From: Natronomonas aquatica
GTDB taxonomy: Archaea; Halobacteriota; Halobacteria; Halobacteriales; Haloarculaceae
Reading direction: 5' to 3'
Length of the DNA: 36,621 bases
NCBI RefSeq assembly: GCF_024449025.1
Contig: NZ_JAHLKM010000023.1
Span: 1 to 36,621 of the forward strand
Shown here piece after piece: positions 1-36,621 of this stretch (positions are counted from its first letter, which is position 1; each line of letters begins with the position of its first letter). Under the pieces are notes generated by a model that saw only the letters and a program-made list of their open reading frames with translations, did no database searches and was not told where the DNA came from. Both the position numbers and the translations under genes were made by a program.

Positions 1-220
1 TCCACCGTTGCTGAACCGAATATCTGGAACTATCTCTGCCCGTAATTCCCGGTAAAAACTAACGCACGACCGTATCAGAAGATAGCGAAACGATCATTTC
101 GGGGTTCTGCCCGGACGTGCCGTACAGGATTTCGGGCACGAATGTAGCACGGCGGTACCGGAAATTGGGAGCGACTGATTCGGTCACCACCGGACACGTA
201 CTGGACGGACGCTACTGACG

Positions 221-227
221 TTTATTA
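221..227 (+). promoter_or_regulatory. TATA-like box for the SHOCT gene
   Basis: A tttatta element lies 22 bases before the GTG at 243 and 28 before the ATG at 249. That is the usual haloarchaeal TATA-to-start distance for a leaderless transcript. The rest of 1-220 shows no gene. Confidence 0.45.
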
Positions 228-242
228 CCCGTCCAGCAAACG

Positions 243-977
243 GTGGATATGTGCGATCAGCTTCGACGAGCCCGCGAGAACCTTACAGAGATCGTCTCTG
301 TATTGGTCACGGGGGTTTGGCTGGCCGCGCTGTTCGCCGGTCAGAGTTGGTGGTTGGGATTCATGCTCTTCGGATATATCGTCATCGTCCCGATTACCGG
401 ACTCTTGGCTGGTGACCAAGAGACGATCACCGAATGGTGGGGCGACCAGGAGAAAGGCTCCACACCGGAGGAACCGTCCGAGGAAGAGGCCTTACAAACG
501 CTCCGCAAACGGTACGCTCGGGGTGAGTTGACCGACGAGGAATTCGAGCGCAAACTCGAACGACTACTGGAGACGGAATCGATCGAAACTACCGAAACAC
601 GACCACAGCATACCGACGACCGTCTCGACCGAGAGACGGACAAGGAGACGGTCGGTTCGCCTACTGCCGTCACCCTACAGATTCTGCGACCGACTGTTGC
701 CGTAGCGATGAAACGGGTTATAGAAGCGATAGAGACGCTTCCGAAGGCGGGTCTCCCCCGGTCACAGCGCAAAGCCTACCAGATGACGTTTCAGAAACTC
801 AAAGCGGTGGACGCAGATGACGACGACGAAGGGATTCGGGTCATCAGCGACTGGATCCTCGGGTACATTGACAACAAACAAAGGCCTCCGGGGTCCCGGG
901 AGGTACGCCGACAGGCGGCGAAGTTCTGTCGAACGAACGGATACCGGGTTCATAGCGACGAATGGCTCGGAATATAA
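243..977 (+). CDS. Membrane protein with SHOCT domain
   Basis: This 244-residue protein has two adjacent hydrophobic segments, at about residues 17-33 and 36-56, so it is probably anchored in the cell membrane. Residues 82-110 contain the SHOCT pattern (short C-terminal domain: LxxRYARGELTDEEFExxLExLL), a small helical oligomerisation module common in haloarchaeal membrane proteins. The remaining C-terminal half is acidic and cytoplasmic, with no recognised fold. The first in-frame start is GTG 243, with ATG 249 two codons later; both fit the TATA box at 221. It stands alone, with about 140 empty bases after it. The function is unknown. SHOCT proteins are usually called only from this motif, so the domain call is firm and the role is not. 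Confidence 0.75.
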   Translation: MDMCDQLRRARENLTEIVSVLVTGVWLAALFAGQSWWLGFMLFGYIVIVPITGLLAGDQETITEWWGDQEKGSTPEEPSEEEALQTLRKRYARGELTDEEFERKLERLLETESIETTETRPQHTDDRLDRETDKETVGSPTAVTLQILRPTVAVAMKRVIEAIETLPKAGLPRSQRKAYQMTFQKLKAVDADDDDEGIRVISDWILGYIDNKQRPPGSREVRRQAAKFCRTNGYRVHSDEWLGI

Positions 978-1118
978 CGGGAGGGCCTGAACCGTTATAT
1001 CGGTCCAATCGATATACACGTGGTATTTTCGTTTCGGGTCTATCAAATATACCGTCAGTGGGCGGGGCCGTCACCCGGATCGGAGTACGACACGGTTATC
1101 CCTGTCCGGAGCGAAGTT

Positions 1119-1355
1119 ATGAAAATGAAGCCCTCTACATCCACCACTGAGCGACAGCCGATCAACAAGGCGATGCTCTATTGTCCCGATTGCGGTCACG
1201 AAAGTCGCATCAACGGGGACTGGATCATCGATGTACGCGCTGATTCGCTCACCTACGAGTGTCCGAACTGTGAAGCGGTGATCGACTCTCGGCGGAATCA
1301 AAGGGAGTTGATCGCAGGGAGTGATGGATCGCTCCGCTTTGCGACCGAGAACTGA
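1119..1355 (+). CDS. Small zinc-ribbon protein
   Basis: The likely start is ATG 1119, giving 78 residues. The frame is open further upstream, but the residues before this Met are not protein-like. Two CPxC pairs (CPDC and CPNC, about 30 residues apart) form a classic zinc ribbon, followed by a basic then acidic tail. Small double-CxxC proteins of this kind are abundant in Halobacteria and most lack an assigned role; the family may be DUF8106, recalled from the sequence style only. It could bind nucleic acid or a partner protein. It has no operon partner: the next gene is convergent. Confidence 0.7.
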   Translation: MKMKPSTSTTERQPINKAMLYCPDCGHESRINGDWIIDVRADSLTYECPNCEAVIDSRRNQRELIAGSDGSLRFATEN

Positions 1356-1457
1356 CTCGGCGGTGTAGCGTCGGACGGAAACACCGGACGTTCGCTCAGA
1401 TCAGACAGCGTCGAGTTACACCGATCCCGACCTGACGGAGATTCGATAGCCCCCACG

Positions 1458-1892
1458 CTACCGGACGATCGTGACTGGGACGGACGCCCTGCGGGTGACC
1501 GTTTCGGCGACGCTGCCGAACAGCACCCGGCCGACGCCCGATCGGCCGCGGCTCCCCATAACGACGCGATCGACGCCCGTGTCCTCGATCGTCTCGAGGA
1601 TCCGACGCGCCGGGCTGCCGGTTTCGAGGACCGTCTCGACCTCGATCCCGCGTTCGGCGGCAGTTTCACGGTACGTTTCGAGCAGCGCCTGTCCTTCCTC
1701 GCGCTGGCGGTTCAGATGATCCTGGTATCCATCGGCGTCGAAGTACTCGTCGCTACCGTAATCGAACGAGCTGACCGGGTTGATGACGTGTAAAAGCGTG
1801 ATCTCCGCGTCCGACAGTTCCTCGAGAACGTGTTCGAGCGCTTTCTCCGAGTGGTCCGAGCCGTCGATCGGAACGAGGACATGGCGGGTCAT
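1458..1892 (-). CDS. Universal stress protein, UspA family
   Basis: A 144-residue single-domain UspA protein. The N-terminal strand VLVPIDGSDHSEKAL and the C-terminal GSRG-x9-GS motif (residues 113-127) are the nucleotide-binding signature of ATP-binding USPs, and the ending VPVTIVR is the family's last strand. The frame is open for 43 codons upstream, but ATG 1892 starts exactly at the conserved strand. It also lies about 25 bases after the TATA-like box at 1913-1922, so the transcript is probably leaderless. USPs are cytoplasmic dimers that help cells survive stress; haloarchaea carry dozens. The substrate or partner cannot be told from sequence. Confidence 0.93.
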   Translation of the reverse strand: MTRHVLVPIDGSDHSEKALEHVLEELSDAEITLLHVINPVSSFDYGSDEYFDADGYQDHLNRQREEGQALLETYRETAAERGIEVETVLETGSPARRILETIEDTGVDRVVMGSRGRSGVGRVLFGSVAETVTRRASVPVTIVR

Positions 1893-1912
1893 ACGTTCCG
1901 ATCGCACGTCCG

Positions 1913-1922
1913 CTTTATAAAT
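1913..1922 (-). promoter_or_regulatory. TATA box of the UspA gene
   Basis: Read on the minus strand this is atttataaag, about 25 bases before the UspA start at 1892. It implies a leaderless mRNA. Confidence 0.6.
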
Positions 1923-2051
1923 GCCTCCGGTCGTGTCGCCGTTCGTGGCCGTCGGATGTAGTAGAGATTGTAACGGCATCGACCCGTTCGATCCGGACCC
2001 CGTCGTCGAAACACCCCGCACTTATGTCGTCGCCGCCCGGAGGGACCAATA

Positions 2052-2996
2052 ATGACTGCGGCGGTCTCACGGCGGAAGGTTTGGCTGATGGCGGCCCGCC
2101 CGCAGACGCTGCCGGCGGGGGCGGCTCCGGTGATCGTCGGGGGTGGGCTGGCGGTCAGAAACGGCGTCTTCGAGCCGTTCGCGGCCGCCTTCGCGCTCGT
2201 CGGCGCCCTGCTCTTGCAGATCGGGACGAACTTCGCCAACGACTACTACGACGCGGTCCGGGGTGCCGACGAGGCGGACCGCGAGGGCTTCACGAGAGTG
2301 ACTGCGGGAGGGCTCATCGAACCCGATTCGGTCAAACGGGCGATGTACGCTACGTTCGGGCTCGCGGTCCTCCTCGGGACGTACCTCGTCTACGTCGGCG
2401 GCGTGCCGATCCTCCTCGTCGGGCTCTCGAGCGTCGTCGCCGGGATCACATACACCGGCGGTCCGTTGCCGTACGGCTATCGAGGGCTCGGGGACCTCTT
2501 CGTCTTCGTCTTCTTCGGGCTCGTCGCCGTCGCCGGCACCTACTACGTGCAGGCGGTGGCGGTGGCCGCCGCCGGTCCCTTCCCGCTTTGGGTTCCCGAG
2601 GGGACGCTTCCTGCCGCCGCCGTCGTCGCCGCGCTGCCGGCGGCCGGCCTCTCGACGGCGATCCTCGTCGTCAACAACATCCGCGATCTGGAGAGCGACG
2701 CCGCCGCCGGCAAGCGGACACTCGCTGTCATGCTGGGCTATCGGGCCAGCCGGATCGAGTGGAGCGTGATGGTGGGTCTGGCGTACGCCGCTCCGGTCGT
2801 CCTCTGGTTGGACGGCTTTCCCCCGACCGTCCTCGTGCCCCTCTTGACGCTGCCGTTGGCGGTCCGGCTCGGCGCGACGGTCTGGTCCCGGACCGACGGC
2901 GAGGCACTGAACCCAGCGCTGGAACGGACCGGCCAACTGCTCTTTGCCCACTCGGCACTTTTCGCCGTGGGGCTCGCCGTCCCCGGCGTCACGTAA
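2052..2996 (+). CDS. menA: 1,4-dihydroxy-2-naphthoate polyprenyltransferase
   Basis: MenA attaches the polyprenyl chain to 1,4-dihydroxy-2-naphthoate in the membrane, giving demethylmenaquinone. The 314-residue protein is of normal family length and has about eight hydrophobic segments. The UbiA-superfamily catalytic signature NDYYD lies at residues 63-67 and the second Asp-rich motif, NNIRDLESD, at 208-216; these bind the Mg-diphosphate of the prenyl donor. The N-terminal ARPQTLPAG is typical of MenA and not of other UbiA branches. It is first in a menA-menC-menE operon, with menC starting one base after its stop. Menaquinone is the main haloarchaeal quinone, so this is a core respiratory gene. 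Confidence 0.93.
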   Translation: MTAAVSRRKVWLMAARPQTLPAGAAPVIVGGGLAVRNGVFEPFAAAFALVGALLLQIGTNFANDYYDAVRGADEADREGFTRVTAGGLIEPDSVKRAMYATFGLAVLLGTYLVYVGGVPILLVGLSSVVAGITYTGGPLPYGYRGLGDLFVFVFFGLVAVAGTYYVQAVAVAAAGPFPLWVPEGTLPAAAVVAALPAAGLSTAILVVNNIRDLESDAAAGKRTLAVMLGYRASRIEWSVMVGLAYAAPVVLWLDGFPPTVLVPLLTLPLAVRLGATVWSRTDGEALNPALERTGQLLFAHSALFAVGLAVPGVT

Positions 2997-2997
2997 C

Positions 2998-4002
2998 ATG
3001 GACGTCGAACCGTTCTCCTTGCCGCTCTCGCGCCCGCTCGAGACGGCCGCCGGGGCGATCGAGAGCCGGGAGGGATTTCTCGTCGAGGTGACAATCGACG
3101 GCGTCGACGGCGTCGGCGAGGCGACGCCGCTGCCCGGCTGGACCGAGCCGCCCGAGGTCTGCGGGCGGGCGCTCCGGGACATAGAGCAGCCGCGGACGGC
3201 ACTCGAGGGCGACGAACTGGCGGACGCGCCCGCCGCCCGCCACGGTGTCACACTCGCCGTCCTCGACGCCGCCGCCCGGGCAGCCGGGCAGCCGCTGTAT
3301 CGATATCTCGGCGCACCGGAGCACCGGGAGTCGGTACCGGTCAACGCGACCGTCGGCGACGGACCGCCGGCCGAGACGGCCTCGGCCGCCGAAAACGCCG
3401 TGAACGAGGGGTATCCCGCGGTCAAGCTGAAGGTCGGCGTACGCCCCCCGGCGGCGGATATCGACCGGATCGAGGCGGTCCGGCGGCGCTGTCCGGACGT
3501 CGAACTCCGGGTCGACGCCAACGGAGCCTGGAGCGGCGAGACCGCACTCGAGATCGTCCCGCGGCTCGCGGCACTCGGGGTCGCCGTCGTCGAACAGCCG
3601 CTTTCGGCCGAGGAACTGGCCGGACACGCCGAACTCCGGGGGCGGGGCGTCGCGATCGCGGTCGACGAGGGTCTTCTCGAACACAGCCCGCGAGCGGTAC
3701 TTGCGGCCGAGGCCGCCGATATCCTCGTCTGCAAGCCGATGGCCCTCGGCGGGATCGACCGCGCCCGCGACGTCGTCGAGACCGCCAGGGCTGAAGGAAT
3801 CGATGCCCTCGTCACGACGACGATCGACGGCGCGATCGCCCGCGCGGGAGCCGTCCATCTGGCCGCGTCCGTGCCGGAAATCCGGGCCTGTGGGCTGGCG
3901 ACGGCCGGGCTGCTCGCCTCTGACATCCGGGATGGGATCGCTACAGTCGAGGGGGGATCGGTCCCCGTTTCACAGGGAAAAGGCAATATCCCACCGCGCT
4001 GA
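2998..4002 (+). CDS. menC: o-succinylbenzoate synthase
   Basis: MenC dehydrates SHCHC to o-succinylbenzoate in menaquinone synthesis. The 334-residue protein shows the enolase-superfamily barrel: the KxK pair K143/K145, metal ligands D173 (RVDANGAW), E199 (VVEQPL) and D223 (AVDEG), and K246 (CKPMALGG). ATG 2998, one base after the menA stop, starts the real N-terminus; residues upstream of it in the same frame belong to the menA overlap. The other possibility in this superfamily is an Ala-Glu epimerase or muconate cycloisomerase, but the position between menA and menE makes MenC the clear choice. Confidence 0.92.
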   Translation: MDVEPFSLPLSRPLETAAGAIESREGFLVEVTIDGVDGVGEATPLPGWTEPPEVCGRALRDIEQPRTALEGDELADAPAARHGVTLAVLDAAARAAGQPLYRYLGAPEHRESVPVNATVGDGPPAETASAAENAVNEGYPAVKLKVGVRPPAADIDRIEAVRRRCPDVELRVDANGAWSGETALEIVPRLAALGVAVVEQPLSAEELAGHAELRGRGVAIAVDEGLLEHSPRAVLAAEAADILVCKPMALGGIDRARDVVETARAEGIDALVTTTIDGAIARAGAVHLAASVPEIRACGLATAGLLASDIRDGIATVEGGSVPVSQGKGNIPPR

Positions 4003-4016
4003 ACGGTCGAACGGAA

Positions 4017-5492
4017 ATGCGGGACTGGCTGTCTCTCCGGGCGCACGCGACACCGAAGGCGACGGCCATCTCGAAGGCCGAGACGGCCGAACCGTCGGTC
4101 TCCTATGCCGAACTGGACGACCGCGTCGAGACGCTGGCGGGGCGGCTGGCGGCGGCCGGCGTCGGCGTCGACGACCCGATCGCGATCTGTGCGGGAACCC
4201 GACCCGAGTTCGTCGCCGTTGTCCACGCCGCCCAGCGGCTCGGCGGCGTCCTCGTCCCGGTCAACGCCCGGCTGACCGACGCCGAGATCGAAACCCGTCT
4301 CGACCGGATCGAGCCGGCGACCGTCGTCTGTGAACGCGACACCGAAACGGCGGTGTGTGCGGCAACCGACATGACGCCGCTTTCGCTCGACGACCCGGTC
4401 GCCGGAGCGACCGAGCTCTCGGGGACGACGCCGGAACCGTTCGATCTCCCCGAATGGGCGCCGGACGACCCGCTCGTGGTGCTTTTTACCTCCGGGACGA
4501 CCGGCGAGCCGAAGGGAGTCGTGTTGACGCTCGCGAACGTCCTCGCGAGCGCGACCGCCTCGGCGTTCCGGCTCGGACTGCGTGCCGGCGAGTGCTGGCA
4601 CGTCCCGCTGCCGATGTACCACATGGGCGGGCTCGCGCCGGTATATCGGTCGGTACTGTACGGAACGAGGCTGTCAGTTCAGCGGGAGTTCGACCCGGAA
4701 GAAACGCTATCGGCGCTTTCGGCCGTCGACGCGGGCGCCGTCTCGCTCGTGCCGACGATGCTCGATCGGTTGCTCGACGCCGGGACGATCCCGGATCTCC
4801 GGTTCGCCCTGGTCGGTGGCGCGCCCTGTCCGCCCGAACTCGTGACGCGGGCACAGGATCGCGGCGTCCCCGTCGCTCCGACCTACGGGATGACCGAGGC
4901 CGCCTCCCAGATCGCGACCGCACGCCCCGGGGAGGCCCGGGAAGCCCCCGAGTCGGTCGGAAACCCCCTCATGTTCGCCCAGGTAACGGTCGTCGACCGG
5001 ACCGGCGCGGTCTGTGAGACGGGCGAATCCGGCGAACTCGTCGTTTCGGGGCCGATGGTCACGCCGGGATATCTCGACGAGGGGACGACCGAACGGCGCT
5101 TCGGGACCCGCGGGCTCCGGACCGGCGACCGTGGCTACCGCGATTCGACGGGCCGGCTCTACGTTCAGGGCCGGGTCGACGATACGATCATCACCGGCGG
5201 CGAGAACGTCCACCCCGGCGAGGTGGAGTCGACTCTCCGGAGTCATCCCGCAGTGGCGGGCTGTGCCATCGTCGGGATTCCCGACCCGGAGTGGGGCCAA
5301 CGCGTCGGGGCGGTCGTCGTGTCGGCCGACGGAGCGACACCGACGGCGGAGTCATTAGAGACGTACTGTCGCGATCGGCTGGCCGGGTACAAGTGCCCCC
5401 GGACGATCGATTTCGCCGAAACGCTGCCCCGAACGGCGTCGGGGACTGTCGATCGTGACGCCGTTCTCGCCCGTCTCGTCGGCTACGAGTAA
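4017..5492 (+). CDS. menE: o-succinylbenzoate-CoA ligase
   Basis: MenE activates o-succinylbenzoate with ATP and CoA. The 491 residues form a complete ANL adenylating enzyme: phosphate-binding loop FTSGTTGEPKG at 157-167, the YGMTEAASQ substrate/adenylate motif, the TGDRG Asp that binds the ribose, and a C-terminal lid with GRVDDTIITGGENVHP. It starts 14 bases after menC and ends the operon. The genes for the middle steps (menF, menD, menB) are not in the window. A general acyl-CoA synthetase is the alternative from sequence alone; the operon decides. Confidence 0.92.
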   Translation: MRDWLSLRAHATPKATAISKAETAEPSVSYAELDDRVETLAGRLAAAGVGVDDPIAICAGTRPEFVAVVHAAQRLGGVLVPVNARLTDAEIETRLDRIEPATVVCERDTETAVCAATDMTPLSLDDPVAGATELSGTTPEPFDLPEWAPDDPLVVLFTSGTTGEPKGVVLTLANVLASATASAFRLGLRAGECWHVPLPMYHMGGLAPVYRSVLYGTRLSVQREFDPEETLSALSAVDAGAVSLVPTMLDRLLDAGTIPDLRFALVGGAPCPPELVTRAQDRGVPVAPTYGMTEAASQIATARPGEAREAPESVGNPLMFAQVTVVDRTGAVCETGESGELVVSGPMVTPGYLDEGTTERRFGTRGLRTGDRGYRDSTGRLYVQGRVDDTIITGGENVHPGEVESTLRSHPAVAGCAIVGIPDPEWGQRVGAVVVSADGATPTAESLETYCRDRLAGYKCPRTIDFAETLPRTASGTVDRDAVLARLVGYE

Positions 5493-5506
5493 CGCGGACG
5501 CGAGCC

Positions 5507-5513
5507 TTTTAAT
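5507..5513 (+). promoter_or_regulatory. TATA-like box of the NRDE gene
   Basis: A ttttaat element lies about 25 bases before the GTG start at 5538. It indicates an independent, leaderless transcript and not read-through from menE. Confidence 0.45.
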
Positions 5514-5537
5514 CCGTCCGCTCCGCTACGGGAACCC

Positions 5538-6281
5538 GTGTGTACGCTCATCGCCGCCTGGCGCGTCTTCGAAGACACACCGATCTGTGTCGCCGCGAAC
5601 CGCGACGAGGCCGTCGATCGCCCCTCGAGCCCGCCGCGCGTCCGAGACCGAGAGGGTGAGCCGGCCGTCCTCGCGCCGCGGGACGAACGAGCCGGCGGGA
5701 CGTGGCTGGGCTACAACGAGGCCGGCCTCCTGGCGGCTGTCACGAACCGGTGGGTTCCCGGGTCGGGCGAGCGCTCTAGGGGGCTGCTCGTCGACGACTG
5801 TCTGGGCGAGCGGTCAACAGTAGACGCTGTAACGCTCGTCCGGACGGAGCTCGATCGCCGCTCGTACGCCCCGTTTCATCTCCTCCTCGCCGACGGGGAG
5901 ACGTGTCGACTCCTCGTTCACGACGGCGACGGCGAGGTCCGCGCCCGGCGGCTACCCCCCGGCGTCCACATCGTCGTCAACGTTGGCGTCGACGGCGAGT
6001 GGTTCTGTCCAGAGAATCGTCCCGAGGCCGGCCGACGACAGGCGCGGAACGCCGAACGGGTTCGTGCGGAACTCCGACCGGAGAACGACGAGACCGCCGC
6101 CGAATGGACGGCCCGCGCCGGGACGGTGTTGGGCGATCACGAGTACGGGGTCTGTATCCACGGCGAGGGGTTCGGCACCCGCTCGTCGTCGCTGCTCCGG
6201 CTCGGCGAGGAGCGTGTCTTCGAATTCGCCGACGGACCGCCCTGTGAGGCCGCGTTCCGGCGGGTCGACGCGAGCGTCTGA
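5538..6281 (+). CDS. NRDE family protein (TANGO2-like)
   Basis: A 247-residue protein beginning GTG-TGT, so Cys is residue 2, as in N-terminal-nucleophile hydrolase relatives. The name-giving motif NRDE is at residues 21-24, and GGTWLGYNEAGLLAAVTNR is the second conserved block of the family. Eukaryotic TANGO2 is linked to metabolism and haem handling; the archaeal role is unknown. The GTG start is supported by the conserved Met-Cys N-terminus and by the TATA-like box at 5507. No operon partner is evident: menE is 45 bases upstream and the next gene is convergent. Confidence 0.88.
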   Translation: MCTLIAAWRVFEDTPICVAANRDEAVDRPSSPPRVRDREGEPAVLAPRDERAGGTWLGYNEAGLLAAVTNRWVPGSGERSRGLLVDDCLGERSTVDAVTLVRTELDRRSYAPFHLLLADGETCRLLVHDGDGEVRARRLPPGVHIVVNVGVDGEWFCPENRPEAGRRQARNAERVRAELRPENDETAAEWTARAGTVLGDHEYGVCIHGEGFGTRSSSLLRLGEERVFEFADGPPCEAAFRRVDASV

Positions 6282-6291
6282 TCCGTCCTTT

Positions 6292-7212
6292 CTACTCGAG
6301 ATACGCCAGCGCGTCCTCGACCGCGTCGGCGATATCGGTCCGTGCTTTCCCGCCGAGTTCCACGAGCGGCGGCCGGACAGTCGCGTGATCGATCATCCCG
6401 CGGACCTGCAGGGCCACCTTGGCTCCCGGGGCAAACCCGTGATCCAGACAGGCCCCGAAGACCGGCGAGAGGACGTGTCGCTGGATCGCTCTGGCCCGAC
6501 CGAGGTCGCCGGCTTCGAGGGCGTCACACAGCGTCCGGAACGCTTTCGGGAAGACCCCGGCGAGCGCGTTCATCCCGCCGTTCGATCCCATCACCCACGC
6601 GCCGACGAAGTGATCGTCGTACCCCTGGAAGACGCGGAACGACGACGGCGTCTCTCCGATGAACCGTTCGACGGCGCTGAAATCGCCGCTTGTGTCCTTG
6701 ATCCCGTGGATGGCGTCGTGGGGCGCGAGTTCCGTGACCGTCTCGAGAGCGATCGGCCCGCCGGTACAGGCGGGGATGTTGTACAGATAGATCGGCAGCT
6801 CGCTTCCGTCGGCGACCCGCTGGTAAAACAGCCGGTTGCCGGCCGGATCGTTCGCCGCGTGATAGTACGGCGAGGGGACCAACGCCGCGTCGGCGCCGAC
6901 CGCCGCCGCGTCCTCGATGAACTCGCGGACGTCCCCGGCCGTCGTCGCGCCGGCCCCGGCGACGACCGGGACCCGCCCGTCGGCCGCCTCGACGGTCGTC
7001 TCGATGACCGCCCGCCGTTCGGCGACGGTGAGGCTCGCAAACTCCCCCGTCGTTCCACAGGGAACGAGGCCGTCGACGCCGCGGTCGATCGTCCACTCGG
7101 CGAGCGCCGAGAGCGCGTCGTGATCGACCGTCTCGTCGGCGTCGAACGGGGTCACGAGCGTCGGTAGCGAGGCGACCGGAGGTAGATCGATATCCGTCGC
7201 GGGATCGGACAT
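6292..7212 (-). CDS. DapA-family aldolase, probably 2-keto-3-deoxy sugar acid aldolase
   Basis: A 306-residue TIM-barrel enzyme with the class I aldolase features GTTGE (residues 53-57), Y144 and Schiff-base lysine K172 (GIKDTSGD). True dihydrodipicolinate synthases have an Arg shortly after the catalytic Tyr (YNVPxRT) to hold the substrate carboxylate; here the stretch is YNIPACTGG, closer to sugar-acid aldolases. I therefore infer a KDG/KDPG-type or N-acetylneuraminate-lyase-like reaction over lysine synthesis. ATG 7212 is preferred, although the frame is open 21 codons further, because MSDPATDIDL leads into the conserved barrel. It is convergent with the NRDE gene. Confidence 0.82.
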   Translation of the reverse strand: MSDPATDIDLPPVASLPTLVTPFDADETVDHDALSALAEWTIDRGVDGLVPCGTTGEFASLTVAERRAVIETTVEAADGRVPVVAGAGATTAGDVREFIEDAAAVGADAALVPSPYYHAANDPAGNRLFYQRVADGSELPIYLYNIPACTGGPIALETVTELAPHDAIHGIKDTSGDFSAVERFIGETPSSFRVFQGYDDHFVGAWVMGSNGGMNALAGVFPKAFRTLCDALEAGDLGRARAIQRHVLSPVFGACLDHGFAPGAKVALQVRGMIDHATVRPPLVELGGKARTDIADAVEDALAYLE

Positions 7213-7280
7213 ACTGACGGGTTCGATTCTCGGGTGATAGTCGCTTCGGTTCGTCCCTTCGCAGTCGGGAAACAAGCAAT

Positions 7281-7290
7281 AATTTAAAAG
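7281..7290 (+). promoter_or_regulatory. TATA box of the winged-helix gene at 7314
   Basis: The element aatttaaaag lies about 25-30 bases before ATG 7314, a typical leaderless haloarchaeal promoter. It is also just upstream of the divergent aldolase gene. Confidence 0.6.
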
Positions 7291-7313
7291 GATCGGCGGC
7301 CGAGTAAGAACCG

Positions 7314-7670
7314 ATGAGTACCGCCGCCGAAGCCGACCTCTCGGAAATAGAGCGCGAAGGGCTGGAACTGATACGGAACACCGGTGGCATCCACCAGAGC
7401 GACTTCTGGAAGGAACTTGACATCGACTCGCGGAAGGGCAGTCGAGTCATCGACAAACTCGAGGAGCTAGAGCTGATCGAGCGGACCGAGACGGTCTATG
7501 AGGGCCACAACACCTACCACATCACGCCCGTCCTCGATCCCAAGGACCTGGACTTTTCGCTCCTGATGGCCGGCGACATGCTCTCGCCGTTCGTCGGCGA
7601 CGAGGAGATCGATCCGCAGGACGACGCCTTCTCCCAGTGGGTCATGAACCTCGCGTACGAGGAGTACTGA
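7314..7670 (+). CDS. Winged-helix DNA-binding protein
   Basis: A 118-residue protein whose first 70 residues form a MarR/Lrp-like winged helix: SEIEREGLELI, then the helix-turn-helix HQSDFWKELDIDSRKGSRVIDKL, then the wing ERTETVYEGHNTYHI. The C-terminal 45 residues are acidic and probably helical. This resembles the small Lrp-like haloarchaeal regulators with a short C-terminal extension. It is divergent from the aldolase gene, which it may regulate, but nothing in the sequence proves the target. Confidence 0.8.
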   Translation: MSTAAEADLSEIEREGLELIRNTGGIHQSDFWKELDIDSRKGSRVIDKLEELELIERTETVYEGHNTYHITPVLDPKDLDFSLLMAGDMLSPFVGDEEIDPQDDAFSQWVMNLAYEEY

Positions 7671-7681
7671 GCCCCCGCTTT

Positions 7682-8347
7682 TTATCGTCCCTCGAACAGC
7701 CGCTCGCCCGTCCGTTCGGGTAGCCCGGTAGCGGCGATCTCGTCGTCGACGGTCTGGATGTCGTACTCGACCCGCCGGAGGTCGAGCTCGCCCGTTTCGG
7801 TATCGAGGACCGCATAAGCGGCCCGCGGGTCCTCATCGCGGGGCTGGCCGACGCTGCCGGGGTTGAGGATCAGCCGGTCGTCGATCCGCGCCTCGTGTTG
7901 GATGTGGGTGTGGCCGAGCACGAGCCCGTCGTACTCCTCGACGTACGGCCGGAGTTCCGGGAACTGCCGCGGGTAGACGTACGCCCCGAGCCGCTCCGGA
8001 TGTGAGTGGACCAGCAGGTACCGACCGTCGCCGAACGTCTCGGTTCGCGGTAACGCCGCAAGCCACTCCAGTTGCGCCGCCGAGAGTTCCTCTTTCGCGC
8101 GCTCTAGGCCCGCCTCCGCCATCCGGTTTCCGGCGTATCGGCCGGGCGTCTCGACGGTCCGGTCGTGGTTGCCCTGGACGGTGACCGTCGCCAGTTCCCG
8201 CACCCGTTCGAGACACGCCCGCGGCCAGGGGTTGTACCCGACGACGTCGCCGCCACAGACGATCTCGTCGACGGCGGGCATGTCGTCCAGTACCGCCTCG
8301 AGCGCCGGGAGGTTCGCGTGGATATCGGAGACGATCCCGATGCGCAT
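7682..8347 (-). CDS. Metallophosphoesterase, YfcE/MJ0936 type
   Basis: A 221-residue calcineurin-like phosphoesterase with the full metal-binding set: DxH at D8/H10 (SDIHANL), GDVVGY around D34, GNHD at 59-62 and GHTHIQHE near residue 155. The compact size fits archaeal phosphodiesterases such as MJ0936 and YfcE. The frame is open for 36 codons before ATG 8347, but that segment is Pro/Ser-rich and MRIGIVSDIH is the family's standard start. The substrate is unknown. It stands alone and is convergent with the winged-helix gene. Confidence 0.88.
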   Translation of the reverse strand: MRIGIVSDIHANLPALEAVLDDMPAVDEIVCGGDVVGYNPWPRACLERVRELATVTVQGNHDRTVETPGRYAGNRMAEAGLERAKEELSAAQLEWLAALPRTETFGDGRYLLVHSHPERLGAYVYPRQFPELRPYVEEYDGLVLGHTHIQHEARIDDRLILNPGSVGQPRDEDPRAAYAVLDTETGELDLRRVEYDIQTVDDEIAATGLPERTGERLFEGR

Positions 8348-8524
8348 ATCGCTGGATTCGGTCGCGTCCGGGGAAACTCTAATGGTGGCCTCGGAGGCGG
8401 GCGGATCACGGCTCGGGGCTCGTACTGTCGGCTGTACGTTCGGTTCGGGGCTCATACTGTCGGCTGCTCGTTCGTACAGAACTCGCGCGGCAGGAATATC
8501 TCGAAACCGATATCGCCGACAGTA

Positions 8525-8995
8525 TCAGTTGACGTCGAGGATTTCGATCTCGAAGGTCAGCGTCTCCCCGGCGAGTCGGGGATTGAAGTCCACCTTGACT
8601 GTTTCGGCATCGGCGTGGACGACCTCCCCGTGTTGTCCGTCCTTGGTCTCGAGTACCGCGCCTTCCTCGGGCGTCTGTCCGCCGAGCGTCTCCCGGAGTG
8701 TCTCGGTTTCGTACTCCTGGACGTGTTCTTCGCTTTGTTCGCCGTAGGCCTTCTCGGGCGGGATCGAAAGGGTCGTCGTCGTCCCCGCTTCCAGTCCGAT
8801 CAGTCCCTCCTCCATCCCGGCGATGACCTGCTTGGAACCGACCTCGACGGTCAGCGGATCGTACTCCCTGTCGGGTTGGGCGTCGGCCAGCCCCGTTTCC
8901 TCGGCGACGGATGCACGTGAGGTGTCGAAGACGGTCTCGTCGTCCAGTCGCCCCGTGTACTCAAGTGTCACGGAATCGCCAGTAGCTATCGTCAT
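8525..8995 (-). CDS. FKBP-type peptidyl-prolyl isomerase, SlyD-like
   Basis: A 156-residue protein with the SlyD layout: an FKBP half (VTLEYTGRLDDETVFDTS and VIAGMEEGLIGLEAG), an inserted IF chaperone domain at about residues 75-130, and the closing FKBP strand NPRLAGETLTFEIEILDV. It catalyses proline isomerisation and assists folding in the cytoplasm. It lacks the His-rich metal tail of bacterial SlyD. The start ATG 8995 gives the canonical N-terminus. Confidence 0.92.
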   Translation of the reverse strand: MTIATGDSVTLEYTGRLDDETVFDTSRASVAEETGLADAQPDREYDPLTVEVGSKQVIAGMEEGLIGLEAGTTTTLSIPPEKAYGEQSEEHVQEYETETLRETLGGQTPEEGAVLETKDGQHGEVVHADAETVKVDFNPRLAGETLTFEIEILDVN

Positions 8996-9073
8996 ACGTT
9001 TACGACGGGTGCCACACGGAAAACCTATGCTATTGCGAACCGCTCCGGTGGCTATCTTGATCCAGCGAGAGAA

Positions 9074-9138
9074 TCCCGCCCTTTCGGTGAGTGACGAGTG
9101 TTCTGACTGGTCGGAACCGAGGAACGAACAGGGCGGGA
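9074..9138. repeat. Nine-base inverted repeat with a 47-base centre
   Basis: The arm tcccgccct (9074-9082) is matched by agggcggga (9130-9138). GC hairpins of this kind, with a short loop, mark the ends of orphan TnpB elements in haloarchaea, such as the one at 10539. Here the loop is long. It may be a broken element end or just a structured spacer upstream of tnpB. Confidence 0.3.
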
Positions 9139-9244
9139 GTGAATCGCGTAAGCTCTAGGTAGATGCTGCCATCGTCCCTGCTGGCTGGATATTCAACGTC
9201 GAATGACAATAATTAAATCACTACACTGTCATAGGCTATGTATA

Positions 9245-10498
9245 GTGGATCTGGTCACTACACGCACCATTACAGCGACGCTCACCAACGACCGTGAGGG
9301 TGTTGTCTGTGATCTTGATTCACTCGCCCGTTCAGGGAGTAAAATCTGGAACGTTGCTCGGTGGACCATCAGCCGTATTTGGGACGAAACCGGCGAGATT
9401 CCGGCCGAAGGACCACTCAAGTCATACATGAAGAACCAAGCGTGCTGGAAAGATTTGAACGCCCAATCAAGTCAGGCAATCGTCGAAGAATTGGCTGGCG
9501 CTTTCCAGTCGTGGTTCGAACAAGACGACCCAGACGCTAACCCGCCGGGCTACCGGAAGGACGGAGACGAACGACCGCGTAGCACTGTCACGTTCAAAGA
9601 AGATGGCTTCAAACTCGACCCCAACCACCAGCAGGTCCGACTGTCGAAAGGCAAGAACCTGAAAGACAGGTGGGCTGATTTTATCCTCTGTGAGTATGAA
9701 ATAGGCCCAGACGCTGATCTGACCGACGTTGAAGAGGTCCAGCAGATCCGTGCTGTCTGGAACGAACAGCAGTGGGAACTGCATTTCGTCTGTAAGGTTG
9801 CCATCGATGCAGCTGACCGATCTGGTGAGAAGACAGCAGGTGTCGATCTCGGGATCTGCAACACGGCGGCTGTCTCAGTTGGTGAGGAGACACTGCTGTA
9901 TCCGGGCAATGCGTTGAAAGAAGACGCCCACTACTTCCGGCAGGTTGAATACGACACGGAAGGCGAGAACGGGTCCAGCAACCATGCTGAGTGGGCTCGA
10001 GACAAGAAATCCCGGAGGCAAGATCACTTCCTGCACGCCCTGTCGAAAAATATTGTTGAGCAGTGTGCAGACCGTGCTGTTGGAACGATTGCAGTCGGTC
10101 ACCCGAAGAACATCCGCGGGGATGAAGACTGGGGCAGGCACGGAAACAAGCGCCTCCATGACTGGGCGTTCGAAACCCTGCTCAGTCACATTGAGTACAA
10201 GGCAGAAGAGCGCGGAATTGACGTAGAGCGGGTTGATGAATACGAGTTGGCTACGTCGATAACGTGTTGTGAGTGTGGCATGAAAGCCGATTCAAACCGT
10301 GTTGAGCGGGGATTGTACGTCTGCGAAGAGTGTGGCTTGGTTGCGAATAGCGACTGTAATGCGGCTGAAAACATGCGAACGACGGTAACTCCGAGTCCTT
10401 CCGAGGATAGGAGTAACGGCTGTCTGGCCCAGCCATCGGTGCGACTGTTCGATAAACAGACGGGGAAAGTCGCCCCACAAGAGCAGGTACGACCGTAG
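9245..10498 (+). CDS. tnpB: Orphan TnpB, IS1341-type RNA-guided nuclease
   Basis: TnpB of the IS200/IS605 superfamily without a TnpA partner. Visible parts, counted from GTG 9245 (417 residues): N-terminal recognition lobe, RuvC-I Asp at 201 (AGVDLGICN), RuvC-II region around 283-290, a zinc ribbon (CxC at 342-344, CxxC at 360-363) and RuvC-III Asp at 370 (NSDCNAAENM). The RuvC-II site reads IAVGHPKNI and lacks the Glu of canonical TnpB, so cleavage activity is uncertain. An in-frame ATG at 9203 exists, but a TATA-like aattaaa at 9211-9217 favours the GTG. A right-end hairpin follows the gene. TnpB proteins use a 3'-end-derived omega RNA to guide DNA cleavage at the donor site. Confidence 0.85.
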   Translation: MDLVTTRTITATLTNDREGVVCDLDSLARSGSKIWNVARWTISRIWDETGEIPAEGPLKSYMKNQACWKDLNAQSSQAIVEELAGAFQSWFEQDDPDANPPGYRKDGDERPRSTVTFKEDGFKLDPNHQQVRLSKGKNLKDRWADFILCEYEIGPDADLTDVEEVQQIRAVWNEQQWELHFVCKVAIDAADRSGEKTAGVDLGICNTAAVSVGEETLLYPGNALKEDAHYFRQVEYDTEGENGSSNHAEWARDKKSRRQDHFLHALSKNIVEQCADRAVGTIAVGHPKNIRGDEDWGRHGNKRLHDWAFETLLSHIEYKAEERGIDVERVDEYELATSITCCECGMKADSNRVERGLYVCEECGLVANSDCNAAENMRTTVTPSPSEDRSNGCLAQPSVRLFDKQTGKVAPQEQVRP

Positions 10499-10538
10499 AC
10501 CAGCAAATATCCCAACGCTTGCAGTGCGGTTCGGGAAG

Positions 10539-10558
10539 CCGCGTCCTTCAGGACGCGG
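10539..10558 (+). ncRNA. Right-end hairpin of the TnpB element; probable omega RNA scaffold
   Basis: A perfect 8-bp stem, ccgcgtcc / ggacgcgg, with loop ttca lies 41 bases after the tnpB stop. This is the typical right end of haloarchaeal IS1341-type elements. In known TnpB systems the omega RNA covers the gene's 3' end and the right end, with the guide read from the flank. The guide here would begin soon after 10558; its exact limit cannot be set by eye. Confidence 0.6.
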
Positions 10559-10919
10559 AGGAGGTCACCAACCCGCTGGCCGTTTGCCCACAAGATTTGT
10601 ATACTACCCTGTCGCAAATCCCGCCGGAGCCGGGCGGGGAACGTTCACATGCCCCGTTCAGAGGGACCGACTCGTGCTGTTGCCACCGTCCCGGCTTCAG
10701 ATCCGTTGGCGAAGCCGAAGGACACGAAACCGATTCGCCGTCGTTTCGCTGGCATCCCTCCTCGGCTTTCCGCTCGCTCGTTCGGAAGGCGGGTGTCGGT
10801 GATTCCGTCGGGATAGCGGACGCGTCGTCCACAGAGAACTCAATCGTGCGCGTCGGCGCCGCGACAGACGGTATTAGCGTGAGACCGTCCCGATAGGGTA
10901 GGGTCGGCGGCCGTCGCGA
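10559..10919. other. Convergent intergenic region without a supported gene
   Basis: GC-rich sequence between the 3' ends of tnpB and the dehydrogenase gene. Short frames on both strands are Ser/Arg/Pro-rich and lack domain signals or a promoter. I see only the probable omega RNA guide flank at its left edge. Confidence 0.5.
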
Positions 10920-11831
10920 TCAGTCTTCGACCCGCGCTTCGCTCCCGGCCATCATCTCGAGTACCTGCATCACCCCGGAGTTGTCGTCTTTCCCCATCCC
11001 GTTTTCGACCATCGTTTTGTACAGCTCGTGGGCCAGGCCGGTCTGTGGCAGCGGTGCGCCGTAGGCTTCCCCCGCATCAGTGGCGATTCGGAGGTCCTTG
11101 TACTGGTACTCGCCGAAGAACCCGGGATCGAAATCGCCGTGGATCATGTCCGGAGCGCGGTTGTCGAGGGTCCAACACCCCGCAGCACCGCCGCTGATCG
11201 CGTCCACGACGGCCTCGAGGTCCGCCCCCGCCTTGTCAGCAAAGACCAGCGCCTCGCTGACGCCGACCATCTGGGCGGCGACCACGATCTGGTTGCAGGC
11301 TTTCGTCGTCTGTCCGGCGCCGCTGGGGCCGCAGTGGGTTACCGTCTCGCCCATCGCTTCCAGAACGTCCCGGTGGTCGTCGAGTGTCTGTTCGTCGCCG
11401 CCGACCATGATCGAGAGCGTACCCTCGATCGCTCCGGATTCGCCGCCGGAGATCGGCGCATCGAGCATCGTAACGCCCTTTTCGGCGAGCCGATCCGCGG
11501 TCGATTCCGCGACCATCGGCGAGATAGTCGAGTGGTCGATGACAGCCATTCCTTCGCTTACCCCGTCGATCAGGGGGTTCGGCTCGCCGTCCGTGCCGAG
11601 TACGACGTTTTCGACGTCCGGCGAGTCGGGCAAACACAGGAGGACGATATCGGTTTGCTCGGCGACGTCGGCCGGTGAGTCGGCGTCGTCGCCGCCGTAC
11701 TCGATGAGTTCCGCCATCGGCTCGTTCGAGCGATTGTATCCGACGACTGGATACTCCGCATCGAGGAGGTTTTTCGCCATCGGTAGCCCCATGATTCCGA
11801 GCCCGACGAACCCGATCGTTTTCTCCGTCAT
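10920..11831 (-). CDS. 3-hydroxyisobutyrate dehydrogenase family oxidoreductase
   Basis: A 303-residue beta-hydroxyacid dehydrogenase. GLGIMG at 10-15 is the NAD(P) loop, DAPISGGESGA at 124-134 the substrate-binding block, and K177 (GAGQTTKACNQ) the catalytic Lys. Family members oxidise 3-hydroxyisobutyrate or reduce tartronate semialdehyde (GarR/GlxR). The sequence does not decide the substrate. The C-terminal domain is complete. It is a single gene and the last clear core gene before the mobile region. Confidence 0.88.
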   Translation of the reverse strand: MTEKTIGFVGLGIMGLPMAKNLLDAEYPVVGYNRSNEPMAELIEYGGDDADSPADVAEQTDIVLLCLPDSPDVENVVLGTDGEPNPLIDGVSEGMAVIDHSTISPMVAESTADRLAEKGVTMLDAPISGGESGAIEGTLSIMVGGDEQTLDDHRDVLEAMGETVTHCGPSGAGQTTKACNQIVVAAQMVGVSEALVFADKAGADLEAVVDAISGGAAGCWTLDNRAPDMIHGDFDPGFFGEYQYKDLRIATDAGEAYGAPLPQTGLAHELYKTMVENGMGKDDNSGVMQVLEMMAGSEARVED

Positions 11832-11938
11832 GATCGAGTTCTATCCGCGAATAACAGATAAAACTATCTCGATTAGCGATGAAGTCTCGTCCGGAAAACA
11901 GCGGGTATCTATCATTAAAGTGGTCGTCACCGAAACGT

Positions 11939-12046
11939 GTGCTCAACGGCGACACTGCCGACGAATGGCTCGATACATGGCGAGAACACCGCGGATACTA
12001 CGCGCCCGTCGAAAGCGTAACAGAGATTGTCGGCGACGAAGGGTAG
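11939..12046 (+). CDS. Possible 35-residue ORF or gene fragment
   Basis: GTG 11939 opens a 35-residue frame (LNGDTADEWLDTWREHRGYY ...) ending TAG 12046. Its acidic, Trp/Tyr-bearing composition looks like real haloarchaeal protein, not random translation. No family is recognised. It lies at the edge between core chromosome and island and could be the 3' tail of a gene lost at the junction. Confidence 0.25.
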   Translation: MLNGDTADEWLDTWREHRGYYAPVESVTEIVGDEG

Positions 12047-12053
12047 TTACTGC

Positions 12054-12122
12054 TCATTCAGACTCGGTCCGCAACGCTTCGAGCGTGTCTGCCCACATCG
12101 ACGACAGGGAGGGTGGAGCCAT
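12054..12122 (-). pseudogene. Possible 22-residue ORF, convergent remnant
   Basis: On the minus strand ATG 12122 begins MAPPSLSSMWADTLEALRTE and stops two codons later at 12054. The sequence is protein-like but too short to classify, and it faces the 11939 ORF. It may be a truncated gene end left at the island boundary. Confidence 0.15.
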
Positions 12123-12202
12123 CACGACTAAATCTCATTTTGGGATTCAACAAAAGGCTGAAGCCTAGGCCGGGCTATAAGGCTAAACACTAAATCCCTG
12201 CG

Positions 12203-12210
12203 TATAAAAT
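12203..12210 (+). promoter_or_regulatory. TATA box of the recombinase at 12224
   Basis: The element tataaaat starts 21 bases before ATG 12224, in an AT-rich stretch that ends the core region. It implies a leaderless transcript. Confidence 0.55.
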
Positions 12211-12223
12211 ATATAAACTACAC

Positions 12224-13516
12224 ATGGGAACCAGAAGCCGAATCGAGAACCTTCAAGAGAGGATCAAAAAGCGATCTGGCCTCTCAGAAGAAGAACCAGA
12301 AGACGACGACTATCCCCGAATCAGAGATGATGACGCTGAAGCACTCCTTGAGTTCAGCAAGCAGTTGGACCTTCTGAGTTCGGAGTACAGCGACTACCGC
12401 CACGAGAAACTGCTACGCCACTGCGTCATCATGGCCGAACAGGTCGGTGGACTCGCCGAAGCTCTCGAAGATCGAGACGCTGCAGAAGACATCGTCCGCT
12501 GGATCAATACGGAGCGAAGTACCGAGGACTACGCCGAGGAGACGAACCACGATTACCGCGTCGCAATACGAATCTTCGGTAAACGAACGCTGAAGCGCGA
12601 CGAAGTTCCTGAACCGCTGGCGTGGATTCCCACTGGGACGAGTAACAATCACGATCCGACTCCACGTCGGTCGGACATGTTGGAATGGAACGAGGCGAAG
12701 AAGATGGCGGACGAAGGAACGAATAATAAACGAGATGCGGCACTCATCACTGTCTCATACGAACTCGGCCCACGCGGTGAGGAGATGCACGAAGTTCGAA
12801 TGGGGCAAGTGCAGGATGCAGAGAACGGTCTACAGATCGTTCTCGATGGGAAGCAGGGCGAACATTCGGTTACCCTGATCAACTGTGGCCCGCATCTCCA
12901 GCAGTGGCTCTCCGATCACCCTGCGCCAGATGATGATGAAGCCTATCTCTGGTGTAATCTGGATGACCCCTACGATAACGCCTCATACCAGACTTTCCTC
13001 GAACGGTTCAAGAAGGCGGCCGATCGGGCGGGGATTGGCAAACCGGTAACACCGACTAACTTCAGAAAGTCGAATACCTACTGGCTGGCCAAACAGGGGG
13101 CCAACGAATCGCTCATCAACGCTCGCCAAGGACGTACCGCAACGTCGGATCACGCACGTCGGTATTTAGCTGAATTCGGTCCCGAAAACGAGAACAACCA
13201 GTACGCCGAACTCCAGGGACTTGAGGTTGAAACTGAAAAGACAAAGGACAGAACACCTCTGACGTGTCCACGGTGTGACAAAGAGACTCCGCGTGACGAA
13301 CCGTTCTGTGTCTGGTGTCATCAGGCGATGGAACCGGACGCTGTGGACAAACTCGAAAAAGAGGAATCCGAGCAACGGCGGGAGCTACTCCGGCTGGCAA
13401 AAGAGAATCCAGAGCTGCTAGATGCGGTTGAGGAAATCGAGCCTCTGATCGAAACTCTAGGTGGGGACGCGAAAGTCATCAACACTGCTCGGGAGTTTGT
13501 AGAAGCGACCGAGTGA
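12224..13516 (+). CDS. Tyrosine recombinase-like integrase with C-terminal zinc ribbon
   Basis: A 430-residue protein. Residues 40-130 are a helical core-binding domain and about 150-330 the catalytic domain: R184 (LGPRGEEM), K210, R281 in PTNFRKS, and a Tyr candidate Y314 (ARRYLAEF). The His of the HxxR box is replaced by Thr (T278). A zinc ribbon (C350, C353, C364, C367) and a coiled-coil-like acidic tail follow. Haloarchaeal integrases with such C-terminal ribbons occur in proviruses and plasmids. Loss of the box His may weaken catalysis; it does not disprove activity. The next gene is convergent and is also recombinase-like. Confidence 0.75.
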   Translation: MGTRSRIENLQERIKKRSGLSEEEPEDDDYPRIRDDDAEALLEFSKQLDLLSSEYSDYRHEKLLRHCVIMAEQVGGLAEALEDRDAAEDIVRWINTERSTEDYAEETNHDYRVAIRIFGKRTLKRDEVPEPLAWIPTGTSNNHDPTPRRSDMLEWNEAKKMADEGTNNKRDAALITVSYELGPRGEEMHEVRMGQVQDAENGLQIVLDGKQGEHSVTLINCGPHLQQWLSDHPAPDDDEAYLWCNLDDPYDNASYQTFLERFKKAADRAGIGKPVTPTNFRKSNTYWLAKQGANESLINARQGRTATSDHARRYLAEFGPENENNQYAELQGLEVETEKTKDRTPLTCPRCDKETPRDEPFCVWCHQAMEPDAVDKLEKEESEQRRELLRLAKENPELLDAVEEIEPLIETLGGDAKVINTAREFVEATE

Positions 13517-13621
13517 GCGAAAACCAACAATCTGCCCTCAAGAGGATTAGCAACTGGTGCCCGTCTAACATCCACAAAGAGGAATTTGAAGCTGATTCGT
13601 CGGTTCGCTACCGCAGACGAA

Positions 13622-14308
13622 TTATTCGTGATCGGCTCCACACCAGAGGCATGGTTGATGTTGCGGAACCCATGCACCACAATCTGGGCACTTGATGGGG
13701 GATCCTGGTCCATCGTCTTCGTGGGAACCGTCGATTTCGAATGTTTTAACGAACGCCTCTTGCTTCTGGGGCCCAAATCCAAATCGCTCTTGAAGAGCGG
13801 AAGTTCTCAGTCCGAGTTGGACGGCCAGCAGTATCGCTCGTGATCGGCGGATGTCGTGCATCGTAAATTTTGTCGGGACATCAGCGAGCTCACAAGCACG
13901 ATTCGTGATTTCATTTAATAGAGTAGAGTGGATTCTCTTGTTTGCACCGAGATGCGTCCAGATTGGCGTCTCTGGGGGAGCTTCCTCTAACGGGTCGGCA
14001 TTCGAAACGAGTAATTCAGTTACTGAATGTTCTGCTTGTACCCACCGTTTGAAGTAGGGCATCGATCCGTACAGAGTGAGTAATCGTTCCCGGCCATTTC
14101 GTTGAGTGAGCAGTATGGCTATGTGATCGCCTCTGTCTTCCACATCACCGAAGGTGAGCCGTTGAAGTTCTGATAGTCGTGCGTGTGACTCCCACGCAAC
14201 TGCCAAGAGGGCTTTGTCTCGGATGTGGATGTCCGGGTGTTCAAGGATTGGTACGATGTGATCATCCCAGCGGACTATCGTCCCCTGGTCGTCATTCGGT
14301 TCTATCAT
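13622..14308 (-). CDS. Recombinase-like catalytic domain with Phe at the Tyr site and a zinc ribbon
   Basis: A 228-residue protein from ATG 14308 (five codons more are possible). It corresponds only to the catalytic half of a tyrosine recombinase: R44 (HARLSEL) and H151-x-x-R154 (TMHDIRRSRA) are in place, but the stretch aligned with the catalytic Tyr reads QEAFVKTF, with Phe. The N-terminal core-binding domain is absent. The C-terminus is a zinc ribbon, CPDC-x9-CLWC, like that of the convergent neighbour. It may be an inactive DNA-binding relative acting as regulator or directionality factor, or a decayed integrase. A good TATA box lies upstream, so it is probably expressed. Confidence 0.7.
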   Translation of the reverse strand: MIEPNDDQGTIVRWDDHIVPILEHPDIHIRDKALLAVAWESHARLSELQRLTFGDVEDRGDHIAILLTQRNGRERLLTLYGSMPYFKRWVQAEHSVTELLVSNADPLEEAPPETPIWTHLGANKRIHSTLLNEITNRACELADVPTKFTMHDIRRSRAILLAVQLGLRTSALQERFGFGPQKQEAFVKTFEIDGSHEDDGPGSPIKCPDCGAWVPQHQPCLWCGADHE

Positions 14309-14374
14309 GACGCATCCCATCATTCGACCCGGGGGATAATCGACGGTTTGTGGGTAAAGTCGACTTTAGCCCCG

Positions 14375-14385
14375 AAAATTTTATA
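14375..14385 (-). promoter_or_regulatory. TATA box of the recombinase-like gene at 14308
   Basis: Read on the minus strand it is tataaaatttt. Transcription should begin near 14350, leaving a leader of about 40 bases. Confidence 0.5.
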
Positions 14386-14541
14386 CCACCAATCAATCAG
14401 CGGTACAGTTTAGGAGCGAATAAAGCGTTCCGAAAGAATGCTGGGTATCTCCAATCGCCATAAACACCGAACTCTAATCAACTGGGAGAACCGTCATAGA
14501 CCCAGCTGATAGTCATCTTCAGGATAGGTAAATACGTGTGA

Positions 14542-14928
14542 TTATCCAAAGTTGTCCCAATCCTTACTTGCAGTATCTATGTGGTTCTCTGAGGGACGAT
14601 TTTTCGACTCAATCAGATTGTATTGAAATTTAGATAGGTTATCAACAAGTAATTTCCACTCTTTGGAGTCATCCGGGACAACTCGCTTACAAACACCGAT
14701 TTCTTCAGCCTTCGACAAAATTTCGTCTAATGTTCTCGACGAGAAATCTGTTTCACGGGGGCTTCCGAGTTCTGTGGCTCCCTTCGAGGGATTCTTTGCC
14801 ATCCCATTTGTTTTGTTCTTTAATTCTGTGAACCCCATAGTATGATTCTCTGTCTTGAGCAGAATATACAGTACAATTTGCGCGTACTTCTTTTCTAAGA
14901 GATCGTTGAACGCTTCTTTGTCTACCAT
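14542..14928 (-). CDS. Hypothetical protein, AT-rich island gene
   Basis: The likely protein starts at ATG 14928 (128 residues); the frame is open to 15063, but that extension is not acidic and looks like non-coding sequence. MVDKEAFNDLLEKKYAQIVLYILLK, TMGFTELKN and TLDEILSKAEEIGVCKRV suggest a winged-helix type fold (helix, then recognition helix with GFTELKNK), but no family is recognised. The codon use is far more AT-rich than the left part of the window, a sign of transfer. No operon partner. Confidence 0.5.
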   Translation of the reverse strand: MVDKEAFNDLLEKKYAQIVLYILLKTENHTMGFTELKNKTNGMAKNPSKGATELGSPRETDFSSRTLDEILSKAEEIGVCKRVVPDDSKEWKLLVDNLSKFQYNLIESKNRPSENHIDTASKDWDNFG

Positions 14929-15344
14929 AGCGGTGATATTGATTAACCAAGCCACTCTGTAAATGAGTTTGCCCGTCAAGTGAATGGATATGGGCTTCTT
15001 GTGTCCGAGGATGTTGATGAGCGCAAAAGCGTAATGGACAGATGGCTGGATTCGTGCGTTCACCGTGGTTTGTCCGGTTGAGCGACGGTTTTTACCCTCT
15101 AAGGAGCTTTCTCTTCAAAAGAGCCGTTCACGACCTCTACCAGTATACTCGGTTAGAGTATTTAATGCAACTAACTCTATTTCAGATGCCCACAGAAAGA
15201 GCCTCTGTCGGTATTTTGTAACCACAACCAACCTTTATACGACATCTTTAATATATTTCGAGGGAACTTATTTATAAATTCATCGCCGATAAAGCCCGCT
15301 GTAGCCTAATCGTCGTATTATGCTTCCAACCCCTTCTCCAAGAC
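14929..15344. other. AT-rich intergenic region with promoters
   Basis: No supported gene in 416 bases. Several TATA-like stretches are present, the best being atttataaatt near 15270-15280 in the plus orientation, which would start transcription about 45 bases before the small gene at 15345. Confidence 0.4.
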
Positions 15345-15545
15345 ATGGTCGGTTCCGGGGAGACCCCCAAAGAGTACGTACGCGAAAACGAGGAGCAGTT
15401 AGAGCGACTGATCAAACACAGTAACAACACCTTTGTCCGCGCTCTATCACTCGCCGCTCTCCTTGAATACGGAGAAGATGCCTCACCAGAAGCACTTGAA
15501 GCGGATATAGAGCGGCTGAAAGAGATGGCGGGGGGTGATCACTAA
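15345..15545 (+). CDS. Small acidic protein coupled to the integrase
   Basis: A 66-residue helical, acidic protein (RENEEQLERLIKHSNNTFVR, ALSLAALLEYGEDASPEALE). Its stop TAA shares its last base with the ATG of the integrase at 15545 (TAATG), so the two are translationally coupled. Small accessory genes next to a recombinase are known in haloviral integration modules, for instance those around the SNJ2 integrase. I infer an accessory or regulatory role. No domain is recognised. Confidence 0.7.
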   Translation: MVGSGETPKEYVRENEEQLERLIKHSNNTFVRALSLAALLEYGEDASPEALEADIERLKEMAGGDH

Positions 15546-16330
15546 TGCGTCTGGTTCCCCATGCAGATGATGATGGGTACCGGGTCTTTATGGAGCCGCA
15601 TGAGTACCAGAAGTTTCTCGAATGCACCCCCCGTGATCGTGCAGAAATCGCGTGCAGGCTAGGGGGAGAATCATCACTACGGAAGAAAGAGGTCCGTGAC
15701 GCGACCTCAGGCGGAATCTACAAATCCGAAAGCCCTGGAGTCAATATCTATTTTATGCGGGTGTGGGGAAAGGAAACCCGCAAAGAAGAGAGCAAAAAGC
15801 CACGAAAACCATGGGTGCCGAGATCATTAGTGCAAGAAATTGATCGATACTGCGAGCGAAAAAATATCAGGCCCTCGGAGCCCCTCTACCCGTGGTCAAG
15901 CAGCACCCTACAGAACGATATAGAAGATACGCGAGAGCGGGCTGCTCAGAAAACTGGGAACAACGATTTCCTGAAAGTGACGTTCCATGACTTGCGCCGA
16001 TACTTTGCAACGAATATGTTCTATCGGCAAGGCGTAAATATTGAATTCATTGCGGTTCTTGGCGGGTGGGAAGATCCAGATTATATGAAAGATGAATACC
16101 TTGATCCCTACTTCGATGATGTGATCCAAAACCACCTGGCTGAAAAGGGAGTCCTCGATGTTGAAACCGGATATAAGTCAGATTCAGAGAAGGCACTTGA
16201 GAAAATAGATGCACTACTTGACCGCACGATGACTCTCGAAAAGACTCTCCAGTCTCAAGAGCAGGCCTCTGCGGAAGCGAAGAAAGATGAAAACAGCGGT
16301 GCGAATCACTCCCTAGTCGACTTCAGCTGA
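15545..16330 (+). CDS. Tyrosine recombinase, provirus type
   Basis: A 261-residue integrase with a full catalytic set: R46 (ESSLRKKEV), K76, H148-x-x-R151 (TFHDLRRYFA), W175 in GGWEDPD and nucleophile Y185 (MKDEYLDPY). It has almost no N-terminal core-binding domain, so DNA contacts may be completed by a partner, perhaps the coupled 66-residue protein. The last 50 residues are a charged, coiled-coil-like tail. It probably integrates a virus or plasmid. No tRNA gene or att core could be identified nearby. Confidence 0.85.
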   Translation: MRLVPHADDDGYRVFMEPHEYQKFLECTPRDRAEIACRLGGESSLRKKEVRDATSGGIYKSESPGVNIYFMRVWGKETRKEESKKPRKPWVPRSLVQEIDRYCERKNIRPSEPLYPWSSSTLQNDIEDTRERAAQKTGNNDFLKVTFHDLRRYFATNMFYRQGVNIEFIAVLGGWEDPDYMKDEYLDPYFDDVIQNHLAEKGVLDVETGYKSDSEKALEKIDALLDRTMTLEKTLQSQEQASAEAKKDENSGANHSLVDFS

Positions 16331-17071
16331 GAGTGATAACCGCTACTATAGTATCTCTCCGACTATTACAGAGTCCTACCATCGTTTACATCTCCAATAG
16401 TCCCCCGAAATCCACTGGGCGGTTAGCAAACCTGGTTACCCCATCATTCACGCAGACAGTCCACTCACGATCCCGTAACTCTCTACCTGGATACCGGTAT
16501 TCGCTTCAACCCCCCGGTACAGCGTGGGTGCCTCAATCCCTTAGACATGGAGTTAGTTCCGCGCTCAAATCAGAATCATATTTTCTCCGGAGTAAATCAC
16601 CGACTGGAGTAACGACGAGCTGGGGTAGACCCGCTATATCTAATACTCACACACGTAGCTGAATTCCCAGAACAGGTCACCGTCGCTGGGGTTCCATCCC
16701 ATGTTGAAGTCTCCTGTATCGACAAATAACTGATTGGGGTTAATCATCCGTTCATGCATTTCTCTTCCGATCGTGGATGTATTCTCACTACTATGGTCAA
16801 TCCCTCGATAATAGTTCAAATGCTATGATTTGAGAGAGTCGTATTGCAGCATATTTTCGATTTGTACATAGATGTTTAGCAAAATCGATATACAGTGGCT
16901 GTGGTTTACTGGTTGCTATTCGTCTATAATACGAGCAAGTAGGTAACCATCCTAGTGCAGTCACCTACTTTGTCTATTATTCCTTCTTGTAGACAACGCA
17001 GGGTATGTTACTTACCAAACACATATGAAAATGTAAAATTTAGTTCGTATATTCGTTAGGTGATTGTTTTG
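16331..17071. other. AT-rich gap with gene remnants
   Basis: About 740 bases between two recombinase genes. The left part has a 109-residue plus-strand frame that is Ser/Pro/Arg-rich and not convincing. The centre holds the minus-strand remnant listed at 16640. The right part, 16830-17071, is AT-rich and shows no gene. Att sites would be expected here but none could be defined. Confidence 0.45.
16640..16819 (-). pseudogene. Protein-like remnant without ATG
   Basis: A 59-codon minus-strand frame is open from a stop at 16823-16825 to TAG 16640. It contains convincing peptide (NPNQLFVDTGDFNMGWNPSD, then DLFWEFSYVCEY at the end). There is no ATG near its beginning; only TTG 16819 could start it. 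It looks like the C-terminal end of a larger, lost gene, possibly proviral. No family is recognised. Confidence 0.35.
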
Positions 17072-18049
17072 TTAGTCTGCTTTTATTATTTGCGTATAGC
17101 CAGGGTCCTCAAGCATCGACATATATGCCAGGTCAATATCACGGCCAGACAGGTGTACATACCTACCCGGAACGCGAGACCCTGGTACCCACCCGAACCA
17201 CGCGCACATCTGCGCTTCTGTAAGGTAATTCGCCAAGTACGTCGCTCGACTGTGTCTGAAGTGATGCGGATTCACCGGTTTCTTGATACCAGCTTGTTCG
17301 CTGGCACGATCTAAGATTCGCAAACGAATGTACTGGTAACTAATTGTCTCATCCGGAGATCCTTGCTTAGTATCGATTTTACACCAGAGTGGAGCGTCAT
17401 GGTGTCGGTTCGGGTGCACTGTTAGCCATGATTCAAGATACGGTTCAGATTCGAGGAGCAAGAGCCGGCGTGACCCCGTTTTTCCCGACACGATCATCTG
17501 CTTTCCGAGTGCCTTCTGTTCGATATGCCCAACTTCCAGATCGATGAGTTCTCCGATCCGCGCTCCGGTCTCCCATAAGACGGCTACAAATGCACGATCA
17601 CGGTCGTTATGGCACGCTTCGAGTAGCGCTCGAATATCCGTTGGAGTGAGCAGGCTCTGGGGCAAAATCCGTTTTTGTTCCACGGGACCCCGCCGAATCC
17701 ACTTCGTTTCCTCAGGGTCTTCACCATCGTTCAACCACTTCCAGAACTGCTTGATCGCTTGCTTGTAATCAACGACAGTAGAGGAAGACGTTCCACGTGT
17801 GTATAGCCACGCAACTAAATCGACTATCGCCTCTTTGTCCAGATCTACGAACCGCGTTTGCCCCACATGATCTGTGATGATCTTGAAATGGGCAAGCACC
17901 TTCTGCTGTTGGGCTGAACTAATATCTGCAAGAACCATGTCCCGGTGATACTCGACTATGAGCCGCTTATTTTCGGGGTGAATGTGTGTAGCCGACTCGA
18001 TATACGCTAATGTTCGAGTCACCGCTGCCTCATAATCCATTGTAGGCAT
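17072..18049 (-). CDS. Tyrosine recombinase/integrase, complete
   Basis: From ATG 18049, 325 residues. The N-terminal core-binding domain spans about 30-110, and the catalytic domain is intact: R164 (TGARIGEL), K190 (VSGKTGSRR), H262-x-x-R265 (NPHHFRHSRATYL), W284 in CAWFGWVPGS, and Y297 (PGRYVHLSG). This is the commonest haloarchaeal XerC/D-like integrase type of plasmids and islands. The frame is open 27 codons upstream and ATG 18040 is an alternative; the segment before 18049 lacks acidic composition. It is divergent from the AlbA_2 gene. It is the most likely active recombinase of the cluster. Confidence 0.9.
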   Translation of the reverse strand: MPTMDYEAAVTRTLAYIESATHIHPENKRLIVEYHRDMVLADISSAQQQKVLAHFKIITDHVGQTRFVDLDKEAIVDLVAWLYTRGTSSSTVVDYKQAIKQFWKWLNDGEDPEETKWIRRGPVEQKRILPQSLLTPTDIRALLEACHNDRDRAFVAVLWETGARIGELIDLEVGHIEQKALGKQMIVSGKTGSRRLLLLESEPYLESWLTVHPNRHHDAPLWCKIDTKQGSPDETISYQYIRLRILDRASEQAGIKKPVNPHHFRHSRATYLANYLTEAQMCAWFGWVPGSRVPGRYVHLSGRDIDLAYMSMLEDPGYTQIIKAD

Positions 18050-18215
18050 ACCGCTCGTGAAGGTATCCAGCGAAGATAACGCGCGCGGTGAATTACTCAC
18101 CCGAGATTCAATAGTCCAAGTACAGTCCACCGATCGGCTCTGTCTGGTACTCTATAGATAGCGTTTAAGTGGCCGGGCTATCTCCAGTTATTTGAAACAT
18201 CTGAATGGTGGGTAT

Positions 18216-19556
18216 ATGAGCCAATCAGATCGACTGCCCTGGTACACTATATTGTATGAACTGGTACAGTCTGATACCGGGGACGAGCAGGTAATCGAGT
18301 TTATTGAGGAGCACGTCCCGGATGAGGGCGAACTCTTGAATTACAAATCGGATATATACATTTCTGCAAATTCATCGCACCATCAGAAGCGAAGAGAAAG
18401 TGAGTTCCTTGAATACTGTTCCGCGTTTAGTAACGTGGTACATCCATCTAATCACCGATATTTGTTTATCGGCTTCGATAACGATGGGGAGTTTACGGGT
18501 ATCCAGTACAGGAATGACCGAGGCGGAGATCATATTCTGGATGTTGATGACGCACGACTCCGCAACGTCGTTTCCGATGATATGTACCCTACCCCAACCT
18601 TCGAATTATTCAAATTCGAGCACGAGGATGACCGCGGCGGCGTGCTAGTTGTCCACAAGGCTGACCAGCCACCCGTGGTCATCTCCTCGACGAAGCGGCG
18701 GAACGACAATGTGGAATTCATCGCTGAAGGGCAGGCATATACGCGCAACGGGTCCCAAACCGTCCTGATGGAGAATCCGGACTATCGGGAACTGATCGAA
18801 AGCCGAGAACGAATTATTGACCAGAAACTGCAAGAGATCTCCGACAGTATGGGGCAGGTCGTGGGTATTTCGTCCGACCAACTCGCTGGAGTGGATCTAA
18901 CGGTCTCACCACAGGAAGAGGGCGGTATCCCTGTTGAAGAATTTCTCACCACTGAACCACCATCCGATGTCGACGGGAAACTCATCAGCGCCGTCAAGAG
19001 CTGGGGCGGAACCGCCGATTTGCTTTCTCACCGACCGGCGATTTACGAGTTCTACGAGGCCCGAGATGATCTCCAGATCGACGAAGACAGGAAAGCGGAA
19101 TTCTTGTTCCGCAGCTGTCTTAGGGCGTACGTGACCGGTGCAGAGTGGTTACTCCGGTACGAATCTGATGTTAATGATCTGTTCGATCGGATTATTGCAG
19201 AGGATATTCATCACAGATCGATCCGCAATCTAGAACACGTGCTCTTGGTTCTGGATAAGCAAGACCATCTTCAGACGATTACAGATGACGAAGATATTGA
19301 TTACAGCCTCTCTAAGTCCGATCAATATACCAGATTGTGTGGAAATTCACTTGAACACAGAGTGGGTGAGTACGCAGGGGGTCAGATTACGTATGGCGGT
19401 TCAACGTACGACGTAACCGAGCTACTGGATGATCAAGACACTGCTGACGAACTTCTTGATGAGGTAATTATGGATCTATTAGATAATGATTCGAGTAGTG
19501 GTCGAGGCACATTACGTCGAGTCGAATTAGTTCGGTTGGCTGCCACTGTCGATTAA
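18216..19556 (+). CDS. Schlafen/AlbA_2-domain protein
   Basis: A 446-residue protein. Residues about 38-190 match the AlbA_2 (Schlafen-like) module: an E-rich start, SEFLEYCSAFSN, then the strand-turn RYLFIGFDNDGEFTGIQ, and later FIAEGQAYTRNGSQTVLM. AlbA_2 proteins bind nucleic acid or nucleotides and are frequent in defence islands and mobile elements. The C-terminal half is helical and unassigned. ATG 18216 is preferred over 18192 because MSQSDRLPWYTILYE begins folded sequence. Both neighbours are recombinases. A defence or regulatory role is inference from family and context. Confidence 0.72.
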   Translation: MSQSDRLPWYTILYELVQSDTGDEQVIEFIEEHVPDEGELLNYKSDIYISANSSHHQKRRESEFLEYCSAFSNVVHPSNHRYLFIGFDNDGEFTGIQYRNDRGGDHILDVDDARLRNVVSDDMYPTPTFELFKFEHEDDRGGVLVVHKADQPPVVISSTKRRNDNVEFIAEGQAYTRNGSQTVLMENPDYRELIESRERIIDQKLQEISDSMGQVVGISSDQLAGVDLTVSPQEEGGIPVEEFLTTEPPSDVDGKLISAVKSWGGTADLLSHRPAIYEFYEARDDLQIDEDRKAEFLFRSCLRAYVTGAEWLLRYESDVNDLFDRIIAEDIHHRSIRNLEHVLLVLDKQDHLQTITDDEDIDYSLSKSDQYTRLCGNSLEHRVGEYAGGQITYGGSTYDVTELLDDQDTADELLDEVIMDLLDNDSSSGRGTLRRVELVRLAATVD

Positions 19557-19598
19557 TCCTCATACTCGGGCTGCAACACGATGACTTCTGCCAATATG

Positions 19599-19630
19599 AA
19601 CTTTGGAGTCTTCTTATAGACTCCAAAGTT
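19599..19630. repeat. 13-bp perfect inverted repeat upstream of a recombinase
   Basis: Arms aactttggagtct (19599-19611) and agactccaaagtt (19618-19630) surround a 6-base centre. A further copy of the right half, actccaaagtt, lies at 19692-19702 inside the beginning of the following gene. The arrangement, with a palindrome upstream of the promoter and a half-site just past the start, looks like an operator or recombinase arm-binding site. It could also form a terminator-like hairpin for the gene ending at 19556. Confidence 0.6.
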
Positions 19631-19650
19631 AAGGCGGTCGAGGCGCATAG

Positions 19651-19660
19651 CCGTATATAA
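19651..19660 (+). promoter_or_regulatory. TATA box of the recombinase at 19676
   Basis: The element ccgtatataa ends 16 bases before ATG 19676. Transcription would start at or very near the ATG, so the mRNA is probably leaderless. Confidence 0.5.
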
Positions 19661-19675
19661 AGAGTGGTCGTTAGA

Positions 19676-20293
19676 ATGAGCGAATCTGCAAACTCCAAAG
19701 TTCGTGCGAAAGTCTGGGTGACACCCGACCAAGTCGAGGCACTTCGATCGGCATCCTATTCGACTGGCACAGAATACCTACAGCAACGGAACGAAGCCAT
19801 CATCGCGTTCATGTACGATACTGGGCTACGAGTCGGAGAACTCGTTCAAGTCGACGTGAGCCTTCTACGAAACGGAAATTCGGAGCTCTATCTTCCTACG
19901 GAGATTCAGAAAGACTACCCGAACGAAAACTCGCCCCCACCAGTGACACTCACACTCTCAAAGGATACCACGAGACTCCTCTCAGCATATCTCAATGCCC
20001 GGTGGAAGGATTCACCGGCACTCTTCCCCTCTAGGTCTGCAGACCGGATTTCGGAACAAGGCGTGCGAAATATGCTACACAAGGTTGCTGACGAGGCCGG
20101 TATCCAACCCTACAAGGTCGATGGTAGTCGGGGCGACGCGAGTGACGTAACCCCACACGCTCTCCGACATGGAGTGGCATATCGTATGATGAACGAAGAA
20201 GAGGGGAACACGCTCTACGATGTGCGAAATCGGCTTCGCCACGGGAGCATCCAAACGACTGAGCGGATCTACGACCACCTACTGAAAGTCTGA
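19676..20293 (+). CDS. Short tyrosine recombinase (catalytic domain only)
   Basis: A 205-residue protein with the catalytic residues R52 (TGLRVGEL), H161-x-x-R164 (TPHALRHGVAYR), H189 (RLRHGSIQTT) and Y199 (ERIYDHLLKV). It lacks the N-terminal core-binding domain, beginning instead with a short basic arm. Short recombinases of this class are common in haloarchaeal islands. GTG 19664 is an alternative start, but ATG 19676 fits the TATA box better. The 13-bp inverted repeat just upstream may be its binding site. The gene for a small hypothetical follows 25 bases later and may be co-transcribed. Confidence 0.85.
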   Translation: MSESANSKVRAKVWVTPDQVEALRSASYSTGTEYLQQRNEAIIAFMYDTGLRVGELVQVDVSLLRNGNSELYLPTEIQKDYPNENSPPPVTLTLSKDTTRLLSAYLNARWKDSPALFPSRSADRISEQGVRNMLHKVADEAGIQPYKVDGSRGDASDVTPHALRHGVAYRMMNEEEGNTLYDVRNRLRHGSIQTTERIYDHLLKV

Positions 20294-20318
20294 TTCACCT
20301 ACGAAATCAAATAGGCAT

Positions 20319-20666
20319 ATGTGGACAGACGAGGGATACCCGGTTCGAGAAAACACCGGAGAGACATCGCATCCATCGATTGACGCAGTCATCGACCTCG
20401 CGTTCGAACGAGCTGCTGATCCACGACCCCGCGACCATCCGAACGCTCATTTCGACCAGTACATCTCCAACGCCATCACCCAATTCGGTGAGGACGACGT
20501 GGCGAGCTGTATCCGCCATACCCTCGTCGACGGCTACACGCACCGTATGGCCGGGACGGCCGCCTTCGGTGAGGATGACTACGTCTGGGGGATCAACGTC
20601 GGTGTCGCCGCAATCGCCTATCTCAGAGAACTCCACCAAGAGAAGGGGGCATCCGACAATTCATAA
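20319..20666 (+). CDS. Hypothetical protein following the short recombinase
   Basis: A 115-residue acidic protein, mostly helical (SHPSIDAVIDLAFERAAD, YISNAITQFGEDDVASCI, WGINVGVAAIAYLRELHQE). No domain is recognised. It lies 25 bases after the recombinase on the same strand and ends 2 bases before the convergent nucleotidyltransferase gene. It may be an accessory protein of the recombinase or a passenger. Confidence 0.6.
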   Translation: MWTDEGYPVRENTGETSHPSIDAVIDLAFERAADPRPRDHPNAHFDQYISNAITQFGEDDVASCIRHTLVDGYTHRMAGTAAFGEDDYVWGINVGVAAIAYLRELHQEKGASDNS

Positions 20667-20668
20667 CG

Positions 20669-21505
20669 TCATTCGGTGAACGCATCTCGCTTGCCCGTAT
20701 CAACAAAGCCTGAATCCCTCTGCTCGACATACCCATACGCTTCGAGTTGCTCCAACTGCTCGACGACGTGATCCAGATCGAGGCCACGTTCATCTGCAAT
20801 CGCCTCAACGGACATCGGCTCGTCTTCACTCAACACGAGTCTGACTTCTAACTCATCCATATACTGCGCGTAGTACGCATCAATGACCTCTTCAAGTGGT
20901 GTTTGAACCTCATACTGGTCGTATAATTCATCCAGCGATTCACGGATGTGGGTCGTGAATTGCTTCCCATTCAGCAACTCGATCTGTGCGCCGGTTTCAT
21001 GCTCGATGGCGTCGAAGTCGAGATTCGTTTGTACCAGTGTATTCATGTCATCGATGTCGTCAGGGCGCTTTGCGACTGCTTTGAATAGGAAGATGTCTTC
21101 CAGCGCCGTTAACCGGACGGACAACTGCCCAGATGTGAGATAGTCTTCGCTCCGGTGTTGCATCCCATCGCTGAAGATGAGTTTGTTGGCAACCTGCCGA
21201 TTGAACACATCTATCCGACACCCATCGTCGTTCTCGACACACAACCTCGCCCCCAACTGCTGGTACGTCTCGTCAAGGTCTGAGACTTCCTCGTATCCCT
21301 GGTTATCTAATGCGGCGAGTAATCGGTCGAACTCCACCTCGGTCGTGACGACCAAGTCGATGTCCTTGGTCGTGTCCTTCAGTCCTCGGAACGCCATCGC
21401 CCCGCCACCGATGAGAAAGGCTGTAATCTCGGTGGTCAGCGCCGCTCCAAGTTCCTGCAGTTCGGCCTCGATATACGCGGCATCGAACTGGGGACGAGGC
21501 GTCAT
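20669..21505 (-). CDS. Nucleotidyltransferase-fold toxin-like protein (AbiEii/DUF6036 type)
   Basis: A 278-residue protein. Residues about 25-55 carry the minimal nucleotidyltransferase signature: a GGGAMAF loop, then DID at 48-50 and the strand LVV. The next part (FDRLLAALDNQGYEEVSD, GCRIDVFN) continues the fold, with a third Asp in RIDVF. The C-terminal 70 residues are a winged-helix-like domain (MSVEAIADERGLDLDHVVEQ). Its ATG overlaps the stop of the upstream regulator gene (ATGA), so the two are coupled. The pair resembles AbiEi/AbiEii-type systems, in which a nucleotidyltransferase toxin is held by a winged-helix partner. Phage defence by abortive infection is an inference. Confidence 0.72.
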   Translation of the reverse strand: MTPRPQFDAAYIEAELQELGAALTTEITAFLIGGGAMAFRGLKDTTKDIDLVVTTEVEFDRLLAALDNQGYEEVSDLDETYQQLGARLCVENDDGCRIDVFNRQVANKLIFSDGMQHRSEDYLTSGQLSVRLTALEDIFLFKAVAKRPDDIDDMNTLVQTNLDFDAIEHETGAQIELLNGKQFTTHIRESLDELYDQYEVQTPLEEVIDAYYAQYMDELEVRLVLSEDEPMSVEAIADERGLDLDHVVEQLEQLEAYGYVEQRDSGFVDTGKRDAFTE

Positions 21506-22452
21506 ACAGATATATCGTAATCATCTGCAGTCGATTTGAACGTGTCCCATTCAGGAAGCTTCTCCCCAGCCACATCACCGCTGGTTTCGAGGTACGTACA
21601 GAGCGCCTGAACGGTTTCAGTGAGGTTGAGGTCGGATTCTCGATTGTACCGCCCTGCAGTCTCCGTGAGTGTCTCTGCATCAATCTCACAGGCTGTGATC
21701 AGTAAGAGACAGTACGATCGGTACCGTGCGCCATCATCGATGAGGAGCAAGTGGCACACAAGGTCTTCCGGAGTGAGTTCGGTTCGATCCTCGGAGCGGA
21801 AATAGTACTGCTCTTCACGCGTTAACAGCGGGATTCCGTATTGTTCGAGTGCACCCGGACCAGTCCGGTGAAAAAGTGACGCAGTCACGTCCGTCCGGCA
21901 ACTGAACAGGTACTCATCAACATCCATCCAGATGAGACGGACACCAGTAGCGTGGTCGCGTGCTTCCTGTCGATGCAGATGGCGTACCAGCGACCGTGCG
22001 AACGCAGCCAATCCCTGGAACTGACTCGTCAGTGCAAATCGGCTATCGCGTTTCCTGACAATACCGACGTTTCGTAACTGTTTGAGTCGCCGGTAGACCG
22101 TTGCACGACTCACATCAGTCCAATCCGTGAGTTCCGCAGCCGTTCGTTCAGTATCCAAATGGTACAGGAGTTGGATGGTCGACCCCGCAATCAGGCCAGC
22201 GAAATCGACGTGCGGGAATTCACGTGCGAGGTCTGCAAACCGTTCGGTCGGTTCGGCGTTCGACACCGAAACCCGGTATCGACCGTGTTGCTGCTCTCTG
22301 GTAACCAGTCCGAGCTCGGCAAGGTGCGAGACCACGCGAGACGTGTGACTCGGATCCCACTCAAGCGCATCAGCTAACTCCCGCTGGACCACGCCATCTA
22401 CCCCCTCGGTACTGAGGTATGAGAGGACAGTGAGTTCCGATTCAGAGAGCAC
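21502..22452 (-). CDS. Winged-helix regulator or antitoxin of the nucleotidyltransferase pair
   Basis: A 316-residue protein starting at GTG 22452. It has two winged-helix units: residues 5-65 (QRELADALEWDPSHTSRVVS) and about 105-145 (RTAAELTDWTDVSRATVYRR, followed by an RKRDSRFALTS wing). The C-terminal half is alpha/beta and unassigned. It is first of a two-gene operon with the nucleotidyltransferase. The promoter is a TATA box with a large inverted repeat over it, about 25 bases before the GTG, so the mRNA is leaderless and probably repressed by this protein. The design fits a toxin-antitoxin module. Confidence 0.75.
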   Translation of the reverse strand: MLSESELTVLSYLSTEGVDGVVQRELADALEWDPSHTSRVVSHLAELGLVTREQQHGRYRVSVSNAEPTERFADLAREFPHVDFAGLIAGSTIQLLYHLDTERTAAELTDWTDVSRATVYRRLKQLRNVGIVRKRDSRFALTSQFQGLAAFARSLVRHLHRQEARDHATGVRLIWMDVDEYLFSCRTDVTASLFHRTGPGALEQYGIPLLTREEQYYFRSEDRTELTPEDLVCHLLLIDDGARYRSYCLLLITACEIDAETLTETAGRYNRESDLNLTETVQALCTYLETSGDVAGEKLPEWDTFKSTADDYDISV

Positions 22453-22456
22453 TTTG

Positions 22457-22502
22457 TCTCAAATCACGCAACTCATTTATAAATATCTTGCGTGTTTTGA
22501 GA
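22457..22502. promoter_or_regulatory. Operator: 15-bp inverted repeat enclosing the TATA box
   Basis: Arms tctcaaatcacgcaa (22457-22471) and ttgcgtgttttgaga (22488-22502) match at 14 of 15 positions. The 16-base centre contains the TATA box atttataaat of the minus-strand operon (22475-22484). A bound dimer would block TBP directly, so this is a strong candidate for autoregulation by the product of 21502-22452. Confidence 0.75.
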
Positions 22503-22560
22503 TACAGTCTATCCAGCGCTGTCGTGAACGCTGCTAAAGCAGAAATAATTCAGCGTTCCA

Positions 22561-22572
22561 TAGATATATATC
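22561..22572 (+). promoter_or_regulatory. TATA box of the gene at 22609
   Basis: The element tagatatatatc lies about 40 bases before ATG 22609. Transcription would start near 22592 with a short leader. Confidence 0.45.
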
Positions 22573-22608
22573 GCCAGAACAAGTAGCTACAGCAACGGAC
22601 CCCCACAC

Positions 22609-23184
22609 ATGGACCTCACAGACATCCCCGACGATGCATACGACGGCGAGGAGTCACCGCCTGATCTCGACGCATTAGAATCACCTGACTCGCTCCTCAA
22701 AGATGGCTCAATCCGAGAGCGACTCCTCGACGTTGTCATCGGACTCCGGACACCGACGAAGGTCTCGACGATCGCCGATCGTGCCGATTGCGACACCGAG
22801 ACAGCCCGGGACTACCTAGAGTGGTTCGACGAGATGGGGATGGTACAGCGGCACGACGGTCGTCCAGTCCGGTACGAACGCAACGACGCGTACTTCCAGT
22901 GGCGACGCATCGACCGGATCCGCGAGGAATACTCCGAGCAGGAGATCGTCGACGCACTCGGCGACACGCTCGAACAGATCGAGAACTACAGAGCGCAGTT
23001 CGATGCAACGCACCCAGACGAGGTGTCCCTCGTCAACGCGACCCAGGAGCAGAATCTGTCCACCGAAGCAGCCTGGGAAGCGCTCTCTGAATGGGAGACG
23101 CTCGAACAGCGAGCCGCACTCCTCGACGCAGCTCGCCGAAACAATCCAGTTTCAGGCAGCAAGCCCGGTCCAGTCGATGCCTGA
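22609..23184 (+). CDS. Winged-helix protein, DUF7342-like, probable antitoxin
   Basis: A 191-residue acidic protein. A winged helix occupies about residues 38-95 (TKVSTIADRADCDTETARDY, then the wing RHDGRPVRYERN). A long helical region follows (EEYSEQEIVDALGDTLEQIE), ending in a Pro/Gly tail. Such proteins (DUF7342, family name from memory) are widespread in Halobacteria and are often paired with a small second gene. The downstream gene overlaps its 3' end by 8 bases. By analogy with TumA-TumE-type pairs I infer the DNA-binding antitoxin. Confidence 0.72.
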   Translation: MDLTDIPDDAYDGEESPPDLDALESPDSLLKDGSIRERLLDVVIGLRTPTKVSTIADRADCDTETARDYLEWFDEMGMVQRHDGRPVRYERNDAYFQWRRIDRIREEYSEQEIVDALGDTLEQIENYRAQFDATHPDEVSLVNATQEQNLSTEAAWEALSEWETLEQRAALLDAARRNNPVSGSKPGPVDA

Positions 23185-23614
23185 GGACACGACTGACCCG
23201 CCCAGTCGCGGCCCCATCGACGCAGAACTTCTCGACCGGATCGCCGCACACCTCGCCCGTAGTGATCGGTTCGACAACATCCAGACACGACCGGAATATG
23301 CGCCGAACGCGGTTGTCGCTGACTACGATCTCGGCTACTTTCCAGGCGGCGTCAGCCGTGCGTATCTCCGAATCCGCTGGTTCGAGACCGACGACTTCAG
23401 CATCCACTATTCGGACCAATACCAGACCGGTAACGAGTGGGAGTGCCGATGGGACCGGCACCCGAATGACCATAACACCCGCGAGCACTTCTACCCGCCC
23501 CCAGATGCACCGACACCCGGAGAGGATGCCGACTATCCCGACGACTGGCGGGACGTACTCGCAACCGTCCTTACCGATCTCGATGACCGAATCAAAGCCT
23601 TCTGGGACGAGTAG
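23177..23614 (+). CDS. TumE/DUF6516-like putative toxin
   Basis: A 145-residue protein beginning at ATG 23177, overlapping the upstream gene by 8 bases; the longer open frame upstream is only the shadow of that gene. The core YLRIRWFETDDFSIHYSDQY, then ECRWDRHPNDHNTREHFYPP, then the terminal helix VLTDLDDRIKAFW recalls the DUF6516/TumE toxin family, in which a beta-sheet with an RWDxxP...H motif precedes a C-terminal helix. The coupling to a winged-helix gene fits a toxin-antitoxin pair. The family match is from memory of its pattern. Confidence 0.65.
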   Translation: MPEDTTDPPSRGPIDAELLDRIAAHLARSDRFDNIQTRPEYAPNAVVADYDLGYFPGGVSRAYLRIRWFETDDFSIHYSDQYQTGNEWECRWDRHPNDHNTREHFYPPPDAPTPGEDADYPDDWRDVLATVLTDLDDRIKAFWDE

Positions 23615-23746
23615 TGATTTCAATACGGAAACGTAGAGCCCAGTCCTACAGAACAGTATTCAGTTGAGCACAACTCAGCCAGGTTATTGTAATTGCTCTC
23701 AGGCGTGGAGTCGGCTGCAGAACATCAACAGAAACAGATGACTACG

Positions 23747-24796
23747 TTAGTCTGAGAGTTTCTCTTTCGTACAACTGACGTTCTCACTTATTTGGCTTAC
23801 TTCCGACTCTCGAATATCCGCCCAGTTAGCCTGCGTCATCAAACCATAGTGCTCCGTGATAAGGTAATCAATAGCCTCAGCAGCTGAAACGCCTGCTTCA
23901 ACAAGCGCGCGAATCCAGTAACCATCTGGAATGCCCTCGTCCTCTTCCACGTCCACACGGACCAGCGGATAGTGCGGAACAATGTTTTCCTCAGAGAGGA
24001 TGCGTACGACGGTTTCCTGTGTCTCTCTGTCTATGTCCAAAACACGCCGAACAAGATGGTCTACTTGGAATCTATCCCCCCACGGCTCGGCGGTCCACTG
24101 TTGGATTGAAACCGGGCCAGAAGTATGTCCCACTAAAGCGTCCTCACCACACCTGCCGATTTCCTTGACATACTTACGCTCGAATTTGTGGCGACGACAG
24201 TGGAGCGATTCTAGTGCTTCGACAACGTCGTCACTGATCTCCTCAATATCACGGATACTCTCGATAGTGGTGTCCAGTTTGTCCCACGCGATCCCACCAT
24301 CGTAAGTCACGTTGAGCGTGCCGACACGCTTGACACCGTACCAAGCATCCACGAGCTGGGTTTTGTTCGGCACAGTCACGAGAACGTCCACGCCACTCTC
24401 CGGAATGTGGTAGATCCCGTAGCTAGCTTCCGCTGGGCCCTTGATTTTCACGCGGTGTTGCCAGTTCTCTGGGATCGTCCAGAGGTGTTCACCAGCAAGA
24501 ACTGCGTCACGTTCAGCGGGGACACGCTTGGTCCATCGATCCCGCGACTCTCTTCCTCGGGAAACGACGACGTGTTCGTCGTTTTCCCGGTAGGCGTAGA
24601 GATGGCCGTCTGCCGAGTAGTGCCTGACATCGTCGTTGCTGAACCGGACTTCATCAGAGTCGCGGATTGTCTCGGTGCTGCCGTCAGTCATCGCCTCTGT
24701 ACTCGTGTTGTCAGTGTTGGATTCTGTCATAGCGGATCCCTTGATGCTGGTCTCAGCCTCTTCATCGCCGACTGTCTGGTTATGCACGCGTCGCAT
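23747..24796 (-). CDS. Unknown haloarchaeal protein with C-terminal helix-turn-helix
   Basis: A 349-residue acidic protein. After a low-complexity N-terminus rich in Thr, Ser, Asp and Glu (to about residue 50) comes a beta-rich part (HLYAYRENDEHVVVSRG, YHIPESGVDVLVTVPNKTQ), then helices. The last 45 residues (LVEAGVSAAEAIDYLITEHY, then a segment like TQANWADIRESEVSQISENV) resemble the small sigma-like helix-turn-helix of haloarchaeal plasmid and provirus proteins. Downstream Mets could also serve as start, but ATG 24796 fits the TATA-like gttttaaaac at 24824-24833. Function unknown; probably DNA-associated. Confidence 0.62.
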   Translation of the reverse strand: MRRVHNQTVGDEEAETSIKGSAMTESNTDNTSTEAMTDGSTETIRDSDEVRFSNDDVRHYSADGHLYAYRENDEHVVVSRGRESRDRWTKRVPAERDAVLAGEHLWTIPENWQHRVKIKGPAEASYGIYHIPESGVDVLVTVPNKTQLVDAWYGVKRVGTLNVTYDGGIAWDKLDTTIESIRDIEEISDDVVEALESLHCRRHKFERKYVKEIGRCGEDALVGHTSGPVSIQQWTAEPWGDRFQVDHLVRRVLDIDRETQETVVRILSEENIVPHYPLVRVDVEEDEGIPDGYWIRALVEAGVSAAEAIDYLITEHYGLMTQANWADIRESEVSQISENVSCTKEKLSD

Positions 24797-24823
24797 ACTG
24801 CAAACCCGGTAAATTTGTGATGA

Positions 24824-24833
24824 GTTTTAAAAC
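24824..24833 (-). promoter_or_regulatory. TATA-like palindrome upstream of 24796
   Basis: gttttaaaac centred at 24828 lies about 30 bases before ATG 24796 on the minus strand. It is a near-ideal archaeal TATA position for a leaderless or near-leaderless mRNA. Confidence 0.5.
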
Positions 24834-25124
24834 CAATGCAGCAAGGGGTGTGTATCCCTCGTATTGTCGAGTCTGAAGGGGTTGAAAGGGCCGAAATACA
24901 GATTCACAGCGGGTGACCCAGACTCACAGCACGACCATACCGACCTACTTATAAATAACACCAATCTCGACCGGGACACGAATACAGAGACACCTTGATG
25001 CAAAAACCAGAAATTGCCAAAACTCAAGGACAGCAGGCATATTCCACAAGTGAATGATTACGGCGCTGGCACGGGGAACCCCATACCAACCCCGCTGAAA
25101 CACGGGGTAGTCTCCGTCAGCCCG
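24834..25124. other. Intergenic region with promoter, tiny ORF and hairpin
   Basis: A plus-strand TATA box (ttataaata, 24949-24957) would start RNA near 24980. A 19-residue ORF (24998-25057, MQKPEIAKTQGQQAYSTSE) follows; it is weak. At 25089-25108 a 6-bp GC hairpin, accccg/cggggt with an 8-base loop, lies just past the stop of the minus-strand HNH gene. It could terminate that operon or end a short plus-strand RNA. Confidence 0.4.
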
Positions 25125-26183
25125 TCACAGGTCTGCAGCGACTCGCTCAAGCACCGCCATCACGGCCTCAACTTCCGCTCGGGTGAGCTCGGGCTCACCG
25201 TCGGTCTCAGCCGCGTGCTGCGTGGAGTCGACTATGTCACTCGACACATCCTGCTGACTGGCCTCAGCAGCATCATCACCATCAGCAACAGTATCGAGCC
25301 GTTGTTGGCCTGCTGCGTCAGCTGCATTCCCCGTACCGCTGGGACTCGCAGTCGACTCAGTCCGCTCATCGTGCGTCGGCCGGCCGCCACCACCGCGGAA
25401 CGCGTCCAGCGGGAAAGAGTACGCATTGGCCCTTTTCTCGCGGTGAAATGTCGTGCGACGAGACACGTCGAGCACGTCCATAATCGCCTGCCGGTCAACC
25501 CCGCGATCCAATGCTTGGCGGACCAATTCATCTTCGACCCGCTGGACCAACGTCTGCGAGTTCGACGGGATATGCCCGCGAGCAGAGTGCTCGATCTGCC
25601 CGGTCAGGCCCCACTTCCCGGTCTCGACATCCTGGTCGACGATTTGACGGTCACGGGACTGGACAATATTATCCAACCCCATCAGCGTCGCCAGCCGCTC
25701 TCGGACCGCTGTCACCGACAAATCCGCGGTCAGGGCACGCGCGACCTCACCCGTCGTCGCAGGCCCCTTGTCCGCGAGATACTGTAGAATCTCGATGTCC
25801 TGCGACAGCAACACGCCGAGGTCCTCATCGCTCAACGTCACCGGTGCATCCTCATGGGTCGCCTGCTGATGGATCCAGTTGTGACACGACCGACACAGCG
25901 TCGTGAGGTTCTCTGGTGCATCCCCATCGATGCCGTCCGGATTCCGCTCGATATGATGGACGTGCAGGGTCGCTAATCCGCCACGCTTCGGGCCCTTGCG
26001 TCCACATACCCGGCAGCGATACTTGTCGCGCTTCAGCACGTCAGCCCGCACGGCCGCATCAAGCGACTCGGATGTTCGAGGACTCCAGGTATCTTCCGCA
26101 CTGGACTCGACATCCGTGTTCCCGGCCGTCTGTTGCTCGCTCGATTCGTCACCGTCAATTCCCGAAGGGTTTGTCTGCGCCAT
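25125..26183 (-). CDS. HNH endonuclease with winged-helix domain, HRAMP-associated
   Basis: A 352-residue protein from ATG 26183 (GTG 26192 is possible). Residues 50-107 are a complete HNH nuclease: RDKYRCRVCGRK, then LHVHHIERNPDGID, then NLTTLCRSCHNWIHQ. Zinc Cys pairs are at 57/60 and 97/100, with the catalytic His in HVHH at 76-77. A winged-helix region follows at about 120-180 (EILQYLADKGPATTGEVARA), then a second helix-turn-helix-like stretch (DRQAIMDVLDVSRRTTFHRE) and an acidic disordered tail. It is last in the minus-strand HRAMP operon, 127 bases after the exonuclease. HRAMP loci carry varied nucleases proposed to replace the missing CRISPR effector nuclease; this is one candidate. 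Confidence 0.8.
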   Translation of the reverse strand: MAQTNPSGIDGDESSEQQTAGNTDVESSAEDTWSPRTSESLDAAVRADVLKRDKYRCRVCGRKGPKRGGLATLHVHHIERNPDGIDGDAPENLTTLCRSCHNWIHQQATHEDAPVTLSDEDLGVLLSQDIEILQYLADKGPATTGEVARALTADLSVTAVRERLATLMGLDNIVQSRDRQIVDQDVETGKWGLTGQIEHSARGHIPSNSQTLVQRVEDELVRQALDRGVDRQAIMDVLDVSRRTTFHREKRANAYSFPLDAFRGGGGRPTHDERTESTASPSGTGNAADAAGQQRLDTVADGDDAAEASQQDVSSDIVDSTQHAAETDGEPELTRAEVEAVMAVLERVAADL

Positions 26184-26310
26184 GGGTTTCACGCTCTGGA
26201 TTGGTGGTCGCTGCTGTGTCCGCGAACCGCAGGTGCGTCGTGGTGTATCGCTTCAATCAGCCGTTCACCGCGGCCGCTACTCCGACATCAAGGGGCTGAC
26301 TCTACCGGTG
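26184..26310 (-). other. 127-base gap inside the HRAMP operon
   Basis: This is the only clear non-coding gap between genes of the operon. It contains a gattgaagc 9-mer (read on the minus strand, 26258-26250), identical to the 3' end of common haloarchaeal CRISPR repeats, but no other repeat match. A match of this length is fairly likely by chance in a window of this size. Confidence 0.3.
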
Positions 26311-26979
26311 TTATCCGTACTCCGTGGGCGTTAGCGATTTCACGTCAAATTCCGATTTCGCGCAGTACTGCTCTGCAAGCCGGCCAAGCGCCCGTGTCCG
26401 CAGCACGTCCGCGACATTGTGCGTAACCAGGTCGGCCAGCCGGCCTTCCTCAAACGCGTCGATGGCCTCGGCGCTCTCCGTAAACGGGTCGATCATGTTG
26501 AGATCCCCATCACAGAGCGTCCCATATACTGCGGCGAGACTCGACTGCTCATCGCCGTCCACGGTCGTGTTGAACCGGCGAGAAATGACCGGCATCACGT
26601 CCGCGAACGGCACGTCCCGGAACGGCCACTCGACGCCTGTCGCCACCAACCGTGTCCGCAGGAACGGTAAATCAAACCCATCGCGCCACCGCTCACCGTT
26701 GTACGCAACGAGTAACACGTCCTCGCCACACACTCGCTCAGCGACAAACTCACCGACCGCTCGCAGCAGCTCGGATTCCGCTTCGTGAAGCGAGACGACA
26801 ACTCGCTCCCCGACTCGCTCCCGCACCTCATCCTCAATTTCACCAGTGCCCACTGCAGCACTACCAGCGTGTACGAACACGCGGCACCCCAACGGCACTG
26901 CAAACCCGACGGCCGTCACTACATCATTAACCTCGAACCCTGTCGTCTCAATATCGAACGCAACCTGCTCCAACACCAT
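26311..26979 (-). CDS. DnaQ/YprB-like 3'-5' exonuclease, HRAMP-associated
   Basis: A 222-residue RNase H-fold exonuclease. Motif I is AFDIETTGF near the N-terminus, motif II is YNGERWRDGFDLPFLRTR and motif III is THNVADVLRT, with the final Asp four residues after His. The pattern is nearest to the YprB/RNase_H_2 or PolB-exonuclease-like groups. ATG 26979 overlaps the TGA of the upstream RAMP gene by one base (TGATG), so translation is coupled; GTG 26982 is a less likely start. Together with the HNH gene it gives the locus two nucleases of different type, as expected of HRAMP. It may trim or degrade DNA or RNA; the substrate is not known. Confidence 0.82.
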   Translation of the reverse strand: MVLEQVAFDIETTGFEVNDVVTAVGFAVPLGCRVFVHAGSAAVGTGEIEDEVRERVGERVVVSLHEAESELLRAVGEFVAERVCGEDVLLVAYNGERWRDGFDLPFLRTRLVATGVEWPFRDVPFADVMPVISRRFNTTVDGDEQSSLAAVYGTLCDGDLNMIDPFTESAEAIDAFEEGRLADLVTHNVADVLRTRALGRLAEQYCAKSEFDVKSLTPTEYG

Positions 26980-27974
26980 CACACCTCACCCCCTGCAAAC
27001 TCGGGACTCCGTTCAGGAACACGATCATCGCTCACCGGCCGAACCCTGATCTCACCGAACCCGAACCGCGAATGCGTCCCGACTCGGAGCACCCCGTTCT
27101 TCGCTGTCTCAACCGGGCGCGATCCGTCGTATCCGACGATCTGCCCGTGATCAATCGTCGCCAACTCATACACCTCGTCATCATCAACCAGGCGCTCCGT
27201 CCGTCGCCGTAACCCGGCACGGCTCGCCGCACTCGCCCTGCAGTCACCATGACCGTCAGCCGGAGATGCTCGTGGACGTGAGGTGTCCCACCACCACGGC
27301 ACCGACTGTTCATCCGCATTCGGGAATTCACTTGCCACCACGAACGGTGACACTAACTCAAGGACGTGGTCGTCTGCTGCCGTCACTCGGTCATATGCCA
27401 GTTCATCGAGCTCGATAACCTGCGAATCTACGAGCGACAGTCGACCGAACCCGTAGTTCCGCGCCCCACCGGCCTGCAGCCGATCCAGCGTCTCGTCCGC
27501 CACCGGTAGCAGCGACTCCCCGTGCGTACCCGACATCGTGTGCAGGTAACACTGGACGAACCATCGAACCGAGCGCTTCGAAGTCTGCATCTCTGGCGGC
27601 CGACCAAACCACGTCACCGGATCGAACGCGAGTCGCCCACCGTGGCTCTGCACCGGATGCGCGTTCTGCGCGTCCCGTGGCCACGACGACTTCAACCAGC
27701 GCTGCGCCGCATCCCGCAGCAGGAACAGGTCATCATACGACTCGACTGGCGGTAACGACACTCCGACCTTCCCTAAGGATGACTGGGAATACCACGCCGG
27801 CGGCGTCCCGTACGTCTTCGGCAGGAACACACCGTGACTGACGCACAACGCTCGCCGCATCCGCTCGTCGACGCGCTGCGCTAACGCCTGGTACAACGCG
27901 TTCCCCGTCACGTAGTACGGGTGGCCCAGGTACGCCGTCTCCAGCTCGAACAGAACCTGCTGGATCCGCGTCAC
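26979..27974 (-). CDS. Cas5-like RAMP protein with two glycine-rich loops (HRAMP)
   Basis: A 331-residue protein. Two RAMP signatures are visible: GGARNYGFGRLSLV at about residues 169-182 and GTHSRFGFGEIRV at about 299-311. These Gly-rich loops contact crRNA in Cas5, Cas6 and Cas7 proteins, so the protein may have two RRM-like domains. The N-terminus (HPYYVTGNALYQALAQ) fits the start of a RAMP fold. The start is GTG 27974, whose bases overlap the TGA of the upstream small gene (GTGA); GTG 27983 is an alternative. I call it Cas5-like because HRAMP is known to pair a Cas5 and a Cas7 homolog and the neighbour is clearly Cas7-like. A Cas6-like processing role is a real alternative. Confidence 0.75.
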   Translation of the reverse strand: MTRIQQVLFELETAYLGHPYYVTGNALYQALAQRVDERMRRALCVSHGVFLPKTYGTPPAWYSQSSLGKVGVSLPPVESYDDLFLLRDAAQRWLKSSWPRDAQNAHPVQSHGGRLAFDPVTWFGRPPEMQTSKRSVRWFVQCYLHTMSGTHGESLLPVADETLDRLQAGGARNYGFGRLSLVDSQVIELDELAYDRVTAADDHVLELVSPFVVASEFPNADEQSVPWWWDTSRPRASPADGHGDCRASAASRAGLRRRTERLVDDDEVYELATIDHGQIVGYDGSRPVETAKNGVLRVGTHSRFGFGEIRVRPVSDDRVPERSPEFAGGEV

Positions 27975-28375
27975 GCTAACCACCCCTCATTTCCACTCCA
28001 GATGCCGAGAGATTCCAGGGAACAAAGCGCCGTGGGCTGTAGCCCAGACACACCCTGTTTCCAGTGCCACCAGTTGTACAGCGCCGCTACCGCCTCAACA
28101 CCGAGGCCGATCGGGACAGATTGTAGCCACCAGTCCCGCAGCGGCATCGCACCTCGACGCAGTGATGCCGCCCCTCTATCTCGACGACCACACACCCTGT
28201 TTCCAGTGTCTTCACGGAGATACTCCCACCACGAGGCACACACCCCGTTTCCACTGTCTTCACCACAACGACCACACACCCCGTTTCCAGTGCCACTAGC
28301 AGGAGACACGTCGACACCGTCGAATTCGGGCATCAATCCAGACCCGCAATGATCGGATCCGAAGCGCCCCATCAT
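27971..28375 (-). CDS. 134-residue Cys/Trp-rich protein carrying DNA repeats
   Basis: This frame is supported by its joints. ATG 28375 shares a base with the upstream stop (TGATG), and its TGA overlaps the next GTG start (GTGA), exactly as at the other junctions of the operon. The protein (134 residues) has three [TS]GN[GR]VC units in its first half (TGNGVCGRCGE, SGNGVCASWWE, TGNRVCGRR), possibly zinc-binding, and a Trp-rich second half with a hydrophobic stretch (VPIGLGVEAVAALYNWW). It is much less acidic than its neighbours. The three units come from 22-bp DNA repeats, and a fourth copy lies out of phase, so the region may serve mainly as RNA or DNA. No family is recognised. Confidence 0.5.
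   Translation of the reverse strand: MMGRFGSDHCGSGLMPEFDGVDVSPASGTGNGVCGRCGEDSGNGVCASWWEYLREDTGNRVCGRRDRGAASLRRGAMPLRDWWLQSVPIGLGVEAVAALYNWWHWKQGVSGLQPTALCSLESLGIWSGNEGWLA
28033..28046 (-). repeat. Short GC hairpin next to repeat copy D
   Basis: TGGGC / GCCCA with the 4-base loop TGTA. It ends two bases before the fourth 22-bp repeat at 28049. Confidence 0.35.
28049..28296 (-). repeat. Four irregularly spaced ~22-bp repeats inside the HRAMP operon
   Basis: Copies on the minus strand are A 28296-28275, B 28260-28239, C 28212-28191 and D 28070-28049. The shared core is CACTGGAAACRGGGTGTG, with B differing by one base (CAGTGG). A and D match at 21 of 22 positions. Start-to-start distances are 36, 48 and 142. 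Flanks are also shared in pairs: GTGG before A and D, AAGA before B and C. A, B and C are in one codon phase, D in another, so selection on peptide cannot explain D. A weak fifth copy may lie near 27980-28000, over the next start codon. This is not a canonical CRISPR, since the spacers are too uneven. Confidence 0.8.
28141..28171 (-). ncRNA. Strong hairpin between repeats C and D
   Basis: gcggcatc (28141-28148) pairs perfectly with gatgccgc (28164-28171). One G:U-type pair and one more G:C can extend the stem to 10 bp around an 11-base loop. It sits in the long interval between repeat copies C and D, within the HRAMP transcript, and suggests a folded RNA segment. Confidence 0.45.
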
Positions 28376-29241
28376 CACGACCACCCCCGCTCAACATCAG
28401 CAGCATCAGCATTACGCACACCACGCCACGCAACGAACTCCTCGATGTACTGCAGCGCCGTCGACCACGACCGCAGCCGGCGAAGCTGCGCATCCAACAC
28501 CATCAACGCCCGCGACCCGTCAGTGTCGAACGGTTGGTCCGACAGGCGTGACCAGCCATCCGCAAACGACCGCGCCGGCTCCGGCCCGAGCCTCGCCGCC
28601 GGCCGATCACCCGGATCACTCGTCACAGCCAACGTCACCAACGGCGACCACAACACCGTCCGATGCGGCGACACCACGTCACTTTCCAACGCCGCCTCAG
28701 GACCCACATCAGCAGCCGCCGACTCACCAGGCCAGACCGCCAAGAACAACTCGTCGAAGCTCCGTCCAGCACGGTACTCCGACAACAACGCCGCCGCTAA
28801 CAACACGTGGTACTTCAACGACGTGTACGGATAGTACACTGACTCGTTGAACGCTGCCGCCACATCGCTCGTCAGCCACGCCGCGTGGAGCCGAGATGCG
28901 TCACCAGAGACAACCAAGTCTCGGAACCCACCATCCGCTGCCGCTTCGATCCGGCCAGATTCAGTCGCGGACTCACCCGTCAGCAACGACAACCGATACG
29001 GAGACGAGTGGTTCGCCACCGTTTGGTCCGGCTCACCTGAGGGCCGACTCAGCAACGCCGCATCACCATCCGCACCCAACGGGACGGCCTCATTCACGCG
29101 CACACCGTGGTACTCGTCAGCTGCCGCACTATGCCGCCGACCATTCATTTTGTGTACATCGTGGCGATACACCGCCACCATCGGATCAGCAACCGTCTCA
29201 CCGACAGCATCAGCATCCACCAAGTCACGAGCGTCGCCCAT
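28375..29241 (-). CDS. Conserved uncharacterised HRAMP-type protein
   Basis: A 288-residue protein with no recognised domain. The middle is helical (NESVYYPYTSLKYHVLLAAA, LLSEYRAGRSFDELF), and the end has conserved-looking aromatic helices (LRRLRSWSTALQYIEEFVAW). Its ATG overlaps the Cas7-like gene's TGA (ATGA), and the next gene starts on its stop (TGATG), so it is embedded in the coupled operon. The published HRAMP description includes one uncharacterised conserved protein beside Cas5 and Cas7; by position and size this is the best candidate. A large-subunit-like (Cas8-type) role is a guess without sequence support. Confidence 0.65.
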   Translation of the reverse strand: MGDARDLVDADAVGETVADPMVAVYRHDVHKMNGRRHSAAADEYHGVRVNEAVPLGADGDAALLSRPSGEPDQTVANHSSPYRLSLLTGESATESGRIEAAADGGFRDLVVSGDASRLHAAWLTSDVAAAFNESVYYPYTSLKYHVLLAAALLSEYRAGRSFDELFLAVWPGESAAADVGPEAALESDVVSPHRTVLWSPLVTLAVTSDPGDRPAARLGPEPARSFADGWSRLSDQPFDTDGSRALMVLDAQLRRLRSWSTALQYIEEFVAWRGVRNADAADVERGWS

Positions 29242-30236
29242 CAGAGCTCACCTCGCTCCCCCTCGTCGACACTATCCTGACGATCAATCGCCGTGCCCAG
29301 CTCGCCGTCACTATCGCTCACACGCGCCTGCAACGCCCGCGTGAACTCTTCGCGGTAGACTTCACGCCACTGGTCGTCTTTCTCCTGCATCGCTGTCGTC
29401 GCGTTCTGCGCCCGGTTGTACACGCGGCGGATCTCCTGGTCGGTGTACAGCGGATTCACCACACCTACATCTGCAATCCCTGCACCGAAATTCCGCGCAC
29501 CACCGAGCTGGAACTCGAACGTATCACTCTTCGAATTGAGCAACGATACCGCTTCTAGCAACAACCCGACGAACTCCGGTTTCAGCGTTCGCAGTGTCAA
29601 CAGCCACGTTCCCTCGACGTTCCCGACTACGTCACGGGTGGCGTGCCGAAGCGGTTCGCCACCATCCTCGTCATTCCGTGAACGTACCTGCGTGTGCAGC
29701 TGCCGGTAATGCGCCTCGGCCTCACCACGCAGCACGTCAACCTGCTGTCGCACCGGCGAGAACCGAATCGGCCGACGCAACAACTCGCCCGGTTTGTCAC
29801 CGAATCCACCGAACAACTCGTAGACAACACAGCCAGCGTCGGTATCGCCTGCCTCAACGCAGGCTCCTTTCTCGTGGTACCCCTGGCTCAGGTCACGATC
29901 ATACACATCTGTACGCATATAGTCCGCATTCGGTTCACCTGGATGGCACGCCGACATCCCAGCAATCTGCAACACGCGTTCACAACCGTGCCGTAACCAA
30001 CCCGACAGCGTGAACGGCGAAATCTGCCCGCGAATCTGATTCATTGCATCGTCCGCCTCGTACCGATCCGCAGACGCGTGATGCCGATCAGTCACGATGC
30101 CGTCACCCGGTGCAAGCAGATCCACCCCAAGGTCGAGGTAGAGATCCGGGAACGTCGATTCATCAACAGGTGGAAGCTCGAACTCACCGTCGAGGTTCCC
30201 CGCCGAGAATGACGGGGACTCCGATCCCCCCGTCAT
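29241..30236 (-). CDS. Cas7-like RAMP protein (HRAMP, Csf2/Csm3-like)
   Basis: A 331-residue protein. Residues 68-89 (QIRGQISPFTLSGWLRHGCE) resemble the Csm3/Csf2 block PxIPGSSLKGxLR that holds the crRNA backbone, and GGARNFGAG at 245-253 is the Gly-rich RAMP loop. DLYLDLGVDLLAPGDG near residue 35 fits the first RRM strand with the initial substrate loop. Length matches Cas7 of type III and IV systems (about 300-350). ATG 30236 is chosen because it overlaps the upstream TGA (ATGA); GTG 30260 is also in frame. It should form the helical backbone on a guide RNA if the complex behaves like other class 1 effectors. The catalytic Asp of Csm3 could not be placed. Confidence 0.78.
   Translation of the reverse strand: MTGGSESPSFSAGNLDGEFELPPVDESTFPDLYLDLGVDLLAPGDGIVTDRHHASADRYEADDAMNQIRGQISPFTLSGWLRHGCERVLQIAGMSACHPGEPNADYMRTDVYDRDLSQGYHEKGACVEAGDTDAGCVVYELFGGFGDKPGELLRRPIRFSPVRQQVDVLRGEAEAHYRQLHTQVRSRNDEDGGEPLRHATRDVVGNVEGTWLLTLRTLKPEFVGLLLEAVSLLNSKSDTFEFQLGGARNFGAGIADVGVVNPLYTDQEIRRVYNRAQNATTAMQEKDDQWREVYREEFTRALQARVSDSDGELGTAIDRQDSVDEGERGEL
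30198..30219 (-). repeat. GC hairpin at the 5' end of the Cas7-like gene
   Basis: tccccg / cgggga, 10-base loop, lies within the first 15 codons (S5-D16). It resembles the hairpin at 25089 and TnpB right ends. It may be a sequence coincidence or a domesticated insertion remnant. Confidence 0.25.
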
Positions 30237-30742
30237 TGCGAACCACCACTGTCGCACCACGACGACGGCTGCTCACGGCCAGATGACTCTTCCACCACAA
30301 CCGAATGAGTCACATCAACTCCGGCATCCTCACCATCGGCACCCGAGTCCGGATCAGCATCATCCAGCGTGTATGCCTCTATCGTGTTTACCGGACTGAG
30401 GGCAACCAGCTCAGGGTCAAGCAATACCGGCCACGTCGACTGCGTCGCGGTGTCCGACACAGTACCAACACGCCCCCGCACAACCAGCTCACGGAGCGAC
30501 TGATCCCACGAGCGATTATACTCATCTCCGTGACCACGGCAAAACGTGTCCTCAACCATAAATTTCGGACCAGACTCCGACCGAAAAGCGGACACAGTAA
30601 TGCGTCCACCTTCACGGATTCGAGAGTCACAGAATTGACAGATAACGGCCCCTTCCGCCGAATCGGATAGTTTTAGTTTGTTTATGTCTTCAATAAGCTC
30701 GCTGTCGATACTTTCTTGATTTGGTGGTGTTGATTTCGTCAT
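30233..30742 (-). CDS. CxxC protein, first gene of the HRAMP operon (possible Csf1-like)
   Basis: A 169-residue protein. Residues about 30-75 hold a putative zinc finger, CQFCDSRIREGG, then CRGHGDEY some 30 residues later. The C-terminal 40 residues are acidic and disordered. The order zinc-finger protein, Cas7, Cas5-type RAMP parallels csf1-csf2-csf3 of type IV CRISPR-Cas, where Csf1 is a small zinc-finger protein. That is positional analogy only. Its start codon follows directly on a leader with strong secondary structure. It ends in an ATGA overlap with the Cas7-like gene. Confidence 0.6.
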   Translation of the reverse strand: MTKSTPPNQESIDSELIEDINKLKLSDSAEGAVICQFCDSRIREGGRITVSAFRSESGPKFMVEDTFCRGHGDEYNRSWDQSLRELVVRGRVGTVSDTATQSTWPVLLDPELVALSPVNTIEAYTLDDADPDSGADGEDAGVDVTHSVVVEESSGREQPSSWCDSGGSQ

Positions 30743-30826
30743 GGGTTCGAGATTGGTTATTCTGAACCCAGCCTGGGTGCTACCACACCCGGGCGTTTCC
30801 TGATTAACGCCCTATGGCTGGGCTTC
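30743..30826 (-). ncRNA. Structured leader of the HRAMP operon: three-way junction with alternative stem
   Basis: On the minus strand the outer stem GAAgCCCAGCC (30826-30816) pairs with GGCTGGGTTC (30773-30764), 10 pairs with one bulged G. It encloses hairpin 1, GGGCGTT/AACGCCC (30812-30806 with 30797-30791, 8-base loop), and hairpin 2, GGGTG/CACCC (30790-30786 with 30779-30775, 6-base loop), placed back to back. GGGTTC of the closing strand (30769-30764) can instead pair with GAACCC (30748-30743), which touches the ATG at 30742. The fold starts where the TATA box predicts transcription to start. It looks like a switching leader or a free small RNA. Confidence 0.6.
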
Positions 30827-30830
30827 CACC

Positions 30831-30902
30831 CATTAGTCATACCGCTAATGGCATAAACCTTTGGACGTTCGACTAATGGATACCGTCCCAGCACTCATTA
30901 GT
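30831..30902. promoter_or_regulatory. Four CATTAGT operator half-sites and HRAMP promoter
   Basis: The motif occurs at 30831-30837 (cattagt), 30844-30850 (gctaatg, one base different), 30872-30878 (actaatg) and 30896-30902 (cattagt), as two inverted pairs with spacers of 6 and 17 bases. A minus-strand TATA-like AGGTTTATGC (30860-30851) would start the HRAMP transcript near 30830, so the first pair lies over the promoter. The second pair precedes the plus-strand regulator gene at 30926. The winged-helix protein encoded there is the natural candidate to bind. Confidence 0.6.
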
Positions 30903-30925
30903 GAACCGGGATCAATACCGATGAT

Positions 30926-31171
30926 ATGGGCGACCGGAAGCGTGACGAGAACAGTGGTCGGTTTAGCGAGGAATATCCTCGGGAAGATTTTCTCCGGGTC
31001 CTTGAGGAACTAGGTGCAGCCGGGACGACCGACGTTGCTGAACATGTGGGCTGCGACCGAAGAACTGCTTATCTGAAGCTCCAAAGCCTCGAAGAGGAAG
31101 GCGATGTCGAGAGTCGAAAGGTCGGAAACGCTCTGCTGTGGGAATTAATAGACGAATCTCAGGGAGTATGA
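30926..31171 (+). CDS. Small winged-helix regulator between HRAMP and BREX
   Basis: An 81-residue protein, essentially one winged helix: REDFLRVLEELGAAGTTDVA, then the recognition helix CDRRTAYLKLQSLEEEGDVE, then the wing SRKVGNALLWEL. It is divergent from the HRAMP operon, with operator-like CATTAGT sites between, and its stop lies one base from the convergent brxL stop. I infer an autoregulator that also controls HRAMP. Control of BREX is less likely because that operon is transcribed from outside the window. Confidence 0.78.
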   Translation: MGDRKRDENSGRFSEEYPREDFLRVLEELGAAGTTDVAEHVGCDRRTAYLKLQSLEEEGDVESRKVGNALLWELIDESQGV

Positions 31172-31172
31172 A

Positions 31173-33200
31173 TCACTCCAGTTCAATCGCCTTACTAGCC
31201 GCATCAAGGGGATTAGTGTAGAATACGAGTTGGAGCTGGTCAAGGAGTTCGTCGGGGATTTTCGGTAAGTCTTCTTTGTTCTTCGCAGGAAGGAGCACCG
31301 TTTTGGCTCCAGAATCCGCAGACAGTTGGAGTTTATCGATCAACGAACTCACGGAGACTAGCTCGCCCATCAAACTCATCGATCCCAGTACGACGGTCTG
31401 TGGCCGGACTGGTCGATCAAGAATGCCCGAAACAATACCGACGAGGAGCCCGACACTCGTTTCACCACCCTCATTCGCATCAGAGGGGTTCAGAACCTGG
31501 ACGTTGATGTCGTATTCATCCAGAGTCTCTTCACGACTGAGTTCCCGCATATTTGCCTGTAGATAGTCACAGGCGGTTTCAAACGACTCTTTCATCCGCT
31601 TTCCGGGCGTGCCCGAAATATTCGTCTTGCCCGATCCGGGGAGTGTCTGAGTCTCGATTCGGAAGGGAGCGTGGCGTCCTTCGCTCTCGCCTATTGTGTA
31701 GACCGTTCCCGCCTGCTGTGTTCCTGGGGGAATGAGTGACTCGTCTGCTTCTTCGGGTACTGAGACATAGATCTCCTCTTTCGTATCCAAGTCGAGGTAG
31801 GAGAATTCGACGGCACGATATTCCATACCGCCAATCCGCTTCAATTGTTCCTTGACTCGACGACGACCTTCCATGGCGAATTCGAGATACTCTCGGAGTT
31901 CTTCTTTCGTGTACACACCATGTGGATGAAGTAGCTTGAGTAGACCTGAGACAGTCTTACGTACGGCCTTTTCGTCTCGTTGGTTCAGGTGGTCACCAAA
32001 CGCGAACTCCTCGTTGATCGCGTCACCGTACGACTCCTTTCGGAGCTCCCGGACGAACTCAGCGAAGTAGTCGACGATGAATCCAAACTGGTCGCCAAAG
32101 AACTCGGACCGCATCTTCGGGACTTCCCACCCTGGAAGGTAGTAGTGGAATCGGTCGATGAGCGCGAGATCCTGCATATCCTCGGGGAACGGTTCAAAGA
32201 GGTGTGAACTCTTGAGAACGCCTTCAACGTCAAGGTCGATATTCCCGACATAGACCATCGAGGCTTGGGCGGTGAGCTCTTCAGTCCCACGAGAGAAGCT
32301 TCCGGACTCCATGTAGTCTTTGAGCATCTGGACGGCTTCCGAATCGCTGAACTGGAGTCCCCCGACCTCGTCGAACGCGACGACATCCCAGCGACCGACG
32401 AGTCCGATCCGTCCTGTATTCAGGTTCAAGAAGAGTTTCGCAACGGTGGTTTTACCGCCGGAGATGAGGATTGAATGGGGACTGATTTCGCGGTAGAGAT
32501 AGCTCTTTCCCGTCCCACGTGGTCCCAATTCGACGTAGTTGTAATTTGACTCGACGAGGGGTATACACCGAGCTAAGAAGAGGAATTTCTCGCGGTCGCT
32601 AAATGAAGAGGGGTCGTAGCCGACGGTCTGAAGGAGAAGGTCCATCCATTCGTCGCGCGTGAAATCGTTACGTCGATCTTTCAGTTGGTCAAGGTCAAGA
32701 TTCGATACCTGTATGGGTTTGAATGAGTCGATGCCGAAGAGGCTCTTTGGACTGTTCGCATTATCAGGGAGATATTCCAAGTCGATGATAGCCCAGACGC
32801 CACCACCGAGGAGCTTTGGATGCTTGCTGACGAGATGTTCGTTGATCTCGACATCGCTCAAACCGAGGTTGACAAACGAACCGATGTAGGCGTCCTGTTG
32901 TTCATCGAGCCTGACGGTGACCTTGTCAATGACGCGATAGCGTCCCCGCTCTCGAACCTCGCTCTTGACGAATTCGGCTTCGTCAGGACGAACGTAGTGC
33001 TTTGACAGAATCTCTTTGACCTTTTCGAGGCCCTCTTCCAGAGATTCCTCGTCATCAGTCGCACAGTACTGTCCGATCAGATATTCGAGAACGTAGGTAG
33101 GGACGTTTACCCCGGATTTGATGTCCTGAACAAGGTCTTTCCGGACGACGCGCCCGGAGAAGACATCCAGGGCTTTCCGATCTACGTCCTCAGTCGTCAT
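31173..33200 (-). CDS. brxL: BREX Lon-like protein BrxL
   Basis: A 675-residue AAA+ ATPase fused to a Lon-type protease-like domain. Walker A is GPRGTGKS at 226-233 and Walker B VVAFDEVGG at 273-281. The C-terminal 110 residues have the Lon fold (NEGGETSVGLLVGIVSG, then SLIDKLQLSADSGAKTVLLP) with Ser and Lys at the dyad positions. BrxL occurs in BREX types 1 and 4 and is needed for phage restriction in studied systems, where it acts on DNA. It follows pglZ by 121 bases. Length and all domains are complete. Confidence 0.9.
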   Translation of the reverse strand: MTTEDVDRKALDVFSGRVVRKDLVQDIKSGVNVPTYVLEYLIGQYCATDDEESLEEGLEKVKEILSKHYVRPDEAEFVKSEVRERGRYRVIDKVTVRLDEQQDAYIGSFVNLGLSDVEINEHLVSKHPKLLGGGVWAIIDLEYLPDNANSPKSLFGIDSFKPIQVSNLDLDQLKDRRNDFTRDEWMDLLLQTVGYDPSSFSDREKFLFLARCIPLVESNYNYVELGPRGTGKSYLYREISPHSILISGGKTTVAKLFLNLNTGRIGLVGRWDVVAFDEVGGLQFSDSEAVQMLKDYMESGSFSRGTEELTAQASMVYVGNIDLDVEGVLKSSHLFEPFPEDMQDLALIDRFHYYLPGWEVPKMRSEFFGDQFGFIVDYFAEFVRELRKESYGDAINEEFAFGDHLNQRDEKAVRKTVSGLLKLLHPHGVYTKEELREYLEFAMEGRRRVKEQLKRIGGMEYRAVEFSYLDLDTKEEIYVSVPEEADESLIPPGTQQAGTVYTIGESEGRHAPFRIETQTLPGSGKTNISGTPGKRMKESFETACDYLQANMRELSREETLDEYDINVQVLNPSDANEGGETSVGLLVGIVSGILDRPVRPQTVVLGSMSLMGELVSVSSLIDKLQLSADSGAKTVLLPAKNKEDLPKIPDELLDQLQLVFYTNPLDAASKAIELE

Positions 33201-33321
33201 TATATAACGGCAATGTTGCCGGGGGCATATTGGTGTCGGTCATCAGGAGTGAGAACTCAAGATAATGAATGAACCCTACTCGAATTCGACTACGACAGCC
33301 CGTTGTTGTAGCCGAGAGTAC

Positions 33322-35748
33322 TCACACGTCAAATCCCATATCGTCATCTCCGAAGAGTAAATCGAGGCTCACAGTCTGTCTCGTGATCGTCTCTCTGGTG
33401 TCAGTATCGACGACTTCGAATTGGACCATATCTTCACCCGAGATGGCTCCCTGTTTGAGCCGAACACGGGTGCTATTGTCGCCAGGGGAGATCTCCATCG
33501 TAACAGGATCTGCGACTGGCTCACCATCGATGGTTGCACGAACCTCTAATGTTGGTGCGGGGTCGAAGGCGACTTGCCCACTCTTGGCCTCAATCTCCAC
33601 GGTGAGTATGGAGTTTGTAATCGGATCGGGGATCGAGACATCGTAGCTGATCGAGGCGCTCTCTTCGATTTCGCCCGTGGTCACAGTGAGACACGGGACT
33701 AGGAGTTCTTGAAGCGAAATCCCACCGTGGAAGTAGCGCATATTCCCACCTCGTGACTTGAAGCACGCGACACTACGGGGGAATAGCAACTTGATCTCGG
33801 GGCCATCAATGCCGAGTTTCGACAGTGCCTCGTGATCGATCTCGACGAACTCATCAGTATCGACGAGTGGCGTTTCGCGGTCGGCAGCAGCGAACCGGCG
33901 TTTGACGACCGGAGCAAGGTCAGGAGCCTCGACTTTGTGATCATCATTCAGCCGGTCCGTATACAAGAACCCGTGATCGCTGGTGATCACGAAGCGAGTA
34001 TAGCCGGCCTGTTTGAGACGCTGGACAGTCCGTTCGACATCGTCGACGTGAGACGCAACCTGGCTGAATGCAGCATCGTCGTCAAGACTCTCGCCGAGTT
34101 TGTCTATCGTGCCGGAGTAGACGACACGCGGAACGGGGTCGGACTCGGTCAGTTCTTCCAGTGAAATGTCGCCAACCTCGTCCATATCGACGACCTCGAA
34201 GCCCGCAGCACTGAGTCGTTCGACGCGCTCGGCCTTTCCAGCCATTTCCTCACCACTGCTGGTGACGACGAGTTCGTCGTCGTCGAGTGAGAGTCCGAGT
34301 TCACCCGGAAGGTGTGCGGCCATACCGACCTCTGTGATCGAGGGCAGTGCAGCACTCACTGCGGAGAGATCCTGTTCGAAGTCGGTTCGGCGGCCAAGAT
34401 TCTCACGGATGGCTTCAGCAAGTTCGTAGCGGAGCCCGTCACAGATAATGATCGCCGTCCCGTCATCCACCTCAGCGAATTCCTCATAGAACGAGGTTTG
34501 TGGTGTTCCGAGTGTCGGATCGTCGCTCAGAATCTCTGCCAGAGGCCGGTTGACACCCTGAAGGAAGGCCATATAGTGGTTGGTGACCTGGCGTTTCACC
34601 GTAGCTTCCTTTGGGTACGGGAATGTGGCCTTCTGGGTCGCGTCGATGTAACGCCGATAGGCTGCATCAACCTGCCACCAGCCGTCATCGCTCGTGTACT
34701 GTCCCGCAAGCTGTCTCGAACCCATCGCTTTCGCGTCGTCGACATCGACGGTACCGATCTGACGAAGCGTCTCAACCGCCAAAGCAGGCACCGACCAATC
34801 AACGAGGTCCTCGTTGCTCCAGAAACTGTCCCGGCGTTTCGTGACTGTCCGATTAAGTTCCGCCGCGATCTCCGGAAGATCAGCATACGTTCCCTCAGCA
34901 AGTCGATCCATCACGAGCCGAATCAGGCCAGTATCGATTCCCCTGAACGCTGTGGCGTTCCATCGGGTTTGGTCGGATTCGATCACGGCCTCTGTGAGGT
35001 CGTAGTCGGATTCGATCTCCCGTGAATAGCGAGTGAAATCGGCGGGAGTGTACTGCTGCCAGTCGTCGCAAAACTCCGCCGCAGCTTGAGCATCGTCCGC
35101 AGCGAGATTGTCGTACTGGGCGGTCGGCGCACGACTCGTCACCTCACCGAAGAGGAGTTGAGTTGCCAGTTCTTTCGGGTCCAGTCCGGCATCGATGCCG
35201 TACTCCTCGCGGAGCTGTGCATCCCAGGCATCAGCCATCGCGTTATCTTCGATGTCTAAGCGATAGTCCTCGGGGGCAGCAAGATAGTCGCGTACCCACT
35301 CGTCGATTGCTGGGCCTACAGTCTCGAAGAGCACACAAAAGAACGCCAGACGCTGGTACTCGCGGTTCTGTCCCCAGTCCTCGTATGCGTCCGGAATTTC
35401 TTCGTCGTGCTCGACGAGGAACTGTGTTACCGGTGTGTCATCAATATCTTGACCGACGCGGTACTGGCGGCCGAGCGCGTGGACATCGCGGAACCACTCG
35501 GCGTCATTTCGGGACTCTGGGATGTAGAACAACCAGTTCTTCTCGTAGTCCGGATCCTCGTTTCGGAGACGGAGCTTTAGCTCGAAGTAACTGCCGTTGT
35601 AGCGAGCCAGTTTGACATCGTCGAGTTCAGCTTCGACCTCGTTGAGAACGCCCTTGTACTTCTCCTGGGCATCGTACCACACCCAGACTGGGTGTCGATC
35701 GAATTTTTGACGAAGTTCCGTGATAATGCTTTCCGCGAGATCACCCAT
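33322..35748 (-). CDS. pglZ: BREX alkaline-phosphatase-fold protein PglZ
   Basis: An 808-residue protein with the PglZ core: GTAIIICDGLRYELAEAIRE, containing the metal-binding Asp in CDGLRYE, and TRFVITSDHGFLYTDRL with the SDHGF metal motif. The region between contains AALPSITEVGMAAHLPG, the usual PglZ nucleophile-side block. The N-terminal 400 residues are helical, and a beta-rich C-terminal domain follows, as in BREX-1 PglZ. It starts 6 bases after the pglX stop. PglZ is the signature protein of BREX and Pgl systems. Confidence 0.92.
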   Translation of the reverse strand: MGDLAESIITELRQKFDRHPVWVWYDAQEKYKGVLNEVEAELDDVKLARYNGSYFELKLRLRNEDPDYEKNWLFYIPESRNDAEWFRDVHALGRQYRVGQDIDDTPVTQFLVEHDEEIPDAYEDWGQNREYQRLAFFCVLFETVGPAIDEWVRDYLAAPEDYRLDIEDNAMADAWDAQLREEYGIDAGLDPKELATQLLFGEVTSRAPTAQYDNLAADDAQAAAEFCDDWQQYTPADFTRYSREIESDYDLTEAVIESDQTRWNATAFRGIDTGLIRLVMDRLAEGTYADLPEIAAELNRTVTKRRDSFWSNEDLVDWSVPALAVETLRQIGTVDVDDAKAMGSRQLAGQYTSDDGWWQVDAAYRRYIDATQKATFPYPKEATVKRQVTNHYMAFLQGVNRPLAEILSDDPTLGTPQTSFYEEFAEVDDGTAIIICDGLRYELAEAIRENLGRRTDFEQDLSAVSAALPSITEVGMAAHLPGELGLSLDDDELVVTSSGEEMAGKAERVERLSAAGFEVVDMDEVGDISLEELTESDPVPRVVYSGTIDKLGESLDDDAAFSQVASHVDDVERTVQRLKQAGYTRFVITSDHGFLYTDRLNDDHKVEAPDLAPVVKRRFAAADRETPLVDTDEFVEIDHEALSKLGIDGPEIKLLFPRSVACFKSRGGNMRYFHGGISLQELLVPCLTVTTGEIEESASISYDVSIPDPITNSILTVEIEAKSGQVAFDPAPTLEVRATIDGEPVADPVTMEISPGDNSTRVRLKQGAISGEDMVQFEVVDTDTRETITRQTVSLDLLFGDDDMGFDV

Positions 35749-35754
35749 ATCGAA

Positions 35755-36558
35755 TTACCTCGAATAGCTCGATTTCAGCTTCGGAAGTCCAGTTTTGAGG
35801 ACTTCGTACTGGTCCCATTCTTTGATGTTCTCCCAGATTCCTTTCTCAACATCAACACTGACGCCATCATCGACCATCTCATCGATGGTCTCCCGGAACT
35901 CCTTGATGTCATCGAGATCGTCTTGGACTTTTTCTTTCCTCTTCAGAAGCTCCTTATCCGGATTGTCGCCACTGGTTTGTGCGTTGAGGGTTTCAAGCTC
36001 ATTTTCGAGTTCATCGATTCGTGGGTCGAGATACTGTCCTCGGAGTTTTGGGAGCGTGTTCTCATCTATTTCATGGTAATAGACGAAGCAACTGAATGCA
36101 CCGTTAGAACTTTCTAGTTGCCAATAAATCGGTGTTCTTTGCCCTCGGCGCTTGTATTCGTCGGTGTGGTGGTTTCGAAAGAATTGTTTCCTCATCCATT
36201 CGGAAGGCGAATTTCCTAAATTAGATCTGATCTGATCCAATACCGTAGCTGGTTCATCAAATAGAGATTCAATCGATTCTTGAACAAAATCACTAAACTC
36301 ATTTGAATAGGGGCATATTGAGAGTATTTCCTCTTTATCTGTCGAAATCCCGTCACTTGACCATCTACCGAAATACAACCCTAAAATATATGATAATAAA
36401 CGGCCTGCAATGTCTTCATATTCATCTGCAGTATAGAGATTGTGTCGTCTTCGCAGTTCCGCGATAAGATATGGCGAGATCTCCAACTGTTCTGCCAACT
36501 CTATAATTGAACTTGACTCACCGTTCTCAATACGGTCTGATATTTCGCCTGTGTTTAA
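35755..36558 (-). pseudogene. pglX: C-terminal fragment of BREX methyltransferase PglX
   Basis: The frame is open for 267 residues from just after stops at 36559-36564 (TAG, TGA) to TAA 35755. It encodes only the end of PglX: EISDRIENGESSSIIELAEQ, a helix with LLSYILGLYFGRW, the conserved block QRTPIYWQLESSNGAFSCFV, YYHEIDENTLPKLRGQYL, and a coiled coil. Full PglX is about 1,100-1,200 residues, so the methyltransferase domain is missing from this frame. No ATG begins it; TTG 36498 is the only near-start. The upstream bases belong to another frame. The gene appears interrupted, probably by an insertion. Confidence 0.75.
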
Positions 36559-36576
36559 TCACTAGCGGGCGGGGGA

Positions 36577-36621
36577 TCACGTCGTGAGATCAAAGGCGTT
36601 GAAGCGGGAGAGTAGTGATTG
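36577..36621 (-). CDS. End of an unidentified ORF, possible insertion-sequence transposase
   Basis: The last 15 codons of a minus-strand frame run in from beyond the window (QSLLSRFNAFDLTT, then TGA 36577). The stop is 16 bases before the point where the PglX frame begins. This fits a transposase gene whose element is inserted in pglX, with 36559-36576 as its end, but neither the element nor a target duplication can be seen here. Confidence 0.35.
   Translation of the reverse strand, partial: QSLLSRFNAFDLTT

Follow-up and report, generated by a model that had tools for sequence, protein, structure and literature searches.

In purine riboswitches such as add, the stem that closes a three-way junction, P1, serves as the switching helix, and its 3' strand can pair with a downstream expression platform. 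In archaea, the fluoride riboswitch of Thermococcus kodakarensis was in 2021 the only natural riboswitch to have been determined experimentally, and in Haloferax volcanii the synthetic theophylline riboswitch E represses by masking of the AUG region (PMC8241225). Autoregulatory leaders of ribosomal proteins are also known, including a haloarchaeal S15 leader (PMC7247131). Haloarchaeal mRNAs are mostly leaderless (72% in Haloferax volcanii), and structured leaders have been called "not typical" (PMC4983044), which makes the family of structured leaders described here surprising. One of its members heads an operon of HRAMP, an array-less CRISPR derivative of haloarchaea without a known RNA (PMC8730458, PMC12669027).

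The window that we analyzed is the whole stretch of 36,621 nucleotides from Natronomonas aquatica. On its minus strand lies an operon with the gene content of HRAMP, in which Cas5-like and Cas7-like genes, with Cmr3- and Csm3-like matches, are combined with genes for HNH and DEDDh proteins (Table 1). Upstream of its leader are a divergent gene for an HTH protein, a probable transcriptional regulator, and then the BREX genes brxL and pglZ. This BREX-HRAMP neighborhood is recurrent, with HRAMP and its leader adjoining brxL in the window (31173-36498) and in at least seven other genomes (the loci besides the window being L033, L034, L059, L061, L064, L066 and L074), and BrxL shows 92-100% protein identity between distant HRAMP loci. 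Elsewhere in the window, a TnpB/IS605-type gene (9203-10559, plus strand) has a 3'-overlapping sot0042 RNA (Rfam RF02656, 89.5 bits), and the integrase genes close by, at 12224, 15545 and 17072, point to a mobile island.

Table 1. Coordinates of the HRAMP operon, its leader and adjoining features in the window.
Feature	Position	Strand	Description
HNH protein	25125-26192	-	
DEDDh-type nuclease	26311-26982	-	
Cas5/Cmr3-like	26979-27983	-	
g4	27971-28384	-	
g3	28375-29241	-	
Cas7-like (Csm3-like)	29241-30260	-	
Rest of HRAMP-like operon after g1	25125-30260	-	Array-less CRISPR derivative type by gene content
g1, first gene	30233-30742	-	169 aa, Cys-rich core; codons 9-10 CAAGAA, within a 5' coding stretch that unrelated RNA-led genes also conserve
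Pre-start-codon element GAACCC	30743-30748	-	Complementary to 30769-30764
P1 3' strand GGCTGGGTT	30765-30773	-	Strand common to both switch helices
Hairpin 2 GGGTGT/GCACCC	30775-30790	-	5 Watson-Crick pairs and U-G, 30790-30785/30780-30775
Hairpin 1 GGGCGTT/AACGCCC	30791-30812	-	7 bp, 30812-30806/30797-30791
P1 5' strand AGCCCAGCC	30816-30824	-	Right after predicted transcription start at ~30829
TATA-like box TTTATG	30852-30857	-	BRE-like CCAAAGG just 5' of the box
Divergent HTH gene (TrmB/CasR-like)	30926-31171	+	81 aa; adjoins the RNA in many loci

The leader of the operon (30824-30765, minus strand) folds into a three-way junction composed of an outer stem, P1, and two hairpins. Its calculated folding energy (30750-30827) is -37.8 kcal/mol, against -22.1 ± 3.1 kcal/mol for dinucleotide shuffles (z = -5.04, 0/200). 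The original prediction had the sequence and coordinates of this fold right on the minus strand, and its outer stem stands, with 9 contiguous pairs including one G-U (30824-30816/30773-30765) in place of the ten it had counted. The hairpins of 7 and 5 bp that it had placed without a gap do abut directly, the shorter one gaining a U-G pair. The loop of hairpin 1 spans 30805-30798, with a purine-rich GAA adjoining the 3' strand. Also as foreseen, the closing strand of P1 can pair instead with the six bases abutting the ATG, and the resulting start-codon stem of 7 bp (30770-30764/30748-30742) takes in GAACCC and the A of the ATG. A second competing register, in which the 3' strand of hairpin 1 and the beginning of the P1 3' strand would lengthen hairpin 2, is compatible with 75-90% of copies but often broken by C-A, and we do not claim it.

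The TATA-like box of the window lies ~25-30 nt upstream of the start of P1, and the sequence makes a transcription start near 30829 plausible. An inverted repeat, CCATTAGTC ... GACTAATGG (30871-30879/30830-30838, minus strand), stands on both sides of the HRAMP promoter's BRE/TATA. Several relatives retain it, among them loci L044, L061, L064 and L065, and another CACTAATGAGTG lies close by in the window at ~30892-30903. This repeat is a probable operator of the divergent HTH protein.

A Cas5-like protein search gave a match in 107 of 392 genomes of the order Halobacteriales, and the g1 leaders were extracted from 60 fetched loci. The leaders keep the architecture, mostly with GAACCC-ATG at the end, and vary in sequence. 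When 40 HRAMP leaders were aligned by sequence only, 83 cells had changed on both sides of a pair compared with 28 in shuffles (0/500), and sliding the partners by 1-3 columns lowered pairing from 82% to at most 46%. Among 101 copies there were 240 such cells against 67 (0/500), with nine of nine P1 pairs covarying, and a replication in 55 further copies gave 140 against 34. Four of the five core pairs of hairpin 2 covary, and 99.8% of its cells are paired; GAA or AAA stands right before the 3' strand of hairpin 1 in 95/101 copies. Conserved unpaired bases are few and are chiefly purines in the hairpin 1 loop. The original prediction had listed covariation analysis among the checks on its fold and a lack of covariation in close relatives as refuting it; the covariation of P1 and the hairpins is clear in all three sets.

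The three helices together contain 150 G-U cells and 24 A-C cells (122 and 7 in P1 alone), and an excess of G-U of this size indicates selection at the level of the sense RNA rather than of the DNA. This wobble asymmetry argues against a DNA element, such as an inverted-repeat operator, a recombination site or a mobile-element end that stands before genes by chance, as do a register locked to the ATG and the TATA box and the keeping of pairing while the sequence diverges freely. Some genomes carry multiple copies, 19 being the highest count, copies are frequent on plasmids and islands, and the probable DNA operators CCATTAGTC/GACTAATGG stand on both sides of the TATA box; all this would suit such an element, but we consider it extremely improbable.

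The helix between the P1 3' strand and the bases before the ATG carries a signal that was not built in, since the alignment and search models included no alternative-stem pairs. In the 40 HRAMP leaders, this stem is 85.5% paired, against 82.4% when shuffled and at most 59% when slid, with 8 two-sided changes against 2.7. Other families pair different sequences in the same way, the P1 3' strand and its own pre-ATG element reading GGUUGUC/GACAACC, GGUUUGU/ACAAACC, GGUCUGU/ACAGACC and GGUCUUC/GAAGACC; GAACCC and ACGAAGC are likewise among the elements that change together with P1. A fixed protein motif was rejected as an account of GAACCC because the element changes with P1. For 18 non-ACCC classes of element, the native complementarity score is 14.5, against 10.6 ± 0.63 when elements are permuted between loci (0/5000), and for the 55 further copies it is 13.7 against 10.1 ± 0.62 (0/5000). 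In 53 of these 55 copies and in nearly all of the first set, the alternative helix reaches up to the ATG or stops one base short of it; it has fewer than 5 contiguous pairs in 31/156 copies (~20%). Counted over the same bases, it comprises 613 Watson-Crick and 15 wobble pairs and P1 comprises 365 Watson-Crick, 86 wobble and 35 unpaired, a comparison that favors the alternative helix because its best gapless run was chosen.

With energies calculated for 37 °C and 1 M NaCl rather than molar KCl, the mean cost of forcing the start-codon stem is 4.5 kcal/mol (range 0-13); in the window it is 0.8 kcal/mol, and the stem has a probability of 0.36 there. When the P1 5' strand is removed, the start-codon stem becomes far more probable, on average 0.84 instead of 0.12. 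P1 is predicted as the more stable helix in nearly all copies, so the start-codon stem would need a trigger or kinetics to form. In several copies, the alternative state retains the inner P1 and both hairpins, and the exchange is confined to the outer half of P1. The mean advantage of P1 would fit a leader in which the P1 junction is the sole functional fold, serving mRNA stability or 5'-end protection, and in which the pre-ATG complementarity is a by-product of start-codon sequence preference. Pre-ATG elements match only their own P1 3' strand, however (0/5000 in each of two sets), and we regard a leader of that kind as unlikely.

With two mutually exclusive conserved helices that share one strand, and a 5'-leader location that puts one of them at the initiation site, the RNA has the makeup of a two-state cis-regulatory leader and looks like an undescribed family of genetic switches. 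Judging from the sequence comparisons, the leader is probably a cis-acting two-state translational switch in which the outer P1 and the start-codon stem exchange. The original prediction had already read the competing stems as a switch, and this reading is supported by covariation in both of them and by lineages whose pre-ATG element and P1 3' strand have shifted jointly to unrelated sequences. Transcription would begin a few nucleotides before P1, and the nascent RNA would fold into a compact three-way junction of P1, hairpin 1 and hairpin 2. By branch migration, the P1 3' strand could then leave the 5' strand and pair with the near-repeat of the 5' strand directly before the AUG, while the inner P1 and the two hairpins stay folded. 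We infer the translational mode, polarity and trigger as follows: the start-codon stem, once formed, would block the initiation region (OFF), the outer P1 would leave the bases before the AUG free (ON), and the balance would be set by a signal, for which a protein or RNA-binding regulator is a likelier candidate than a small molecule. The small number of conserved unpaired bases fits a trigger of a protein or structural kind better than it fits a small-molecule pocket. Because the same pairing scheme occurs in very different sequences, the hypothesis is testable by simple mutation pairs.

In the 156 aligned copies, an ORF begins where the RNA ends, with ATG as its start codon (ACG in one copy), whatever protein comes next. 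The products led include HRAMP g1, SWIM zinc fingers, 48-52-aa Cys-rich microproteins, 91-aa and 173-aa proteins, putative Tat-signal proteins and tiny ORFs. On a Halococcus dombrowskii plasmid, each of four copies runs up to the annotated start of a CDS. In some genomes, copies lie in tandem on one strand, each heading its own gene. In the set of 101 copies, whose promoters are mostly unrelated, the AT fraction peaks at 0.92-0.95 at 26-27 nt upstream of the model start and ~33 nt upstream of P1, a promoter position that supports transcription of the RNA as a leader. Unrelated products have features of their first 10-13 codons in common (GAA at +28 to +30, CG at +36/+37), and residues 1-12 of g1 are predicted to be disordered; from this, the portable module seems to take in the start of the coding region, so that the leader and about ten first codons would form a unit attached to many small haloarchaeal genes. 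At loci L242, L218 and L253, the conserved N-terminal stretch is followed by a twin-arginine-like signal (RRQFLG, RRKFLG); it looks as though an existing exported-protein gene had acquired the leader module and its first codons. In genomes G378 and G336, with up to 19 copies per genome, the five copies inspected (loci L178-L182) head a 48-aa CxxC/CxxxHxxxC microprotein, which is frame-altered in L181. On a Natrarchaeobaculum sulfurireducens plasmid (L214, locus 7001-7408), the public record places the g1 that follows the RNA on the wrong strand, and small genes like this one look systematically mis-annotated.

The products led also bear on a sub-case of the switch that names its trigger, an autoregulatory leader in which the product of the next gene would bind the three-way junction and shift P1 against the start-codon stem. 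Many downstream products do carry Cys/His motifs (the invariant C35 of g1, the SWIM fingers, the CxxC microproteins), and the scarcity of conserved unpaired bases also speaks for it. Against this, several led products, as in the 91-aa and 173-aa families, are without such a motif, and no common fold was detected among the products; g1 itself has no match in Pfam or NCBIfam, and its structure model (mean pLDDT 68) has no convincing fold match in the PDB. We find autoregulation of this kind rather doubtful.

A covariance model built from the HRAMP leaders (R2) and applied with a per-genome cut-off of E <= 0.01 matched in 231 of the 392 Halobacteriales genomes (~59%), counts that depend on the models and on the genomes sampled. 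In a phylum sample of 295 genomes, 21 had matches at E <= 1e-4, and 21 of 21 belonged to this same order. Named carriers include Halobacterium salinarum DSM 3754, Haloquadratum walsbyi J07HQW1, Natrinema, Halorubrum, Halosimplex and Halorussus. Antisense matches to the model were weak and were considered mirror hits. An exact-pattern search of viral contigs found no RNA, and a search of phage records with the SWIM product gave no match. No RNA match was obtained in 23 of the 107 HRAMP genomes, and HRAMP loci of this sort may carry divergent versions of the leader. A structure-first scan, which also yields chance hits, found the same layout (GCUUCGU/ACGAAGC-AUG) in six group-2 HRAMP loci that the models had missed, and these six leaders have a common sequence and a similar downstream start. 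One of the six, locus L088, is a second HRAMP (group 2) of the window's own genome, with a divergent leader and the switch element CGAAGC. A third RNA copy in this genome (L142) has the element GACAGC and precedes a 190-aa ORF, so that a single genome contains three different switch sequences.

Both HRAMP groups have the RNA as their leader, the cas5-like gene is no more than 6 kb away from 50 of 69 strong copies, and RNA and HRAMP co-occur in genomes (p = 1e-6). Together with the lack of an array and of a known RNA in HRAMP (PMC8730458, PMC12669027), this would suit a guide-like or structural RNA that is processed from the leader and carried by the Cas7/Cas5-like complex, as crRNA is in type III complexes; an RNA bound by the RAMP complex had been the second reading of the original prediction. 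Yet an HRAMP cas5 homologue is present in 84 of the 231 RNA-bearing genomes and absent from the other 147, copies precede unrelated genes, and the strongest constraint is complementarity to the pre-ATG bases, which a guide does not need. Since most RNA-bearing genomes are without HRAMP and the RNA runs up to a start codon irrespective of the protein encoded, a RAMP-bound RNA is unneeded and unsupported as a general explanation, and we hold it to be very unlikely.

If the two-state switch is correct, an undescribed RNA family in ~59% of the sampled Halobacteriales genomes would be common to HRAMP and many uncharacterized small proteins, offering a direct handle on how HRAMP is turned on. Rfam 15 gave no match to the leader RNA even at E <= 1, and we found no description of the family in the open literature searched. 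Tentatively, it is possible that the leader represents the first natural RNA switch class in haloarchaea, sensing a small molecule, an ion or a regulator and controlling a dispersed regulon of Cys-rich small proteins together with HRAMP. For a riboswitch in the strict sense, the few conserved unpaired bases speak mildly against ligand binding, and there is no evident ligand pocket.

Like purine riboswitches, the leader is a three-way-junction platform with a switching closing stem P1. It falls outside their class, having no Rfam match (E <= 1) and few invariant junction bases; its platform, a near-copy of the P1 5' strand, lies directly at the AUG, where that of purine riboswitches is a masked SD, and unlike them it is restricted to Halobacteriales in the genomes searched. 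With the archaeal fluoride riboswitch, it shares a place in an archaeal 5' leader and presumed translational control, but the architecture of that riboswitch differs, and the leader is without an Rfam match. S15-type leaders offer another parallel, a covarying leader in Halobacteria that is presumably read by a protein; here, however, the genes led do not encode ribosomal proteins, and many products have one leader. CreA/CreR of Haloarcula and scaRNA resemble it as small structured RNAs beside a CRISPR-type system in haloarchaea, but no CRISPR repeat or spacer was seen, and the RNA also occurs where an HRAMP cas5 homologue is absent. Theophylline riboswitch E is synthetic and SD-dependent, whereas the natural leader has no evident SD; its likeness lies in masking the AUG region, as the start-codon stem would, and it indicates that such control is workable in haloarchaea.

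What the first reader, a model, noticed from the sequence alone, without database searches (positions are those of the whole stretch)
35755..36621. BREX locus with a broken pglX: insertion or decay
pglZ and brxL are complete, but the PglX frame begins only after two adjacent stops, and a different minus-strand ORF ends 16 bases before it. Losing the methyltransferase would leave BREX unable to mark self DNA, so the remaining genes would be silent, harmless or repurposed. Alternatively this is one form of a switching pglX.
Basis: partly seen in the sequence, partly recalled or inferred. Interest (0 to 1): 0.6.

Follow-up and report, generated by a model that had tools for sequence, protein, structure and literature searches.

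The report
Anti-virus gene pglX cut by transposons
In a salt-loving archaeon, the DNA-marking gene of a BREX anti-virus system has been cut by two ordinary jumping elements, so the system is probably switched off; this is natural gene decay, not a new mechanism.

Summary
In detail: pglZ and brxL are complete, and the minus-strand PglX frame starts only after TAG TGA at 36559-36564. The cause is now clear. The window is one whole contig of a haloarchaeal draft. Its last 75 bases (36547-36621) are one end of an IS5-family insertion sequence, identical at the edges of five other contigs, so a sequencing error is excluded. The missing 5' part of pglX (862 codons) ends contig C49, behind brxA, brxB and brxC, and is cut there by the end of a different element, of the ISH6 family. 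About 97 codons between the two cuts are absent from the assembly; such a piece would be about 450 bp with overlaps, and no contig below 511 bp was seen. Both elements make 8-bp target duplications, shown at other copies in this genome but not at pglX itself. This is a type 1 BREX locus with a recently disrupted pglX; by published knockouts it should neither methylate nor defend. No second BREX-type pglX was found, and pglX is one whole frame in 21 of 23 related loci, against switching. Mild surprise: the same two elements also cut two other defence methyltransferases and a DruE-like helicase here.

The parts
36547..36621 (.). One end ('end A') of an IS5-family insertion sequence, running off the contig; contains the two stops 36559-36564
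   Evidence: Identical at the edges of contigs C21, C4, C75, C53, C44; 75.8-82.6% like sequence in 13 plasmid records, beside an annotated IS5-family transposase in the two opened, Halobacterium noricense and Haloarcula sinaiiensis; the opposite end adjoins an IS5-type transposase tail on C76
36539..36546 (.). Presumed 8-bp target copy (minus strand GAAATATC); its partner copy is not in the assembly
   Evidence: 8-bp duplications shown at three other copies of the same element; no partner among the four opposite ends found
35755..36546 (-). 3' part of pglX: last 263 codons plus stop (C-terminal region of the BREX-1 adenine methyltransferase)
   Evidence: NF033452 E 9.6e-33, PADLOC PglX E 1.5e-24 for 35755-36558; 8c45 positions 1023-1204; 56-65% identical to pglX of close relatives
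33322..35748 (-). pglZ, complete, 808 aa
   Evidence: PF08665 E 2e-22; TIGR02687 164.6 bits, below its cut-off of 270; 97% identical to Haloarcula japonica
31173..33200 (-). brxL, complete, 675 aa, Lon-like
   Evidence: TIGR02653 908 bits, cut-off 628; PF13337, PF20442

Best explanation
This is a type 1 BREX locus (brxA-brxB-brxC-pglX-pglZ-brxL) in a haloarchaeon whose pglX has been cut by two separate insertion sequences. An ISH6-family element sits after codon 862. An IS5-family element sits before the last 263 codons. Both cuts fall in or next to the spacer between the target-recognition domain and the C-terminal region. The roughly 97 codons between them very probably still exist in the cell but were dropped from the draft because the piece is shorter than 500 bp. 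Shown: both element ends, both pglX parts, the other five BREX genes whole, and 8-bp target duplications at other copies of both elements. Inferred: that the middle piece survives between the elements, and that the locus neither methylates nor defends and is tolerated because BREX restriction itself needs PglX.
For: Contig edge is a repeat shared with five contigs. The 5' pglX frame ends C49 behind brxA, brxB, brxC, cut by an ISH6-family end. Element boundaries and 8-bp target copies: IS5-type pairs C75/C76, C75-left/C21 and C64/C44; ISH6 pairs C58/C80 and C44/C36. Middle of pglX: 95-101 residues in 7 of 7 relatives aligned, not found in the genome; expected piece 439-457 bp plus a few; 81 of 82 contig lengths seen, shortest 511 bp. 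Outside pglX both contigs are 96.7-99.6% identical to the same relatives. Published: delta-X gives no methylation and no defence (PMC6326788). Position of the cuts relative to domains: with PMC11341690.
Against: The target duplications at pglX itself cannot be checked, because neither partner copy is in the assembly. The junction of C49 with C25 through the middle piece is inferred, not sequenced. The middle-piece search had no positive control genome. The alignment that puts the first residues of the 3' part near 924 of 8c45 is weak (first segment 5.8 bits), so the domain placement of the second cut is approximate. No methylation or phage data exist here.
Confidence: 0.83

Rival explanations
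1. Insertion plus deletion: the two elements are now neighbours, or a rearrangement between element copies joined distant places, and the middle ~97 codons are gone. The gene is equally dead.
For: Middle segment not found in the draft; neither target copy has its partner.
Against: The draft has a sharp 500-bp floor (shortest 511 bp, 81 of 82 lengths), so a ~450-bp middle contig would be missing anyway. Outside pglX both contigs resemble the same relatives at 96.7-99.6%, so they were one locus.
Confidence: 0.13
2. A switching (phase-variable) pglX: the broken copy is one state, restored by a recombinase from a second partial pglX or by element excision.
For: Two integrase-like genes lie in the same contig (12224-13516 and 17072-18130), and pglX switching is claimed for other BREX loci (recalled, not read here).
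Against: Only one BREX-1-type PglX in the genome, in two parts. 21 of 23 related loci have one whole pglX frame and none shows a second pglX in the stretch read (named loci). Both contigs run about 75 bp into the elements, as expected if no intact junction competed in the assembly graph (inference).
Confidence: 0.03
3. Sequencing or assembly error: pglX is intact.
For: The break coincides with a contig edge.
Against: The bases with the stops belong to a repeat found identically at six contig edges, with matching 8-bp duplications at other copies; the 5' part is cut at another place by another element.
Confidence: 0.01

Closest known systems
Type 1 BREX (brxABC-pglX-pglZ-brxL), e.g. E. coli HS (PMC6326788)
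   Same: Same six genes in the same order, across two contigs; BrxC, BrxL and the PglX 5' part pass NCBIfam cut-offs.
   Different: pglX is cut by two insertion sequences. PglZ falls below both NCBIfam BREX-1 PglZ cut-offs (TIGR02687, NF033450), so it is a divergent haloarchaeal form.
BREX loci of Haloarcula japonica DSM 6131 (L106), Halobellus captivus (L108), Haloferacaceae archaeon XH8 (L109)
   Same: brxB, brxC, pglZ and brxL 96.7-99.6% identical.
   Different: They keep one whole pglX frame of 1274-1276 codons; PglX itself is only about 61-62% identical.
Halococcus thailandensis JCM 13552 BREX fragment (L113/L221)
   Same: Also a cut locus: its brxL stops at an ISH6-family end and its pglX at a contig edge.
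   Different: Different genes and sites; the sequence at its pglX edge was not identified (2 records match, no annotated transposase under the match).
ISH6 and IS5 families of haloarchaeal insertion sequences
   Same: Element ends, 8-bp target duplications, transposase tail.
   Different: Whole copies were not recovered from this draft; the IS5-type element was not assigned a registered name.

Membership tests
Type 1 BREX | Six genes brxA, brxB, brxC, pglX, pglZ, brxL in this order | tested here: met
   C49: BrxA PF08849, BrxB PF08747, BrxC NF033441 918.6 bits, pglX 5' part; window: pglX 3' part, pglZ, brxL; order as in relatives. The link C49-C25 is inferred.
Type 1 BREX | Whole PglX methyltransferase frame | tested here: not met
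   862 + 263 codons on two contigs, cut by two different element ends; about 97 codons not in the draft
Type 1 BREX | PglZ of BREX-1 type by curated cut-off | tested here: not met
   TIGR02687 164.6 of 270.35 bits, NF033450 120.5 of 400; PF08665 passes its own cut-off
Type 1 BREX | N6-adenine methylation of a 6-bp site and phage exclusion | not testable with these tools
   Needs methylome or infection data
ISH6-family insertion sequence (in pglX, C49 side) | ISH6 terminal sequence | tested here: met
   Matches in 25 plasmid records (identity bands 80-99%; 90.4-97.4% in the 20 rows listed), many overlapping annotated ISH6 transposases
ISH6-family insertion sequence (in pglX, C49 side) | 8-bp target duplication at this site | tested here: inconclusive
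   Shown at C58/C80 and C44/C36; the partner of AAGCACTT at pglX is not in the draft
IS5-family insertion sequence (in pglX, window side) | IS5-type transposase in the element | tested here: met
   Another copy of the element, at C76, carries a 50-residue transposase tail 72% identical to an annotated IS5-family transposase; the copy in pglX runs off the contig
IS5-family insertion sequence (in pglX, window side) | Target duplication at this site | tested here: inconclusive
   8-bp duplications at three other copies; the partner for GAAATATC is absent from the draft
Switching pglX | Second (partial) pglX with repeats and a nearby recombinase | tested here: not met
   No second BREX-1-type PglX in the genome; the integrase-like genes of the window lie 17 kb or more from pglX

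The most novel reading that the evidence does not exclude
The insertions are not random decay but repeated, selected silencing of defence methyltransferases. In this genome three of the four large Eco57I/PglX/DrmM-type methyltransferases found are cut by just these two elements (pglX twice), and a DruE-like helicase is cut too, while neighbouring defence genes stay whole. That could mark selection to drop self-marking or defence, for example in favour of DNA uptake or during laboratory growth.
Probability: 0.15. Interest if true: 0.5.

Novelty: new member of a known kind. Interest (0 to 1): 0.22.

Why it matters
It is also a natural archaeal BREX locus with pglX broken and the other five genes whole. 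That bears on whether losing PglX is tolerated while the rest stays: E. coli tolerates it (PMC6326788), while a Salmonella study could not recover the deletion (PMC9009780). The clustering of the same two elements in defence genes of one genome is worth a closed assembly.

Tried and rejected
Sequencing error at 36559-36564: rejected, since the bases lie in a repeat identical at six contig edges.

A single insertion with the 5' part directly on the other side: rejected, because the 5' part is cut by a different element at a different place.

A miniature non-coding element instead of a full insertion sequence: a same-genus genome (G120) has two 122-bp copies of a similar end without a recognised transposase in the stretch read. 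But here the opposite end adjoins a transposase tail, so a full IS5-type element is preferred. A mixture is possible.

pglX as a preferred site of decay in haloarchaea: not supported; 21 of 23 related loci have a whole pglX. The two exceptions are G012 copy a (two overlapping frames, with brxC broken as well) and G335 (cut at a contig edge).

A strong statistical claim for targeting of defence genes: not made. 5 of 10-12 insertion sites lie in defence genes. If defence genes were 5% of the genome, the chance would be 6e-5 to 2e-4, but the 5% is assumed, the test was chosen after seeing the data, and the hit genes are AT-rich (pglX 35-46% G+C around the cuts, pglZ 57%), which such elements may favour.

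Search for element ends in L095/L096 by a simple terminal pattern found nothing. Searches of the paper library on BREX with insertion sequences, transposon insertion or phase variation turned up no listing of this case; only listings, abstract starts and the passages named in the report were read.

Full report
What was checked. The window is contig C25, whole, 36,621 bases, of an 82-contig haloarchaeal draft of 3.21 Mb. pglZ (33322-35748, minus) and brxL (31173-33200, minus) are complete. The other 'ORF' is a 14-codon run at the contig edge.

What the edge is. The last 77 bases recur at 100% identity (71-77 bases) at the edges of C21, C4, C75, C53 and C44. In plasmid records similar sequence (13 records, best places 75.8-82.6% identical) lies beside IS5-family transposases in the two whose annotation I opened, Halobacterium noricense and Haloarcula sinaiiensis. 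The opposite end of the element was found at C75 (left), C64, C76 and C11. On C76 it follows a transposase tail of 50 residues, 72% identical to the annotated IS5-family protein. The element boundary in the window is 36546/36547. Flanks pair as 8-bp duplications: C75 right with C76; and C75 left and C64 with C21 and C44, where two insertions share the target GACTGAAC and reading frames at the edges tell which goes with which (C75-left with C21, C64 with C44). The window's own target copy, GAAATATC, has no partner among the four opposite ends; C4, C53 and C11 are unpaired too.

Where the rest of pglX is. A PglX model search of the genome gives its best match, 609.9 bits over a cut-off of 500, at C49:14881-17373, model positions 1-869; the window's part matches positions 1078-1209. 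C49 carries brxA (9635-10447), brxB (10437-11006), brxC (10999-14643) and pglX from 14830. C49 ends in a second repeat, shared with C31, C44 and C58, that matches ISH6-family ends in 25 plasmid records. ISH6 insertions pair as 8-bp duplications at C58/C80 and C44/C36; C49 (AAGCACTT), C31 and C42 have no partner. So pglX keeps 862 codons on C49 and 263 on the window. In all 7 relatives aligned, 95-101 residues lie between these two points. A search with this segment from a relative found nothing in the genome (without a positive control genome). The shortest of 81 contigs whose length I saw is 511 bp (C79 not seen), and the expected middle piece with 77-base overlaps is about 440-470 bp. A 500-bp filter therefore explains its absence. 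A deletion is the main rival.

Domains. Against the solved Salmonella PglX (8c45), residue 856 of the 5' part aligns to 864. The first residues of the 3' part fall near 924 by extrapolation from a weak segment; the strong segment starts at 1023. [quoted passage not shown] Both cuts thus fall in or next to the spacer. The 5' part keeps the methyltransferase and recognition domains but loses the rest.

Function. In E. coli, deletion of brxX (pglX) removes methylation and defence, and deletion of brxB, brxC or brxZ does the same (PMC6326788, passages read). A plasmid BREX behaves likewise for pglX (PMC8565348, passages read). I infer that this locus is inert. A Salmonella study could not recover a pglX deletion (PMC9009780, passages read), so tolerance may depend on context. 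That both pglX parts are still open frames and the element ends are identical to other copies suggests recent events (inference).

Relatives. Of 146 genomes of the family searched with the 3' part, 32 match at E <= 0.001 (own included), most of them weakly; none of the 19 listed other genomes of the genus matches. Of 391 genomes of the class, 23 have a PglZ at E <= 1e-30, own included. I examined all 23 other loci in the 22 other genomes. pglX is one frame in 21. The exceptions are G012 copy a and G335. G012 copies a and b also have brxC in two frames, and copy b has pglZ in two. The 10 named loci overlap this set; pglX is one frame in 9 of 10, the exception being Halococcus thailandensis, whose brxL ends at an ISH6-family end. 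One named locus, Halorubrum sp. CBA1125, has brxC and brxL in two frames each. Outside pglX the locus is 96.7-99.6% identical to Haloarcula japonica, while the pglX 5' part is about 61%: against three close relatives it falls from 72-96% in the first 350 codons to 20-64% after codon 400.

Other hits of the same elements in this genome. The IS5-type element cuts a type IIG-like methyltransferase (C75/C76). ISH6 cuts a DrmMI/type IIG-like methyltransferase (C80/C58) next to a BrxHII/DrmD/HmaA-like helicase, and it abuts a DruE-like helicase frame (C31). A fourth large methyltransferase, on C60, is whole. Counting pglX twice, 5 of 10-12 insertion sites lie in defence genes; the range reflects unpaired ends. 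I do not claim targeting: the background share is assumed, the test is post hoc, and these genes are AT-rich.

Verdict. It is an ordinary kind of thing with one mildly interesting side pattern.

Noticed in passing
window 25125-30742 (minus): A run of genes next to brxL with weak CRISPR-type III resemblance: Cmr3-like 26979-27983 (E 1e-6), Csm3-like 29241-30260 (E 8.5e-4), DEDDh-like 26311-26982, HNH plus HTH 25125-26192. It may be a haloarchaeal RAMP cluster without an array (name recalled, not tested).
   Followed up: partly
window 9203-10498 (+), 12224-13516 (+), 17072-18130 (-): A TnpB-like gene and two phage-integrase-family genes; G+C falls from about 70% at 2-6 kb to 47-49% at 14-20 kb, which suggests an island boundary.
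   Followed up: no
G000 C75:7012-9013 with C76:190-1941; C80:77-3445 with C58:13697-14464; C31 (L073:4522-8640): Two more large defence methyltransferases split, and a DruE-like helicase frame cut, by the same two insertion sequences.
   Followed up: partly
L113 / L221 (Halococcus thailandensis JCM 13552, 5305-bp contig): Another BREX locus cut at both ends: brxL runs into an ISH6-family end at 5220, and the pglX frame starts only at 74, next to the contig edge.
   Followed up: partly
G012 C3 (L068, L069): Two BREX copies on one contig, each with frame breaks but in partly different genes (copy a brxC and pglX, copy b brxC and pglZ): either parallel decay or sequencing errors.
   Followed up: no
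G120 C1 (L089, L090): Two 122-bp copies (96.7% alike) of a repeat about 92% like the window's element end, without a recognised transposase in the stretch read: a possible miniature element.
   Followed up: no
L018, window, L106, L108, L109: BrxB, BrxC, PglZ and BrxL 96.7-99.6% identical across haloarchaeal genera while PglX is about 61-62% identical beyond a conserved start: recent spread of the locus with exchange of the specificity part.
   Followed up: partly
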